64,000 nucleotides of DNA from Corynebacterium amycolatum (GTDB taxonomy: Bacteria > Actinomycetota > Actinomycetes > Mycobacteriales > Mycobacteriaceae): the NCBI RefSeq assembly GCF_016889425.1, contig NZ_CP069513.1, positions 186,001 to 250,000 on the forward strand, given 5' to 3'. Under the pieces are notes generated by a model. The model was not told where the DNA came from, ran no database searches, and saw only the letters and a program-made list of their open reading frames with translations. Both the position numbers and the translations under genes were made by a program. Positions 1-64,000 of this stretch are shown piece by piece. The first letter of the stretch is position 1; every line of letters starts with the position of its first letter.

Positions 1-1399
<1,399 letters not shown>

Positions 1400-1503
1400 G
1401 ATGAATTCCTCCATACATGCGGTGATGTGATGTTCTTGTGCCGGTTGGTCTGCCGTGCACAGCCGTCGTCGCGGGTGAACAACTGTGTGTCAAACAACCT
1501 TCG

Positions 1504-1530
1504 TTAGCACTCTACCTCTGCAAGTGCTAA
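1504..1530. promoter_or_regulatory. CIRCE operator 1 (HrcA site) of groES-groEL
   Basis: TTAGCACTC, nine bases, AAGTGCTAA. This is the CIRCE inverted repeat with one mismatch in the right arm (consensus GAGTGCTAA). It overlaps the -10 element of the groES promoter, a placement expected to block transcription when HrcA is bound. Confidence 0.93.
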
Positions 1531-1537
1531 CACTCAA
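1509..1537 (-). promoter_or_regulatory. groES-groEL sigma-A-type promoter
   Basis: On the minus strand TTGAGT (1532-1537) is followed by 17 bases and TAGAGT (1509-1514). Both hexamers lie inside arms of the two CIRCE elements. Predicted from sequence only; the spacing and overlap with the operators make it convincing. Confidence 0.6.
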
Positions 1538-1553
1538 CAACAGTGAGCGCTAA
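1527..1553. promoter_or_regulatory. CIRCE operator 2, overlapping operator 1 by 4 bp
   Basis: Read on the minus strand: TTAGCGCTC, nine bases, GAGTGTTAG. Each arm has a single mismatch to CIRCE. It shares the CTAA at 1527-1530 with operator 1, so the two dyads are fused end to end and cover the -35 region of the groES promoter. Confidence 0.8.
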
Positions 1554-1857
1554 TGCTAATTGGTCAGCTTGTCGGGGTTGCAAGCCATACGACCGAACAC
1601 AGTAACCGTCATCCCGTGTTCCTTGATGTACTCATCGCTAAAGCAGGGGCCACCAGAACCGGTCGTGTAACGACTGTCTGGCTCCCTCCTTTGCCAGGCA
1701 CCTTCGTCCCATTGGTAAACCGCCAGTCCCCCCACTGTTTGTGCGTCCACCTATCGCCCACCATCCGTCACAGGCGACAATCGTAAAGTTTTCCTCCGTG
1801 GTTGGGAACTCCGGCGCCTCACAGTCTCCGCTAAACGGAGCCGAGTGGTAATCAGTC
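1554..1857. other. Intergenic stretch between the CIRCE region and tsaD
   Basis: About 300 nt with no convincing gene. A 64-codon minus-strand frame (1556-1750) opens with GTG directly after a stop, has no clear ribosome-binding site and no recognised motif, so it is not called. The segment CTCCG-CTAAA-CGGAG near 1826-1840 is a weak hairpin without a T-tract beyond the tsaD end. The rest is presumed groES upstream region. Confidence 0.4.
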
Positions 1858-2949
1858 TCATTGCATTACAGGTTCTTCCACTGGCATCGATGGGTCGGTC
1901 GGACAGGCGTAACCAGAGGGATTGACCCCTGCGGCAATTAGGTAGGCGGCAGCTGCGCCAATCATGACACCGTTGTCGGTACACAGCTTAATCGGCGGCA
2001 CGTGCAGCGTAATTCCCGCCGAGGTAGCTCGCGCCGCTGCGAGTTCACGCAACCTCGAGTTCGCAGCTACACCACCACCGAGCAGCAGCGTAGTAGCCCC
2101 CACATCCTGAGCCGCACGGACAGCCTTCTTGGTCAACACATCGCAGACCGCCTCCTGGAAGGAAGCACAAACGTCCTCTACGGAGTATTCACGACCTTCC
2201 TTCTCCGCTGCCTCGACATAGCGGGCCACGGCTGTCTTCAAGCCGGAGAAGGAGAAGTCATGGCGCGCATCCTGCTGGCGCATCATGGCCCGAGGAAACG
2301 CGATGGCCTTGCGGTTTCCCTGCTTAGCCAACTTATCGATAATCGGGCCGCCCGGGTAACCCAACCCAAGCAACCTAGAAACCTTGTCGTATGCCTCTCC
2401 GGCTGCGTCGTCAAGCGTCGACCCGAGCTCCTGCATCGGGCGACCGACCCCCTGTACACGCAGCAGCTGTGTGTGACCGCCAGAGACCAACAGCGCTACA
2501 GCATTGGACAAATCCGCGCCGTCAAGGGCACCAACAGCAACGTGGCCACCAAGGTGGTTAATGCCGTAGAAAGGCACACCCCAGGCAGCGGCATAGGCCT
2601 TCGCGCCTGCCGAACCAACCAGCAGCGCACCGGCGAGACCAGGCCCCACGGTAGCGGCGACGGCATCTGGGATAAAAGTATCGATACCGAGCTTGGCAGC
2701 TGCTTGCGCACGCGCTTCGGAAACCACTGGCTGCAAGGCTTCCAAATGAGCGCGAGAGGCAATCTCGGGAACCACACCGCCGAAACGGGCGTGCTGTTCC
2801 ATGGAGGATGCGACGACGTCGGCAAGCACTTCTACCTCAACAGCGGCAGGGGTGGCGGTGTCGTCGTAGCGCACACGCATCACTGCAGCGCCAGTCTCAT
2901 CGCAGGAACTCTCGATTGCCAGCAGGGTCAACTCGGTCATAGCAGTCAT
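1858..2949 (-). CDS. tsaD: tRNA N6-adenosine threonylcarbamoyltransferase TsaD
   Basis: Transfers the threonylcarbamoyl group from TC-AMP to A37 of ANN-decoding tRNAs (t6A), acting in the cytosol with TsaB and TsaE, both encoded 3-6 kb upstream on the same strand. 363 residues. Motifs seen: [10 protein letters not shown] near the start, [16 protein letters not shown] (the metal-binding HxxxH-type region follows in GINHLGGH), and [10 protein letters not shown] in the ASKHA nucleotide fold. An alternative start is the second ATG, three codons in (2940). Neither has a good Shine-Dalgarno. It is separated from rimI by pqo and a hypothetical gene, unlike the compact cluster in most relatives. Confidence 0.97.
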
Positions 2950-2989
2950 GGTACTAGCGCACCATCGGGTCGCTTACCAGCGACCGAGT

Positions 2990-3418
2990 TTAAATTTCGA
3001 GGCGGCCGAGGTTCCTCACAGCGGCACGCCAGAGAGCGTATTCCTCTGGGTAGTCATCGCGGTAGTGGCGAACGGCGCGCATACCGTGCTTAATACGCTC
3101 AATTTCCTCGTCGCCGATATCCTCGCCCTCGGCGTCGACGAATACGACCGTTCCGCAAATTGCGGTGGTGGGGTCGGTGAAGAAAGCCGAGTTGCCCGTA
3201 GCAGCCTCATTGCGACCGAGGGACGCGACCGGGTTCGGTTCAGCGCCCTCAGCCTTGGCCGTCGGGTTGTAGAGAGCGGCGTAATCGACACCATCTTCCT
3301 GAAACGCCACCGAAACACGGTCGGAGGAAACTCCGCCGAGGAATGTAGCAGCGGCCTCCAACTCAAATTCGACGATGCGATGCGTCAGGTCAGGGTTCAC
3401 CAGAAAACCTTTAATCAT
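2990..3418 (-). CDS. Hypothetical protein, 142 residues
   Basis: Not recognised. Starts MIKGFLVNPDLTHRIVEFEL at the ATG at 3418. The frame is open to 3454, but the upstream residues look non-coding (MRERMRCG). It is acidic and soluble, with no signal peptide or membrane segment, and has a C-terminal part rich in charged helices (EEIERIKHGMRAVRHYRDD). The opening resembles small actinobacterial proteins that begin with a beta strand carrying a functionless-annotated DUF; no family name is claimed. It sits 40 nt upstream of tsaD and 55 nt downstream of pqo, in the same direction, so it probably belongs to the pqo-tsaD transcript. Confidence 0.75.
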   Translation of the reverse strand: MIKGFLVNPDLTHRIVEFELEAAATFLGGVSSDRVSVAFQEDGVDYAALYNPTAKAEGAEPNPVASLGRNEAATGNSAFFTDPTTAICGTVVFVDAEGEDIGDEEIERIKHGMRAVRHYRDDYPEEYALWRAAVRNLGRLEI

Positions 3419-3473
3419 GGAAACAGAGGTACCGCACCGCATCCGCTCCCGCATCTCGAGAGCGCTACCCCCA

Positions 3474-5210
3474 CTATGGCCGCGGGATGTTGCGGAGGTT
3501 CGACCGTGCCATGTTGATCATCTGACCAACGCCGCCGCCAAAGACGGTGCGAGTAGCGGCCTTGGAGAATCCCATCAGCATGTCCCAGGTGATATTCGCC
3601 GGGATGGACAGGGCATTCGGGTCGGTGATCATGTCCACCAGTACCGGGCCGTCGTATGCCAGCGCCTCTTGAATCAGGCGAGGTGCATCGGCCGGATCTT
3701 CAATTCGGATGGCCTTGATACCCAACGACTCTGCGACTCCGGCGTAGTCAACTGCGCCGTGATCGGTCTCGTGCTCCGGCAGCCCCTGAACCAACATTTC
3801 CAACTTGACCATGCCGAGCGAGGAGTTGTTGAACACAAACATCTTGATCGGCAGCTGCTGCTGCTGCACGGTGATGAGCTCACCGAGCAGCATTGACAGG
3901 CCACCGTCACCGTTGAAGGTAATGACCTGACGGTCCCGGTCAGCAGCCTGCACACCAATAGCCTGCGACAGTGCATTGGCCATAGTGCCGTGACGGAAGG
4001 AACCAATCTGCTCTCGCCTGCCATTCGGCGTGACGTAGCGTGCAGCCCAGACATTGCCCATGCCGGTGTCGACGGTGAATACGGCATCGTCATCGGCGTA
4101 CTTATCAATCAGGTCGGCCACATACTCCGGGTGAATCGGGCGCATGTTCTCAACGTCATGGGTGTATGCCTCGATGACGTGGCTGAGCAGGCGCTCGTGG
4201 TTCCGCAGCTGCTTGTCCAGGAAGGAGCGGTCGGTCTTTTCATCCAGGTACGGCAGGATGGTTTCGATCGTTGCGGCCACATCGCCGACGACTGGGTACT
4301 TCACCGTGGTACGACGACCGATGGCGCGACCATCGATATCGACCTGGGCGACGTTCTTAGTCGGCAGGAAGTCGTTGTACGGGAAGTCAGTACCGAGCAG
4401 AATCAACAAATCAGCATCGTTAGAGGCATCGTGGCAGGCGCCGTAGCCCAGCAGTCCGGACATTCCGACGTCATAGGGGTTGTCGTACTGGATGTACATC
4501 TTGCCACCCAGCGCATGCCCCACCGGCGACTTAATCTTCTCCGCAAGCTTGAGCACCTGTTCGCGGGCATCCTTCACACCTGCGCCGCAGAAAAGCGTGA
4601 CGGTTTTAGCCTCATTGATTGCGTCGGCAAGCGCGGCGGCCTGACCGGCATCAGGGAATACGACTGGGCGACCGCTGCTGATAGTGGAGGTGACGAACTC
4701 ATCATTTTCCACTTCATGCGTTGTAATGTCGCCCGGCAGAACCAGCACGGAAACACCGTGGCCAGTCATGGTCGACTGGATAGCATGATGCAAAACGACG
4801 CCACCCTGCTCAGCGGAGTTCACCATCTCGCAGTAACCGGAGCACTCGTTGAAAATAAACTCCGGATGGGTCTCCTGGAAGAAGTTCGAGCCAATCTGGC
4901 GAGAAGGAATGTGCGATGCCAGCGCCAGCACCTTTGCGCCGTTGCGGTGGGAGTCATAGAGGCCCTGAATGAGGTGGGTGTTACCCGGACCGCAAGAGGC
5001 CGCACACACTGCTAATTCGCCGGTGACCAGGGACTCGGCACCGGCAGCGAAGGCCGCAGCCTCCTCGTTGCGGACGTGCACCCACTCAATGGAGGACTCA
5101 CGCACCGCGTCGACAATGGGGTTCAAACTATCTCCGACGAGTCCGAAGATTCGCTTGACACCTTGATTCTCTAGGGTTTCTACGAGCTGCTTTGCAAAGG
5201 TTTTAGCCAT
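3474..5210 (-). CDS. pqo: Pyruvate:quinone oxidoreductase (pyruvate dehydrogenase, quinone)
   Basis: ThDP- and FAD-dependent peripheral membrane enzyme that oxidises pyruvate to acetate and CO2 and passes electrons to quinone. 578 residues, full length. The three thiamine-enzyme domains are evident: N-terminal Pyr domain (FGLVGDSLNPIVDAV, with the catalytic Glu of HVRNEEAAAFAAGA near residue 50), the central FAD domain, and the PP domain with the metal site FNGDGGLSMLLGEL and FNNSSLGMVKLE near 435-470. The C-terminus is basic and helical, consistent with the lipid-binding tail of PoxB enzymes. It has its own promoter in the 38-nt gap after rimI and appears leaderless, so it can be regulated apart from the t6A genes around it. 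Confidence 0.95.
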   Translation of the reverse strand: MAKTFAKQLVETLENQGVKRIFGLVGDSLNPIVDAVRESSIEWVHVRNEEAAAFAAGAESLVTGELAVCAASCGPGNTHLIQGLYDSHRNGAKVLALASHIPSRQIGSNFFQETHPEFIFNECSGYCEMVNSAEQGGVVLHHAIQSTMTGHGVSVLVLPGDITTHEVENDEFVTSTISSGRPVVFPDAGQAAALADAINEAKTVTLFCGAGVKDAREQVLKLAEKIKSPVGHALGGKMYIQYDNPYDVGMSGLLGYGACHDASNDADLLILLGTDFPYNDFLPTKNVAQVDIDGRAIGRRTTVKYPVVGDVAATIETILPYLDEKTDRSFLDKQLRNHERLLSHVIEAYTHDVENMRPIHPEYVADLIDKYADDDAVFTVDTGMGNVWAARYVTPNGRREQIGSFRHGTMANALSQAIGVQAADRDRQVITFNGDGGLSMLLGELITVQQQQLPIKMFVFNNSSLGMVKLEMLVQGLPEHETDHGAVDYAGVAESLGIKAIRIEDPADAPRLIQEALAYDGPVLVDMITDPNALSIPANITWDMLMGFSKAATRTVFGGGVGQMINMARSNLRNIPRP

Positions 5211-5216
5211 GTGACC

Positions 5217-5245
5217 GGTCTAACGCAGAATAGTCGCTACGTCAA
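5217..5245 (-). promoter_or_regulatory. pqo promoter, leaderless
   Basis: Minus strand: TTGACG (5240-5245), 17 bases, TAGACC (5217-5222), then six bases to the ATG at 5210. The predicted transcription start therefore coincides with the start codon. No Shine-Dalgarno is present. Confidence 0.6.
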
Positions 5246-5248
5246 CAT

Positions 5249-5728
5249 TTAGCCGGCGGGCACAGGCCGGCACATTGTGTAAGCGTCCGCCCCAGAGCCC
5301 GGGTAGTAGTTTTTTCGTAGCCCCATATTTTCGAAGCCGTAGCGTCGATACATGGCGATAGCGGGTTCATTATCCGTGCGCACTTCCAAAAACACCGGGC
5401 CCGGATCCTCCGCCACAGCTGCCATCAGCGCGTCCATGAGCTGCGCCCCAAAGCCCCGGCGCTGCCACTTCTGCCCCACGCCGACGGTGTGAATCTCGTA
5501 CTCGGCGCCACCCGCAGGTCCCAGCTTGGTAATCCCCGCATAGCCGCACAGTTCTTCGACCCCGTCTGCCTCTGCGATCAGCCCGACGTAGAAATTGTTC
5601 GGCGCGGCCAGCTCTGCCATAAAGGCCGATTCCGGCCAGGGATCATCGCCGGCAAATAGCTCCGCCTCAATCGCCGCACACGCCTTGGCTGCAGGAGGCC
5701 CGAGACGCACTAGCTTGACGACGCTCAT
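5249..5728 (-). CDS. rimI: Ribosomal protein S18-alanine N-acetyltransferase RimI
   Basis: GNAT-fold enzyme that acetylates the N-terminal Ala of S18 (and possibly other substrates) with acetyl-CoA. 159 residues. The GNAT motif A region reads GVGQKWQRRGFGAQLM (R/QxxGxG/A type) near residue 90. The strand-helix end VRTDNEPAIAMYRRYGFENMG is typical of RimI. Its start overlaps the tsaB stop by 4 nt (5725-5728), so the two are translationally coupled, as in many actinobacteria. Confidence 0.93.
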   Translation of the reverse strand: MSVVKLVRLGPPAAKACAAIEAELFAGDDPWPESAFMAELAAPNNFYVGLIAEADGVEELCGYAGITKLGPAGGAEYEIHTVGVGQKWQRRGFGAQLMDALMAAVAEDPGPVFLEVRTDNEPAIAMYRRYGFENMGLRKNYYPGSGADAYTMCRPVPAG

Positions 5729-6375
5729 CTCATAGCCTTCGGGACAACGGCATCCGGACGGCGCAAGTACAGCGGCACCAGTGGGCCCGGCGCGGTGTCA
5801 AAGTCAACCGTTTCAACCATGGCTTTCGGAGTGGGAAAGACTTGTTCGGCAGCAACCTCAAGCCCGGCAATTTGCTCGATGTGGCTGAGGCTGCCGCGGG
5901 CGTGGCTCGGCGTGAAGTCGGCGACTTCTGCTGCGAGTTCTTCCTTGAGCAGCTCCATGACGTCGGCTGGCTTGGCCACTGCCGGGCCGAAAACTCGCTG
6001 GCCATCGTGGTAGGCCGCGAAGTACACCTCGCGGCGGCGAGCATCGGTGACGACCAGTTCATCGCCAACACCAACCGCGAGCGCATCCAGGCTGCAGATG
6101 CCGTAGCAGGGAATTCCCAGAGCGTCGGCAAAGGAGGCTGCGGTTGCCATACCAACGCGCAAGCCCGTAAACGGTCCCGGACCACAGCCGACAACCACGG
6201 CATCTAGCTCGGTTGCCGCCACCCCACTGTCGGTGAGGCACTGCTGAATCAGCGGCACCAGCACCTCGTTGTGCGCGCGGGCATCCAGGTGCAGCTTTTC
6301 GGCCACGGTTTCACCATCGCGGACAATTCCCGCGGTGACCTGTGGGGTCGATGTGTCAACGGCCAAAATGTTCAT
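5725..6375 (-). CDS. tsaB: t6A biosynthesis scaffold protein TsaB
   Basis: Inactive TsaD homologue that dimerises with TsaD and helps build t6A. 216 residues. Opens with MNILAVDTSTPQVTAGIV and carries VVGCGPGPFTGLRVGMATA near residue 70, the standard TsaB signature. The C-terminal PLYLRRPDAV motif is intact. It lies 30 nt after the alr-tsaE fusion and overlaps rimI by 4 nt, placing TsaB, TsaE and RimI in one operon. Confidence 0.95.
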   Translation of the reverse strand: MNILAVDTSTPQVTAGIVRDGETVAEKLHLDARAHNEVLVPLIQQCLTDSGVAATELDAVVVGCGPGPFTGLRVGMATAASFADALGIPCYGICSLDALAVGVGDELVVTDARRREVYFAAYHDGQRVFGPAVAKPADVMELLKEELAAEVADFTPSHARGSLSHIEQIAGLEVAAEQVFPTPKAMVETVDFDTAPGPLVPLYLRRPDAVVPKAMR

Positions 6376-6405
6376 ACTCAGTAACCTACTTGAACCGACT
6401 TGAAG

Positions 6406-8019
6406 CTACTTGCTCCACTTCCAGGTGACGACGCGGGTATCGTCGTCACGCGAACGATCGATGCTCACCTGCAGATAGCGCTCAGAGAGCACCTCGGCGA
6501 GCCCCATTCCCCACTCGGCGACCACGACGCTGTCCTCGAGGTCGGTGTCCAGATCGAGTGAATCCAGCGCATCGAAGGCCTCGCCATCAGAGCCGGGTCC
6601 CTCTTCGCCGAAGAGTCGATAGGCGTCGACATGGATGAGGGTGACGCCGTCTTTTGCGAGCGGACGGTGCTCGCGGGCGATGGTGAACGTCGGCGATGTC
6701 ACGCGCCCGCGCACATTCATGCCGCGGGCGATGCCCTGCGTGAGAGTGGTCTTACCCGCGCCGAGTGGGCCATCGAGAATCACCAAATCCCCGGCGGCTA
6801 GCTCCCGGCCAATCTCCTCGCCGAGGTCACGCATGTCCTCTGCGGTTGGCGCAATGCGGCTGCGCACCCACTTTCGCTCGCTGCGTCCCTTCGGTGCGGT
6901 GAGGATTTCGTAGTTAATGGTGCCGGATGCCTCCGCGAGGTCATCGAGACCGGGCTCCCCCAGTGTGGGATCACCGACGATGACCGCAGTGTCGCCGGCC
7001 TCGACATCACTGTCGGGACCAAGGTCGACGACGAACTGATCCATACATACGCGTCCTACCTGCGGATAGCGTGTGCCATTGATGCTGACTTCGAAACGAC
7101 CGGATGCCGAGCGCATCATGCCGTCGGCATAGCCGCAGGGCACGATGCCGATGGTGGTATCGCGGTCAGCTGTCCAGGTCTGTCCGTAGGACACCGACTG
7201 CCCTGCCGGCAGCTTCTTGACCAAGATGACCGACGCTTCCCACCGCATCGCTGGGCGCAATCCATGGGTGGACCCCACAATTGGCTCGCCACCATAAATC
7301 GCCAGCCCTGGGCGCACCATGTCGAAGGCCAGGTCAGGACGCGACAACGATGCCGGCGAATTCGCCGCATGGTTAATCAGCTCATCCAGCCCCGCCTCGC
7401 GCAGTGCAGTAATCGCTGCACGGAAATTCTGCGCCTGCTTATCGACGCTCGCGTTGCCCGGCTCATCCGCGCACGCAAAGTGCGTGAAAGCACCGGTGAT
7501 GTTCAGCGCACCGGTCTTGTGCAGCTCGACCAGCTGATCAACCGCATTCTCAAAGTCCCCATTGGTCATAGAGAATCCCGAGCGACCCAAGCCCGTATCG
7601 ACCATCACCGTCACACGTGGTGTCACCGATAGCGCCCGCCCGGCATTGGCCACGGCCAGCGCATGAGCCATCGACGGCAGGCCGAGGTCAATATCTGCAG
7701 CCACAGCACGCTGCAGCAACGAGGTGGCTGCCGCGTCCCAGATCCAGGCGAGGATGGGGATGGTGTGGCCGTCGTCAAGCGTGGTGCGGAGTTCCTCGCG
7801 GAGGGAGAGCGCCTCGTCGATTGTTGCGACGCCGAGCTGTGTTGCGCCGCCGGCCAGTGCGGCACGCGCCGTCTGCAGCGCACCCTGCGAGTAGCCGTCC
7901 GCCTTGACGACGGCCATGAATTCCGACACCCCTGCGATGGCCTTGACGGTCTTCACATTGTGGGTGATTGCGTCGAGATTAACGGTATGGGTCAGGATGG
8001 CTGGTGCCGAGGAAGTCAT
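6406..8019 (-). CDS. alr: Fused alanine racemase / t6A ATPase TsaE
   Basis: A single 537-codon reading frame joins two enzymes. Residues 1-375 are a PLP-dependent alanine racemase that makes D-Ala for peptidoglycan: PLP lysine in FMAVVKADGYSQGA (about residue 40), catalytic Tyr region GQSVSYGQTW, and GYADG. From about residue 385 it is TsaE, the ATPase of the t6A complex: Walker A DGPLGAGKTTLTQGIA, then SPTFTIAREH and HVDAYRLF, with VVAEWG near the end. The join is direct (ILTAPKGRSERKWV, then RSRIAPTAEDMRD), with no linker. It overlaps nnrDE by 4 nt (8016-8019). Such fusions are known in some corynebacteria; whether the product is processed is not visible. Confidence 0.95.
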   Translation of the reverse strand: MTSSAPAILTHTVNLDAITHNVKTVKAIAGVSEFMAVVKADGYSQGALQTARAALAGGATQLGVATIDEALSLREELRTTLDDGHTIPILAWIWDAAATSLLQRAVAADIDLGLPSMAHALAVANAGRALSVTPRVTVMVDTGLGRSGFSMTNGDFENAVDQLVELHKTGALNITGAFTHFACADEPGNASVDKQAQNFRAAITALREAGLDELINHAANSPASLSRPDLAFDMVRPGLAIYGGEPIVGSTHGLRPAMRWEASVILVKKLPAGQSVSYGQTWTADRDTTIGIVPCGYADGMMRSASGRFEVSINGTRYPQVGRVCMDQFVVDLGPDSDVEAGDTAVIVGDPTLGEPGLDDLAEASGTINYEILTAPKGRSERKWVRSRIAPTAEDMRDLGEEIGRELAAGDLVILDGPLGAGKTTLTQGIARGMNVRGRVTSPTFTIAREHRPLAKDGVTLIHVDAYRLFGEEGPGSDGEAFDALDSLDLDTDLEDSVVVAEWGMGLAEVLSERYLQVSIDRSRDDDTRVVTWKWSK

Positions 8020-9698
8020 AGCCGTATTTTGCCACTGATGCCTTCATTGGTGAACCACGCGGTGGCATCTCGGATGGATTCAGCGATGTCCTGGGCGCTG
8101 CAGGGTGCTGGTCCGAACTCTGTCTGCGCGGCCAAGAATGCGGCGCGAGCGTGAATAATTACTGGTACGTAGAGGGATTCGCCTCGTGCTACCCAGGCGC
8201 CAAGAAGTCCGGACAGTACATCGCCGGAGCCCGGCGTGGCTGCCCAGGAGCTACCCGCGTCAATCACAACTGTGCGCTGCGTTTTCGGATTGGCAATCAC
8301 GGTGCGGCGTCCCTTGAGCAACACTTCACAGGAGAACTGCTCGGCAAGTTCACGGGCATCTGCGATGGCGTTAGTGACCTCGTGCCCGGTAAGGCGCTCA
8401 AATTCGCCGGCGTGCGGTGTGAGAACAGTGCGCAGGTTGCGCTCCTGGCCGCGCTCGCGGACGAGCTGTCGGAGATTCTCATGCATCGAGAGCAGCGTCA
8501 GGGCGTCAGCATCGATGACTACTGGTTTGTCGGTAGCCAGGATGGCACGCAGTTCCTCGGCCGCGCGCTCATCAGTGCCCCGACCAGGGCCGGCAACCCA
8601 GGCATCGACGCGTACCTCTTTACGATCCACCGAGTCCGGCTGCGCAATCACCGTCGGTAAGGCCGTCGGTAAGGCTGCGGTGATGCGGTTGCGGGCGTCC
8701 ACGTCGCCGACATAGATAACCGCGGGACTGGTCGCGTGCACGGCAGCGGAGGCACACAGCTGACCAGCGCCCGGATACTCCTGACTACCGGCGGCGATAC
8801 CCGTTACTCCGGTAGAGTACTTGTGGTCAGCAGCACCGGGTTCGAGCTGAGTCTTCGCGCCAAAAGGTGCCGGAAAGCTCCCGCCTAGGGCTTCGTAAAA
8901 CTCTACGGTCGGAGTCTGGTGGTGGACGGCATTGTAGTGACCGTTTTCATAGAGCGTCTGCCCCAGTCCTGGAAGTTCGAGGGAGCAGACATCGAGCGCA
9001 ATTTCGTACAATTCGACCTCACCACAGGCTTCCGACAGCGCATGCGCGTAGCGCAGTCCGCCGAAGGTCACCGTTGTCGTGGCCTCGACGTGGGATGGCA
9101 GGTACGGATCCTGGCCCTCTTCCAGGTCGAGGTCGGGGTTGATGGTCTGGGAGGGCGGATCAAAAGTGCGTCCGGTATCGGCTTCCACGCCACTCGGCAC
9201 GTCGACCGAGAGAATAGGCACCTCGCCTATGTTTGCCTCGCGCACCAGCCACGCAGCCTCTTCGCGCAGCGCACCATGACCACCGAGCCCCACAATTCCG
9301 TCGATAATCAGTGCGTAGTCTTCACTTATCGACCACAGAATCTTCGATAAATCCGTCTCCCGGTCACACCCCAACGGCAGCACCCGCCCGCCTGCGAGCT
9401 CAAACGCTTTCAGCGCCCGTTCATGTGGCTTGGTGCCCAGCAAAACTGCATCCACGCCATGTCCGCCCGAAGACAAGTCCCGGCCGGCATAGAGCGCATC
9501 GCCACCATTGCCTCCCGACCCAACCAACAGCAGCACACGACCGCGACCAGGCTCCGGCGACACCTTAGCGAGCATCCGCTCCGCCACCTCCGACACAGCG
9601 GTGGCTGCGTGGCGCATGAGTTCGTCGTCACGCGTTTGTGCGTCCAGATAGGGCTGTTCCGCGGCGCGAATTTCGGCAGCTGTGTAGCAGTACGTCAT
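8016..9698 (-). CDS. nnrD: Bifunctional NAD(P)H-hydrate repair enzyme (epimerase/dehydratase)
   Basis: Repairs damaged NAD(P)HX. The N-terminal YjeF-type domain (about residues 1-220) epimerises R- to S-NADHX, with the signature VGSGGNGGDALYAGRDL. The C-terminal ribokinase-like domain (about 280-560) is the ADP-dependent dehydratase, with LTPHAGEFERLTG and the anion-hole motif ATPGSGDVLSG. 560 residues, slightly longer than usual because of an insert around 160-180. First gene of nnrDE, alr-tsaE, tsaB, rimI. The start ATG at 9698 has no Shine-Dalgarno; TAGGCT lies 6 nt upstream, so it is probably leaderless. Confidence 0.95.
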   Translation of the reverse strand: MTYCYTAAEIRAAEQPYLDAQTRDDELMRHAATAVSEVAERMLAKVSPEPGRGRVLLLVGSGGNGGDALYAGRDLSSGGHGVDAVLLGTKPHERALKAFELAGGRVLPLGCDRETDLSKILWSISEDYALIIDGIVGLGGHGALREEAAWLVREANIGEVPILSVDVPSGVEADTGRTFDPPSQTINPDLDLEEGQDPYLPSHVEATTTVTFGGLRYAHALSEACGEVELYEIALDVCSLELPGLGQTLYENGHYNAVHHQTPTVEFYEALGGSFPAPFGAKTQLEPGAADHKYSTGVTGIAAGSQEYPGAGQLCASAAVHATSPAVIYVGDVDARNRITAALPTALPTVIAQPDSVDRKEVRVDAWVAGPGRGTDERAAEELRAILATDKPVVIDADALTLLSMHENLRQLVRERGQERNLRTVLTPHAGEFERLTGHEVTNAIADARELAEQFSCEVLLKGRRTVIANPKTQRTVVIDAGSSWAATPGSGDVLSGLLGAWVARGESLYVPVIIHARAAFLAAQTEFGPAPCSAQDIAESIRDATAWFTNEGISGKIRL

Positions 9699-9704
9699 AA
9701 ACCC

Positions 9705-9714
9705 AGCCTACGAT
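9705..9714. promoter_or_regulatory. Overlapping divergent -10 boxes of nnrDE and the lipase gene
   Basis: Only 24 nt separate the two start codons. Minus strand TAGGCT (9705-9710) is six nt from the nnrDE ATG; plus strand TACGAT (9709-9714) is eight nt from the lipase ATG. They share 2 bp. The -35 regions fall inside the opposite coding sequence and are weak. Inferred from sequence only. Confidence 0.4.
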
Positions 9715-9722
9715 TAGCCCCT

Positions 9723-10811
9723 ATGGATGACTACTCCCCGAGCACGCGAGTTTTCGGCCCTCTACTGCGCGCCTTTCCGCAGGCATACCTGCGCTCGTTG
9801 CGTCATCCCGAATGGATCCCCCACGGCGTGCAGGACGTTCGCGAAATCCTCGACGGCAAAGTCACTCCCGACCTGGATGGATACAACGGCCGCACACCAA
9901 TTGTCCTGGTTCACGGCACCTGGATGAACTCGTTCAACTCCTTCGCCATGTTGGGGCCGTTCCTCGCCCGGAATCGCCCTGTATTCTCACTCGATTACGG
10001 CTCCGACCCCGCCGCGCTGGTCAGCCGCCTCCGGAGCGTCAAAGCCACCACCGATTTGAGCGATGCGCTCGCCGAAGTCACCGACCTTCTCGACCGCTTC
10101 CGAGCCCAACTCTCCCTACCCCGCATCGACCTCATCGGTCATTCCCAGGGCGGTCTGCACTGTCGCAGTTACGCCAACGCGAGCATCGATTCGCTTTACG
10201 ACGACGCCCTCAACCATGGCCTCAACGAAGAAGACGCCGAGCAGTTCGCCTCCGACAACAGCCCCGTGCGGGCAGTCATCTCGCTTGCGGGAAACCATCG
10301 CGGCACTACTGCGTGGGGCATGCGCCGAAGGCTCAGTGCCTTTGAACGATGCGGCCTACCAATGCACAAACTCGTCGACCGCCTTGTCGGCCGTGCCTGT
10401 ATTCAACAGCTGCTGGACTCCGACTATATTGCGACTCTGAACCGCGCAGTGCGTGGCATTACCCGACGCGGCCCGCACTACCTGAATATCGGCACCCCTT
10501 TCGACACCGTAGTTCGCCCGTGGACCGGCGCCTTTTTGCCCGAACAAGAGGGTCACCACATTACGAACGTCAACAACGCCACCGGCGGTGGCGACTGGTC
10601 TGACCACCTCGCGCTGCTCTACTCCCCCAATACCTTAGAACTCATCCACGAGTTCTTAGACGAGCTGGATCGCGCCGAGGAGGGTGGCGCCGAGGACTCT
10701 TCGACCAACAAGCAAACGCCGCGCCATGTACGGCAGCGAGTCCTGCCTATGTACGGCGCACTGCCGACGAGGCTCGGGCGGCGGAGACTCGGACGGCGCG
10801 GCCAAATCTAA
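9723..10811 (+). CDS. Alpha/beta-hydrolase, lipase class 2-like
   Basis: Predicted intracellular esterase or lipase of 362 residues with no signal peptide. An oxyanion loop is seen in VLVHGTWMNSFNSF and the nucleophile elbow in LIGHSQGGLHCRSY (Ser about 141). A second conserved block, ISLAGNHRGTTAW, resembles the lipase class 2 family of secreted actinobacterial lipases, where it follows the nucleophile. The catalytic His is probably in DWSDHLALL (about residue 295). The start is the ATG at 9723; the frame is open much further upstream, but only antisense to nnrDE. The C-terminal 40 residues are basic and low complexity. The substrate is unknown. Confidence 0.85.
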   Translation: MDDYSPSTRVFGPLLRAFPQAYLRSLRHPEWIPHGVQDVREILDGKVTPDLDGYNGRTPIVLVHGTWMNSFNSFAMLGPFLARNRPVFSLDYGSDPAALVSRLRSVKATTDLSDALAEVTDLLDRFRAQLSLPRIDLIGHSQGGLHCRSYANASIDSLYDDALNHGLNEEDAEQFASDNSPVRAVISLAGNHRGTTAWGMRRRLSAFERCGLPMHKLVDRLVGRACIQQLLDSDYIATLNRAVRGITRRGPHYLNIGTPFDTVVRPWTGAFLPEQEGHHITNVNNATGGGDWSDHLALLYSPNTLELIHEFLDELDRAEEGGAEDSSTNKQTPRHVRQRVLPMYGALPTRLGRRRLGRRGQI

Positions 10812-10823
10812 TTCAACATGGAC

Positions 10824-10844
10824 TTTTAGAACATATTTCTAAAA
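10824..10844. promoter_or_regulatory. Perfect 8-bp inverted repeat before the HNH gene promoter
   Basis: TTTTAGAA, five bases, TTCTAAAA. It ends 5 bp upstream of the -35 box at 10850, in an otherwise A/T-rich gap. It has no T-tract, so a terminator for the lipase gene is less likely than an operator. It does not match the corynebacterial DtxR, LexA or Zur consensus as known to me. Confidence 0.55.
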
Positions 10845-10849
10845 CCCTA

Positions 10850-10877
10850 TTGACACTTTTTCAAACAGGTGTACGAT
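10850..10877 (+). promoter_or_regulatory. Promoter of the HNH endonuclease gene
   Basis: TTGACA (10850-10855), 16 bases, TACGAT (10872-10877): a near-consensus sigma-A promoter. It implies a leader of about 145 nt before the ATG at 11031, in which no known riboswitch was recognised. Confidence 0.65.
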
Positions 10878-11030
10878 TTGGGTTGTAGGGAAAATTTGTA
10901 AGCAAAAGTTCTTGGTCCGGTGCACAGAGGTTGGCGGGGGCTGGTTGAACGAGCCTCTCCACGCTTCTCTCCACCACAGAACTCAATCTTCAATTCTCCG
11001 GCGGACACGTAGTAATCAGGGGGATAACCA

Positions 11031-12383
11031 ATGTCATCGCCGCCCATAGAACTTCCAGCACCAGGTCAAAAGCCCTCATGGGCCAACCAGCAATCCGACG
11101 ACCCCATTAGCATCGCGGCCCGTGCCACCAACGCCGCAGACCTTCAGCTCATCGATATCTGCGCTCCCGGTGACGCGGTAGATGTCAATCACCATCTCGC
11201 CCGCATAAGCATTCGAACCGGCCTTAGCCGCGGCAAGTGCTCTACGCTGTGCGAGATTGCACTGATGTTCGAGCGCCTACCAAAAGTCCGGGCTCTCATC
11301 GAATCCACCTTCTGTTTCTCTCTAGCCCATCTCCGCGCCATCGCCAATGGCGTTGCCGGGCTGTCACCAGACCAGTTCGACACGGTAGAGCCCCATCTTT
11401 TGGAAATGCTCACTCCGACGCGACCTCGACAAGCAATGATTGGTGTCTACACGCTGTCTCGCCTAATCGGCGACTTGGTTTCTGAGTACAACGACTGCGC
11501 CCGCAACGACGGCACCCAACGGGTTCCAGAAGGCGAAGCGGTCACACTCGCCGACACGGGCGATGGCAAGCACAAAAAGGTCACAGCAATCCTTGAAAAC
11601 GACCGCGCGACCGAGCTCATGGCCAGGATCCAGGGGATTCGCAACATCGCAATCAATCGTGGTGAACAGTGCACGCAGGCGGAAGCGCTACTACAGCTGG
11701 CACAGAATTCGACCAATGCCGAGATTGTCATCAATGTCTACCGCGAGGTCGGCGGTGGGCCAGCATGGATTGATGGCGTCGGCTGGCTGAGCGAGGTAGC
11801 CACCGAAGAATGGATTGCTCGCGCAACTCACATCCGTATCTCCGCCGACAGCAAGGTGGATGGTTACCGCCCCACCGAGAGCCAAGTGGCTCGCGTCCGT
11901 GGTCGCGACGGTACCTGCCGCTTCCCTGGCTGCGACGTCCCGGCATCCAAGTGCGACCTGGACCATATTCAGCCGTACAACCACGACAATCCCGACCAGG
12001 GCGGGCCAACTGACACAGAGAATCTGCACTGTCTCTGCCGCCGACACCACAACCTAAAAACTCACGAGGGCTGGGACATCGACAGGTACCCCGATGGAAC
12101 GGAAGTGTGGACTTCCCGCGATGGAGACACCGCGACTAGCGTTCCGGTTGGGGCGCTAAAGAACGTCGGCAAGCAAACTTTTCATCAGCGCGTGACACGA
12201 AAGATGAAGACGATTCAGAAACGCAACCTCGATTGGATGTTGTCATTTTGCGACGTACCTGACGAGGTCTGGGAGCTAACAGAGGAGGAAGAAAAACGCA
12301 TCGGGTCCCTCACGGATGAAGAACTCGATGCGGAAATTGAGCAATACCGACGAAAGCAGGACGAACTACTCGACGGTGACTGA
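11031..12383 (+). CDS. DUF222-type HNH endonuclease (13E12-like)
   Basis: 450 residues. The N-terminal two thirds is the helical DUF222 domain common to the 13E12 repeat proteins of mycobacteria and corynebacteria. The C-terminal HNH nuclease domain starts near residue 300 with the zinc-knuckle CRFPGCDVPASKCDLDHIQP, followed by TENLHCLCRRHHNLKTHEGW, so the catalytic His-Asn-His set is intact. A charged coiled tail ends the protein. GGGGGAT precedes the ATG. Biological role is unsettled for the family; copies are often multiple and mobile, but no repeat or transposase is seen here. Its last 18 nt overlap the end of glmS on the other strand. Confidence 0.92.
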   Translation: MSSPPIELPAPGQKPSWANQQSDDPISIAARATNAADLQLIDICAPGDAVDVNHHLARISIRTGLSRGKCSTLCEIALMFERLPKVRALIESTFCFSLAHLRAIANGVAGLSPDQFDTVEPHLLEMLTPTRPRQAMIGVYTLSRLIGDLVSEYNDCARNDGTQRVPEGEAVTLADTGDGKHKKVTAILENDRATELMARIQGIRNIAINRGEQCTQAEALLQLAQNSTNAEIVINVYREVGGGPAWIDGVGWLSEVATEEWIARATHIRISADSKVDGYRPTESQVARVRGRDGTCRFPGCDVPASKCDLDHIQPYNHDNPDQGGPTDTENLHCLCRRHHNLKTHEGWDIDRYPDGTEVWTSRDGDTATSVPVGALKNVGKQTFHQRVTRKMKTIQKRNLDWMLSFCDVPDEVWELTEEEEKRIGSLTDEELDAEIEQYRRKQDELLDGD

Positions 12384-14240
12384 CTTAGCCAGGTTGCGCG
12401 GCTTATCGATGTCCTCGTTACCGCACTGGCGAGCGATCTCAGCTGCCAGGAACTGCATCGGAATCGTAGACAACAGCGGCTGGAGCAGCGTGGACGTCTC
12501 CGGGATCTCAATCAGGTAGTTCGCAAACGGAACCACCGACTGATCCCCTTCTTCGGCAATCACGATGGTCTTGGCGCCACGGGCACGAATCTCCTGGATG
12601 TTGGAGACAATCTTGGAGTGCAGCACGGCGCGTCCCTTCGGCGATGGCACTACAACGACGACCGGAAGATCATCCTCGATGAGTGCAATTGGACCATGCT
12701 TGAGCTCGCCTGCCGGGAACCCCTCTGCGTGAATGTAGGCAAGCTCCTTGAGCTTCAGCGCACCCTCAAGTGCGACTGGGTAGCCAACGTGTCGGCCGAG
12801 GAAGAGCATCGTCGGAATAGCACCGATTTCCTTGGCCATGTCGATGAACTCATCGCCCTTAGCAACGACCTTGTCAATCAGTGCCGGGATGGTCTCCAGC
12901 TCTTCAAACTCGCGAGTGACCTCATCCGGGTACTTAGTGCCGCGTGCCTGGGCAAGAGCCAATCCGACCAGGTAATTTGCGGCTACCTGCGCCAGGAACG
13001 ACTTGGTTGCAGCAACACCAATCTCCGGCCCAGCGTGCGTGTAGAGCACGGCATCAGACTCACGCGGAATCTGTGCACCGTTGGTATTACAGACAGCCAG
13101 CACGCGGGCGCCCTGGCTCTTTGCGTGCCGCACGGCCTCGAGGGTGTCCGCAGTCTCACCCGACTGCGAAATAGCGACCACCAGCGTCTGGCGGTCCAGC
13201 ACCGGATCGCGGTATCGGAACTCGGACGCGACCTCAATCTCGACCGGGATACGCACCCAGTGCTCAATGGCGTACTTGGCCAACAAACCGGAGTGGTATG
13301 CGGTACCACAGGCGACGACGAAGACCTTCTCGATGTCACGCAGATCTTGGTCACTCAGGCGGGACTCGTCGAGAACGATGCGGCCATCAACGAGGTGACC
13401 GGCCAACGTATCGCGGACGGCGGCAGCCTGCTCGTGGATTTCCTTCATCATGAAGGAGTCATAGCCACCCTTTTCGGCTGCAGCGAGATCCCAGTCGATG
13501 GTGAATGGTCGACCCTGCTGCTCGTTGCCGGCGAAATCCAGGATGCGGTAATCATCTGCGGTGATGATGACGACGTTGTCCTGCCCCAGCTCCACGGCCT
13601 CGCGGGTGTGCGCGATGAAAGCCGCAACGTCAGATCCGAGGAACATTTCGTTTTCGCCCACACCGACAATCAGCGGAGTGGAGCGACGAGCAGCGATGAT
13701 GCGATCCGGGTGGTCTGCATGAGTAAACAACAGCGTGAAAGCACCCTCGAGGCGGTTGAGCACGGACAGCGCAGACGCCTCGAAATCACCAGCGGTAGAT
13801 CCGCCGTCGGAACCGTCCAGGGCACGTGCGAGCATGTGCGCAGCGACCTCGGAGTCGGTTTCGGACTTCAGCTCAATGCCGGCATCCTCCAGCTCCTGAC
13901 GTAGCGGAGCAAAGTTCTCGATAATGCCGTTGTGGACGATAGCCACCTTGCCGTCATAGGACTGGTGTGGGTGGGCATTCTCATCAATTGGGCGACCGTG
14001 GGTAGCCCAACGGGTGTGCCCAATTCCAGTGGTTCCAGTGATTTTGTCGCGCCCATCCGCGTCAAGGGCAGCCTCGAGGTTGGCGAGTTTACCGGCCTTC
14101 TTCTCTACAGTGATATGCCCCTGATTGTCGACAATGGCGACACCCGCGGAGTCATAGCCACGGTATTCCATGCGTCGTAGCGCATCGACAGCAATATCCA
14201 GGGCGGGCTGATGGCCCACATATCCAACGATTCCACACAT
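12366..14240 (-). CDS. glmS: Glutamine--fructose-6-phosphate aminotransferase (isomerizing)
   Basis: Makes glucosamine-6-phosphate from fructose-6-phosphate and glutamine, the entry to UDP-GlcNAc and peptidoglycan; GlmM, the next enzyme, is encoded 9 kb away on the same strand. 624 residues. The glutaminase domain starts with the nucleophile Cys2 (MCGIVGYVGHQPALD), followed by two SIS sugar-isomerase domains with VACGTAYHSGLLAKY and AISQSGETADTLEA. The terminal DKPRNLAKSVTVE closes the fructose-6-phosphate site. No ribozyme-like element was seen upstream. Confidence 0.97.
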   Translation of the reverse strand: MCGIVGYVGHQPALDIAVDALRRMEYRGYDSAGVAIVDNQGHITVEKKAGKLANLEAALDADGRDKITGTTGIGHTRWATHGRPIDENAHPHQSYDGKVAIVHNGIIENFAPLRQELEDAGIELKSETDSEVAAHMLARALDGSDGGSTAGDFEASALSVLNRLEGAFTLLFTHADHPDRIIAARRSTPLIVGVGENEMFLGSDVAAFIAHTREAVELGQDNVVIITADDYRILDFAGNEQQGRPFTIDWDLAAAEKGGYDSFMMKEIHEQAAAVRDTLAGHLVDGRIVLDESRLSDQDLRDIEKVFVVACGTAYHSGLLAKYAIEHWVRIPVEIEVASEFRYRDPVLDRQTLVVAISQSGETADTLEAVRHAKSQGARVLAVCNTNGAQIPRESDAVLYTHAGPEIGVAATKSFLAQVAANYLVGLALAQARGTKYPDEVTREFEELETIPALIDKVVAKGDEFIDMAKEIGAIPTMLFLGRHVGYPVALEGALKLKELAYIHAEGFPAGELKHGPIALIEDDLPVVVVVPSPKGRAVLHSKIVSNIQEIRARGAKTIVIAEEGDQSVVPFANYLIEIPETSTLLQPLLSTIPMQFLAAEIARQCGNEDIDKPRNLAKSVTVE

Positions 14241-14351
14241 GCCCTACAGAATAACCCGCGAAGCGGAAAATCGTCATAACGAAATAGACATTCTCGCTCA
14301 TCCTGGCACTTTTTCAGCAAAGGTATGCCCCTTATAGTTAAGCTATTCACT

Positions 14352-15203
14352 GTGGCTGACAACTTGAAGACTCTGACATCTAATCTTTCCAAGCGTGGAC
14401 CGCACCGCGTCATGGTCGGTGACCTAGCTTTTACTGGCCTGCCGGGAAAGGTCTACACGCCTGCAGAGGGCAATGGCATCCCCGGTATCGCCTTCGCACA
14501 CGATTGGCGCACACCGATTGAGGAGTACCACGCCACGCTGCGTCACCTAGCTTCGTGGGGCATCGCGGTCGCTGCTCCGGACACCGAAAATGGCATTGTG
14601 GCAGACCACCGTGGTCTCGCCAACGATTTGGAGACAGCGCTCCAGATTCTCGCTGGTGTCCGCCTCGGTGAGGGCAAGGTCGTCGTCCACCCAAAGAAAC
14701 TCGGTGTCGCCGGCCACGGCATGGGCGCTGGCGTAGCCGTCCTCGCCGCCGCTGCTCACGACATCATCTCCGGCGTTGGCTGCGTCTACCCCGCGACTAC
14801 CGCGCCTTCCTCCAGCGCGGCTGCAACTAATGTCTCGGCTCCGGGCCTCGTCCTGGCCCCTGGCGAGGATAAGTGGCTCGATCGCGGCAACCCGGCTCGC
14901 CTGGCTGTTCAGTGGAAGGGCGATGTCGTTTACCGCGAAGTAGACAACGCTGACCAGAGCAGCTTCTCGGAGACAACTCTTCTACGTCGCCTAGCGGGCT
15001 TCTCTTCTTCCAAGGTGAAGTACCAGGAGGTTGCGCGCGCCGCGCTCACAGGCTTCCTGCTGGCCACGGTCGGTGACGACAAGAAGTACTCGGATTTCGC
15101 AGACCCGACCGCCACTATCAAGGGCACAACTAACCGCGATATGGAGTGGCTCATCAAGGAGCTGCCGGAAAACCCGGAGCACTCGCTGGTTCCCGGCAAG
15201 TAG
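14352..15203 (+). CDS. Alpha/beta-hydrolase fold protein, nucleophile replaced by Gly
   Basis: 283 residues from a GTG at 14352 (VADNLKTLTS). No Shine-Dalgarno; TAAGCT (14339-14344) lies 7 nt upstream, so leaderless expression is likely. An upstream ATG at 14325 is in frame but lies within the promoter. The fold resembles dienelactone hydrolase/chlorophyllase-type proteins: GIAFAHDWRTP (oxyanion loop), WGIAVAAPDTENG, then LGVAGHGMGAGVAV near residue 120, where families have GxSxG or GxCxG. The nucleophile position is Gly, so hydrolysis by the classical triad is not expected. No signal peptide. Function unknown; divergent from glmS with a 111-nt gap. Confidence 0.8.
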   Translation: MADNLKTLTSNLSKRGPHRVMVGDLAFTGLPGKVYTPAEGNGIPGIAFAHDWRTPIEEYHATLRHLASWGIAVAAPDTENGIVADHRGLANDLETALQILAGVRLGEGKVVVHPKKLGVAGHGMGAGVAVLAAAAHDIISGVGCVYPATTAPSSSAAATNVSAPGLVLAPGEDKWLDRGNPARLAVQWKGDVVYREVDNADQSSFSETTLLRRLAGFSSSKVKYQEVARAALTGFLLATVGDDKKYSDFADPTATIKGTTNRDMEWLIKELPENPEHSLVPGK

Positions 15204-15218
15204 TCACTAGGCCACGCT

Positions 15219-15500
15219 TCAGGACACGCCCCGAATCGACTTCACCGTCGGCGTCCCTTTCCCCGCCCGCCCGAACAACCGCGTAACGGTTCCCTTCGAT
15301 CGGGCGGTTTTTTGCTGCTTCTCGACGCCCTTCGCCACCTCTCTCTCCTTAATTTCGCGTGCTTTACGACGCTCTTCCAAACCCTGCAATTCTTTCTGTG
15401 CCCTCTGTATCGCCGTTTCGAACTCCTGCCTGGTCATTGCAGCAGCGTCGTAATAGGCCTGCCCAATCCGGTCATATTTCGCGGCATGCTTACTCCCCAT
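15219..15500 (-). CDS. Small coiled-coil protein, third gene of the unknown module
   Basis: 93 residues, starting MGSKHAAKYDRIGQAYYDAA at the ATG at 15500, which overlaps the stop of the preceding gene as TAATG. A GTG two codons further up is also in frame. The middle (about residues 22-62) is a highly charged amphipathic helix, probably coiled coil (FETAIQRAQKELQGLEERRK); the end is basic (KGTVTRLFGRAGKG). No signal peptide or membrane segment. No family recognised. Strict coupling to the two genes upstream suggests a partner or chaperone of the 414-residue protein; this is inference. Confidence 0.75.
   Translation of the reverse strand: MGSKHAAKYDRIGQAYYDAAAMTRQEFETAIQRAQKELQGLEERRKAREIKEREVAKGVEKQQKTARSKGTVTRLFGRAGKGTPTVKSIRGVS
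15267..15313 (+). terminator. Rho-independent terminator of the hydrolase gene, inside an antisense gene
   Basis: CCGCCCGA (15267-15274) pairs with TCGGGCGG (15300-15307), followed by TTTTTT. A nested ACCG-CGTAA-CGGT hairpin fills the loop. It terminates plus-strand transcription from the hydrolase gene, yet lies within the coding region of the small minus-strand gene at 15219-15500. Confidence 0.75.
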
Positions 15501-16744
15501 TACCACTCACCTGCCGTTGGCGAATTAACCGCGCCCACAAGCTCCTGTGCGTTGGGCTGCTCAGGGGGCTCGGGCACAGCTGAAGCAGATTCCTGCACTG
15601 ATGCTGCCGCGTCCTGGGCTGGTTCTGGCTGTGGCTCTGCTTGTGTTTCTGGCTGTTGTGATTCTGACTGCGGTTCCTGTGGCAGCTCGATTCCCAAGTG
15701 CTTTAGTTTCTCAGCCGGAGGAGGTGGCTCAGGCGCATCTTCTGGTTCCGGCTCGGGTTCGGGTTCGGGTTCTGGTTCAGGCTTACAGTCCTCCGGCGCA
15801 GGAGCTGGTGCTGGCTCAGGTGCCTGTTCGCACACTGACTCTTCCATCTCCGTGCACATGTCTAAGTTGAGCAGCGAGGTGGCGACGCTGCCCGCAACAC
15901 CCACAGCCTCCGCAATTCCGGCGATACTGGCAGCCCCGGCAGCGCCAATGGCACCTCCAACGGATATCCCAGCAGCAACGCCTGCCTCTATCCCAATATC
16001 AACGTTGGCAACAACCCCAGTTCCACCAGCGATAGCACCGTTGCCACCGGTTACAGTAGCTCCTTCGCCACTCACAGACTCAGCCACCTCTGCACAGGCC
16101 GCCGAGGTAGCACCCGAACTGGCAGGGACAGTAGGAGGCTGCGGCGGGGTGGCGACCACTGCGGCCTCAGTGTCACACGCTGCCTGCTCAAGACACTGCT
16201 CGATGCAGGCATTGCGCGCATCGTAGAGCTGACCAGTGGAGTCGACGAGACTGTTGCACACCTGCTGGGCCACTTGTGCGGCTTCGGCGCCGACCTCCGG
16301 ATCGTCGACAAGCGCTTCGCACTGAGAAAGGACGCCGTCGGTTTGCTCAGCCATATCTTCGGCCTGCTTTTCACAATCCTCGAGGACCTCGTCGACTTTC
16401 TTGCCGCACTCGCCGACACTCTGTGCGCCATCGGCGGACCGCTCATCCTGATTCGCACAGTCCTGCGCGGCTTTATCGCAGCGTTCCTTGGCGGCGCCGG
16501 CGGCATCGCCTTTCAAACCGCCCCAATCGAAAGCCATAGCAATAGTTATCGCGGAGGCTATCAACCCCACGGAGTTGGAGAACTTGGATAGGGCGCTGCC
16601 TTTCCAGCCGTCAGCGCGTCGCGCCTTATCCAAGACTTTGGGCAGATTCTTGCCGATGCCGCCGACCCCGCGCTTGGCTCCAATACGGCTTCCACGGCCA
16701 ATAACACGCACCAATATCGGAAGAATTCGAGCAACCCATGGCAT
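15500..16744 (-). CDS. Unrecognised Cys-rich protein with Pro-Glu repeat tail
   Basis: 414 residues, second gene of the module, start ATG overlapping the upstream stop as TGATG. Layout: a basic amphipathic N-terminus (residues 1-50), one hydrophobic segment near 58-75 (VGLIASAITIAMAFDWGG), then an acidic helical stretch to about 190 with regularly placed cysteines (RCDK, QDCAN, GECGK, EDCEK, SQCEA, QVCNS, NACIEQC, AACDTE). A Gly/Ala-rich segment (about 225-285) could cross or insert into a membrane. An extracellular-looking tail contains a PEPEPEPEPEP run near 325-340. Thirteen cysteines are unusual in a cytosolic actinobacterial protein and suggest export and disulfides. The size and composition recall large substrates or pore-associated proteins of type VII systems, but no family is recognised. 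Confidence 0.8.
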   Translation of the reverse strand: MPWVARILPILVRVIGRGSRIGAKRGVGGIGKNLPKVLDKARRADGWKGSALSKFSNSVGLIASAITIAMAFDWGGLKGDAAGAAKERCDKAAQDCANQDERSADGAQSVGECGKKVDEVLEDCEKQAEDMAEQTDGVLSQCEALVDDPEVGAEAAQVAQQVCNSLVDSTGQLYDARNACIEQCLEQAACDTEAAVVATPPQPPTVPASSGATSAACAEVAESVSGEGATVTGGNGAIAGGTGVVANVDIGIEAGVAAGISVGGAIGAAGAASIAGIAEAVGVAGSVATSLLNLDMCTEMEESVCEQAPEPAPAPAPEDCKPEPEPEPEPEPEPEDAPEPPPPAEKLKHLGIELPQEPQSESQQPETQAEPQPEPAQDAAASVQESASAVPEPPEQPNAQELVGAVNSPTAGEW

Positions 16745-17079
16745 CAGTCCACTACCTCAATTCCACCGAGGTCGGCACTCCCGTCGCTGTCACAGCTTGC
16801 AAAGACACGCCACTGTTCCCGCACTGCCGGAGCATGGTTGCCAAGTCCCGCGTACATCGATTGCCCGTGCTCACGCAGCTGCACTGCCGCCTGCTGCAGA
16901 CGATGCCCCTGGGCGGCAAAACCCTGGCCACAGTCTGCTGCTGAGATATTGGGAGCGCTTCCCCACCGCTCATGGCCGTCACGGCCGCGCTGCTCGATCT
17001 CTCGGGCAGCCGCTGTCACTGCATCCTCCGAAAAGTGCAGCAAGCCTCCGCCACTGCCTCCAGTAAAACTTGCGGACAC
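16744..17079 (-). CDS. WXG100-like small helical protein, first gene of the module
   Basis: 111 residues from the GTG at 17079, with GGGGATTTTTC before it, the same kind of ribosome-binding site as eccC. Predicted as two amphipathic helices (SEDAVTAAAREIEQRGRDGHERWGSA and QGFAAQGHRLQQAAVQLREHGQS) joined by a turn containing W-G, the general plan of ESX-secreted WXG100 or EspC-like proteins, but without a clean WXG turn or a C-terminal YxxxD/E. Coupled to the next gene by TGATG. An ECF-type promoter nearly identical to that before esxU lies 45 nt upstream. Assignment as a type VII substrate is inference. Confidence 0.7.
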   Translation of the reverse strand: MSASFTGGSGGGLLHFSEDAVTAAAREIEQRGRDGHERWGSAPNISAADCGQGFAAQGHRLQQAAVQLREHGQSMYAGLGNHAPAVREQWRVFASCDSDGSADLGGIEVVD

Positions 17080-17123
17080 GAAAAATCCCCTTCCCCCGCG
17101 AAAAACAGTTCTTATTACTGTTA

Positions 17124-17149
17124 GGCGCGAAAAAAGGGGATTCGGTTCC
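17124..17149 (-). promoter_or_regulatory. ECF-sigma-type promoter of the three-gene module
   Basis: Minus strand GGAAC (17145-17149), 17 bases, CGCC (17124-17127). The start would be near 17116, 37 nt before the GTG. The 40 bp around it match the esxU promoter region at 31 positions with no gap. The form resembles mycobacterial SigM promoters (GGAAC, 16-18 bases, CGTC), which are known to drive esxU/esxT in M. tuberculosis. Confidence 0.65.
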
Positions 17150-17178
17150 GTTGAGGTCCTAGCGCGGGTGCCCCCGGG

Positions 17179-18369
17179 CTAACGAGCGCGGTAGATGCGC
17201 TTACAGCCCTCAACACCGGTGAAACTGAATGGACCGGTGCCGATCAGTGCGTCGTCTCCCAGGTTTGAGTACTCACCCGGATCTTCATGCGTCACCTGAG
17301 CGTGGCGGTAGTAGGTCGGATCATCGAGCTTTACGCGCTCTTCCAGTTCACGAGCATTATCTGCGGCGCGCAGCTGGGACTCGTAGCCCTCGACCACATT
17401 GCCGGTGAGGAACTCAGCAACTGAGCCGGAACCATAGGAGACAACAGCGACCTTCTTACCAGTCAGGTCCTTCTCGGTGTCCAGCAGCGAGAGCAGGCCG
17501 AAGTAGGCCGATGCTGTGTAGGAGTTACCGATGATGCGGTTGTACTCAGTGGTTGGGCCTAACTGGCGGGCCTCGTCCTCTGCGGTGAGCTCCACACCGT
17601 TATTGGCCGACAGCTGCCGGTGCGCCTTGTAGGCCATCTTGGTGAACGGCTGGTGGTAGCTGAAGTAGTCAATCTCGCTGAAGTCCACACCGCCGCGGGC
17701 ACGGTAGTCCTCGTAAGCCCCCTGAACAGCGTCGATGTAAGCGCCAATAGAGAGCTTGCCCTCCACCAACGCCTGACTGCGGTGGTTCGGACGCCAGAAG
17801 TCCATAACTTCGCGGGTGAAGACGCCCGAAGCCGCATCGATGGCCAGGATGCGCGGATTAGCGGTCACCAGCATGGCCACAGCACCTGCGCCCTGGGTTG
17901 GCTCCGCAGCGGAGTCCAGGTCATAGCGGGCAATGTCGGAGGCGACAACGATGACCTTTTCCTCCGGATTGCGGGCCACCAGAGCGCACGCAAACTGCAG
18001 CGCCGCGGTACCCGAGTAGCAAGCCTGCTTCAGCTCAACAGAGCGCGCGTGCGGGTCAAGACCAACCAACTCGTGGACATAGACGGCAGCGGCCTTCGAC
18101 TGGTCGATACCGGTCTCAGTGGCGAACATGATGGTGCGCACGCCGTCGATACCGTGGCGATCCACAATCTTCTTCACCGCAGTCGCGGCCATCGTCACCG
18201 GATCTTCATCAGAGGCAACCACGCTGGAGCGTTCCTGCCCCAGGCCCTTGTGATATTTTGCCGGTTCCGCTCCGAGTCGGGGCGCAATATCGGCGAGGTC
18301 AATGCAGTACGAACCCGTCGCAAAAGCGATGTCATCAATACCGACCGGGGTCACATTGCTTGTTGTCAT
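17179..18369 (-). CDS. mvaS: Hydroxymethylglutaryl-CoA synthase
   Basis: Condenses acetyl-CoA with acetoacetyl-CoA to HMG-CoA, the first committed step of the mevalonate pathway. 396 residues from the ATG at 18369 (MTTSNVTPVGIDDIAFATG). The catalytic triad of the family is intact: Glu about 85 (MFATETGIDQSK), the acylated Cys117 (LKQACYSGTAAL) and His239 (YFSYHQPFTKMAYK). The C-terminal VVSYGSGSVAEF closes the thiolase fold. Last gene of the mevalonate cluster. The 195-nt gap after mvaA, with repeats, suggests its own promoter. Confidence 0.96.
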   Translation of the reverse strand: MTTSNVTPVGIDDIAFATGSYCIDLADIAPRLGAEPAKYHKGLGQERSSVVASDEDPVTMAATAVKKIVDRHGIDGVRTIMFATETGIDQSKAAAVYVHELVGLDPHARSVELKQACYSGTAALQFACALVARNPEEKVIVVASDIARYDLDSAAEPTQGAGAVAMLVTANPRILAIDAASGVFTREVMDFWRPNHRSQALVEGKLSIGAYIDAVQGAYEDYRARGGVDFSEIDYFSYHQPFTKMAYKAHRQLSANNGVELTAEDEARQLGPTTEYNRIIGNSYTASAYFGLLSLLDTEKDLTGKKVAVVSYGSGSVAEFLTGNVVEGYESQLRAADNARELEERVKLDDPTYYRHAQVTHEDPGEYSNLGDDALIGTGPFSFTGVEGCKRIYRAR

Positions 18370-18433
18370 CAAAACCGTGCCTTCACTACCTCTACAGATT
18401 TTAAGAAATAACGGGCAACGAAACATCCCATGT

Positions 18434-18469
18434 CATCAGAACGACCATCAGAGCCGTCATCAGACCACG
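18434..18469. repeat. Three 12-bp tandem repeats upstream of mvaS
   Basis: CATCAGAACGAC, CATCAGAGCCGT and CATCAGACCACG follow each other without gaps in the mvaA-mvaS spacer. An imperfect dyad (ACCTGAGA-TTTG-TCTTAGGT) lies nearby at 18523-18542. No protein is encoded across the repeats with confidence. Confidence 0.6.
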
Positions 18470-18563
18470 GGATATTTTGCCCACAAAATGTTAATTGCCT
18501 ACTACAGAAATCTAGCGCGTTTACCTGAGATTTGTCTTAGGTTTTGCGAATTGTTGCGACGCA

Positions 18564-19619
18564 CTACTTCGCCCGCTCGATAGAAACGTGCGCCTCCATC
18601 AGCTCACCCGGGTTCGTCTGTGCCGCGAGCAGGGAAAGCTCACCACACCAGACGATTGCCGCACAGCACGCTGCTAGACGACGGGCATTCTCACCCGGCT
18701 CACGGTCCTCCTTGCAGCCCAGCGCCGTGAGATTCTTCTCCACGAAGTCCAAGCCCTTGCCGTTGCCCACGGAACCGACGATCAAATGTGGCAGGGTGCA
18801 GCTAAAGCGCACGGAGCCGTCGTCAAGCGCCTCTACCTGCGTCAGCCCCTGCGAGCCCTCGACGATATTCGCAGCGTCCTGACCGGTAGCGAGGTAAAAG
18901 CCCAGCAGCATATTGGCGTAGTGCGCATTACCGCTGCGCAGCGAACCGGCCATGATGGAGCCGACGAGGTTCTTGCGCTCGTTGAGCTCGGCCAGACGCT
19001 TGGCAGTTGTGCGCAGACGTTCGCGGACAACTGGCTCTGGAATGACGGCTTCGGCAATCACGTACTTACCGCGACCCAAAATGCCATTGACGGCGGAGGT
19101 CTTCTTATCGGTGCAGTAGTTTCCCGAGATAGAGCCATAGCCCAACTCTGGCATCTGCTCCATCAGGTAGGACATCAAACGCTCAGACGCCAGCGTGGCC
19201 ATGTTGTGGCCCGAGGCGTCACCGGAGAAGAAGTCAAAGCGGACAAAGAGCAGACGCGATGCGATCTGAAAGTGAATATCCACCAGCCTGGCAAAACGCG
19301 AGGAGGACTCCACGACCTTCTTCAGCTCGTCATAACGAGACAGGATGTTGTCGCGTGCAATGACGGCATCAGCTGCCGAGTCGAGAGTGAAAATCACCGA
19401 GCGGGTCATCTTCTCGCCGACGAAAGTACAGGTAATGCCACCTTCAATCATGCGGGAGACCTTCGCACCGCGACCACAGGACGGCCACAGCGGGGTCTCG
19501 TAAGTCGCCAGCGGAATCTTCACCTCGTCATTCATGACGTTGCCACTAATGCGCACCGGGCCAATCCAGCTCAGTGGTACGTGTGCATATTCCAGGTCGT
19601 GCGAGCTCTTTTCAGCCAT
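18564..19619 (-). CDS. mvaA: HMG-CoA reductase, soluble class I-like
   Basis: Reduces HMG-CoA to mevalonate with two NAD(P)H. 351 residues, no membrane domain, comparable to the soluble Streptomyces enzymes. Motifs seen: catalytic Glu in LATYETPLWPS, cofactor region SGDASGHNMA, GNYCTDKKTSAVNG (catalytic Lys) and QDAANIVEGSQG (catalytic Asp). The GTVGGG motif appears as GSVGNGKG, and the active-site His lies in QTNPGELMEAHV near the end. The core around GNYCTDKK is close to class I (eukaryote/archaea) enzymes rather than class II. Confidence 0.95.
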   Translation of the reverse strand: MAEKSSHDLEYAHVPLSWIGPVRISGNVMNDEVKIPLATYETPLWPSCGRGAKVSRMIEGGITCTFVGEKMTRSVIFTLDSAADAVIARDNILSRYDELKKVVESSSRFARLVDIHFQIASRLLFVRFDFFSGDASGHNMATLASERLMSYLMEQMPELGYGSISGNYCTDKKTSAVNGILGRGKYVIAEAVIPEPVVRERLRTTAKRLAELNERKNLVGSIMAGSLRSGNAHYANMLLGFYLATGQDAANIVEGSQGLTQVEALDDGSVRFSCTLPHLIVGSVGNGKGLDFVEKNLTALGCKEDREPGENARRLAACCAAIVWCGELSLLAAQTNPGELMEAHVSIERAK

Positions 19620-19639
19620 TATCCTAAGCGACCCTTTCT

Positions 19640-19653
19640 AGCTGCATGCAGCT
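19640..19653. promoter_or_regulatory. Perfect 14-bp palindrome upstream of mvaA
   Basis: AGCTGCATGCAGCT in the 93-nt gap between mvaK2 and mvaA, 20 nt before the mvaA start and just upstream of its ribosome-binding site (AAAGGG). It could be an operator or an mRNA hairpin; its function is not known. Confidence 0.45.
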
Positions 19654-19712
19654 TCGGTTCCCAGCTTCTGTAAATTTCAGCTGTCTTAAATTCTACGGTC
19701 AAAAAACTGTGG

Positions 19713-20810
19713 TCAAAGTTGAGCGGCCAGCTTCAGCGACAACGGCCGAATGCCAGCTGCCTGCCAGCGCGCGGTGATGTCCGCGGCAGTCTCTCGGGTC
19801 GAACTCTCAGCATCGGCACCATTTGAGGCTCCGACCAGCGCGATTCCACAGTCACCACCACCGGAGCCACTGCTCTTGCCCGCGGCCCCCGCGCCATCGG
19901 CGATGTCGGCGAGCGCTTTCAGTTTCTCCGTCTCAATGCACACAGCACGCTCGCGCTCATAGTCCTGCAGCAGCGTCCGATTCTCGCGCAGGCAGGCAAA
20001 CGCCGCTGTGTGGTCGCCGTCGGCAAGCGCCTGCCAGAGTTTTTCGCTTATCGACGAGACCCCGCGTACAAAAACACGGTCTGCGCCACCGGCCTTCTTC
20101 AACTGAGAGTCCGTCTTCACCGGACTGCCCGTCCAGCCGACCAACAGTTGTAACCCGCCGAGGTCGGCACGGGCGTCAATGCGAAGATTCGGCCACGGTG
20201 CCGCCACGGCAGCGACAGGATCAGCCGCCACGAGTTCTGCGAGCGCCGTCGGATTCGGCCGGCGATAGAGCACCACCCCGCCGTGCGCGGAGCACGCGAT
20301 ATCGCCGCCGGAACCAGCCGCACCAGCCAGAAGCGTGGCCACCATCGCAATCTTGTACACGTCCAGCGAATTGAGCTCCAGGCCTAGGTGCGCTCCCAGC
20401 GCACGAGTCACTGCCACAGCGACAGCCCCGGAGGATCCCAGGCCGTACTTCGCACCGCTGTCGGCGTCATCGAGGTCCGATTCAATGACAATATTGATGG
20501 GGCTCTCTGGGGTGTTTTCCAGCTCGCCCGCAGCAATGCGATAGACCAGGGAAATCGTATAGGTAGCAATGTCACCTGGCGCATCGATATCAATGACGCG
20601 CCCCTGCGGGCCGTAATAGCTGGAGTACACGCGAGAGACCGGCTGCGATGGGTCGGCATCGTGGCACCGAACCGTCACATAGCGGTTGACTCCTGCGATG
20701 ACGGCCAGCCCCTCAACATCCATCACCGCATATTCGCCGGTGAGATACAGTTTGCCACAGCCGCGGCCAATCGATTCGCCTTCGAGAGGTTCGCCCTTAG
20801 CGCTACTCAA
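19713..20810 (-). CDS. mvaK2: Phosphomevalonate kinase
   Basis: GHMP-family kinase converting mevalonate-5-phosphate to the diphosphate with ATP. 365 residues. The N-terminus GCGKLYLTGEYAVMDVEGLAV is typical of bacterial phosphomevalonate kinases. The ATP loop is KYGLGSSGAVAVAVT near residue 125, followed by AGAAGSGGDIACSAHGGVVLY. A Gly-rich C-terminal motif (SSGSGGGDCGIAL) is intact. It lies 12 nt downstream of mvaD. Confidence 0.94.
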   Translation of the reverse strand: MSSAKGEPLEGESIGRGCGKLYLTGEYAVMDVEGLAVIAGVNRYVTVRCHDADPSQPVSRVYSSYYGPQGRVIDIDAPGDIATYTISLVYRIAAGELENTPESPINIVIESDLDDADSGAKYGLGSSGAVAVAVTRALGAHLGLELNSLDVYKIAMVATLLAGAAGSGGDIACSAHGGVVLYRRPNPTALAELVAADPVAAVAAPWPNLRIDARADLGGLQLLVGWTGSPVKTDSQLKKAGGADRVFVRGVSSISEKLWQALADGDHTAAFACLRENRTLLQDYERERAVCIETEKLKALADIADGAGAAGKSSGSGGGDCGIALVGASNGADAESSTRETAADITARWQAAGIRPLSLKLAAQL

Positions 20811-20822
20811 CTACTCCCCCAG

Positions 20823-21800
20823 CTACACCAGGTATGCGCCGGGGCCGGAGCCGGAAACCAGCACGTCAATATTCTCGAACTCTGCGCGGAAACGATCCGC
20901 GATGGTCTCGGCATCGCCGCTGCGGCACAGCACCTTCACATTCGGACCGGCATCCATGGTGGCGTAGCACTCGGTGCCCTCGTCGCGCAGCGTAGCGACG
21001 AGATCGAGAGCCGCCACCGAATCCGGATTCCAGTAACGCACCGGAGGAAGAGCCCCCAGCATAGTGGCGTGCATACGCATGGCATTGGCCTCGGCAAGCT
21101 CGCCGACCGCAGTGAAGTCCGCAGCGGCAATGGCGGCCTTCATGTCCTCGATATCGCGGGGCACCTGCTCCACCCACGCCGGGAAGAACGGTGAGGTCTC
21201 GACCGTGCGACGCATGGCGGCACGGCTGTCAATCTTCTTGCGGCCTGGGGCCAAAACCGCCACGACCAGGGAGAGGTCCAGGCCGGAATCCGGCAGAGCC
21301 ACTGCATGGCTCGAAGCATCGTCATCGCCGGGCAGCCACTCGACGAGGCCGCCGAAAATAGAGCGACAGGCCGAGCCCGAACCGCGACGGGCCAGAGCCG
21401 AGAGCTGTTCCGGGGTGTAGTCCAGGCCGTAGGCCTTCGCCGCGGCCAGCGCGAGAGCACCGAAGCCTGACGCGGACGAGGCCAGTCCAGCGCCCGTCGG
21501 AATCTCGTTGGTGCTGGTCACCTCTGCGAAGCTAGTGCTGCCCGCACGCTCGCGGACCAAATCCAAAAACTTCTGAACACGGGACAGATCCTTGCCCGCC
21601 ATCTCCTGGCCGTTCAAAGTGCCCAAGTCGGCGGTGACGCTGGGGTCGTCGATAAGCGACACCGTGGTGGTCGTCGGAGCGATGCCCAGAGTAAGGGACA
21701 GCGAACCTGTGGCCGGCAGCTGCACGGCCTCATCGCGCTTGCCCCAGTATTTAATCAGGGCGATGTTGGGATGAGCGACGGCGGTAGCGGTCGTGGTCAC
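20823..21800 (-). CDS. mvaD: Diphosphomevalonate decarboxylase
   Basis: ATP-dependent decarboxylation of mevalonate-5-diphosphate to isopentenyl diphosphate. 325 residues from the GTG at 21800, chosen because GGAGG lies upstream and the codon overlaps the mvaK1 stop as GTGA; the frame continues eight codons further. Signatures: PNIALIKYWGKRD at the N-terminus, GAGLASSASGFGALA (phosphate loop), GSGSACRSIFGGLVEW, and the catalytic Asp in MDAGPNVKVL. A GHMP kinase fold ending in SGSGPGAYLV. Confidence 0.96.
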   Translation of the reverse strand: MTTTATAVAHPNIALIKYWGKRDEAVQLPATGSLSLTLGIAPTTTTVSLIDDPSVTADLGTLNGQEMAGKDLSRVQKFLDLVRERAGSTSFAEVTSTNEIPTGAGLASSASGFGALALAAAKAYGLDYTPEQLSALARRGSGSACRSIFGGLVEWLPGDDDASSHAVALPDSGLDLSLVVAVLAPGRKKIDSRAAMRRTVETSPFFPAWVEQVPRDIEDMKAAIAAADFTAVGELAEANAMRMHATMLGALPPVRYWNPDSVAALDLVATLRDEGTECYATMDAGPNVKVLCRSGDAETIADRFRAEFENIDVLVSGSGPGAYLV

Positions 21801-22822
21801 GAGGGATTTACCTCCACAGTCCAAGTAGCAACGGCATTGGCGCCCATCATGGCATGGCTAATCAGTTCCGCGTGATCGGCGGACTCTGCCAGCGCCATCA
21901 CACAGCCGCCGCAACCGGCACCAGTGAGCTTTGCACCGTGGGCACCTGCCAGACGTGCGGCAGTGACGAGATCAGTGATGGACTCATGCCCAACACCTAG
22001 TTCCTCTAGCGCTTCCTGCGCCGAGTCCATGCGATGTCCCAGACGGGCAAAATCGCCCTTGGCCAGGTTGTGCACCGCAGCATCGGTCAGCTGCCCCAAG
22101 TGGTCCAACAACTCTTGGCCGTGGACTCGATGGGAATCGACGAAACCACGCACGCGGGCAACGGCCAGCGACGTCGAGCCACGCACACCGGTATCCCCCA
22201 GCACCAGCCACATCTTCTTGGCTACCTGCAGCGGATGGAACTCCCCCTGCTTGAAGTAGACCGGACGAGACGCACGGGCAACCGTGGCATCCAGGCCAGA
22301 GGGGTTACCGTGCGCCAGACGCTCAGCTTCCTGCACCAGGTCAAAGCGCTGACGCTCGGTCAAAGTGCCATCGGCGAGGTCACGCACTGCGTCGATAAGC
22401 GCATGTGCCACAGCGGCGGAACCACCCAGCCCTGCGGCGGGTGGGATACCGGAGCGGAGACGAATCAGCAGGTCACGTTCGGGAATACCGAAGGTGCGCA
22501 GGCCAGCGCGGAGTGCAGCGGCGATGGAGGAAAAGCGCTCCGGCAGCTCGTCGATGTCAATGACCTCGCCATCCATGGAAAACAGCACGGGAGAATCCTC
22601 CACGCGGTCAATCCACGCCATCGTGCGCAGCGATGTCACCGGCAGCGCAATAGCCGGCTTGCCATAGACGACAGAATGCTCGCCCAACAGAATCGACTTG
22701 GCATGCCCTTCACCGAATGCGGCACCCTGCTCGTTGGCCAGGGCATAGAACTCTCCGGTCTCCAATTCCTCGGACTTGTCGAGGCCGAAGTCGTCGACGC
22801 TGGCGTTTTCTACGCTGGTCAC
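21797..22822 (-). CDS. mvaK1: Mevalonate kinase
   Basis: Phosphorylates mevalonate at the 5-hydroxyl with ATP. 341 residues from the GTG at 22822, 4 nt after the idi stop; GGAAAGGG is 12 nt upstream. An ATG at 22834 is also in frame but abuts the Shine-Dalgarno. The GHMP motifs are complete: ILLGEHSVVYGKPAIALP, PPAAGLGGSAAVAHA and KLTGAGCGGCVMAL. It overlaps mvaD by 4 nt. Confidence 0.95.
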   Translation of the reverse strand: MTSVENASVDDFGLDKSEELETGEFYALANEQGAAFGEGHAKSILLGEHSVVYGKPAIALPVTSLRTMAWIDRVEDSPVLFSMDGEVIDIDELPERFSSIAAALRAGLRTFGIPERDLLIRLRSGIPPAAGLGGSAAVAHALIDAVRDLADGTLTERQRFDLVQEAERLAHGNPSGLDATVARASRPVYFKQGEFHPLQVAKKMWLVLGDTGVRGSTSLAVARVRGFVDSHRVHGQELLDHLGQLTDAAVHNLAKGDFARLGHRMDSAQEALEELGVGHESITDLVTAARLAGAHGAKLTGAGCGGCVMALAESADHAELISHAMMGANAVATWTVEVNPS

Positions 22823-22826
22823 GAAG

Positions 22827-23483
22827 CTACACATCCCTTTCCGAAACCGACTGTGCGGCAGCCTGCGCCTCCGCGGGGCCATGGATACCCGGCACACCCG
22901 CAATGTCGAAACCGTACTTGGAGAACTTCTCCGCACCAACACCCCAGACGTGGTTAAACCACTCCGTCATCGGTTCGTTCGCGCGGCGTTCGGCGAGCTC
23001 CTGCGGGGTCACGTACACCACTTCATCGACCTCATCGGGGTTGATATCCACCGACTTCGGATCGACGATGCCGGCGTAGACATGGTTGTACTCGTGCTCC
23101 GCCAGTCCCGAACGATCATCGATGACCTGGTAGATAACGATGCCGATTTCCTCCAACTGGGAGACATCCGCACCGAGCTCTTCCTTCGCACGACGCTCAA
23201 CGGCATCCGCCACCGGCTCCCCCGGCAGTGGGTGCGAGCAGGTCGCATTCGTCAGCAGCAGTGGTGAGTGATACTTCGACTCCGCACGGCGCTGCAGCAG
23301 CATGCGTCCCTGCTCATCGAAGAGGAAAAGAGAAAAGGCACGGTGCAAAATTCCCGGCGGAACGTGTGCTTCAAGCTTGCCGACGGTACCGAGAACTCGA
23401 CCGTCACGATCGACTACCTCTACCTGGATGTCGGCTTCACCCGGGGCAAAGCGGGCTTTAATGTCCTCTGGCGCATCATTCAT
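22827..23483 (-). CDS. idi: Isopentenyl-diphosphate delta-isomerase, type I
   Basis: Nudix-fold enzyme that interconverts IPP and DMAPP. 218 residues from the ATG at 23483, with AGGAG upstream. The type I catalytic Cys is in LLTNATCSHP (family NTCCSHP) and the catalytic Glu in LAEHEYNHVY; the Nudix helix is VADAVERRAKEELG. Streptomyces mevalonate clusters of similar order carry the unrelated flavin-dependent type II enzyme instead, so the type I gene at the head of this operon is a variation. Its start is 16 nt downstream of the glmM end, so read-through from glmM is possible. Confidence 0.95.
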   Translation of the reverse strand: MNDAPEDIKARFAPGEADIQVEVVDRDGRVLGTVGKLEAHVPPGILHRAFSLFLFDEQGRMLLQRRAESKYHSPLLLTNATCSHPLPGEPVADAVERRAKEELGADVSQLEEIGIVIYQVIDDRSGLAEHEYNHVYAGIVDPKSVDINPDEVDEVVYVTPQELAERRANEPMTEWFNHVWGVGAEKFSKYGFDIAGVPGIHGPAEAQAAAQSVSERDV

Positions 23484-23499
23484 TTCCACACTCCTGACT

Positions 23500-24843
23500 T
23501 TAGACTGCGGCCACAACCGCAGCTAACTCCCCGGCAATCTTGCGGGCCGATTCCGCATCGGCGGCCTCCACCATGACGCGGAAGAGCTCCTCGGTGCCGG
23601 ACGGGCGCAACAGCACGCGACCGGTGGAGCCCAGCTTCTCCTCGGCTGCATCGATGGCGGCCTTGACCTCATTAGACTCCAGAATTGCGGCCTTGTTGGA
23701 CACCGGCACGTTGATAAGAGTCTGCGGCAGCACCTTCATTACCGAGGCCAGCTCAGCCAGAGACTTACCAGTGCGTGCCATCCGCGCCATGAGGTACAGA
23801 CCAGTGAGGGTGCCGTCACCAGTGGTGGCGTGATCCGGAATGACCACGTGCCCCGACTGCTCACCGCCGAGCGAGTAACCGCCAGCGTTCAAATCAGCCA
23901 GCACATAGCGGTCGCCGACCTTGGTGGTGCGCAGGGCGATATCGTTTTCCTCCATCGCCAGCTTGAGGCCGAGGTTGCTCATCACAGTGGCCACCAGCGT
24001 GTTGTGGTGCAACAGCCCCTCTTCCTTCATGGCGACGGCCAGAATGGCCATGATTTGATCACCGTCGACGATGTTGCCCTGCGAATCCACAGCCAGGCAG
24101 CGGTCGGCATCACCATCGTGAGCCAGTCCCAGATCCGCGCCGTGCTCCAGCACTGCCGCGCGCAAAACCTCAATGTGGGTGGAACCGCAGTTATCGTTGA
24201 TGTTGTAAGAGTTCGGCTTGTCGTGAATAGCGACGACGTCGGCACCGGCGGCCGCGTACGCCATGGGGGCTGCCTGCGAAGCAGCACCATTTGCACAATC
24301 CACCACGACGCGAATGCCGTCGAGCTTGGTACTGACCGCACGGGAGAGGTGGAACAGGTAGCGGTCGAGCCCGTCTGGGGCCTCCTCGATGACACGACCC
24401 ACTCCGGTGCCCGTGGGGCCGGTCTCCGGCAGGTTGTGGAGAGCGTGTTCGATTTCCTTCTCCACCGCGTCGTCAAGCTTGGTGCCGCCCGCGGCGAAGA
24501 ACTTGATGCCGTTGTCCGGCATGGGGTTGTGAGAAGCCGAAATCATCACCCCCATGTCGGCACCGTAGTCGTCGGTGAGGAAAGCGACAGCCGGAGTGGG
24601 CAGCACACCGACACGCAAGACGTCGACGCCCTGGGAAGCCATGCCGGCAGACAGCGCTGCGGCGAGCATCTCACCGGAGACACGCGGATCGCGGCCAACA
24701 ATGGCCAGGGGACGACGCCCCGATGGATTCGTGCCGCTAGTCAGCACAGTGGCCGCAGCAGCACCCAGCCGCATTGCCAGCGGTGCGGTCAGAGTCTTAT
24801 TCGCCAAACCGCGGACGCCATCAGTTCCGAAAAGACGTGCCAT
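23500..24843 (-). CDS. glmM: Phosphoglucosamine mutase
   Basis: Isomerises glucosamine-6-phosphate to glucosamine-1-phosphate in the UDP-GlcNAc route, directly after GlmS. 447 residues. Active phosphoserine loop [16 protein letters not shown] near residue 103, metal loop [12 protein letters not shown] near 243, sugar loop GGEQSGHVV near 330, phosphate site [15 protein letters not shown] near 415. In M. tuberculosis-type order glmM follows rplM-rpsI; here two cell-envelope genes lie between. Confidence 0.97.
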
Positions 24844-24944
24844 TGTTGCTAGACCACTCCTTGGGGGTTTATGAGTTTTGGTATCGCGGACTGTTGCATT
24901 GTCAATGCTGTATTACTTTAGCCGGTCGCGCAGGCGAATCCAGA

Positions 24945-26639
24945 CTAGCCACAGGACACAATTGGCTGCGGGTCATAAACCGTAGTCTGAGTTTCACGCG
25001 AGATTTCCGCGCCAGAGAGGTTCCGAATGACGCGTGTGTCGGAAGTGGTAAAACCCTGCGCACCCGACGACGGCTGGCAAGAGCTGCCACTGACCTGCAT
25101 GCGCTGCGGTTGCGTGTATGCCCAACGGCCACCATTGATGGACTCGACGTTGACCCGCTTCACGCCCTTGATGCGCACAGTGACGTCGGAGCCAGTAGTA
25201 ACGGCCTCGATAAGAATCGGAGTGTCGGAACTGTTCTTAAACGCCAGGTCGATTGCGCCCTCGTACACCGTCGCTTCACGGCCGGCCGGGTAACGCGAAA
25301 TGTAGTAACTGTGCGGAGTGTGCGCGACATCCTCCATGCCCGCAAAGTACGAAGCATTGTACAAAGTAGTGGCGAACTGGCTAATGCCACCGCCGACAGC
25401 CTTGTCCGCATGGCCGTTGAGGATGATGCCCGACTCGACAAAGCCCTGCGCAGTACCGCGCGGCCCCGTGTAGCCGTTCAGGCTGAATGTATCGCCCGGC
25501 GCCACGAATGCGCCGTTGACCATCTGAGACACCAGGGCAATGTTTGTTCCCGATGCCGAGCTGAAACCACCGGTGGTGAACTCACCAATGACATCATCGA
25601 AGGTCGCACTTTCCGCTTGTTCAGTGGTGTAGGTGGCGGGCTGGTCCTCGTAGACCGCATCGAACTCGCGCTTATCCGTCGAAGTCACACGCTCGGCGAA
25701 GTCCTTCATAGTTTCATCCCACTTCACGGCTACGCCATCAACTGAGGGGACCACTTCACGCGAACCACCGCTGAAGCGTATCGACGCATTGCGCTTATCA
25801 ACCTCGGAAGCAGCCAGCCCCTCCTCGAGGATCTCGCGTGCGCGGTCGACATTGATATCGGCGGCCAATCCGCCGTCGCGCGGCACAAAGCTGATGATCT
25901 CAGCCATGCGCTCCGGAGGAATTACACCATCTTTGCCATCGCGGCCCTTGGCAACAATCGGACCCGACACGGCATCGGCGGCCTCTCCCTCAGCTGCCTC
26001 ACGAACCTGATCTTCACCGATAGCCGGGTCGTGCGCGGTGGTCTCCACATCGATGCCCTCCGGCGACAACCACTTGGCGGCCAAATCCCCGCTGACCGCA
26101 TTGCGGTCGACATCTTGGCCGATGACCGGTGGAGTTGTTTCCACGCGGCCGTCAACAAGCTTGACCTCGCCATCGACGGGAGCAATAGTCAGTTCGCCGA
26201 CGAGACGGTCGACCTGCGGTTCGAACTTAGAGCTATCGATATCGCTGACCAAATCCAGCTCACGGGTAGTAAAGAAACTGCGCACCCAGGTAACTGGGTT
26301 CGCCGTCTGCTTGCCCGCCTGAGCGACCGTCTTCTCCCAGTCGATGCTCAGCCCCGCCTCCTCGGGCAGAACCTCCGCCGCGCGCTCGCCGGCACGCAAC
26401 GCCACTGGATGAGTGGAAAGATCACCGAGCTGTTCTTCGAGCTTCGCCTCAGCGTGGTTCGCGCTCAGCGTGCTGATGTCAATCCCCGCAACGGTAGACC
26501 CGCGCGGGACATGGTCCTTATTCAGCACGTAATCGACAGCGTAAAACACACCGAAGAGCGCGAAGATACCGAGGACGATGCCGAGGAAAATCTTTAATCC
26601 GCGGTGACTGGAGGAAGACTTTTGTTTGGCCACAGCCAC
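24945..26639 (-). CDS. VanW family cell-wall protein with N-terminal membrane anchor
   Basis: 564 residues. A short cytosolic tail is followed by one transmembrane helix (FLGIVLGIFALFGVFYAVDY, about residues 17-36), then an extracellular part with two repeated peptidoglycan-binding-like (PG_binding_4) regions. The C-terminal VanW domain runs from about 370 to 500 (NIALVSQMVNGAFVAPGDTF, VGGGISQFATTLYNASYFAG, HSYYISRYPAGREATV). VanW-domain proteins accompany some vancomycin-resistance clusters, but the biochemical function is unknown and this copy has no resistance genes around it. It is followed by glmM 101 nt on. Confidence 0.9.
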   Translation of the reverse strand: MAVAKQKSSSSHRGLKIFLGIVLGIFALFGVFYAVDYVLNKDHVPRGSTVAGIDISTLSANHAEAKLEEQLGDLSTHPVALRAGERAAEVLPEEAGLSIDWEKTVAQAGKQTANPVTWVRSFFTTRELDLVSDIDSSKFEPQVDRLVGELTIAPVDGEVKLVDGRVETTPPVIGQDVDRNAVSGDLAAKWLSPEGIDVETTAHDPAIGEDQVREAAEGEAADAVSGPIVAKGRDGKDGVIPPERMAEIISFVPRDGGLAADINVDRAREILEEGLAASEVDKRNASIRFSGGSREVVPSVDGVAVKWDETMKDFAERVTSTDKREFDAVYEDQPATYTTEQAESATFDDVIGEFTTGGFSSASGTNIALVSQMVNGAFVAPGDTFSLNGYTGPRGTAQGFVESGIILNGHADKAVGGGISQFATTLYNASYFAGMEDVAHTPHSYYISRYPAGREATVYEGAIDLAFKNSSDTPILIEAVTTGSDVTVRIKGVKRVNVESINGGRWAYTQPQRMQVSGSSCQPSSGAQGFTTSDTRVIRNLSGAEISRETQTTVYDPQPIVSCG

Positions 26640-26676
26640 TTACTTTACCGTGGAAACACTACTAACTAGATTTTTA

Positions 26677-28599
26677 TTAGATTCCGCAGGTGTCCGGAAT
26701 GCGTTTCTTGTTCTTCGCATACTGCTGGAAAGCATCGACCACGGCATTGGCATAGACCTCGGCACCATCCGGGGTCGGGTGGATAAGGTCCGCGCGCAGC
26801 TTGGACAAATCGTCACGCACACCATGGCACCAGTCAGCCACATAGACATTGTCGCGCTTCTTTGCCGCGTCGAGGACTTCCTTCTCCGACTGAGGCATCC
26901 ACACGCGATCACCGTACGGGTTAATCAGGACAATGATGCGGTCTTCACCCAGCGAATCGAGAATCTCATCCAACAGGTGTTCGTCCGATGCCGCAGCCGA
27001 CTGATTGATACCAAGCCCCAGCACAACGAATGGATCGAGCGTACCCGCCGCCTTCATACTGGCGATAATCTCCGGCGCGGCCGGATAACCACGGGAAACT
27101 GCCGCATCGATGTAGATGCCGGGCAGCTTCTCCTCCAACGCGGACGCCGAGGCGAGCATCACAGAGTCGCCGATAGCAGTGATCTGGTCACCACGCGGCA
27201 TAACGCGCTTGGCCAACTCGGCTTCCTCCGCCTTCTGTGCCTGTGCACGGCGCTCAGCTGCCTCCTGTAGCTGTGCCTCCAAACGCGTCATCTTCGGCGC
27301 CGTGGCCATCCCTGCCACTGCACCAACCACGACGACCAACGCCAGCACTGCTGCAACGCGCGGCTTCCAAGAACCGGCGTACTGCGTGCCCGAAAACTGC
27401 GACATCCAACGGCGGTAGCCCATCCGGCGAATTGGGGATTCCACATTCTTGTACGACCAGTTCGCCAAAAGCAGCGCCAGCGCAATACCTGCAAAGGCAG
27501 CGAGTTTCTCATACTGCATCGCCTCATTGCGCTCCAGCAGTTCACGGATGAGCACGATGACCGGCCAGTGCCACAGGTACAGCGAGAAAGAAATCTTTCC
27601 CAGCCAGCACAGTGGCTTGAACTCAAAAATCTGACGCACGGGTGAAACACCGCGAACGACAAGATAGAGAATCGCCGCCGACAGCAACGACGCGAACACC
27701 AACCCACCGCGGTAAGTCGCCGACGCGGTATCTGACATCATCAGCAAAACCAACGACAGGAAAATCAGCGGCAGCGAGGCCACTACGAAAGCCTGGGCAG
27801 AACTGCCAAAGAAATCCCGCAGCAAGGGTTCTGTGCGTGGCCAGGAGTCCGCCTCCGCGCGTGACGACGTCGACGTCAACCACAATGCGAGGGCCGCACC
27901 AAACAGGAGACCAAAGGCGTGAGTATCGGTGCCGTAGTAGACCCGCGTGGGGTCAACCTTCGGATCGTAGAGTGACACCATCCACACGAAAGAAGCAACC
28001 GCGCCAATGCCCGCCACTGCTGCCAGCTTGCGAGATGCCAGCTTCAGCGCGAGAAGAGCCACAAAGATTAGTGGCCAGAGCAAGTAGAACTGCTCCTCTA
28101 CCGACAGTGACCAGTAGTGGGCTAGCAGCTGCACACCAGAATCCGCGAAATAGGACTGAGAGCCCGCAATCTGCGTCCAGTTATTGACGAAAAAGACCGT
28201 GCCGAGAAACTGCGTCGACAATCCAACAGCGGGATCACCGCCAACCAGACCTGCGACGGCGATGGAAATAAATAGCACAAACATCGCAGCCGGGGCGATG
28301 CGGCGCAGTCGACGGAGCCAGAAGTCCTTTAGATCGATGCGCCCAGTGACCGCGCGTTCGCGCACCAGAAGCGAAGTGATAAGAAATCCGGAGAGCACGA
28401 AAAAGATATCCACACCGATGTAGCCACCGGGCAGCACATTATCGAAGTAGTGGTAGATCACCACAGTGGCAACGGCCAGACCGCGCAGCCCATCAATGCC
28501 TGGTACGCGTCGAATGCGGAAGGGATGCTTCGCCACCGAAGACGAGTTAGAGGAGCTCTTCACGTCGGAGGTCTTGGTGGCTGTGGTGCTCACCGCCAT
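26677..28599 (-). CDS. OatA-like membrane O-acyltransferase with SGNH domain
   Basis: 640 residues. The N-terminal acyltransferase-3 domain (about residues 35-390) has some ten membrane helices, with RVPGIDGLRGLAVATVVIYHY (His-containing motif) and GGYIGVDIFFVLSGFLIT. A linker is followed by an extracellular SGNH domain from about 470 (TAIGDSVMLASAS for Ser; ADLIHPTPDGAEVYA for the Asp-His pair). This architecture O-acetylates peptidoglycan or other wall glycans (OatA type). The start at ATG 28599 has GAAGAAGGAAACC upstream. The substrate is not determined by sequence. Confidence 0.9.
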   Translation of the reverse strand: MAVSTTATKTSDVKSSSNSSSVAKHPFRIRRVPGIDGLRGLAVATVVIYHYFDNVLPGGYIGVDIFFVLSGFLITSLLVRERAVTGRIDLKDFWLRRLRRIAPAAMFVLFISIAVAGLVGGDPAVGLSTQFLGTVFFVNNWTQIAGSQSYFADSGVQLLAHYWSLSVEEQFYLLWPLIFVALLALKLASRKLAAVAGIGAVASFVWMVSLYDPKVDPTRVYYGTDTHAFGLLFGAALALWLTSTSSRAEADSWPRTEPLLRDFFGSSAQAFVVASLPLIFLSLVLLMMSDTASATYRGGLVFASLLSAAILYLVVRGVSPVRQIFEFKPLCWLGKISFSLYLWHWPVIVLIRELLERNEAMQYEKLAAFAGIALALLLANWSYKNVESPIRRMGYRRWMSQFSGTQYAGSWKPRVAAVLALVVVVGAVAGMATAPKMTRLEAQLQEAAERRAQAQKAEEAELAKRVMPRGDQITAIGDSVMLASASALEEKLPGIYIDAAVSRGYPAAPEIIASMKAAGTLDPFVVLGLGINQSAAASDEHLLDEILDSLGEDRIIVLINPYGDRVWMPQSEKEVLDAAKKRDNVYVADWCHGVRDDLSKLRADLIHPTPDGAEVYANAVVDAFQQYAKNKKRIPDTCGI

Positions 28600-28615
28600 A
28601 CGGTTTCCTTCTTCC

Positions 28616-28659
28616 CATCGCACTGCAATCGCACTTCCATCGCACCGCAATCGCACCGC
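28616..28659. repeat. 22-bp direct repeat just upstream of the acyltransferase gene
   Basis: Two adjacent copies, 28616-28637 and 28638-28659, each built from two ATCGCAC units, differing at three positions. They begin 17 bp before the start codon of the acyltransferase gene, within its leader or promoter. Confidence 0.7.
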
Positions 28660-28760
28660 GAACAACGATTCTCGTGGCAGTTTTTAACGGATAAAAGTCT
28701 AACGTACGGGGCTTGCCCCAAAAATGCAGCCATGCCTGGTCACGGCGGACTTTAACCCAA

Positions 28761-28805
28761 AAAAGCACCCCGGCTTGCGCGTAATACGCAAACTGAGGTG
28801 CTTTT
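28761..28805 (-). terminator. Terminator of the rplM-rpsI operon
   Basis: AAAAGCACC (28761-28769) pairs with GGTGCTTTT (28797-28805), and a nested TTGCG/CGCAA stem fills the loop. On the minus strand it is followed by TTTTTT. It lies 15 nt after the rpsI stop. Confidence 0.85.
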
Positions 28806-28819
28806 CGAAGCAGTAAAGC

Positions 28820-29380
28820 TTAACGCTTGGAGTACTGCGGTGCGCGACGGGCCTTGTGCAGACCAGCCTTCTTGCGCTCGACAGCACGAGCGTCGCGGGT
28901 GAGGAAGCCAGCCTTCTTGAGAACGCTGCGCTCCTCCGGGTTGAACTCGTTCAGGGCACGAGCGATAGCCAGGCGCAGAGCACCGGCCTGACCGGACGGG
29001 CCACCACCGTTGATGTTGGCCTTAATGTCGAACTGGCTCTCGCGCTCGACCAGGACCAGCGGGTCCTTGATTTCCTGCTGGTGCAGCTTGTTCGGGAAGT
29101 AGTCCTCGAGCTCGCGGCCGTTGCAGACAATCTTGCCGGAACCAGCGGTCAGAACGACGCGGGCGACAGCGCGCTTACGACGACCGACCGTCTGAATCGG
29201 ACGATCCAGGGTCAGCGGTGCAGCCGGAGCCGCCTCAGCCTCTACCTCAGTAGCAACTGCATCGCCGATGGAAGAGGTGAACTCTTCGGTGGCAGCAGCA
29301 GCGGCAGCCTGAACATCATCGTAGGAAGCCTCGGTGGCCTCTACGTTCTGGTTCTCGTTGACGTCCTGTGGGTTGGTCAC
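28820..29380 (-). CDS. rpsI: 30S ribosomal protein S9
   Basis: Small-subunit protein whose C-terminal tail reaches the P-site tRNA. 186 residues, with the conserved core from about residue 60 ([15 protein letters not shown]) to the terminal RRAPQYSKR, which has the invariant KR end. The first 55 residues are an acidic, Ala/Glu-rich extension, as in other corynebacteria and mycobacteria. Overlaps rplM by 4 nt. Confidence 0.97.
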
Positions 29381-29823
29381 TGTGCCACCGCCTTGATCTC
29401 GTAGTTTTCAGGCTTCTGACCGGCGAACGGGTGCTCGGAGCCGGCGAAGACGTGCAGCTTCTTGATGGACGCACGCGAAAGCTTGTTGTGCGGCATCATG
29501 CCCTCAATAGCCTCAGCGATAACGCGCTCCGGGTGAACCTCGAGGGAACGACCCAGGGTCATCGACTTCAGACCGCCCGGGAAGCCCGAGTGGCGGTAGC
29601 GCATCTCACGTTCCCGCTTGTTAGAGGAGACGTGCACCTTATCGGCGTTGATGATGATGACGTGGTCACCGCAGTCGACGTTAGGGGCGAAGTAAGCCTT
29701 GCCCTTACCGCGCAGCAAGTCTGCGGCGTGAGTAGCCAGACGGCCGAGAACAACGTCGGTAGCGTCGATGACGTACCACTTGCGCTCGATGTCACCGTCC
29801 TTCGGATGGAAAGTAGACAACAT
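29377..29823 (-). CDS. rplM: 50S ribosomal protein L13
   Basis: Early-assembly large-subunit protein, 148 residues, starting [20 protein letters not shown] at ATG 29823. The adjoining TTG (29820) is also possible and gives better spacing from GGAG. Conserved blocks: [32 protein letters not shown] and MLPHNKL-type [18 protein letters not shown]. Head of the rplM-rpsI operon. Confidence 0.97.
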
Positions 29824-29935
29824 GACTCCTTTTAGGGTCCGTGTAGATTTGCCAGCCACCGTGCACACTGTTGTTATTCCCCGGCGGCCGGTGGAGACCC
29901 GAGGCAACATTCACGTGTGCGCACACAGTTTGGCT

Positions 29936-29963
29936 ACTTTACCTTGAGATGGCGCTAGAACAA
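29936..29963 (-). promoter_or_regulatory. rplM-rpsI promoter
   Basis: Minus strand TTGTTC (29958-29963), 16 bases, TAAAGT (29936-29941), giving a leader of about 105 nt before rplM. Prediction only. Confidence 0.45.
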
Positions 29964-29973
29964 AAATGCCAAA

Positions 29974-30005
29974 GCCAGTCTCAGCTGCAAACTGCTGAGA
30001 CTGGC
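29974..30005 (-). terminator. Terminator after the esxU-esxT operon
   Basis: A perfect 12-bp stem: GCCAGTCTCAGC (29974-29985) and GCTGAGACTGGC (29994-30005) with an 8-nt loop. On the minus strand it is followed by TTTGGCATTTTTG. It ends the ESX-4 transcript before the rplM promoter. Confidence 0.8.
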
Positions 30006-30139
30006 CTCCCCCCCCCCGGAGTGCTGCTAGCAAGAATACGTCAAAGGCAGATACCTAATTGAGGATCTCAATTGAGCAAATGCCCTCCCCCTCCCCCGGT
30101 TACATAGCTCAATCAAAAGTGCCTCAACCAGGATCCAAG

Positions 30140-30427
30140 CTATCCCCAGCTAGCTGCCGCACGGCGGTTAATATCCGCCATTCGCTGACTACCTGCGCTG
30201 ACAGTATCCGCAATAGTTGTGAGAATCATATTGAGCTCCTCCGCTGCTGTGTCCCATTCACGCTGAGCCTCCTGATAAGAATCCGAAGACTCACCCTCCC
30301 ACGTAGAGACCATCGGCGCGATGCGCTTCTTCAAATCTCCGAGCAGCCCGTTGATAGTGCCAGAAGTGGAACGAATGTCATCCGCAGCACCGTCGATGCC
30401 GCCGAAGCTGTACCTAATTGGTTGCAT
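30140..30427 (-). CDS. esxT: WXG100 family type VII secretion protein, EsxT-like
   Basis: 95 residues starting MQPIRYSFGGIDGAADDIRS at ATG 30427, with GGGAAAGGG upstream. Two helices flank the WEG turn (MVSTWEGESSDSYQEAQREW, near residue 41), which is the WXG hallmark; YQEAQREWD follows. It is the expected heterodimer partner of the upstream WXG100 protein and a substrate of EccC. The position next to rplM matches esxT of ESX-4. The name rests on synteny. Confidence 0.88.
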   Translation of the reverse strand: MQPIRYSFGGIDGAADDIRSTSGTINGLLGDLKKRIAPMVSTWEGESSDSYQEAQREWDTAAEELNMILTTIADTVSAGSQRMADINRRAAASWG

Positions 30428-30500
30428 TAAGAACCCTTTCCCCAAAAGGTGATGTGTGTTGTGTGATTCAGTGTTGTAATTGTGCGATCCGACAAAACGT

Positions 30501-30827
30501 TTAGAGGTTCAGCAACGACGCACCCGCTGCTGCCACCTGCTTGAACGACGACGCCCCCTCGTCCTCGCCCGCATCGAAGCTGCTGGAATTTGCGCGGATG
30601 TTATCCGCAATATCCGTCAGCGCATTGGATAGACGCATAGCTGCGTCATCCCAACGAAGCATCAGATCATCGAAGCTGTCTTTAGCCTGGCCCTTCCATT
30701 CCCCCGCCAGACCGTCCACGACGCCTCGAATGCGCCCCAGCTCGCCCTGTACTTCCGAGTTGACGCCATCGACGTCCCCTGCGGTAGTGGTCATTTGATC
30801 TGATTCGGCTGCAAATAGGTTTGCCAC
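30501..30827 (-). CDS. esxU: WXG100 family type VII secretion protein, EsxU-like
   Basis: 108 residues from GTG 30827 (VANLFAAESDQMTTTAGDVD), with GGGGG 6 nt upstream. The WKG turn lies in GLAGEWKGQAKDSFDDLM near residue 45. A short linker after the second helix carries acidic residues (DAGEDEGASS). The frame is open to an ATG at 30923, which coincides with the start predicted for the ECF-type promoter, so a 140-residue leaderless form is conceivable but less likely. It lies 73 nt before esxT, and both are driven by the promoter at 30931-30956. Confidence 0.88.
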   Translation of the reverse strand: MANLFAAESDQMTTTAGDVDGVNSEVQGELGRIRGVVDGLAGEWKGQAKDSFDDLMLRWDDAAMRLSNALTDIADNIRANSSSFDAGEDEGASSFKQVAAAGASLLNL

Positions 30828-30930
30828 TGTTTCCCCCTTTTTCGTGTTGAGTGACTGATTAACGACGGCATTTTTACCTCCCCGCGCGAGCCAGCCAGCT
30901 TCCCGCGTTAAAAAACCCGTCATATTGTTT

Positions 30931-30956
30931 GGCGCGAAAAACCCCGATTCGGTTCC
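30931..30956 (-). promoter_or_regulatory. ECF-sigma-type promoter of esxU-esxT
   Basis: Minus strand GGAAC (30952-30956), 17 bases, CGCC (30931-30934), about 100 nt before the esxU GTG. Same spacing and surrounding sequence as the promoter at 17124-17149. In M. tuberculosis the ECF factor SigM activates esxU/esxT, which supports this reading. Confidence 0.65.
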
Positions 30957-31029
30957 ATTTTGGTTTTCCGACCTTTACCCCTACCTACCCCCACCCAGCC
31001 CCAGTCACCTTCTCTACGCCCCTTGCGTA

Positions 31030-32421
31030 TTACGGCACCGGCCGAGCGCTTACTACTGCCTGGTCGCATACGGGCCGTACCGGCGCAATAGTCCTTCCTC
31101 TGAACTGGCACCCCACACTGACTTGAGTTCCGTCCATCACTTTGTGATGCCAGAGCACTATCGAATTACCTGACGGCAGCCGCTCTTCTAGGACTACGAC
31201 ATCGGTGCCCAGTACTTGCCTGCGTTCCGGCGCGGACTTTGTCTCATCCCCGGCAACGGAGCTACTCAAAGCTGCTGCTAGATGTTCAAGCGCCATGTCC
31301 TGCGAAAGCGGATTAGCGAGCACCAATACGCGCATATCTCCGCCATCCACCGCAATCAGACGGTCGAACGGACTTGCCGAATCAAGCTCCCACCCGCCGG
31401 GAAATCGAGCTTCCACGCCTGCATTGGCCAGCATGACTACTGGAGCAGAATCGGGAACCGGTTTCGATGTGGGTGGAGGCGTAGTTACAGGTGGCGTAGT
31501 TACAGGAGGAGCCTGTGCGTGCGATGTCTCACGCTGCTTCTGCCTCCCCTCGTTCTCCCTGCCTATGCCGCCACTAATGAGCCATGCAGCAATCCCAACA
31601 ATCAGCACCACCACCGTCAACAAACCAACGGCAGCTACTGACACAACTGTGCTTTGATTCGACACTGCGCTGGCTTCTCCCCTGGCTGCAGGATGCCTCC
31701 CCGCGAGATCCTCCAATTGCTCCACTTCACCGGCTTCAGCGTCGCCGATGCTTTTCAACCAGGCCGGATTTACGCACTCCCCGAGCCGCGAGGCTGGACA
31801 GTCAAAGACCAAAAACCCACGGTCGCGCAGACGATCGACTAGTAGAGCTCGCCGCGGGTTCGCTAGCCCAGGTGGAACTTCGCCGACGATGAACTCAATA
31901 TCCTCCTGCCAGCGAGGCGGATACTCGGTAATACCGCGCCCACCGCTAACTTCCACATCATCAGGTATCCCCTGGGGTACATCCGGATACATGGTCAGCT
32001 GATAAGCCAGCGCAATAACTGTTTCCACCAGCGGTGCGCTGTCGTTCGCTCCGACCAAATGTGTCATCCGACTGTCAATGTGCCCACCGCTTAGACGAGT
32101 GACACAGACACGCGTTTCCTCTACTTCCACCAACACGCTATGAGACACAGTTGCCTCATCGAGTTCCACAACGGCGTCGGCAAGCGTCAGAATGTACGGA
32201 TTGAGTTCGGCAGCCAATAGCGCGGAGGCCAGCCGGCACTGTCGCACAGCACCCCAATAGCTGGGCACAATGACTGTTTGCATGCTCTCGAGAAGCGGTC
32301 TAGGGCCATGCACAGCCAGTTCTGTGGTGTCTGCAGGTGCCGCGAGTCCCCACAGATGCCAGGTACCGTGGCGCAGCGTCGGGGTCTGCGTGGTGTCAGG
32401 AGAATCGACCCGAATCATCAA
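31030..32421 (-). CDS. Type VII secretion-associated protein, Rv3446c family
   Basis: 463 residues. The N-terminal half (about residues 1-230) resembles an ASKHA-like accessory domain of Rv3446c proteins (PLVETVIALAYQLTMY). A single transmembrane helix follows near 265-290 (VSVAAVGLLTVVVLIVGIAAWLI), then a Thr/Pro-rich stretch and an extracellular C-terminal domain (FPGGWELDSASPFDRLIAVD) matching the family's conserved end. Consistently linked to ESX-4; biochemical role unknown. Its start overlaps the eccC stop by 4 nt. Confidence 0.85.
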   Translation of the reverse strand: MMIRVDSPDTTQTPTLRHGTWHLWGLAAPADTTELAVHGPRPLLESMQTVIVPSYWGAVRQCRLASALLAAELNPYILTLADAVVELDEATVSHSVLVEVEETRVCVTRLSGGHIDSRMTHLVGANDSAPLVETVIALAYQLTMYPDVPQGIPDDVEVSGGRGITEYPPRWQEDIEFIVGEVPPGLANPRRALLVDRLRDRGFLVFDCPASRLGECVNPAWLKSIGDAEAGEVEQLEDLAGRHPAARGEASAVSNQSTVVSVAAVGLLTVVVLIVGIAAWLISGGIGRENEGRQKQRETSHAQAPPVTTPPVTTPPPTSKPVPDSAPVVMLANAGVEARFPGGWELDSASPFDRLIAVDGGDMRVLVLANPLSQDMALEHLAAALSSSVAGDETKSAPERRQVLGTDVVVLEERLPSGNSIVLWHHKVMDGTQVSVGCQFRGRTIAPVRPVCDQAVVSARPVP

Positions 32422-35400
32422 CTGTCCTCCTGGTCACCAGCAGTATCCAACAAACCCAACTGCACAACCTGCGGACTCTGGCCGTGCGCCACCCAATAGC
32501 CACGACCCGGCGGCTGTTCGCAGGGCTTTACGCCGAGGATGGGGCCGTCGTCGCGTGTGCCATCCATAACAAAGACGCTGGCGCCCTGATCCTTAACCGC
32601 ACCCATGACCGGGTCGTGGAGGGAACGCAACGCCCCGCTGATTCGACGGGCGAAAAAGATATTGAGCCCAATGTCGGCGGCGTGAGCGATGACTTCTGCC
32701 AGCGGCTGCAAGGGGTTACCCCGTGAGCCAGCCACGAGGTCATAGTCATCCACGATGACATTGATGGTTGGACCACTCCACCAATTTCGGGCCTTCAACT
32801 GCGCTGGAGTGATATCCGGTTGCGGGAGACGAGCCTTCAGTACCTCTGCCAGCTCCGCCAGCATGGGCGTCGCCACCGCAGCCGAGCCTGCATAGCCGGC
32901 CAGCCGCTCTTGGGGCACGGCCTCCATTAGCCCACGACGGTAGTCAATCACGACGAATTTCGAGTCCGACTGCGAGTACCGCAGCTGGTGAACGATGCCC
33001 CTCAGCGCGGCGGTTCTGCCACTGCCCGCCGAACCGAATATCAGTAGGTGGCGATCCTTTTCGGGGTGGAATATCACCGCGCCCAGACCGGCTTCTTCGA
33101 GACCCACTGCAATCGCACCTCTCGTCGCGGCCGCTGGTCGCGGCAAACGCGCAATATCAATCCGCCGCGGCAACAACTGGAGCTTGGGCGCCTGCTCACC
33201 GTGTGGCACCGTCTCTACAATCCGCTTGGTGTCCGCAGCACCGGTGAGAGCTACCAACATCGAAAAGCCGCCCGGCGCGACCCCACGTCCTGGGCTCTCC
33301 GGCACCAGCTCCGCTGCCTTACGATCAATCATTGAATCCATCGACTCCGCCTGACGCAGCTCAATCCGAGTACCAATCAGGTCGCGAACGGCAGGTCTCA
33401 TGTCCGTCCACCGATGGGCTGTCAGCAGGACATGAATTCCCACCGCCAATCCATCTGCAACCAGCGCCTGCACATCGTCACTCAGCGCCGGAAGCTCCGT
33501 TTTGAACGCACCCCAGCCGTCAATGACCAACACCGAATCTGGCTGCCCTGCCGCCCGTGCTGCTTCCGACGAGAGCCATCCATTAGCGCGAAAGAGCTGT
33601 TCCCGACGACTTACCTCACGACGCAAAAAACCAAGCGTACGGCGAATAAGCTCCTCGTCTCCGCGGTGTGCAACCGACGCGACATGCGGCAACTCAGCCA
33701 GGTCGCTCAAGCCGCCCGCACCACAATCAACGATATAAAAATGCAGGTCACGGGCGCTGATGCCGTCGGCAAGCGCGAGGACCGCTGTGCGTGCAGCAGT
33801 GGTCTTTCCTGACCGCGGAGCTCCGACGATTGCCACGTGCCCGCCGGTTGTGCGCAGGTCAATACGCAGTGGGTCTTGGCGCTGAAACAGCGGCTTGTCC
33901 ACCAGTCCAATCACACCGGTCAATCGCTGTCGCGGCAGCTGCTCGTCGGGCTGGAACTCGATGGCCTCCGGTAATGGTGGCAGCCACACGCGATGCGCAC
34001 GTGTCGGTACGTGCGATACCGCTGCCACCACGGCACCGAGCACCGTCTGCTCCGATGTCTGCACAGGCGGATCCACCATTCCACCATCGCTTGACGACGC
34101 ACCGAAAGCCTCCCGCGTCCAATTTTCAGCGGTAAATTCAGCGACAGTGGCGACCTGCCCCTGCAGCCCCTGCTCTGCCCCAGCCGCCGCACCGTCAACA
34201 GGCTGCGGGCGGACCACCGGGCCGGAAACATACGCCGACCGAAAACGCACCGGCTCGGCGGCAGCAGATTTGATATACCCAATGCCCGGGATGGCCGGCA
34301 GATGATAGGCGTCCGGAACACCCAACACGCTGCGGGACTCCGCGACGGAAAAGGTCTTCAACCCAATGCGATAGGAAAGATGGCTTTCCAGCCCGCGCAA
34401 GCGGCCTTCCTCCAGACGCTGACTGGCCAGCAGCAAATGCATGTGCAAACTGCGCCCCAACCGACCAATCGCAACGAAGAGCTCGGCAAACTCCGGGCGT
34501 GCGGAGAGCAGCTCCGAAAACTCATCCACCACAATCAGCAACGCGGGCATAGGTGGCGCATCTATCTGCCCAGAGCGCCGGGCCTGTTCATAGTCGCTGA
34601 CACCGGCGAAATTCCCCGCAGCGCGTAGCTGCTCTTGGCGCCGCGTCATCTCACCGCGCAGTGCGTCTTCCATGCGGTTGACCAGGATAAGCTCCTGCTC
34701 CAAGTTGGTAATCACCGCCGAGACATGAGGCAATTGATCCAGTCCCAGAAACGTCGCACCGCCTTTGAAGTCCACCAGCACAAAGTTCAACTGATCCGGA
34801 CTGTGCGTGGCTGCGAGCCCTACCACGGTCGTTCGGAGGAATTCCGACTTACCCGATCCTGTGGCACCAACGCACAGACCGTGTGGGCCCATGCCGCCCT
34901 CGGCGCTCTCCTTAAAATCCAGATAGACCGGCGCGCCGCCGTCATCAGCCCCAACGGGAATACGCAGACGAGCACTGCCAGAGCGCGGTCGGTAGCGCAG
35001 AGTTGTCGGAGGCGGATACAACCCGAGCTCCTCCATAACCGGATCTTCCGAGGTCTTAACAGAATCATCTGCGCTTGTTGGCACTTCAAAACGCGCCAAG
35101 CTCCGCCCAAGAACCTCCGCTTCTGCTGGACTCAGCTGATCAGGTACACCAATCTCCTCCCTTCCGGACGCGGTTTCCGCATGCACAGTAGTGGTGGAAA
35201 CGGCCAGCGCGATGCCATGGTTAACCGCGGCCTCCCACAACATTGACTGCGCCTCCACGACGGTCAGCAGAACTACCGAGGTCTCCGACCCCGCCTCGTC
35301 AAAAATCGGTGTCAGTTCAGTGACATCGAGCTGTCCGCTCGAATCCGCCAGCACAATCAGCACTGCAGCTGGCAGTGTGTCGATAGCCGTGAGCAGCTCC

Positions 35401-36245
35401 GTCAGCTGCGCACACGTCGCTGCCCGCAACCGCGCTGAGCCACAGGCATCAGTAACTGCGGGGTGCCCGTGGTGTGGTGTCCATTTCAGCCATTCCCACC
35501 CATCTCCCACAACTGCAATCAGGCAATCCTCCGGATGATGCAGCGCAGCGGCTTGGGCGACCATCGCTCGAGCCAGCCCCTGCGCCGCGGTATCTCCAGT
35601 GAGGGCGATAATCTCAAAGGCCGACACATCTATGGCAAAGGGCACTCCCTCAACCTGACGAGCCGATCGAATAACTTCCCGCAGTGCTACGGCGGAAACC
35701 GGATCCAGTTTCTCGGGCGCCGGAATTGCCGGCGGTGTCACAAGCGTTGCGGGCTGCTGCGTTGCCACCCCGATGCGCAGCTGCAAGAAATCCGGGTCCC
35801 CCTTTCGGCGCTCGCACGCCCGCCCCATCGCCCCCAGCTGCCACAGAGTTCCAGGCCGAGGGTGGATAAACTGCGCCGATTCACGCTGCATCCTCGCTGC
35901 TTTCGCCACCGCCCGGCGAATACTGGACAAATGCCTCTGATAGTCCTTCCGCGCCGGTGCCATGTCCTTATTTCCCGCCCCTCCCGACACCATCATGCCC
36001 ACAGTGGAAAACACCATCATCAGCGGAAACATAAACGACATCGGGTTACGTCCCATCCCAGAGACAAACATCAACACCACCATGCCAACCACCGCCACGA
36101 CCATGATCAACGGCATGAGTGCACGCATCAGCGGCACCGGCTGTGGCTCCGGCGCTTCCGGTGGCGCATCCGGCGCGATTGTGCCCGTCATAGGCTGCGG
36201 CCCCGCTTTTCGGGTAGCCGAAATCCCCGCCCGTGCACTAGTCAC
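32418..36245 (-). CDS. eccC: Type VII secretion ATPase EccC (FtsK/SpoIIIE type)
   Basis: Motor of the secretion system, inner membrane. 1275 residues from GTG 36245, with GGGGGG before it. Two transmembrane helices lie near 40-90 (LIMVVAVVGMVVLMFV, MMVFSTVGMMV). Three tandem ATPase domains follow: Walker A VGATGSGKSEF near 460, VGAPRSGKTTAAR near 810 and FGSAGSGRTAALRG near 1075; the last has Arg in place of the Lys. A Walker B-like VDEFSEL appears in the first domain. It is a single-chain EccC, as in ESX-4. Divergent from eccD across 217 nt. Confidence 0.96.
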   Translation of the reverse strand: MTSARAGISATRKAGPQPMTGTIAPDAPPEAPEPQPVPLMRALMPLIMVVAVVGMVVLMFVSGMGRNPMSFMFPLMMVFSTVGMMVSGGAGNKDMAPARKDYQRHLSSIRRAVAKAARMQRESAQFIHPRPGTLWQLGAMGRACERRKGDPDFLQLRIGVATQQPATLVTPPAIPAPEKLDPVSAVALREVIRSARQVEGVPFAIDVSAFEIIALTGDTAAQGLARAMVAQAAALHHPEDCLIAVVGDGWEWLKWTPHHGHPAVTDACGSARLRAATCAQLTELLTAIDTLPAAVLIVLADSSGQLDVTELTPIFDEAGSETSVVLLTVVEAQSMLWEAAVNHGIALAVSTTTVHAETASGREEIGVPDQLSPAEAEVLGRSLARFEVPTSADDSVKTSEDPVMEELGLYPPPTTLRYRPRSGSARLRIPVGADDGGAPVYLDFKESAEGGMGPHGLCVGATGSGKSEFLRTTVVGLAATHSPDQLNFVLVDFKGGATFLGLDQLPHVSAVITNLEQELILVNRMEDALRGEMTRRQEQLRAAGNFAGVSDYEQARRSGQIDAPPMPALLIVVDEFSELLSARPEFAELFVAIGRLGRSLHMHLLLASQRLEEGRLRGLESHLSYRIGLKTFSVAESRSVLGVPDAYHLPAIPGIGYIKSAAAEPVRFRSAYVSGPVVRPQPVDGAAAGAEQGLQGQVATVAEFTAENWTREAFGASSSDGGMVDPPVQTSEQTVLGAVVAAVSHVPTRAHRVWLPPLPEAIEFQPDEQLPRQRLTGVIGLVDKPLFQRQDPLRIDLRTTGGHVAIVGAPRSGKTTAARTAVLALADGISARDLHFYIVDCGAGGLSDLAELPHVASVAHRGDEELIRRTLGFLRREVSRREQLFRANGWLSSEAARAAGQPDSVLVIDGWGAFKTELPALSDDVQALVADGLAVGIHVLLTAHRWTDMRPAVRDLIGTRIELRQAESMDSMIDRKAAELVPESPGRGVAPGGFSMLVALTGAADTKRIVETVPHGEQAPKLQLLPRRIDIARLPRPAAATRGAIAVGLEEAGLGAVIFHPEKDRHLLIFGSAGSGRTAALRGIVHQLRYSQSDSKFVVIDYRRGLMEAVPQERLAGYAGSAAVATPMLAELAEVLKARLPQPDITPAQLKARNWWSGPTINVIVDDYDLVAGSRGNPLQPLAEVIAHAADIGLNIFFARRISGALRSLHDPVMGAVKDQGASVFVMDGTRDDGPILGVKPCEQPPGRGYWVAHGQSPQVVQLGLLDTAGDQEDS

Positions 36246-36462
36246 AAAAATCCCCCCGCTATGTGTCGCCCCTTGTGTTCACTCGACGGCCAATCCCCCG
36301 ACCAATCGGTGTGCACATAGCTTAAAACACACTCCGGATTCTCGCAGCGCATGGCCGAGACTGTTAGCGGGGGCACGCGCAGTTACTACCCCGAGTAGCG
36401 CTCTAACGAGTTGTACGCCACTCTAGAGGGACTAAAGCATGCAGAATTCATGGGGGAAATAC

Positions 36463-37854
36463 ATGCTGGGGGAACTCATTCGCGTGCGCATTGATGCCGC
36501 ACACATGCCCGAAGACGCCAACCGAGCACACGCAGACCTTGCATTACCGACCAACGTCGCAATCGCCGCACTCGTACCGGATATCCTGCAAATTTTCGAT
36601 ATCGACATTGCGGACTTCCCGCTGGCACAGTGGCAGCTACGGACCGCCGCCGGCACGATATTGCTTGCCGACGACACCCTGAACGATGCCGGTATTGCGC
36701 CAGGCGAACGCCTGGTTGTTATCAACGACCCAGGGCCCGTGCCCAAACCTCGGCTCTTCGATGCCGCCGATGCTATTACCGACACCACCTATACCGACGG
36801 TATCGGTACGGCTGATTTAGTTGTTGGCTGTACCGCCGCCCTCGTAGCCACAGCTTCAATTGCAGCTGCCTCACTGAGCTTGAGCAGTACCGATTCCACA
36901 CTGGCCGCGGCAATCAGCTTCATCGCACTGCTGGCAGTAGCCGGTGGACTGCGCCTGGCTCTGTTGCGTAGCGCAAAACCGGCGATTGTCATGTCCCTGG
37001 AGCTGCAAGTGCTCATTCTGGGCACCGCTTCGGGGCTCTGCTTCGTCGGCCTCGACCTACACCGCATACTCACCGACTGGCCGCCGACTGCTGCGATTAG
37101 CGTCGCGCTTGCCGTCACCGGTTTGGTTTTTCTCATTTCCAACACCGACGACGGCGACAACCGCATCACTGTTACCCTGGGCGCCGCGAGTCTCAGCGCT
37201 GCAGTTACCTTCGGTATTTACGCTGCGGCTGTCGCACTTTTCCAGAACTCGGTTCAATCAGGAGCACTCACCGCTGCTAGTGCAGTCATCCTGATACTGC
37301 TGGCACCTTCCCTGGCTATCAAGGCTGCCGGTATTCGCGTACCCAAAGTCCCTGCCGCCGGAGAGAGCTTCGATGACAGCGAAACTCCCGAAATATCCCA
37401 CAACGCACCTAAGCGAGCGGGTTGGATTCTCGACGGCATCCTCTGCAGTGGCACCGGAAGTCTCAGCATTTTCACCCTGGTGGTACTTTTCTCCGGAGCC
37501 TATGCGAACAGGTGGTGGCCTCTGGGCATGGCTGCTGCTGTCATAGTCTTTTGTGCAATTCACTCCCGTGGCCAAGCCCGGAAAGTAGCTTCCACCTGCA
37601 CTGCTTTAGCTGGTCTTGCCGTCATTGTGGCTGTCGCCTTTCAACAGTGGTTCGAAGGCAATTGGCCAGTTTCCGCTGGCCTTGTCGTCCCAATGCTTGC
37701 AGCCACCGCCTTAGCCGCATTTCCAGCGTCACGCATCTCACCTACAACGCGCCGCATAGCTGAGCTAACCGAGGCCTGCAGCATCGCCGTCATTCTGCCC
37801 ATTGCGGCCATCATTGCCGAATTCCCTGAGTTCGTAAGTGGGTTCTTCCAGTGA
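36463..37854 (+). CDS. eccD: Type VII secretion integral membrane protein EccD
   Basis: 463 residues from ATG 36463, with GGGGG 7 nt upstream; an ATG eight codons earlier (36439) is an alternative. The N-terminal cytosolic ubiquitin-like domain (about residues 1-95: VRIDAAHMPEDANRAHADL, GERLVVINDPG) is followed by eleven or so hydrophobic helices, the EccD plan. It forms the membrane core of the channel with EccB and EccC. The stop overlaps the mycP start as GTGA. Confidence 0.93.
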   Translation: MLGELIRVRIDAAHMPEDANRAHADLALPTNVAIAALVPDILQIFDIDIADFPLAQWQLRTAAGTILLADDTLNDAGIAPGERLVVINDPGPVPKPRLFDAADAITDTTYTDGIGTADLVVGCTAALVATASIAAASLSLSSTDSTLAAAISFIALLAVAGGLRLALLRSAKPAIVMSLELQVLILGTASGLCFVGLDLHRILTDWPPTAAISVALAVTGLVFLISNTDDGDNRITVTLGAASLSAAVTFGIYAAAVALFQNSVQSGALTAASAVILILLAPSLAIKAAGIRVPKVPAAGESFDDSETPEISHNAPKRAGWILDGILCSGTGSLSIFTLVVLFSGAYANRWWPLGMAAAVIVFCAIHSRGQARKVASTCTALAGLAVIVAVAFQQWFEGNWPVSAGLVVPMLAATALAAFPASRISPTTRRIAELTEACSIAVILPIAAIIAEFPEFVSGFFQ

Positions 37855-39107
37855 AAAACCCACTTTTCATGAATGCCATAAAACCCCGTCTCACCGCCAC
37901 GACCGCACTTTCCACGGTGCTTATCTCCACGTTGACGGCGGCCACCGCAGTAGCACCGTCGGGCATCGCACCAATAGCGGCTGCCCAGAACAGCCAGGAC
38001 TGCGTGGCCACGATGCTGTCGTCGGAAAGCGCACTGCGTGAACCGACAGTGATCGAAAAAACTCTTCGGTTTCGCCAAGCATGGCAACTGACGACGGGTG
38101 CGGGGATTACGGTGGCGGTGATCGATACCGGGGTCTCACCCAATGAGCGCCTGGGCGAGGTTCTCGACGGTGGCGATTTTGTCGACGGCGACAGCGGGTT
38201 CGTAGACTGCGACGGTCACGGAACTCTAGTAGCCGGCATTATTGCAGGCCGGCCCGGTGCCGATGGTTTTGCGGGACTGGCGCCCGACGCGCACGTGTTG
38301 TCGATAAGACAAACGGCCGATGGCGAAGGCAATTTGGAGTCGCTGGCACAAGCTATCGACAGGGCCGTCGCGGAGGGCGCGAGGGTTATCAATATTTCGC
38401 TCACATCGTGTGCCCCGGCAGGTGTAATGCCCCAAGGTGCAACGGATGTTGCCGAGAGCGTCGCACGTGCGGAAGTCTCAGGCGCAGTAGTGGTCGCAGC
38501 GGCAGGAAATAAGGGCGATAGTTGTCAGGCCGGATCCGTAGCGTGGCCCGCAGTCCTGCCGGAGGTAATCGCAGTATCAGCAGTACAGTTCGACGATGCT
38601 GGCCAAGCACAACCCGCGGAGTATGCAATCACGGGACAATGGGTCAATGTCTCCGCTCCCGGCGGTCCCGTACTCGGTCCCGATCCGCGCACCCCTACCG
38701 GCCTCATAGACCGCCACGTGTTCGGGTCCGGGGATAACACCCGAGCTCAGCAAATCGCCGGCACCAGTTTTGCCACGCCAGCCGTGTCGGGAACGGCTGC
38801 CCTGCTGCTGGCACGAAACCCAGAGCTTTCCCCAGCACAGGTTCGCGACATCATCCTTAATTCCGCGAGCCCAATTAGTTCCGGGCTTGGCCTTGGCCGC
38901 GGCATCATTGCACCGTATGACGCTCTGATTTGGACCACTGCGGACACCGCCGCGCAGCACGCCGCCAATCCCGCTGCCGCGCCGGCTCCACCGGATCTGC
39001 TTTCTTCGCAGGAGCGCAATGCACCGCTCCGGGCGACTGGGCTGCTCCTGATATGCGTGCTGGGCCTAGGTGCCTGGCTGCTCTCGCGTCCCGGACAGCG
39101 GCCCTAG
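37851..39107 (+). CDS. mycP: Mycosin, type VII secretion-associated serine protease
   Basis: Membrane-anchored subtilisin-like protease that stabilises ESX complexes and can process substrates. 418 residues. Signal peptide at 1-45 (STVLISTLTAATAVA), propeptide-like stretch, then the S8 triad: Asp92 (AVIDTGVS), His123 (DCDGHGTLVAGI) and Ser306 (AGTSFATPAVSG). The C-terminal helix LLLICVLGLGAWLLS anchors it, with a short basic tail. Begins at GTG 37851, overlapping eccD by 4 nt. Its last 42 nt overlap the end of eccB on the other strand. Confidence 0.95.
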   Translation: MKNPLFMNAIKPRLTATTALSTVLISTLTAATAVAPSGIAPIAAAQNSQDCVATMLSSESALREPTVIEKTLRFRQAWQLTTGAGITVAVIDTGVSPNERLGEVLDGGDFVDGDSGFVDCDGHGTLVAGIIAGRPGADGFAGLAPDAHVLSIRQTADGEGNLESLAQAIDRAVAEGARVINISLTSCAPAGVMPQGATDVAESVARAEVSGAVVVAAAGNKGDSCQAGSVAWPAVLPEVIAVSAVQFDDAGQAQPAEYAITGQWVNVSAPGGPVLGPDPRTPTGLIDRHVFGSGDNTRAQQIAGTSFATPAVSGTAALLLARNPELSPAQVRDIILNSASPISSGLGLGRGIIAPYDALIWTTADTAAQHAANPAAAPAPPDLLSSQERNAPLRATGLLLICVLGLGAWLLSRPGQRP

Positions 39108-40508
39108 CGCCGCCTGCTTACTCAGCTCAGGGCCTCCACGCAACGCGGCCAGAACTTCCCAGTCCACTGGCCGCGTACCACCGCTGTCGGCGTTGGATGA
39201 TGCATTAAACCCGAGAGCAGCCAACGTCGTGCGATCGTGCACAGCAAAGCGCATTCCCTCTGGCGAAATGACGTGTACAGCCCCATTTACGCTTACTGCG
39301 ATCGAGCTGCGCTCACGACTGCGGCCATCCACGAAACCGTCGACGGCCACACCCGCCCCGTCAGCATGCGGGTAATCCACGTGCCGCCCCTCCGGAGCAT
39401 GCTGCGACCACTGCACGAGAGCTTGCAGCCGTCCTGCTATCCGGCCGGCACACAACCAGCCATCAGCATCGGCAAACGTCAACGGCTTTTCAGGTAGTCC
39501 CGGGACTGCTGGTGCATTCGCAACGGGTACTGCCGCCAGCTGCCCTTCACTGGCCTGCAGAACTGGGCTATGTGCAGCTAATAGCTCTCCTAGCACCGGG
39601 GAGAGAATCGCGGCACCGTCGTCAAGCACGATAACGCGCCGCTGCCCGACCTCGACCACATTGCCGACTGTGTCGAATGGGGCGGCGAAGTGTGTGGGTG
39701 CGCCGCGGTTTGGAATTGCTGGCGCGGCCAGAATCGGAACCTCCGGAATCGCTCTGAGCAACGCAGGGCTAACAGGCCGGACTGCGGCGCGCTCCAAACC
39801 CAGCGCTCGAGAAACAGCGGCGTGCTCCGGGTGGTTGACATCCAACCGTGAGCGGTAGCCCTGCGTAATCAGCCAGTGGTTTTGGCCATCGGCAACAACG
39901 GCACTGTCCGAGTGGGTCCGGGTAAGCTGCTGCGGTTCCCCACGTACTTCCTCAAGACGCGCAAGTGACTCTGCAACAATCCACGGTTGCCCGAGGTCTT
40001 GCACCGTCCGCTCGCATAAAGACAGTGCCAGCTCCGGCGCACCTACGCTGCCCGTCTTGGCAGCTCCCGAGGCCCCAGAGCCTGCCGGCGTGGCCGGAAC
40101 TGCTGGTGCGCCCTCAATCCCGACAGCAAAACTGATGTCCTCTTTGTCCAACTCGCTACTGCGCACCCGTTTCGGCTCAGCAGGATTGCCCAAAATTAAC
40201 CGCGCCGATGCGAGATTCGCGACTGGATGCAATCGACCATTGACACGTACATGTAGGCCCTCCGACCCTGACACGACAATCAGCTGCTCATTGGAGCTAG
40301 AACCGCCCTGCGGTCGCACCAACGACAGCACCGCAGTACCGGCGGCCAGTAAAACCACCAGCGCACAGCCGATAAACAGTGCTCGGGTTCGCGTGCGCAG
40401 AGGGTCGTGCAGCATTCGCGAATCCGCACGCACAAGCGCATGCTCAATCCGACGAATCAAGAATCGATGACCGCTGACCTGGCTAGGCGTGGTCGGTGTA
40501 CGTGGCAT
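39066..40508 (-). CDS. eccB: Type VII secretion protein EccB
   Basis: 480 residues. The N-terminus reads SQVSGHRFLIRRIEHALVR, the conserved cytosolic start, followed by one membrane helix near residues 44-64 (ALFIGCALVVLLAAGTAVLSL) and a large periplasmic region with the RIL-like EccB repeats (VNHPEHAAVSRALGLERAAV, GRRQRRVIV-type VGQRRVIVLDDGAAILSP). The intramolecular Cys pair is placed at LSLCERTV and DGWLCAGRIA. Transcribed opposite to eccD-mycP and divergent from eccE. Confidence 0.93.
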   Translation of the reverse strand: MPRTPTTPSQVSGHRFLIRRIEHALVRADSRMLHDPLRTRTRALFIGCALVVLLAAGTAVLSLVRPQGGSSSNEQLIVVSGSEGLHVRVNGRLHPVANLASARLILGNPAEPKRVRSSELDKEDISFAVGIEGAPAVPATPAGSGASGAAKTGSVGAPELALSLCERTVQDLGQPWIVAESLARLEEVRGEPQQLTRTHSDSAVVADGQNHWLITQGYRSRLDVNHPEHAAVSRALGLERAAVRPVSPALLRAIPEVPILAAPAIPNRGAPTHFAAPFDTVGNVVEVGQRRVIVLDDGAAILSPVLGELLAAHSPVLQASEGQLAAVPVANAPAVPGLPEKPLTFADADGWLCAGRIAGRLQALVQWSQHAPEGRHVDYPHADGAGVAVDGFVDGRSRERSSIAVSVNGAVHVISPEGMRFAVHDRTTLAALGFNASSNADSGGTRPVDWEVLAALRGGPELSKQAALGPLSGTREQPGT

Positions 40509-40624
40509 GAGTTTCCCCCAAAACTATTCCCCCAAATAATCTCTACCCTGCAGAGTAAGCCAGGCCGCGCTACTGTGCGACCAGGGGAATTTTAGTGGGG
40601 AACATATTGGGGGGGGATTTTCAC

Positions 40625-41779
40625 ATGCCATTGTCATTGTGGCTGCTCATTACAGCAATAATCATCACTGCAGGCGCGCATGTCCCTGTGCGCGGACGCA
40701 GCCTTCGCGACCGGCTGCGACGCACCGAACCAGGACAGTTCATCGGACTACGTCTCACACCAGGTCTGCGTAGCCAGCTAAGCGCTGCGGATATCGTCTC
40801 GCTTGCCGACGACAGCCCAGTGACCCTGGATGCGCTGTGTTTTTATCACATTGCGCCGGAAATCCGCGGAGAGCATGCGCACCGCTACTTCCGAGCGGCC
40901 GAACGCTCCGGCACAACCCCTGAGCCCTGGACACATCTGGTGGCAACTCTTCCGGTGGAAGCCTCCACTGACAAAGCCCTACGCTTCCTCATCCACAGGC
41001 TGGGGACCCTTGGCATTCGCGCACGGCGATTAACGGCACAGGAGTGTGCTCTGACTGAGAGCTCTGCGGAGGTAGTACAGCTGCGCCGCACTGGACGCTC
41101 TCATCATGTGGCGGCGTTGGGGCGCAAACCGCACCTGTGGTTAAGCCGACAACGTGACGTCGCTATCACTAATGGTCCAGCGCAGGTCATAGGGGTCGGG
41201 AGCAGTGGACAAACCATCACAATGTGTCCCGCGAACCTTCCCCGATTGGAGGTCGACTGCGGAAATCAGGACATTTGTGAGTTGCTCATCGGAATGCTCT
41301 CGCTCGGCTATCGAGTAGGAATTCGCACGTCCCGTCCACATTTCTTTACTGTGGCTCTTGATCTGGGCGCAGTACTTCTCGCGCGAGCTGGAGACGACAC
41401 CGTCGATGTGGTTGTCGTCGAAGAGTATGAGCCCGACCTGCGTACGGGAATCGCGAGAATCATCGAGGTCAGTCGTGCAGGTTCGCCCACGGCAGCAGCA
41501 TCGGAAATGCCAGCTTCATGCCCTCGACTGGTGATGGGCGAATTCACCTGGACGCTATCTACCTCCCGCACTACCGATGAACTGCAGCCACTGGCTATGC
41601 GGGCAACTAGCGGTTCAGTCCCGGAATCAACGCGCCCAAATCTGGCAGACCGCCCGGCGCCGGGGAGCCGTCAGGCTCACCCTGCTGCGCTGGGTCATTC
41701 GGAGCACCATTTTCTTGGCCACCCGGCTGACCGCCTGCTGCAGGAGGCACATCCTCCTTCGGCATCTGTGCACCGGTGA
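40625..41779 (+). CDS. eccE: EccE-like type VII secretion protein
   Basis: 384 residues from ATG 40625, behind a run of eight G (40609-40616); a GTG at 40595 is also in frame. One N-terminal membrane helix (LSLWLLITAIIITAGAHVP), then a basic loop and a soluble domain with EccE-like features (GQFIGLRLTPG; VSLADDSPVTLDALCFYHI). Position after eccB fits ESX-4 loci that carry EccE. The final 57 residues lie antisense to the convergent lipoprotein gene and are low complexity, so the true C-terminus may be shorter or altered by a frameshift. Family assignment is moderate. Confidence 0.65.
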   Translation: MPLSLWLLITAIIITAGAHVPVRGRSLRDRLRRTEPGQFIGLRLTPGLRSQLSAADIVSLADDSPVTLDALCFYHIAPEIRGEHAHRYFRAAERSGTTPEPWTHLVATLPVEASTDKALRFLIHRLGTLGIRARRLTAQECALTESSAEVVQLRRTGRSHHVAALGRKPHLWLSRQRDVAITNGPAQVIGVGSSGQTITMCPANLPRLEVDCGNQDICELLIGMLSLGYRVGIRTSRPHFFTVALDLGAVLLARAGDDTVDVVVVEEYEPDLRTGIARIIEVSRAGSPTAAASEMPASCPRLVMGEFTWTLSTSRTTDELQPLAMRATSGSVPESTRPNLADRPAPGSRQAHPAALGHSEHHFLGHPADRLLQEAHPPSASVHR

Positions 41780-42362
41780 CATTGCCATTGTCGATAGTGG
41801 CAGCGCCCGCTGGTCCCGAGCACTCCAGAGTCGACGGGCCATAGGCCGCGCAGCTGTATCCGAATGCGCTCAACTGAGAATTCGCTGGCAGCGTCTTCAT
41901 CTCACCCGCCGGCGGGAAAGTAAGGACCTCGTAAGTAACTCCTCCCGGATTCCAGGACACAGCATTGGCGGGAACCTCGTTCCCCGTGCCGTCATCGACC
42001 ATCGGAGGATTGGCAAGATTCACCTGACAGGCCAAGTAGGCGTCACCGCTCAAATCGTTGAGGAAACAACGTGTCGTGCCATCCTCCAACTGAAAGAGCC
42101 GAGTATTTGGGCCGTCCGCCGGAGTGTAATCCGCATCATTGACCTGGGTGATTGCAGGAGTCTCCGTCGGCGTCTCTGATTCTGTCGATTTCGTCGACTC
42201 CTCAGTCGGTTTCGGCGGAGTCGAGGATTTAGTCTTTGCGGAAGAACTGACGGAGCGATTCGAGACTTCCGGCTTAGCCGGCTCGTCGTCTCCACATCCG
42301 GCCAGCGCGAAAGTCATCATCACACCGGCTGCGATCGTTGCCATAAATTTATTCATCCGCAT
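41607..42362 (-). CDS. Secreted lipoprotein, unknown function
   Basis: 251 residues with a lipoprotein signal peptide: MNKFMATIAAGVMMTF followed by lipobox ALAGC (Cys about residue 23). Then a Ser/Thr/Pro/Glu-rich linker (about 30-70) and a compact domain with four cysteines (RCFLND, LACQVN, YSCAAY, LECSGP) that could form two disulfides. The C-terminus is Pro/Gly-rich. It is anchored to the outer face of the cytoplasmic membrane and lies 6 nt downstream of the large membrane protein gene, forming an operon. The 3' end overlaps the eccE-like gene by 173 nt. Confidence 0.85.
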   Translation of the reverse strand: MRMNKFMATIAAGVMMTFALAGCGDDEPAKPEVSNRSVSSSAKTKSSTPPKPTEESTKSTESETPTETPAITQVNDADYTPADGPNTRLFQLEDGTTRCFLNDLSGDAYLACQVNLANPPMVDDGTGNEVPANAVSWNPGGVTYEVLTFPPAGEMKTLPANSQLSAFGYSCAAYGPSTLECSGPAGAATIDNGNVTGAQMPKEDVPPAAGGQPGGQENGAPNDPAQQGEPDGSPAPGGLPDLGALIPGLNR

Positions 42363-42368
42363 GGTGTC

Positions 42369-44510
42369 CTAACCTACCCGACCATCGCTCCATCCCCTAG
42401 TAGCCGAGGGAGGAATTACTTCCGGAGAACTAGCTCGCATCTCGTCGATGCGTTCTGGCGTGATCACATCATTGAAAGCGAAGATGGTTACTTCCCTATC
42501 TCGATAAACAGGGGTTACCCCTGGAGCTACCCAGAGCCCTTCACCAGGAAACTCTAAATCCTCCTTGGAATCCCAAATACCCGGGGGTGACAAATAGATG
42601 AATCCCACGTTCAGCTTTCGGGCTGAGCGGTCGACATCGTTCACCCCATCCGGCCGATCGGGGTCTGGAAAACCGAGGTAATCAGCGTGCCAATACAGCA
42701 TTGAGGTGGCAGTCCACTTATTCGCAACTGGCCAGTCATAGTGCGGGAACACTACCGGCAGATCATTGCGAGCGTACATCCAGCTGGACCCCTCCGGCGG
42801 ATTCGTAAACGTGCGGTACTTATGTGCCTCCGGCTGCTCGGCCAACCAATCAAATGCCTTCAGGTCAGCATTGGAAATGATTTGCCATTCTCGAGGGCTC
42901 TTGTAGGCGAAATCTGCAGCGCTAGCATTAGACGCCACTCCATAGACGACGAGTACAGCAGAGCTCACCGTCGCTAAGCTCAACCCCAGAACCCACCCCG
43001 TCGATGGCACCTTTGACTCACTAATTCGAGCCGCCCACGCGCAGCCCCACGCCACGGCGATACCCGCAAACGCGGAATACAGATACGCGGTGACCATCAC
43101 CAACCGGTGAGGCGTGGAATAGTGAAGCTCCGTGTACAGCGCGAGAATATCGCCCGGCACACCACCAAAATGATTGAGCGCGTGGGTCGTCATCAACACC
43201 GAAACAAACCAGGCCGGTACTACCCACACCCGTCGGCGCGAAGTACCTGCGAAAACCAAAACCGCCATCCCGATGAAACCGAGGATAATAATTGGCCAGA
43301 ACGGCCGGAATTCCTCAGTGTGGCGAGTCAGCATTGTGGCGCCTCGATACCACGCATCGAAACGATCGAGGTCGTCTACTTCAGCGCTAACCGCGCGCAC
43401 ATCCTCGGTCTGAGAAGTTCCCGTAAGCCACTGCGGCAGTAGAACTGCCACTGCTGGCACAAAGGCGGCTGCAATCACCGCGACGTCGTAAAGCTTGGCG
43501 CGAACCGCACCCAGTTCAGGATGCGCGGGACGCGGCAGGCGGTAGCACAACCACCAGATTGCACCGAGCATAACAACTGTAGGCACCGATGCCGGATGGA
43601 GCTCTCCGATACCGATTATTGCAAGAGCGGCGCTCAAGTTGCGCTGAGGTGCGTGTGGGAGCGACGTAGCAAAGGCAAAAACGGTAATCGCTAGCGCAAT
43701 CGAGACCTGGTACGGCCAAGCCCCCACGAAGACCCCGACGGGCATCAATACCGGAAGCGCGGCGGAAACAAGCGCCGCAACCCCCGCGGCAACGGCGGTG
43801 GACAGCTTTTGGCGATCAATAATTCGCCAGGTCAGCGCCGCAGCAGCCGTGGGTATGGTCACGGCCGGAATGATAATGCCGAGGTAATTGACCGCCTCGG
43901 TGATTGGTAGACGGACAATCAGTACCCAAAGCGCACCGAACGCATGCCATGCGGCGGGATAGTAGGACACCGCCTGAGTTTCCACATTCTGGATCTCGCC
44001 CATCCTAGTGGCCGAGGCCATGCCATCTTCCGTAATCGAACGGAGCACACTTGCATGCCAGAGTGTATCCCAGCCTTGCTGGATGGTCGCCATCCCCTCG
44101 GACATTGAAGCGATGCGGCCGATAGCGGTCCACGTGAGAACCGCCGCTGCGATGATGACCCCGATACTTGCGATTAGCCCATAGCCCAACTCGCGCCATC
44201 GACTTGCGGCGAGCGGCTGCGCCTCGGCCGACACCGAGCGATCGACACTACCGCGCCGTCGCCGAATCAAAGCGCTGCCGCCACGCCAGCACAGCGCGAG
44301 AAGTAATGTCACGGCGCAGCAGATAGACGCACTGACCAAGGTGAAGCGCACATCGATAGCGCCGAGCACCCACCCTGCGGTGCCTGCGATACCAAACGTC
44401 ACCGCAGGACCGAGGGCCAGCGCCCACGGTGTACGAACGCCGCTGGCTCGCACTACAACAGCGCCGGGGATTACGAGCAGCGCAACCAAGCTAACAATTG
44501 CCCACACCAC
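42369..44510 (-). CDS. Large multi-pass membrane protein (DUF6541-like)
   Basis: 713 residues with about 13 hydrophobic helices in the first 530 (VWAIVSLVALLVIPGAVVV; GLIASIGVIIAAAVLTW) and a soluble C-terminal domain (about 545-713) with PEGSSWMYARNDLPVVF and WHADYLGFPDPDRPD. The plan resembles actinobacterial glycosyltransferase-C-like membrane proteins annotated DUF6541; the conserved catalytic acidic pair of such enzymes was not identified with certainty. It may act in cell-envelope glycosylation, which is inference. Head of a two-gene operon with the lipoprotein. Confidence 0.75.
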   Translation of the reverse strand: MVWAIVSLVALLVIPGAVVVRASGVRTPWALALGPAVTFGIAGTAGWVLGAIDVRFTLVSASICCAVTLLLALCWRGGSALIRRRRGSVDRSVSAEAQPLAASRWRELGYGLIASIGVIIAAAVLTWTAIGRIASMSEGMATIQQGWDTLWHASVLRSITEDGMASATRMGEIQNVETQAVSYYPAAWHAFGALWVLIVRLPITEAVNYLGIIIPAVTIPTAAAALTWRIIDRQKLSTAVAAGVAALVSAALPVLMPVGVFVGAWPYQVSIALAITVFAFATSLPHAPQRNLSAALAIIGIGELHPASVPTVVMLGAIWWLCYRLPRPAHPELGAVRAKLYDVAVIAAAFVPAVAVLLPQWLTGTSQTEDVRAVSAEVDDLDRFDAWYRGATMLTRHTEEFRPFWPIIILGFIGMAVLVFAGTSRRRVWVVPAWFVSVLMTTHALNHFGGVPGDILALYTELHYSTPHRLVMVTAYLYSAFAGIAVAWGCAWAARISESKVPSTGWVLGLSLATVSSAVLVVYGVASNASAADFAYKSPREWQIISNADLKAFDWLAEQPEAHKYRTFTNPPEGSSWMYARNDLPVVFPHYDWPVANKWTATSMLYWHADYLGFPDPDRPDGVNDVDRSARKLNVGFIYLSPPGIWDSKEDLEFPGEGLWVAPGVTPVYRDREVTIFAFNDVITPERIDEMRASSPEVIPPSATRGWSDGRVG

Positions 44511-44569
44511 TACCGAACACTCCTCCTACGGTCACTTTCTTCAGGGAATTTTACCGAGAGCTTGTACAT

Positions 44570-45520
44570 TTAAGCCTCGTCCACATCTGTCCGGGCATCA
44601 CGACGCTCACGGGTCTGCTCCGCCCTGGCCGCCAGATCAGCATCGGCGGGGTAATCAACACCTACCAGGCTGAGCCCACGCGCCTCTGCCACCGGGACCA
44701 ACGGGGAACGCTTCTCTTCGCTCAACAACTGTTCAGTGAATCCAACCTCACGCCGCCCTTCACCGACGCTAAGGCAGGCCCCTACCAGTGAGCGCACCAT
44801 AGACCAGCAGAACGCGTCGGCAGTCACATGGGCCTCGTACAGCTCCGGTTCTTCCCGCGTAGATACGTCGAACCACTGGAACCGCTGTAAATCTCTAGTG
44901 GTTGTGGCATGTGGCTTGTGTCGACAAAAAGCGGCGAAGTCATTGAGCCCCAGTAGAGCATCAGCTGCCACCTGCATACGGTCGATATCCACTGACCGTC
45001 GCCAGTGGGCCGTATCGCGAGCACGGGTAGGAAGCGGGCCACTGACGCAACTAGTGACACGATAGACATAATGCCGACGTAACGCGGAAAAGCGGGCATC
45101 GAAACCCGGGGGCGCAAACGAGGCGCCCCGAAGCGTCACGTCCGCGGGCAATAGTCGCGCTACACGACGAACCAAATTACCCGGGTCCCCTGCGATAGAA
45201 CGTGTGTCTAAACAAAAGACAGGAACATCTGCGTGAGCCACCTGACCGGAGGCATGAACGCCGGCATCTGTACGACCGGCCACAGTCAGTTGCACTGGAG
45301 TGCGCAACACCTTCTCCAGAGTGGATTCCAACGTCGCCTGCACAGTCCGCACCGGTTCTCCCGTAGGCTTATCGCGCTGAGCAGCCCAACCGTGGAAATC
45401 TGTCCCATCATAGGCAATGTCAAAACGCAACCGAACCAGGTCGGAGGCGGTACTCCCCGTAGCGGCACGATCGGGAGAATCGCACGGGGTATCCGGAGTC
45501 GTTGGCGTAAGTGATGTCAC
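44570..45520 (-). CDS. truA: tRNA pseudouridine(38-40) synthase TruA
   Basis: Isomerises U38-U40 in tRNA anticodon arms. 316 residues from GTG 45520. The catalytic Asp is in [17 protein letters not shown] (about 96). Conserved blocks [16 protein letters not shown] and [19 protein letters not shown] are intact. The frame is open to 45667 but would begin inside the rplQ terminator. TACAAT lies 9 nt before the GTG, so a short or absent leader is likely. A start nearer VRLRFDIAY is also possible. Confidence 0.93.
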
Positions 45521-45670
45521 GGTTAACAGATTGTAGCCGCGACCCCGGATTAGAAAATCACCAGTTTCCACCGAAGGGCCTCCGTACAGCTCCCAATGTT
45601 GGTACGTAATCTTCGGTGTAACCGGAGACAGAACTGGGGTCGGGCGCTGTGCGCCGTCGTCAAGCACAAA

Positions 45671-45716
45671 GAACCCCCGGTAGAGAGTTCAGATATGAAC
45701 TACTCGACGGGGGTTC
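45671..45716 (-). terminator. Terminator after rplQ
   Basis: GAACCCCCG (45671-45679) pairs with CGGGGGTTC (45708-45716); a nested GTTCA-GATA-TGAAC stem lies inside. On the minus strand it is followed by TTTG. It ends the rpsM-rplQ operon ahead of truA. Confidence 0.8.
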
Positions 45717-45752
45717 AAAGCTGTGACGGCCAAAAGCCGTCGGCGAGGGGAT

Positions 45753-46229
45753 TTACTCCTCCTCTGCAGCCTCAGCTTCAGCAGCCTCAGCCTCGGCCTC
45801 TTCGGCCTTTGCCTCTTCAGCCTGCTTGGAAGCAGCGGCGCGAGTTGCGCGAGTTGCCTCAGCAGTTGCGGTCTCTTCCTCAACCAGAGCGATCAGAGAA
45901 ATCGGGGCGTTGTCGCCCTTGCGGTTACCCAGCTTAATGATGCGGGTGTAGCCGCCGTCGCGATCAGCGAACTGCGGACCGATCTCGTCGAACAGCTTCT
46001 TAACTGCGTAGTTGTCGTTGAGCAGCTTTGCAACGTTGCGGCGATCTGCGAGAGTGCCGCGCTTTGCCTTGGTAATCAGCTTCTCAACGTACGGACGCAG
46101 CAGCTTGGCCTTGGTGTCGGTGGTCTTAATCTTGCCGTGCTCGATGAGCTGCTTCGCGAGATTGGCCAGAATCTTCTTCTGGTGCGAAGCGGAGCCGCCG
46201 AGACGGGAACCCTGCTTAGGGGTAGGCAT
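45753..46229 (-). CDS. rplQ: 50S ribosomal protein L17
   Basis: 158 residues. The conserved core [20 protein letters not shown] to [18 protein letters not shown] (about 115 residues) is followed by an Ala/Glu-rich tail of some 40 residues, as in other actinobacteria. Follows rpoA by 37 nt. Confidence 0.97.
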
Positions 46230-46266
46230 AGGTATCTCCTCGTTTTAATGAAGTCGCGTCGGTGAA

Positions 46267-47292
46267 CTACTCGTCGTAGCCAGCGCTTGCGCCATCAGTC
46301 CAGTCAGCGTCATCGCCCGAGGCAGCGTCCAAATCAGCGACAGCAGCCGGGTCGAAGTTGTTCGGGGAATCCTTCAGAGCCAGGCCAAGCTCAGCGAGCT
46401 TTTCCTTGACCTCATTGATGGACTTGTCACCGAAGTTGCGGATATCCAGCAGATCCGACTCGGTACGAGCAGCGAGCTCACCGACAGTGTGGATCTCCTC
46501 ACGCTTTAGGCAGTTGTAGGAGCGCATAGAGAAGTCCAGATCCTCAATCGGAGTCTGGTACGCAGCGACATCCTCAGCCTCGCGCGGGCTCGGGCCAATC
46601 TCGATGCCCTCAGCAGCCTCGTTCAGCTCGCGTGCCAGACCGAACAGCTCAACCAGAGTCTTGCCTGCCGACGCCATTGCGTCGCGGGCGGTGATCGAGT
46701 TCTTGGTCTCGACATCGATGATCAGCTTGTCAAAGTCGGTGCGCTGCTCAACACGAGTAGCCTCCACCTTGTAGCTGACCTTCAGAACTGGCGAGTAAAT
46801 CTGGTCCATCGGAATGCGGCCAATTTCGCCACCGGAGTTCGGGGTCGCCGGCACGTAGCCACGACCACGTTCAACGATCATCTCAATATCCAAGCGACCG
46901 GATTCGTTGAGAGTAGCGATGTGGTGATCCGGGTTATGAATCTCCACACCTGCTGGGCACTCAATGTCTGCAGCGGTCACCGCGCCTGCACCTTCGCGAC
47001 GCAGGTAAACGGTAGCCGGCTCGTCGAACTCGCTCGAGAGCACCAGACCCTTGATGTTCAGGATGATGTCGGAGACATCTTCCTTCACGCCCGGGATAGT
47101 GGTGAACTCGTGCAGCACACCGTCGATGCGGATGCTGGTGACTGCAGCGCCCGGAATGGACGACAGCAACGTACGACGAAGAGAGTTACCGAGGGTGTAA
47201 CCGAAACCCGGCTCCAGCGGTTCGATAACGAACCGGGAGCGAGAGGAATCAATGTAGTCCTCAGTCAGCGTTGGGCGCTGGGAAATGAGCAT
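46267..47292 (-). CDS. rpoA: DNA-directed RNA polymerase alpha subunit
   Basis: 341 residues. The N-terminal assembly domain ([20 protein letters not shown]) runs to about 235. The linker and C-terminal DNA- and activator-binding domain follow (about 255-320), with [20 protein letters not shown] and [19 protein letters not shown]. An acidic tail ends the protein. Transcribed with rpsM, rpsK, rpsD and rplQ. Confidence 0.98.
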
Positions 47293-47365
47293 TTTCGAAA
47301 ATCCTCCAGGTGGCGACCGCTATATGACGCCATAGGGAATGAATGGATGCAAGCGAAGTTAGTTA

Positions 47366-47971
47366 TTACTTCGAGTAGAACTCGACGATCAGCTGTTCCT
47401 GAAGCGGAATGTCGATCTGTGCGCGTTCCGGGGTCTGGTGCACGAGGATGCGCAGGGACTCAGGAACAACCTGAAGCCATGCCGGGACGACAGCGTCGAC
47501 CAGGTTCTCCTGTGCCTCTTCGAACCACATCATCTTCTGCGACTTCGGGCGCACGTCGATGATGTCGTACTGGCTTACCTGGAAGGACGGCACGTTGATC
47601 TTCTTACCGTTAACGGTGAAGTGGCCGTGGGAAACCAGCTGACGAGCCTGGCGACGAGTACGAGCCAGACCAGCGCGGTAGACAACGTTGTCGAGACGCG
47701 ACTCCAGCAGGACGACGAGGTTATCGCCAGTCTTGCCCGGACGACGGTGAGCCTCGGCGTAGTAGCGACGGAACTGCTTCTCCATCACGCCGTAGGTGAA
47801 ACGTGCCTTCTGCTTCTCCTGGAGCTGGAGCAGGTACTCCGACTCCTTGATACGAGCGCGACCAGCCTGCCCCGGAGGGTAGGGACGACGCTCGAAGTTC
47901 ATGTCGCCACCGACGAGGTCGACGCGGAGACGACGGGACTTACGGGTTGCGGGACCGGTATAACGGGCCAT
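47366..47971 (-). CDS. rpsD: 30S ribosomal protein S4
   Basis: Primary 16S rRNA binder, 201 residues. Starts MARYTGPATRKSRRLRVDL; the S4 RNA-binding domain has LESRLDNVVYRAGLARTRRQ and HGHFTVNGKKINVPSFQV. The end IPLQEQLIVEFYSK is canonical. No zinc-finger cysteines are seen in the N-terminus, so it is the zinc-independent form. Confidence 0.98.
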   Translation of the reverse strand: MARYTGPATRKSRRLRVDLVGGDMNFERRPYPPGQAGRARIKESEYLLQLQEKQKARFTYGVMEKQFRRYYAEAHRRPGKTGDNLVVLLESRLDNVVYRAGLARTRRQARQLVSHGHFTVNGKKINVPSFQVSQYDIIDVRPKSQKMMWFEEAQENLVDAVVPAWLQVVPESLRILVHQTPERAQIDIPLQEQLIVEFYSK

Positions 47972-47995
47972 TTCTGTTCTCTCCTTACCCTATTC

Positions 47996-48400
47996 CTAGA
48001 CGCGACGACGCTTCGGCGGACGGCAGCCGTTGTGCGGCTGAGGGGTCACATCCGAGATCGAGGACACCTCAAGGCCAGCAGCCTGGAGGGAACGGATGGC
48101 GGTTTCGCGGCCCGAACCCGGACCCTTAACGAAAACGTCAACCTTCTTCATACCGTGCTCCATGGCCTTACGAGCAGCGTTCTCGGCAGCCATCTGGGCA
48201 GCGAACGGAGTGGACTTACGGGAGCCCTTGAAACCGACGTGACCCGAGGAGGCCCACGAGATAACAGCGCCCTTCGGGTCCGTGATGGACACGATGGTGT
48301 TGTTGAAGGTGGACTTGATGTATGCGTGGCCCTGAGCCACGTTCTTCTTTACAACGCGACGGCCGGTACGACGGCCGCGTGCGGACTTCGGAGCTGCCAT
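47996..48400 (-). CDS. rpsK: 30S ribosomal protein S11
   Basis: Platform protein of the small subunit, 134 residues: [40 protein letters not shown] and the terminal [11 protein letters not shown]. Three nt after rpsM. Confidence 0.98.
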
Positions 48401-48403
48401 GTT

Positions 48404-48772
<369 letters not shown>

Positions 48773-49068
48773 ACGGCAATTTCCTTCCGGTTGATGCGGT
48801 GGTTTACTCCACTGCCACCCTTCCCAGGCCCGGCTTAGTCGGTCGGACGCCGAGTCGCGCAGGTGTTATAGAAAGGCTCCAGCCACCGTTGCCGGAGGTA
48901 GTCTCGCTTACTTCTGTGGAAAAGCTTTCATAAAGAACCGCCGCGCCAATCTGCTGAGACGCCAGGCCTCAACATCACGCGGCCGTCACCAGAAGCAGCT
49001 AGGACGGTGGAGTTTCTGTCTAGTTAGTAAATAAGCCCATAACCACTACCAACAGTGGTCAGGTCGAT
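48773..49068. other. Gap between infA and rpsM
   Basis: 296 nt with no gene. The rpmJ gene, which many bacteria carry here, was looked for and not found in any frame. A weak hairpin ACCACT-ACCAAC-AGTGGT (49042-49059) lies just past the infA stop and could slow transcription. The rest is presumed rpsM leader and promoter. Confidence 0.5.
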
Positions 49069-49290
49069 TTACTTGTAGCGGTAGACGATTCGCCCACGCT
49101 CGAGATCGTAGGGAGAGAGCTCCACTACGACTCGGTCTTCCGGGAGAATACGGATGTAGTGCTGGCGCATCTTGCCACTGATATGGGCGAGCACCTTGTG
49201 CCCGTTGTCCAGCTCCACTCGGAACATCGCGTTCGGCAAGGGCTCGACGACGCGACCCTCAACCTCAATTGCGCCTTCCTTTTTAGCCAT
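49069..49290 (-). CDS. infA: Translation initiation factor IF-1
   Basis: 73-residue OB-fold factor that binds the ribosomal A site during initiation. Starts [20 protein letters not shown] at ATG 49290; an ATG three codons further upstream overlaps likely Shine-Dalgarno sequence. The core [20 protein letters not shown] and the end [12 protein letters not shown] are conserved. Confidence 0.98.
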
Positions 49291-49573
49291 GTCCTCCACG
49301 TCTCTCTGGCGGATACCCGGGACAATCCCGGCACCAGTTGGGAAATCTCTACTCTGCCTGGTGTTTTAGCAGTTCCGTGCAGGGATAATCATCACTGCAG
49401 CGACACTGCGCCCACACCATCGCCCAACTTTACACGCGACCTGCGTTTTTACCAAATACGACCATTATGGGACCGGTTGCAAGCGACGGCAGGCTGGTTC
49501 GCTCCACCCGTTCAGAATTCATCGCAGCCTTTATGGCAACATTCTGACCTTTCGCTTGGCCCTCACGCACTAG

Positions 49574-50374
49574 TTATTCGTATCGAGGAGTCAAAATACG
49601 GGGGCCGTCCGCCGTGGCGGCAACTGTATGCTCCCAATGGGAGGCCGGCATTCTATCCGCGCTGACGACCGTCCAGCCGTCGTCAAGCTCATCACTACCC
49701 CACTCGCCGCCGAGAATGAGCATCGGCTCAATGGCCAATACGGAGCCTTCGACGATGCGGGGGCCCTTTCCAGCTTTGCCCTCGTTGGGCAGGAAGGGGT
49801 CCATGTGCATCTCCCGCCCAATGCCGTGCCCGCCATATCCATCTACGATGCCGAGCTCAATATCGTGGCGCAGTTCAGCCTCACGGGTGGCCATTTCAAG
49901 CGCATACGAAATATCGGTGAGGCGAGCGCCCGGAACCATGGCCTTAATACCTTCGGTGAGGACCTCTGATGTCGCAATGTTCAGTTTTTCGACATCTTCA
50001 CTCAGCTTTCCGACGCCGAACGTAAGTGCCGAATCACCGTGCCAGCCATCCAGGATTGCGCCACAGTCAATTGAGACTAAATCACCATCGGCGAGAACCG
50101 TAGAGCTTGACGGAATGCCGTGGACAACAACTTCATTCACAGATGCGCAGACAGACGCCGGAAAACCTTCATAGCCAAGGAAGGACGGCGTTGCGCCAGC
50201 ATCGATAATGACCTGGTGCGCGATCTCATTGAGATCTGCCGTGGTCACCCCCGGCTTAGCAGCGTTTCTGCAAGCCAGCAATGCACGACCGACAATCTCG
50301 CCGGCCGCTTGCATCGCATCCAATTCTCCCTCGGTGCGGGCAGGAACTACTTTGCGGCGGCGTCGAAAACTCAT
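49574..50374 (-). CDS. map: Methionine aminopeptidase, type I
   Basis: Removes N-terminal Met from nascent proteins, using two metal ions. 266 residues from ATG 50374; a GTG immediately upstream is also in frame. Metal ligands are visible: His/Asp in VVHGIPSS and [20 protein letters not shown], His in [13 protein letters not shown], and two Glu in LAIEPML and [16 protein letters not shown] lies about 12 nt upstream without a Shine-Dalgarno, hinting at leaderless expression. It is separated from adk here by a lipoprotein gene on the other strand. Confidence 0.97.
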
Positions 50375-50587
50375 CACGCTGGTTGAGTCTACTCTGACTT
50401 AGAAGGGAACCACCGGCTAGCCGAATCCCGCCACCTACGAGGGCATCGCTCCCCCAGCCAGCGCTCTGCTTCATGTATTTCTACGAGGCGTTGCATGGGA
50501 ATCTTTATGGATGTTCATTCGTGACGCTTAATCTGCAATCGGCTTGCTTCGTTTTTCGGGCGGTTTACACCCAAAGTTGAGCTGCCC

Positions 50588-50593
50588 TACGAT
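50588..50593 (+). promoter_or_regulatory. -10 box of a leaderless lipoprotein gene
   Basis: TACGAT seven nt before the ATG at 50601; no Shine-Dalgarno is present, so transcription is predicted to start at the initiation codon. Confidence 0.5.
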
Positions 50594-50600
50594 AACTGGC

Positions 50601-51182
50601 ATGCATTCACTGTTGAAGTCCGCGCAGACTGCGGGCGCTGTTATTGCCACCAGCTCACTTTTCCTGGTTGGCGCTTGCTCAAGCAATCCCGAACCGTCGC
50701 CAGCGCCGACTATCCCCTCCACTTCCCCTGCCGCGGAATCGCCGGAGACCCCTGGAAGCACCTCGGGTTTCATGGGCACCTCTGCACTGCCTGAGTCAAT
50801 CCAAAACTTCACACCTGATGCAATTAAGGAGGCGATTGGCAGCTGCGCCGAGTCGGATGACTCTAAACCCGTCATTTTTGGCAGCGAGAGCGTACATGGC
50901 TTCACCTGCGTAATGGCAGTTGGAGACGGTGGCACCGCAATGCTCAGTACGGCCGAGGACCCGGCCACTGTCGAGCGCATTAACGAAAAGGCTGAGTCCG
51001 TCGAAAACTACGTACCATACGAGCTACCCGGCAAGCACGCATTTAGCGGCATCAACAAGGGGTCCCCTTTCGTTATGGTCATTGACGAGGCCAACCGCAT
51101 CTACCAAGAGTTCGTTTTCGCGAATATCAGCGCTGAGGCCGCGCAGCCACTCATCGACCAGATTATTCAGGACTTCCAGTAG
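50601..51182 (+). CDS. Secreted lipoprotein, unknown function
   Basis: 193 residues from ATG 50601. Signal peptide MHSLLKSAQTAGAVIATSS then lipobox LVGAC, a Pro/Ser/Glu-rich linker (about 30-60) and a folded domain with FTPDAIKEAIGSCAESDD and ESVHGFTCVMAVGDGG, where the two cysteines may pair. No enzyme motif is seen. Inserted in opposite orientation between map and adk, which are adjacent in most actinobacteria. Confidence 0.85.
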   Translation: MHSLLKSAQTAGAVIATSSLFLVGACSSNPEPSPAPTIPSTSPAAESPETPGSTSGFMGTSALPESIQNFTPDAIKEAIGSCAESDDSKPVIFGSESVHGFTCVMAVGDGGTAMLSTAEDPATVERINEKAESVENYVPYELPGKHAFSGINKGSPFVMVIDEANRIYQEFVFANISAEAAQPLIDQIIQDFQ

Positions 51183-51239
51183 CCCTCACTATCGGCTGCC
51201 CCCCCCACCCCCGCCCCAGACCCCAACAGCCACACACAA

Positions 51240-51280
51240 AAGCCGCCCTTCCAAACCTCAACGGTTCGAAAGGGCGGCTT
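51240..51280. terminator. Bidirectional terminator between the lipoprotein gene and adk
   Basis: AAGCCGCCCTT (51240-51250) and AAGGGCGGCTT (51270-51280) form a perfect 11-bp stem. The minus side is followed by TTTTG. It serves the convergent adk transcript and probably the lipoprotein gene. Confidence 0.85.
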
Positions 51281-51363
51281 CAACAACCACCTACAACCGG
51301 CAAACCCATCGGCTCCAGCCAGCAAAAAAGCTAGAGCGTCTAGTTATCCGGCGCGCCAGGAGC

Positions 51364-51915
51364 TTAGTTCAGCTTCTCCAGCTCAGCCATCGTGCGCTCG
51401 TTAATCTCCTCAACGGATCCCTCAGCGGCAATCTTGATGATCTTCTCCGAGTAGTAATCCAGCAAAGGAGCGGTCTCATTGGTGTACACATGCATGCGGT
51501 TGCGGATGACCTCTTCAGTGTCGTCTGCGCGACCACGGGCCAGCATGCGCTCGACTACGACATCCTCAGAAACGTCGAACTGTACGACCGCATCCAGCTC
51601 AGTGCCGAGGTTGGACAGCAGACGCTTCAGCTCTTCTGCTTGACCAACAGTGCGCGGGAAGCCATCCAACAGGAACCCCTTGGCAGCGTCGTCCTCGTTC
51701 AGACGGGACTCGACCATACGCACAGTCACGTCGTCCGGAACAAGGTTGCCGGCGTCGATGTAGGACTTCGCCTCAATGCCGAGCGGAGTACCTTCACCGA
51801 TGTTTGCGCGAAACAGGTCACCGGTGGAGATGTGTGGGACACCGAGCTTCTCCGAGAGGATAGCTGCCTGAGTGCCCTTGCCTGCACCGGGAGGACCTAC
51901 AAGTACGAGTCGCAT
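51364..51915 (-). CDS. adk: Adenylate kinase
   Basis: Interconverts ATP, AMP and ADP. 183 residues, the short-LID form typical of actinobacteria (no zinc-binding insert). P-loop [13 protein letters not shown] near residue 7, AMP site [25 protein letters not shown]. The start codon overlaps the secY stop as TAATG. Confidence 0.98.
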
Positions 51916-53246
51916 TACTTCAAGAACCCTTCGTAGTTACGTTGCATCATTTGGCTTTCAACCTGCTTGACCGTCGTCAGCGCAACACTGACCAGAATCA
52001 GCAGGGCTGTACCTCCAAACATACCGCCTCGACCAGCGTTCGCGTCGCCAAGCCCCATATCAAGAGCGACATTTGGCAGAACAGCGATCAGTGCCAGGTA
52101 CAGCGAGCCGACAGTCAGCAGGCGAATCAGGACGTAGGACAGGTATTCAGCAGTCGGACGCCCCGGGCGGAAGCCCGGAATGAATCCGCCGTACTTCTTC
52201 ATGTTCTCCGCCTGCTCGTGCGGGTCATACTGCACGGAGGTGTAGAAGAAGGAGAAGAAGATAATCATCAGGAAGAACAGCAGAATGTACTGCCAACTGG
52301 ACGGCGCCAGCAGGTACTGAATGACATTGCGCTGCCACCAGTTGTCCATGTTCGGATTCGACTGACCGGACTGAACAATCTGGGTAATCAGAACCGGCAC
52401 GTAAATCAGAGAGGACGCGAAGATGACCGGGATAACACCGGCCTGGTTCACCTTCAGCGGCAGGTAGGTGGAAGATCCGCCGTACTGGCGACGACCAACC
52501 ATGCGCTTTGCGTACTGCACCGGAATACGGCGCTGTCCCTGCTCAATGAAAATAACGCCGATGATGAGAATCAGCACGGCAACAATCACGGTGGCAAACA
52601 CGACACCGGTAGTGGAGCGCAGAATGTTCGCTCCCTGCGCCGGCATACCAGCGGCGATACCGGAGAAAATCAGCAGTGACATACCGTTGCCGACCCCTCG
52701 GTCAGTGATGAGCTCACCCATCCACATGACCAGCACGGCACCGGAGGTCATCACAACGACCATCACCACGAGGTCAAAGACACCCGCATCCTTAACCAGC
52801 AGCGACTGCGAGCCGCCCAGCAGGGCGCCACGGTCTGCCATGGCCACAATGCCCGCAGACTGCAGCAACGCCAACGCCACTGTGAGGTAGCGGGTGTACT
52901 GGGTCATCTTTGTCTGACCCGACTGCCCTTCCTTCTTCAACTGCTCGAAGTGTGGAATCACCACCGTGAGCAGCTGGACGATAATCGAGGCCGTAATGTA
53001 CGGCATAATGCCGATGCCGAAAATCGCCATCTGCAGCAGAGCGCCACCTGAGAACAGGTTGATCAGCGAGTAAACGCTGGACTGATCTTTCGAAATCTGC
53101 TCGAGCTGCGCGTTGACCAACTGGTAGTCGATACCAGGGGTTGGAATCTGCGAGCCGATTCGGTACAGAATGATCATCGTCAGAGTGAAGAAGATCTTCT
53201 TACGCAAATCGGGATCGCGCAACGCCGCAATGAGACCGGAAGCCAC
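51915..53246 (-). CDS. secY: Preprotein translocase subunit SecY
   Basis: Channel of the Sec translocon in the cytoplasmic membrane. 443 residues with ten transmembrane helices. The plug/TM2 region is [20 protein letters not shown]. The cytosolic loop [16 protein letters not shown] carries the conserved Arg of C5, needed for SecA and ribosome contact. The start GTG 53246 is preferred because GGGAGG lies 6 nt before it; an ATG two codons earlier abuts it. Separated from rplO by bioWF. Confidence 0.97.
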
Positions 53247-53579
53247 GTGCATCCTCCCGAGGTCAAGAAATCCGCTTCTCCCACGCTTTTCCCGAAAGAT
53301 TTACCCGCTTATCCGCCAGTAGTCTTCCGTTTTAGTTAAGCAACGCGGATGACGTATTCCTCAAACCTTTAATTGACAGTATTTGACGTAGTGAGTCTAC
53401 CAGCGTTTCTCCATATCGTCGCAATACGCCTCTATATCACCGTTAGTACAGCGCCCCGTCAATCACCCTCTTTTCGCTTGACGACGATTCCAGCGCTCAT
53501 CCCCTCTGAGCCCCCGCCCTCTCATGTGCTCCACCCAACCTTCTCAAACAAAACTTGAACAGTGTTAAAGTTTTGCTCT
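53247..53579. other. Divergent region between secY and the bioW-bioF gene
   Basis: 333 nt without a gene. It holds a possible secY promoter on the minus strand (TAGACT at 53394-53399, with a weak TTGCGA about 19 nt further upstream) and, at the other end, the BioQ-like operator and bioWF promoter. Confidence 0.5.
53556..53568. promoter_or_regulatory. BioQ-like biotin operator before bioWF
   Basis: TGAAC-AGT-GTTAA, one mismatch from the corynebacterial BioQ motif TGAAC-N3-GTTAC. It is the core of a longer dyad, AAAACTT-G-AAC-AGT-GTT-A-AAGTTTT (53550-53574). A possible -10, TAAAGT (53566-53571), overlaps it, 8 nt before the GTG at 53580. Biotin-dependent repression of a leaderless transcript is the likely outcome. 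Confidence 0.65.
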
Positions 53580-55460
53580 GTGAGTACCTACAGCATCCGC
53601 ATGCGCTCCAGCGCCGATGGCTGCCATATCTCTGGCGCTGAGCGTCTTGCACCGGCCACCGAACTACCTCAGTTGGCTTCTGCTATGACTAGCCGTGCAC
53701 TTCACCACGACAAGGGGCGAGCCGACACAATTCACATCACTGCGGACAAGATTGATGAGTCGACCATCAGCACCGTGCCGGCGTTAGTCCCCTTTCTAGA
53801 GTCGAACTCCAGCCCTGGGGACGCCCGCAAGCTCATTACTCAACGCCTACACGCTGCAGGTATACAGGCCGCCGATATCGCCGTCGAGATGGCCTATTCA
53901 CTCACGGGTCTTCGCGGCGCCGCTCTTATCGATGCCTCCTCCGGTGAGCGGCTCGACCCAAACCCAGCCCGCGGTGTACGGGTTTCCACTTTTGATGCCA
54001 TCTCACACCCCAGCAAGGACTGCGCCAAGGACCATTTTCACGAGGCGCTCATCCTCGCATCCAAGGTTCACAGCGCCCCGGGCATCGTCGCAGAAATCTG
54101 CCTCTCCGACGATCCCTTTTACACGCGTGGCTATCTCGCACTGGACGGAATCTTCCACCGTATCCCCAATATCAAGGACCACGGCAGCACTCTTGGTACT
54201 CGCATTTTCATCGTTGAACCCGGCATCGATATCCCCGAGCTAATCGACTACCTGGAGAACACGCCGGTCTATATCGAGCTCCCAGCTGACGCCAGTTTCT
54301 CGACGGACACTACCGGCCTCAGCAGCGACCTCTCAGCAATCGCCGCCCAAAGAAACACGGCCTGGGCCGGTGCAGGACTTGCCCGCACACTGCGCACTTT
54401 CGAAACCGCACAACTACCGCATAGCCGAATTGACGGAGCCGACTACCTATTGTTTTCTTCTTCGGACTACCTCGGCCTGTCCACGCACCCTGAGCTCATC
54501 TCAGCTGCCACCGAGGCAATTGGATATTTCGGCACCGGGTCCGGCGGCTCTCGCTTAACCACTGGCACTAGCATCCACAGCGCACTTGAGAATGAACTCG
54601 CGCAGTTCTTCGGTTTCGACGATGCCGTTCTCTTTGCTACTGGCTACCAGGCGAACCACTCAACCATCGCTGCCATCGCCACCGCCGACGTTGAAATCTT
54701 CTCCGACGCCGCCAACCATGCTTCCATCATTGACGGATGCCGCAATGCCCGAGCTAAAGTCACGGTCTTTCCGCACACTGACTACCAGGCACTCGACCAT
54801 CTCCTCGCAACATCGAGCGCCCGCCACAAACTTGTCATCTCCGACTCCGTGTTCTCTATGTCAGGCGAGGTCATCGACGGCCCGGCACTCGAGCGCACCT
54901 GTCACCGTCGCAACGCATGGCTGATGCTTGACGACGCCCACGGCGTCGGAGTTATCGGAGAACACGGTCGTGGCACTGCAGCGCACCTGGGCATTCGCCC
55001 GGACATTGTGGTCGGCACCGCGAGCAAGGCTCTCGGGGTCGAAGGAGGATACGTTCTCTGCTCGGCACCAGTTGGCGAACTGCTACGCAATCAAGCCCGT
55101 AGCTACGTGTACTCAACGTCCATGAACCCTGGTTCTGTCGCAGCTATCCGCGCAGCGTTGAAGCAGTTGGAGGTTGGGGACGTCGTCAAGCGATTGCAAC
55201 GTAATATTGCGTGCGTCCGCTCCCTGGTTGGCGCGCAGTCAGACCCCGCATCTGCCATCATCCCGCTGCCCGTCGGGGACGAGACCGAAGCGATGGACGC
55301 CTCAGCACAGTTGGCGGAGCTAGGCGTGTTTATACCTGCAATTCGCTATCCGACGGTGCCCCGTGGTGAGGCAATGTTGCGATTGACCATCACCGCGCTG
55401 CACACCGACGCTGACATCGACCAACTGGAGTGGGCTCTGCGAACCACCGGCCTGCTGTAA
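53580..55460 (+). CDS. bioW: BioW-BioF fusion: 6-carboxyhexanoate--CoA ligase / 8-amino-7-oxononanoate synthase
   Basis: 626 residues in one frame. Residues 1-245 are pimeloyl-CoA synthetase BioW ([20 protein letters not shown] at the start; [12 protein letters not shown]). Residues 260-626 are the PLP enzyme BioF, which condenses pimeloyl-CoA with alanine: [41 protein letters not shown] and the Schiff-base Lys483 in [12 protein letters not shown]. Both halves look complete, so the protein could take free pimelate to 8-amino-7-oxononanoate and channel the intermediate. Many corynebacteria lack bioF and need biotin. It is inserted between rplO and secY on the opposite strand. Confidence 0.94.
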
Positions 55461-55510
55461 GCCAGCGGTTTGCGCTGCCCTCCCCTCCAATTTCCTCCCT
55501 CTCAATACAA

Positions 55511-55543
55511 AAAAGCTCCTAACCACATGGGTTAGGAGCTTTT
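55511..55543. terminator. Bidirectional terminator between bioWF and rplO
   Basis: AAAAGCTCCTAACC (55511-55524) and GGTTAGGAGCTTTT (55530-55543) form a perfect 14-bp stem with a 5-nt loop, with T-runs on both sides. It isolates bioWF from the spc operon. Confidence 0.92.
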
Positions 55544-55562
55544 CTATTAAAGCTTAAATGCT

Positions 55563-56009
55563 TTAAGCCTCAGTGACAGAGCCGCCTGCAGCCTCGATCT
55601 TGGACTTTGCGGAGCCCGAGAACTTGGTTGCGGTGACGTTGACGGAGACGTTGATGTCGCCGTCGCCGAGGACCTTCACCGGCTGGTTAGCGCGGACGGC
55701 GCCCTTTGCAACCAGGTCGGCGATGGTGACGTCGCCACCGTTCGGGAACAGACGCTCCAAATCCGAAACGTTGACCACCTGGAAGGTGACCTTCGCCGGG
55801 TTCTTGAAGCCCTTCAACTTCGGCAGACGCATGTGAAGTGGCATCTGGCCACCCTCGAATGCTGCCGAAACCTGCTTGCGGGCCTTGGTGCCCTTGGTGC
55901 CGCGACCAGCGGTCTTACCCTTGGAAGCCTCACCACGGCCGACGCGAGTCTTCTTCTTCTTAGCACCCGGAGCCGGGGCCAAGTCGTGGAGCTTAATTGG
56001 TTCGCTCAT
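55563..56009 (-). CDS. rplO: 50S ribosomal protein L15
   Basis: 148 residues: [40 protein letters not shown] and the end [14 protein letters not shown]. In this genome it is the last gene of the spc transcript, since secY lies beyond the inserted bioWF. Confidence 0.98.
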
Positions 56010-56016
56010 GGTTTAC

Positions 56017-56202
56017 CTACTCCCCCGCTACTTCTTCAACCTCGACCAGGTGACGCACAACGTTCACGAGACCGCGCACAGCCGGAGAATCCGGGCGGAC
56101 GACGGAATCGTTGATGCGCTTCAGGCCGAGGGTGCGCAGCGAATCCTTCTGCTTCTGCTCGGTACCAGCGGTACCACGGACCTGGGTAATCTTCAGTGCC
56201 AT
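56017..56202 (-). CDS. rpmD: 50S ribosomal protein L30
   Basis: 61 residues starting [20 protein letters not shown] at ATG 56202; the ORF is open three codons further. Conserved [20 protein letters not shown] and [10 protein letters not shown]. Between rpsE and rplO. Confidence 0.97.
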
Positions 56203-56207
56203 GGAAA

Positions 56208-56828
56208 TCACGCTCCCTGACCTGCGCGTGCGCGCAGCATACGTGCCGGGGTGACCTCTTCGAGGGACTTGCCACGACGTGCGGCGACCTCTTCAGGGCG
56301 AACCAGCTGCTTGAGAGCATCAACGGTTGCGTGAACAACGTTGATGGAGTTGTTGGTACCCAGCGACTTGGACAGAACATCCTGAACACCGGCGCACTCG
56401 AGAACCGGGCGGACAGCGCCGCCGGCAATCAGACCGGTACCCGGAGCAGCCGGGCGCAGCAGCACGATGCCAGCAGCGGTCTCACCCTGAACCGGGTGGG
56501 TGATGGTGCCAGCAATCATCGGGACGCGGAAGAAGTTCTTACGAGCCTCTTCAGCACCCTTCTGGATAGCTGCCGGTACTTCCTTGGCCTTGCCGTAGCC
56601 GACGCCGACCATGCCCTCGCCGTCACCGACGATGACCAGAGCGGTGAAGCTGAAGCGACGACCGCCCTTGACGACCTTGGAAACTCGGTTAATAGTTACT
56701 ACGCGCTCGATGTACTGCGAACGCTCGTCCTGCTGGCGACGGTCGTTACCGCGGCCACCACGACGGTTGTTGTTCTTGTTGTCAGCGGAGTTACGTCCGC
56801 CTTCGCGCTTATCGCGTTCCGACATCAC
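56208..56828 (-). CDS. rpsE: 30S ribosomal protein S5
   Basis: 206 residues with a charged, low-complexity N-terminus (about 1-40, [17 protein letters not shown]) and the double-stranded RNA-binding core [20 protein letters not shown] and [20 protein letters not shown]. Fidelity-related protein of the decoding site. Confidence 0.98.
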
Positions 56829-56859
56829 GCATTCCTTCCGTTGGACTTGTAAGTGCGCA

Positions 56860-57258
56860 TTAGAACTTCAGACCACCTTCACGGGCAGCCTCGGCCAGAG
56901 CAGCAACGCGGCCGTGGTACTGGTAGCCACCGCGGTCGAAAACGACATTCTCGATGCCAGCATCCTTAGCGCGAGCAGCAATCAACTCGCCGACCTTGGC
57001 GCTCTTGGCCTTCTTGTCGCCCTCGAAGCCACGGAGATCTGCGTCCAGAGTGGAAGCAGCGGCCAGGGTACGACCGATAGAGTCGTCGATAACCTGAGCG
57101 GTGATGTGGCGGGAAGAGCGGTGCACGACGAGGCGCGGTGCCTCGGAGGTGCCGCGGACGTTCTTGCGCAAGCGTGCGTGACGGCGGGCGCGGGCGACAC
57201 GACGACGAGTCGAGATGTCCTTGCCTACCGGGAGGCGCTTTTCGTTGGTGTTGCTCAT
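56860..57258 (-). CDS. rplR: 50S ribosomal protein L18
   Basis: 5S rRNA-binding protein, 132 residues: [37 protein letters not shown] and the end [17 protein letters not shown]. Start overlaps the rplF stop by 1 nt (57258). Confidence 0.98.
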
Positions 57259-57794
57259 TACTTACCCGTCTTTCCGATCTTGCGACGGATCTGCTCGCCA
57301 TCGTAACGAATGCCCTTGCCCTTGTAAGGATCATCCTTACGCAGACGACGGATGTTAGCTGCGAGCTGTCCGACCTGCTGCTTATCAATACCTGTGATCG
57401 ACAGCTTGGTGGTGCCGTCGACATCGAAGGTGATACCTTCCGGTGCTTCGATCAGGACTGGGTGCGAGTAGCCCAAGGAGAACTCGAGGTCCTTGCCCTT
57501 CTTGGCGACACGGTAACCAACACCGAAGATTTCCATCTTGATGGTGTAGCCCTCGGTCACACCGACAACCATATTGTTGATCAGCGAACGGGACAGGCCG
57601 TGCAGGGAGCGGCTCTTGCGGTGGTCATCCGGGCGGTTGACCACAATCTCATTGTCCTTCAGCTCAACGGTAATTGGAGCCGGGATAGAGACAGACAGCT
57701 CGCCCTTCGGGCCCTTGACGGAAACGTCCTGGCCGTTGACCTGTGCAGTAACATTTGCCGGGACAACGACAGGGTTCTTACCAATACGAGACAT
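57258..57794 (-). CDS. rplF: 50S ribosomal protein L6
   Basis: 178 residues: [35 protein letters not shown], and [14 protein letters not shown] [20 protein letters not shown]. Coupled to rplR. Confidence 0.98.
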
Positions 57795-57809
57795 TGTGTA
57801 GTTCCCCCT

Positions 57810-58208
57810 TTACCAGACGTAAGCGAGGACTTCCCCGCCAACCTTCTTCTCGTAAGCCTGACGGTCAGTCAGCAGGCCCTGAGACGTGGAGATGATAGCC
57901 ACGCCCAGGCCACCGAGGACCTTCGGCAGGTTAGTGGACTTTGCGTAAACACGCAGACCCGGCTTGGAGACGCGACGCACGCCAGCGATCGAACGCTCGC
58001 GGGATGGGCCGTACTTCAGGTTCAGGGTCAGGGTCTTGCCGACCTTGGCATCCTCGACTGCGTAGTCCGCAATGTAACCCTCAGACTTGAGGATCTCGGC
58101 GATGTTAGCCTTCAGCTTGGACGACGGCATCGAGACAGAGTCGTGGTACGCGTTGTTAGCGTTGCGCACGCGCGACAGCATGTCGGCGATTGGGTCAGTC
58201 ATGGTCAT
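57810..58208 (-). CDS. rpsH: 30S ribosomal protein S8
   Basis: 132 residues: [24 protein letters not shown] start after [43 protein letters not shown]. Here it is the first gene of the second part of the spc operon, 1.7 kb downstream of rplE; no rpsN/rpsZ gene lies between them. Confidence 0.98.
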
Positions 58209-58612
58209 GGTTAGTGACCGCTTCCTTTCTCGCTGCGGTTCCTTCTCACCTCGTGGCTAACTCCAATGACCGCGCAAACAGCAACTGTCACACGGCAAAA
58301 GCTTAAGATGGAGCGACTACCAATATCGTGATTCCGGCGATTTAAGGGCTACTGTTCGCCAACTCGGTTCAATAGCCGAGTCAGCTCGCCACCCAGGTGA
58401 CGCCAGAGACGATGCGAGGCGAGGGGGCCTACAGCAAAGTTCTTACATTTTTACTGCCGCACCTCTTACAGAGGGCAGACCTGGTGATACTAACAAATAC
58501 CGACCGAAATGCAAAAACGCCGCGGCTGGACGTTAGTCCGCTCGCGGCGTGAAGCCCCACCAATTAGCAGTGGAACTCAATTTCTAGCCGATATGGCGCC
58601 GGCTAGAGGAAA
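58209..58612. other. Gap between the SGNH hydrolase gene and rpsH
   Basis: 404 nt without a gene. It contains the hydrolase terminator (58517-58550) and, nearer rpsH, about 300 nt that must hold the promoter and leader of the rpsH-rplO operon. No small ORF with a ribosome-binding site was seen. Confidence 0.6.
58517..58550 (-). terminator. Terminator of the SGNH hydrolase gene
   Basis: ACGCCGCG (58517-58524) pairs with CGCGGCGT (58543-58550), followed on the minus strand by TTTTTG. About 60 nt after the hydrolase stop codon. Confidence 0.75.
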
Positions 58613-59509
58613 TTAGTAGAGCTGGTCGGCGATGATGTTACCCATAGCCTTTTCGCCAGCCACCGTCGGGTGATTGGTCATCGGGCCCATCACCGGATCT
58701 GCGAAACCGGCGACGAAGCGCTCATCCGGGTTTGGGTTGCAGGTACCGTGGCCGAGGGTTGCCTCGTAGACGTCGATGAAGCCGGCACCTACGTGCTGAG
58801 ACGCGGAGCGAATGCTGTCGCGGAATGCCCCCTGAATCTCGCTGGCACCCGGTGCCGGGATCGGGAAGGTCTGGTTCGGGGCGTTCACCAGGCACAGCTG
58901 GTCATTGGTAGCGTACTCAGGGTACGAAGCCAGGACGACCTGAGCACCCGGAGCAACCTGGTGGACGCGGTCAGTGAACTGACGCAGCGTCTGCTTGAAC
59001 AGCGACGGAGCCTTGGGGTCCGGCTTTGCGACCAGCTCGCCTGCCACGTCAACCCACTGGACCCAGTCCATGCCGCCGTACATCAGGACAACCTTCTCAG
59101 TGCCCTCTCCGATGTCGCCGTACTGGATGGAAGCTTCCAGGTATGCGAGGAGCTGACCCGGGAAGCCACCAAGACCGTTACAGGACCAGTCACCCAGGGA
59201 CTTGTTCAGCTTCGACGCTGCAATCTTCGGCCAGTTTTCCATGTCGGTGGCACAGTTAGCGACCAGCACGTTCTGCCCCGGCGCCAGGCCACGCGGGCCA
59301 CCCTTACCGGCATTAGCGGTGAAGGAGTCACCGAAGGTGACGATCTGCTTGACGCCCTTCGGGCCGGTGTCGCCGATACCCGGAATCGGAATGTTCGGCA
59401 TTTCCGGCAGTGCCGGCTGTGCGTTGGCAGCACCTGCGCCCAAGCTCAGACCCAGAGCCGCAACAGTTGCAACAGCAGCCGAGCGGACGGCCACGGAGAA
59501 GTTCTTCAT
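58613..59509 (-). CDS. Secreted SGNH/GDSL-type hydrolase
   Basis: 298 residues from ATG 59509, with AAAGGG 9 nt upstream. Signal peptide at 1-30 ending GAANA/Q (Sec type). The GDS block is VTFGDSFTANAG (Ser62); Gly and Asn blocks are probably GLGGFPG and MYGGMDW; the C-terminal His280 lies in TNHPTVAGEK without the usual DxxH, so the acid may be absent or placed elsewhere, as in some actinobacterial SGNH esterases. Four to six cysteines (VANCATD, WSCNGLG, QLCLVN, GTCNPN) suggest disulfides. Likely an extracellular esterase or lipase; substrate unknown. Lies between rplE and rpsH. Confidence 0.88.
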   Translation of the reverse strand: MKNFSVAVRSAAVATVAALGLSLGAGAANAQPALPEMPNIPIPGIGDTGPKGVKQIVTFGDSFTANAGKGGPRGLAPGQNVLVANCATDMENWPKIAASKLNKSLGDWSCNGLGGFPGQLLAYLEASIQYGDIGEGTEKVVLMYGGMDWVQWVDVAGELVAKPDPKAPSLFKQTLRQFTDRVHQVAPGAQVVLASYPEYATNDQLCLVNAPNQTFPIPAPGASEIQGAFRDSIRSASQHVGAGFIDVYEATLGHGTCNPNPDERFVAGFADPVMGPMTNHPTVAGEKAMGNIIADQLY

Positions 59510-59828
59510 GTAGTTAATCCCTTTGCGTTTTAACTTAAGGACCGCTCTGTGTAGAACCACTGGCTCAACCACACAGAAGCTGAAGTCACTTAAATCTTGC
59601 CCAAATTGATAACGACCACAATGCATTTTGGCGGCCGTCACTATGACGAATGGCAGTTTACAACGAAATCATCACGAACGCCTAACTTTCATTTAAGAAA
59701 GCTTGTGACTTTACTAATTTTCAACCCCCAAAAAGGGTCAACTTTCACACCGGCAACACTGGTAACTTTTGCGCAGGCCCCGCACAGCGACATCCCCCCA
59801 TGAACATAAGGGTTAACGGAGCAGCAAA
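59510..59828. other. Upstream region of the SGNH hydrolase gene
   Basis: About 320 nt without a gene. It is A/T-rich compared with the surroundings and must contain the hydrolase promoter, which I could not pick out with confidence. The CCCCCAAAAAGGG run near 59730 is low complexity, not a stem. Confidence 0.5.
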
Positions 59829-59860
59829 AAGCCCCGGAGGCCAAGCGGCATCCGAGGCTT
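59829..59860 (-). terminator. Terminator after rplE
   Basis: AAGCCCCGGA (59829-59838) pairs with TCCGAGGCTT (59851-59860) with one mismatch, followed by TTTTTG on the minus strand, 28 nt after the rplE stop. It closes the first part of the spc operon. Confidence 0.75.
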
Positions 59861-59887
59861 CAGACAGAAGCTACCGAAGAGGCAAAA

Positions 59888-60442
59888 CTACTTCTTGAAC
59901 GGGAAGCCCAGCTCGCGCAGCAGCGCGCGGCCTTCCTCATTGTTGGTAGCGGTGGTCACGACGGTGATGTCCATACCGCGCGGGCGGTCGATCTTGTCAA
60001 CGTCGATCTCGTAGAACATGGTCTGCTCAGACAGTCCGAAGGTGTAGTTACCGTGACCATCGAACTGCTGATCAGACAGACCGCGGAAGTCGCGGATTCG
60101 CGGCAGAGCCACGGTCAGCAGACGATCCAGGAACTCCCACATACGGTCGCCACGCAGGGTGACGCGAGCGCCGATGGCGTCGCCTTCACGAAGCTTGAAG
60201 TTAGCGATCGACTTGCGAGCGCGACGGGTCTCCGGCTTCTGACCGGTGATCAGAGTCAGGTCGTTGATAGCACCGTTGATCTGCTTCTTGTCCTGAGCAG
60301 CAGCGCCGACGCCCATGTTAACGACGACCTTGGTAACGCCCGGAATCTGCATGACGTTCTCGTAGGAGAACTCTTCCTGCATCTTGCCGCGAATCTCATC
60401 GCGGTAACGGGCCTTCAGACGAGGGGTGTAATTTTCGCTCAT
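59888..60442 (-). CDS. rplE: 50S ribosomal protein L5
   Basis: 5S rRNA-binding protein, 184 residues: [56 protein letters not shown], and the end [16 protein letters not shown]. Two nt after rplX. Confidence 0.98.
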
Positions 60443-60444
60443 GC

Positions 60445-60759
60445 TTAGATGTCCTTCCCGGTACGGCGGGAGATGCGAACCTTCTTGCCGTCCTCATCGA
60501 AGCGGTAACCAACGCGAGTCGGGGTACCATCTTCGTCGACCAGCATGACGTTCGACACGTGAATCGGAGCTTCCTGAGTGACAATGCCACCCGAGGATGC
60601 ACCGCGCTCCGCAGCGGAGTTTGCAACGTGCTTCTTGATACGGTTAACGCCCTCGACCAGGACCTTGTCGCGCTTCGGGTAGGCCTCGATGACCTTGCCC
60701 TGAGCACCCTTGTCCGGACCGGAGATAACCAGCACGGTATCGCCCTTACGGATCTTCAC
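60445..60759 (-). CDS. rplX: 50S ribosomal protein L24
   Basis: 104 residues with a KOW motif: [39 protein letters not shown], and [20 protein letters not shown]. Directly adjoins rplN. Confidence 0.98.
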
Positions 60760-61128
60760 TTAAATCACCTCCGGTGCGAGCGAGACAATCTTCATGAACT
60801 TCTTGTCACGCAGCTCACGCGCGACCGGGCCGAAAATACGGGTGCCCTTTGGCTCACCGTCGGCCTTGATGATGACAGCTGCATTCTCGTCGAACGAGAT
60901 GTAGGAGCCGTCCGGACGACGGGTCTCCTTCTTCGCACGGACGATGACTGCCTTAACAATTTCGCCTGCCTTGACGTTGCCGCCCGGAGTAGCTTCCTTG
61001 ACAGTTGCGACAATGGTGTCGCCAATGCCAGCGAAGCGTCGGGTCGAGCCGCCGAGAACGCGGATGCACTGGATTTCACGTGCACCAGTGTTGTCGGCAA
61101 CGCGCAGACGGGATTCCTGCTGAATCAC
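60760..61128 (-). CDS. rplN: 50S ribosomal protein L14
   Basis: 122 residues from GTG 61128 ([20 protein letters not shown]), with AGGAG 8 nt upstream; the frame is open to 61182. Conserved [20 protein letters not shown] and [20 protein letters not shown]. First gene of rplN-rplX-rplE. Confidence 0.98.
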
Positions 61129-61413
61129 TGCGTTTCTCCTGACCTGGTTGCATTGTGCGTCAGATTTCCGTCCTAAACGCACGCGGTCTTTATGTCTTGT
61201 GTTTACGCTTTACGACGAAAGCACCTGCTAGAGGCAACTTCCATATCGCTTTGACCCCATGCTAGCTACGGTCATAGACCGTTGAGAGCAGCACGCAGCC
61301 ACTTCGCGCAACCTGTGTATTATGGCACGTTCGTGCGGGACAACAAAATCCCTTAGTTTCATGCCCCCAACATGGTTTATACCCTCCGCAGCAACCCTAT
61401 TCCGCGGAAACCC

Positions 61414-61419
61414 TAGACT
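61414..61419 (+). promoter_or_regulatory. -10 box of a leaderless MFS gene
   Basis: TAGACT, six nt before the GTG at 61426; no Shine-Dalgarno is seen. Confidence 0.45.
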
Positions 61420-61425
61420 GAGACA

Positions 61426-62667
61426 GTGACAAATCCACATTCCGAGAACGCTCAGACACAGCCAGCACAGACGCTTCCGGTATCGCTACTTGCCGGGTTA
61501 GCCTTATTATCCGCCGCCGCCCCGTTCGGCGCAGATACATACCTGGCCTCCTTCGTGGAGATAGCCAAGGAGTTCTCCACAACCGAGTCAATGGTTCAGC
61601 TCACTCTGGCAACCTTCATGATCGGTATGGCTGCAGGGCAGCTCGTCATTGGCGCTCTCTCCGATAGTTTGGGCCGTAGGAAGTTGCTTCTCATTGCGAC
61701 TTTGGTGTTCTTGGGCTCGTCAATCCTCTGTGCAATAGCACCGAATATTGGCACGCTTATTGCAATGCGCCTGTTCCAGGGGTTAGCTGGTGGCTCCACA
61801 GTGGTTCTGGCTCGTGCTGTAGTCCCAGACCTCTTGAAGGGCAAGGCATCAGCGAGAGCTTTCTCGACGCTGATGGGCATTTCCTCCATCGCCCCGGCAA
61901 TCGCTCCCCTTGTGAGTGGCTTTCTGGGCCCCGCATTCGGCTGGCGCAGCGTGTTCTGGTTTCTCGCAGCCATCAACGTCGCGATGGTCGCGATTGTGTT
62001 TCTGATGGTTCCGGAAACTCTACCGCCAGAGCGACGCTCCACAGGCTCTCTGCGCAATCTCCTGCCCAATATCGGCAGGCTGCTACAGCGGCCCGTATTT
62101 GTCGGCTACTTGTTAGCTTTCGCTGGTGGCTTCTCGGTGATGTTCTCCTATATCGCTGCGTCACCCTTTATCTTCCAGGAGCTGCTGGGGCTCACCCCTA
62201 CTCAGTTCTCTCTCGTGTTCGCATCCAATGCAGCGATGTTGACCTTTGTGTCAATCCTCAACGGCAAGATGATCAACCGGCTTCATCCCCGCAAGGGCAT
62301 TTTAGTTGCACTCACGGTCATGCTCGTGACGTCGATAGGCCTGATTGTTAATGCCATAGTCGGGATTAACTTCTTCACTACTTGGCTGTTGCTGTTCATT
62401 ACGGTACCGATGATGCCGCTGATCTTCGCCAATGCCACAGCACTCGGAATTGAGGAGGTTCGAGATATCGGAATTGGCTCAGGTTCCGGCCTCATGGGCT
62501 TCGCACAGTTCCTCGCGGCCGCCACGGTTTCCCCGTTGGTGGGGCTTGGTTCCAATCTGCCTTTATCAATGGCCATATCAATGTTGACCTGCGCGCTGAT
62601 TGCGCTGATCGCGGTATTGACATTGACGCACGACGGCCTCCGCAAACACCCACATAAGCTGGCATAA
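61426..62667 (+). CDS. Bcr/CflA-type MFS drug-resistance transporter
   Basis: 413 residues from GTG 61426, twelve predicted transmembrane helices. The loop after TM2 reads GALSDSLGRRKLLL, the MFS motif A. TM4-5 (QGLAGGSTVVLARAVVPDL) and the antiporter motif C-like GISSIAPAIAPLVSG are typical of the Bcr/CflA subfamily, drug:proton antiporters of the cytoplasmic membrane. Substrate not known. It is inserted between the rplN operon and the transporter genes. Confidence 0.92.
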   Translation: MTNPHSENAQTQPAQTLPVSLLAGLALLSAAAPFGADTYLASFVEIAKEFSTTESMVQLTLATFMIGMAAGQLVIGALSDSLGRRKLLLIATLVFLGSSILCAIAPNIGTLIAMRLFQGLAGGSTVVLARAVVPDLLKGKASARAFSTLMGISSIAPAIAPLVSGFLGPAFGWRSVFWFLAAINVAMVAIVFLMVPETLPPERRSTGSLRNLLPNIGRLLQRPVFVGYLLAFAGGFSVMFSYIAASPFIFQELLGLTPTQFSLVFASNAAMLTFVSILNGKMINRLHPRKGILVALTVMLVTSIGLIVNAIVGINFFTTWLLLFITVPMMPLIFANATALGIEEVRDIGIGSGSGLMGFAQFLAAATVSPLVGLGSNLPLSMAISMLTCALIALIAVLTLTHDGLRKHPHKLA

Positions 62668-62707
62668 AACTACATACGAGAGGACTGCCCTCGTTTCACT
62701 TCACTGG

Positions 62708-62736
62708 TTGAGAATGTGCCCGAATCGGCATTAAAT
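62708..62736 (+). promoter_or_regulatory. Promoter of the VIT1/CCC1-type gene
   Basis: TTGAGA (62708-62713), 17 bases, TTAAAT (62731-62736), about 60 nt before the ATG at 62797. Confidence 0.45.
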
Positions 62737-62796
62737 CGATGGTGAGGCCTCGTACCACCCGTAGGCGTGAGGCTGACATGGGAGAAAGGTCCTGCC

Positions 62797-63513
62797 ATGA
62801 CCACGTACGCGCATCCTCATGAACCGCATAAGTCTTCTGAGACGTCGAAGCTCAACTGGCTTCGCGCCGGAGTCCTCGGAGCCAACGACGGCATCGTCTC
62901 CACTGCTCTAATCTTGCTCAGCGTGATTGCAGCAGGTTCTTCTCGCGAAGCCATTCTGACTGCTGGTGCCGCCGCCGTTATCGCTGGTGCTATCTCGATG
63001 GCTCTGGGGGAATACGTCTCGGTTTCAACTCAGCGCGATACTGAGCGAGCACTGATTGCCAAAGAAAAGGCCGAGCTCAAGGACTTTCCAGATGAAGAGC
63101 ATAAGGAGCTCGTGGGGATTCTCTCTGGCTACGGCATCCCACAACATATCGCCGAAGATGCTGCCCACGGCATCGCACAAAATGATCCGCTGGCAGCTCA
63201 CCTAAAGCTGGAATTGGGCATTGACGGCGAGGAACTTACCAACCCCTGGGCGGCTGCTGGTTCTTCGGCACTGTCGTTCCTACTCGGCGCCATCCTGCCG
63301 ATGATTGCGGCTCTGGTGTTCACCGGCCCCACCTCCGGCGCGATTGCGGTCACCGTTGTCACCATCGTGACGTTGGCCTTGACCGGCTACATCAGCGCCA
63401 AGCTCAGCTCCACGCACTCCGGCAAGGCTGCGCTACGTCTGGTCATCGGTGGCGCGCTCGGTTTGATTGTGTCCTACTTCGTCGGCCTGCTCTTCGGGCA
63501 GGCCGTCGGATAG
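62797..63513 (+). CDS. VIT1/CCC1 family transporter (iron/manganese)
   Basis: 238 residues from ATG 62797, with AGAAAGG upstream. Five hydrophobic segments. The signature RAGVLGANDGIVSTALI near residue 25 and AGAISMALGEYVSVSTQRD near 72 contain the conserved acidic residues of the VIT family, which moves Fe2+ or Mn2+ out of the cytosol. The cytosolic middle region (KEKAELKDFPDEEHKELVGI) binds metal in plant homologues and is present here. Confidence 0.93.
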   Translation: MTTYAHPHEPHKSSETSKLNWLRAGVLGANDGIVSTALILLSVIAAGSSREAILTAGAAAVIAGAISMALGEYVSVSTQRDTERALIAKEKAELKDFPDEEHKELVGILSGYGIPQHIAEDAAHGIAQNDPLAAHLKLELGIDGEELTNPWAAAGSSALSFLLGAILPMIAALVFTGPTSGAIAVTVVTIVTLALTGYISAKLSSTHSGKAALRLVIGGALGLIVSYFVGLLFGQAVG

Positions 63514-63557
63514 CCCTTGAGATAGGTCGTCGGATAGGCTCCGGCAAAGCTCAAAAG

Positions 63558-64000
63558 CTAATCAACATAGCTGGTCTTCGTCTGGTTCAACCAGGCGTAG
63601 ACCGCGCCAATTCCCAGGCCACCGCCTACGAAGTTGCCCAACCACACTGCCACCCAGTTGCCTGTAATGTGCAGGCCATCGAAGCCGGCAGGACGCGGAT
63701 CGGCGAAAAAGGCCAAGGAAAACAGCGAGAAGTTCGCAATCACATGCTCAAGCCCGAGCCCAACGAACACCGCAATAATCGGCAGAATCACAGCGAACTT
63801 CGAAATGATTTCTTTGGCTTGTAGCGCGCCTAAAACAGCCATATTGACCACGAAGTTCGCGCCCATCGCCTCTACGAAAGCACCGAAGAACGGCTTGGCC
63901 AGCTTCCCCTCGGTCAAGGTGGAAATCAGATGTGTGTCATCAATCCCACCGAGTTTGGCGCTCTGGCTTAGCACCAGCGCCACAATCGCGGCACCGATGA
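63558..64000 (-). CDS. Formate/nitrite transporter family channel (partial, N-terminus off the window)
   Basis: The last 146 residues of an FNT-family pentameric channel: AKPFFGAFVEAMGANFVVNM, the TM5 motif VGLGLEHVIANFSLFSLAFF (with the conserved His-Val-Ile-Ala-Asn) and the C-terminal NFVGGGLGIGAVYAWLN. The gene starts beyond 64000. FocA, NirC and HSC subtypes cannot be told apart from this part. Confidence 0.9.
   Translation of the reverse strand, partial: IGAAIVALVLSQSAKLGGIDDTHLISTLTEGKLAKPFFGAFVEAMGANFVVNMAVLGALQAKEIISKFAVILPIIAVFVGLGLEHVIANFSLFSLAFFADPRPAGFDGLHITGNWVAVWLGNFVGGGLGIGAVYAWLNQTKTSYVD

Follow-up and report, generated by a model that had tools for sequence, protein, structure and literature searches.

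A conserved, predicted ECF-type promoter motif common to the ESX-4 substrate genes esxU-esxT, a three-gene module and DNA-handling genes in Corynebacterium

Introduction

In Corynebacterium amycolatum, the ESX-4 substrate genes esxU-esxT and a three-gene module are preceded by the same 40-bp block, which very probably represents the promoter of an ECF sigma factor, most likely SigM, and would allow SigM to co-induce a wider regulon that includes a peptidoglycan hydrolase operon, a secreted nuclease and recA. The predicted promoter motif is conserved and common to these genes. The link between SigM and ESX-4 is already known in mycobacteria, and no description of the corynebacterial regulon or of its recombination arm was found in the open-licence literature. 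ESX-4 is described as the ancestral mycobacterial type VII system, the job of which is debated, with iron or heme uptake, toxin export and conjugation under discussion (PMC12607788; PMC10117145; PMC8593097). Because ESX-4 substrates stand here beside a nuclease, a cell wall hydrolase, recA and sometimes dprA, the conserved regulon ties ESX-4 to horizontal gene transfer in a concrete and testable way, in a genus that includes a species well suited to laboratory work, and regulon membership gives the unannotated module an experimental handle.

The motif in the C. amycolatum genome

The stretch of DNA that was analysed, termed the window, comprises 64 kb (positions 186001-250000) of the C. amycolatum genome, which is a single contig of 2.47 Mb. 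A sequence-only reading of the window had described two minus-strand sites with GGAAC, 17 bases and CGCC as twin promoters, and sequence comparison bears this out: positions 17116-17155 and 30923-30962 are identical at 31 of 40 positions without gaps, as had been claimed, with the runner-up 40-mer on either strand of the window reaching 22/40, and each site reads GGAACCGAATC-N4-TTTTTCGCGCC, i.e., GGAAC-N17-CGCC. Within the 64-kb window, no site beyond these two matches GGAACC-N17/18-G[TC]C[ACT][AT][AT]. The bare pattern GGAAC-N17-CGCC given in the same reading turned out not to be specific on its own, as it occurs at chance level (54 genome sites versus 48 for the reversed pattern), and it was rejected as a regulon finder. 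It is the extended form that carries the signal: GGAACCGAATC occurs three times in the genome and not at all in the control, GGAACCG-N9-TTTTCGCGCC has six exact sites and two with one mismatch (eight together; 19 sites versus 5 in the control at up to three mismatches), and GGAACCG-N{8,14}-TCGCGCC has nine sites versus none in the control, the ninth of which (2299651) was set aside for its other spacing. Seven of the eight sites with at most one mismatch stand just before genes. Site 872586 was rejected as a real promoter, since it lies within a repetitive Pro/Gly-rich ORF and is thus probably a chance occurrence. The pair of sites is real, but "twin" was too narrow a term, as the block recurs at seven or eight places in the genome. 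These copies do not precede many unrelated genes; they stand before few genes, which form a recurrent set:

Genome 142033: NlpC/P60 operon, encoding a protein of ~134 aa and a protein of 348 aa with an NlpC/P60 domain
Genome 203149 (window 17149): three-gene module
Genome 216956 (window 30956): esxU-esxT
Genome 474387: AbiEi-like protein, below the Pfam cut-off
Genome 1188498: SAF-domain protein (named by eye; neighbour cluster CL7), followed by mscL
Genome 2037765: recA
Genome 2278398: secreted HNH nuclease (GmrSD_C/HNH_4)

The ESX-4 locus and the three-gene module

By profile searches, the ESX-4 set is complete in the window, with eccB, eccC, eccD, mycP, the Rv3446c-type gene and two WXG100 genes:

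30140..30427, minus strand: esxT, WXG100 (E 1e-19, TIGR03930); ATG start at 30427 inferred
30501..30827, minus strand: esxU, WXG100 (E 5e-18, TIGR03930); GTG start at 30827 inferred
30931..30956, minus strand: predicted ECF-type promoter of esxU-esxT; motif match, conserved at esxU loci
31030..32421, minus strand: Rv3446c-type T7SS-associated protein (TIGR03931)
32418..36245, minus strand: EccC ATPase (TIGR03924, TIGR03925)
36439..37854, plus strand: EccD (TIGR03920)
37851..39107, plus strand: mycosin MycP (TIGR03921)
39066..40508, minus strand: EccB (TIGR03919)

The scan of the 64-kb window found no motif site at the ESX-4 core genes, which suggests that, at least here, the factor would control the substrates and partners, not the machine. 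The interval between glmM and rpsI-rplM-esxT-esxU (window 24945-28665) encodes two proteins that score far below the curated cut-offs, one of them VanW-like and the other a SucT-like acyltransferase.

The module lies on the same strand as esxU-esxT:

15219..15500, minus strand: module gene 3 (S2c), ~93 aa, charged; ATG start at 15500 inferred, the listed ORF starting at 15506
15500..16744, minus strand: module gene 2 (S2b), 414 aa, Ala/Pro/Glu-rich with hydrophobic stretches, ending in AGEW
16744..17079, minus strand: module gene 1 (S2a), 111 aa, predicted helical hairpin, small-partner-like
17124..17149, minus strand: predicted ECF-type promoter of the module; -35 GGAACC, spacer of 17, -10 GCC(TAA)

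A protein search with module gene 1 gave 15 matches only, of which the named ones are Corynebacterium hypothetical proteins, and an alignment of 14 sequences could be assembled from relatives behind the same promoter, which are 18-95% identical to the window protein. No curated Pfam family matched module gene 1, PF06013 and PF10824 included (0 families), and the comparison with an EsxU/EsxT alignment gave an hhalign value of 3%, so that its assignment to the WXG100 or EspC proteins is unsupported. The gene that opens the NlpC/P60 operon, likewise small, is a homologue of module gene 1 (hhalign 91.3%, E 9e-7), hence the module and the NlpC/P60 operon each appear to combine one small protein with one large cargo. 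The structural model of module gene 1 is a helical hairpin, the likeness of which to EsxA/PE25 is no better than that to several unrelated helical proteins; its matches to ESCRT-III and chemoreceptor proteins were put down to common helical shapes.

Module gene 2 has matches in 19 genomes, only six of which, C. amycolatum included, contain clear orthologs, and the remaining matches are weak and mostly confined to the Pro-rich part; the view that the gene is widespread by sequence was therefore rejected, and module equivalents in other species were located via the promoter instead of the gene 2 sequence. The weak matches in G014, G049, and G138, which lie ~5 kb from esxU, may be positional equivalents. 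Ten equivalents (L181, L197, L212, L228, L238, L248, L258, L260, L282, and L287) end close to RKAGxW, with TRKTRTW and VRNAGGW as the most deviant tails, and the window protein ends in TAGEW; this C-terminal peptide is possibly a sorting or binding tag. For module gene 3, the profile search yielded no curated family above cut-off.

The module is positioned between glmS and glmM, and in C. amycolatum a mevalonate-pathway cluster (window 17179-22942: HMG-CoA synthase, HMG-CoA reductase, phosphomevalonate kinase, mevalonate kinase), which is unusual for a corynebacterium, separates it from glmM. This intervening cluster accounts in part for the distance of 13.8 kb between the module and esxU promoters, compared with 3.5-5.2 kb in five of the six relatives measured and 17.9 kb in the sixth. 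Rv3440c-Rv3439c of Mycobacterium tuberculosis, which lie between glmM and glmS, were considered as a counterpart of the module and this was not confirmed.

Conservation in close relatives

The form of the motif found in C. amycolatum (clade form) occurs at up to one mismatch in 14 of 151 Corynebacterium genomes, and the reversed control matched once in all 151. From 13 of these genomes 26 clade-form loci were fetched, and 18 of them match C. amycolatum regulon genes; the matching loci come from C. amycolatum SK46 (G101), G034, G069, G056, and C. lactis S064 (G001). The other eight, one each from eight genomes, are stray loci that match no regulon gene, at least three of them being one conserved sequence, and in eight of the 14 genomes the clade form is found at stray places only. 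Strain SK46 is close to the window strain (EsxU 100% and HNH nuclease 89% identical), and the more diverged relatives have protein identities of 43% for module gene 1 (G001), 53-56% for NlpC and 63-64% for the HNH nuclease. In these diverged relatives, the motif is kept in front of esxU in G056 (exact) and C. lactis G001 (GGAACCAAAACGGGCATTTTTGCGCC), in front of the NlpC operon and the HNH nuclease in both, and in front of recA in C. lactis G001. The module motif is kept with one mismatch in C. lactis G001 (L058) and with two in G056 (L132).

The alternative that the 31/40 match is merely a duplicated segment or a chance likeness of no regulatory meaning would be in keeping with the chance-level abundance of bare GGAAC-N17-CGCC, but it is hardly credible, as the extended pattern lies far above its controls and as the motif stays while the spacer diverges at several orthologous genes. 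The nine spacer bases differ at esxU, NlpC, HNH and recA in G001 and G056, and at the module the spacer is mostly kept (GAATCCCC in C. amycolatum and G056, GATTCCCC in G001). Such divergence of the spacer around a retained motif at orthologous genes argues for a functional site and not for a recent duplication, which the footprint in relatives already contradicts.

Genus-wide form and regulon content

In other corynebacteria, the element upstream of esxU mostly reads GGAACC-N17/18-[AC]GTC[CT]AA. EsxU was found in 149 of 151 Corynebacterium genomes, and the loci of the 30 best EsxU matches, which include C. amycolatum and near relatives, were inspected after removal of L074, which matched EsxT. 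Among the 29 best-scoring loci left, GGAACC-N17/18-G[TC]C[ACT]AA stands at esxU exactly in 19 and with up to one mismatch in 24, so that five are without the motif at this threshold, and a control stretch of 300 bases starting 200 bases into the gene gave 0/29. At HNH nuclease loci, where the 350 bases before the match were searched, the looser motif was found exactly in 42 and with up to one mismatch in 53 of 68, compared with 0/68 when a control stretch was searched that starts 200 bases inside the match; the nine HNH loci of other genera (Millisia, Tomitella, Austwickia, Marinomonas, Cerasicoccus, and Roseibacillus) have no motif at up to one mismatch. The nuclease promoter is present in C. 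gallinarum and C. pacaense, two species near C. glutamicum.

The genus form GGAACCN{17,18}GTCYAA has 231 sites in 24 genomes, versus 16 for the reversed pattern, with a single site in G013. For 120 sites, of which 114 come from twelve genomes (119 sites in all) and six from G055 (12 sites in all), the surroundings were fetched and the downstream genes clustered; the counts over twelve genomes given here refer to genomes with near-complete site lists, and the family names come from one representative each. The HNH nuclease follows the motif in 12/12 genomes (three of these from a separate look-up), the NlpC/P60 operon in 11/12, the SAF gene, mostly with mscL, in 10/12, an equivalent of the module near ESX-4 in 9/12, TagI (methyladenine glycosylase) in 8/12 and AbiEi/DUF559/MTES_1575-like genes, three clusters lumped, likewise in 8/12. 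An unnamed gene of ~200 aa, in many cases followed by a gene that by eye looks TreY-like, is found behind the motif in 7/12, and three further groups are found in 6/12 each, namely recA (exact motif), a DUF3558-like lipoprotein gene with a gene for a protein of ~400-530 aa, and esxU-esxT (exact genus form). The large subunit of exonuclease VII (XseA) and UPF0102-comM stand behind the motif in 2/12 each. When 29 UPF0102-comM loci were compared, the promoter was exact in three (G042, G059, G121) and had one mismatch in another three (G070, G078, G140), with two or more mismatches in the other 23, C. amycolatum included; dprA directly follows comM in G042 and G121, the two that were checked by profile. 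Neither comM, which thus has no motif site in C. amycolatum, nor TagI, which had no match in the 13 C. amycolatum loci tested, could be confirmed as a regulon member in this species. No recurrent neighbour was seen at 21 of the 120 sites, and the control predicts about eight chance sites.

The proposal that the module is co-regulated with esxU-esxT, made from the window alone, gains support from these comparisons, as both motifs are kept at orthologous places in relatives and as the module equivalents near ESX-4 carry the genus form in the nine genomes mentioned above.

G026 contains five near-identical copies of the promoter (L263, L265, L269, L270, L274), each of which precedes a DUF3558-like lipoprotein gene and a gene for a protein of ~480 aa with variable parts, and four related operons are present in G053. 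This looks like a multi-copy effector-type family within the regulon. At L259 (G055:C47), a motif site is followed at a distance of ~600 bp by an ORF that by eye resembles an ECF sigma gene, and a sigma cascade is possible there.

Promoter geometry

Among the 120 sites, 53 have a start codon that opens a frame of at least 80 codons at a distance of 5-7 nt from the end of GTCYAA, and 69 have any ATG or GTG there, whereas no other single offset between 0 and 39 reaches more than 4 sites (range 0-4). This fixed spacing speaks independently for a promoter, and it predicts that transcription of many targets starts at the start codon (leaderless). In C. amycolatum, the SAF, recA and HNH sites have the leaderless spacing of 5-7 nt, and leaders precede the module, the NlpC operon and probably also esxU, although there an in-frame ATG is found near the predicted start. 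A leaderless recA transcript would lengthen the reading frame at its N-terminal end by 36 codons in C. amycolatum (L033) and 42 in C. lactis (L067), many of them for acidic residues, and a longer RecA isoform might be made from this transcript.

Which sigma factor reads the motif

The promoter consensus of SigM is GGAAC-N16-18-CGTC. The -35 element GGAACC of both window sites and of the genus form fits it, as does the spacing; the -10 is GTC at orthologous sites elsewhere in the genus and GCC, which differs from the consensus, in the window sites and in the amycolatum-lactis clade. C. amycolatum has six Sigma70_r2 loci, and the one beside trxB (L040, G000:C1:673811) was taken as the SigM type by gene order and by eye; it has a best match in 30/30 genomes searched, and the gene order beside trxB comes from C. 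amycolatum alone. The activation of M. tuberculosis esxU/esxT by SigM, which the sequence-only reading had invoked, agrees with the report that sigM overexpression raises esxU/esxT 1800/70-fold and esxF/esxE 60/100-fold (PMC8593097); deletion of sigM lowers esx-4 transcripts two- to fourfold (PMC10117145). For M. smegmatis, a review states that ESX-4, a cell wall hydrolase and a nuclease are direct targets of SigM once cells are in contact (PMC9514802, citing Clark 2018), and since the corynebacterial set likewise holds these three kinds of gene, SigM is favoured as the factor that reads the motif.

The change of the -10 to GCC was compared with the sequences of SigM, SigE and SigH, the latter two in 10 genomes each. 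In region 2.3-2.4, SigM of the GCC clade has a mean identity of 0.34 to the others, which among themselves reach 0.48, and the corresponding values are 0.89 vs 0.94 for SigE and 0.80 vs 0.81 for SigH. Over its full length, however, SigM gives 0.34 vs 0.42, and because it evolves fast over its whole length, these values hint only weakly that the -10 GCC covaries with a changed SigM region 2.3-2.4. Across the genus, SigM sequences vary much more than those of SigE or SigH: its best matches (L300-L329) show 32-41% identity to the 24 genomes outside the clade, though the motif is nearly fixed.

An assignment to another ECF factor, of the SigC or SigD type, would imply another inducing signal and leave the link between the module and ESX-4 standing. 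C. amycolatum does have a candidate, a SigC-like factor (L041) named by eye. Promoters of C. glutamicum SigC read GGGAACT...CGACTA, with a -35 close to GGAACC (PMC5483222), but their CGAC differs from the GTC/GCC of the -10 described here, SigE and SigH show little change in the clade with the altered -10, and the combination of ESX-4, hydrolase and nuclease is the one reported for SigM in M. smegmatis (PMC9514802), hence we regard a SigC- or SigD-type reader as improbable. The trxB1 promoter of C. glutamicum, formerly assumed to belong to SigM, is read only by SigH in vitro (PMC5483222). With SigM as the preferred reader, the motif set predicts a regulon for the corynebacterial factor, the targets of which were left unsettled in that study (PMC5483222).

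A possible program for DNA acquisition or a stress response

If SigM reads the motif, its release would lead to transcription of the ESX-4 substrates EsxU-EsxT and of two operons that pair a small helical partner with a large cargo, i.e., the NlpC/P60 peptidoglycan hydrolase operon and the three-gene module. It would likewise induce the SAF-domain membrane protein, the secreted HNH nuclease, recA and further genes for the handling of DNA, among them TagI and, in some species, comM-dprA. The cargo could then be secreted via ESX-4, and DNA from contacted cells might be taken up or recombined, a role suggested by gene content. Its predicted co-induction with ESX-4 substrates and genes for DNA handling makes it probable that the module is a component of the envelope or of secretion, linked to ESX-4 and deployed with DNA-processing genes. 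We tentatively propose, as one possible reading, that in Corynebacterium cell contact triggers ESX-4 as the first stage of a program for acquiring DNA, in which the envelope is opened at the neighbour and its DNA is processed and recombined. If so, DNA transfer would be the ancestral job of ESX-4, common to this program and to mycobacterial distributive conjugal transfer.

The strongest rival is a response to DNA damage or envelope stress, in which RecA, TagI, XseA and the nuclease would repair or clear damage and ESX-4 would repair the envelope, with no import of DNA. This is quite possible, as TagI and XseA are repair enzymes, a LexA-like box (spotted by eye) is also present upstream of C. 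amycolatum recA, and neither comEA nor comEC was recognised by eye among the genes behind the 120 sites. A secreted nuclease, a peptidoglycan hydrolase and type VII substrates are, on the other hand, foreign to classic repair. The recombination mediator recA, of a kind expected in a natural-competence regulon, stands behind the motif in C. amycolatum, C. lactis and half of the twelve genomes, and the motif before comM-dprA in some species points to the recombination of incoming DNA.

Comparison with known systems

Among type VII systems, the C. glutamicum ESX-4-like T7SS, with Fur-controlled eccB and the effector ExsI, resembles the one described here in being a single ESX-4-type locus; the topic of that study is Fur and iron, and its main text does not contain the term "sigma factor" (PMC12607788). 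In Staphylococcus aureus, the peptidoglycan hydrolase EssH is tied to T7SSb (PMC13059805), which recalls the NlpC/P60 protein of the corynebacterial set, whereas here the NlpC/P60 cargo is encoded in a bicistron with a small partner, under a predicted ECF-type promoter.

The closest likeness is to the SigM/ESX-4 regulon of Mycobacterium, where the ESX-4 apparatus, a wall hydrolase and a nuclease are co-regulated on contact (PMC9514802), and with which C. amycolatum shares the presumed ECF control of esxU-esxT and the position of sigM beside trxB. In contrast to Mycobacterium, among the ESX-4 genes of the C. amycolatum window the site is confined to the substrate genes and absent from the core genes, and the predicted promoters, which are often leaderless, mostly have GTC as the -10, with GCC in the amycolatum-lactis clade. 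Corynebacterium further adds recA, TagI, SAF-mscL, AbiEi/DUF559-like genes and the DUF3558-like lipoprotein operons to the predicted regulon and, in some species, comM-dprA and xseA.
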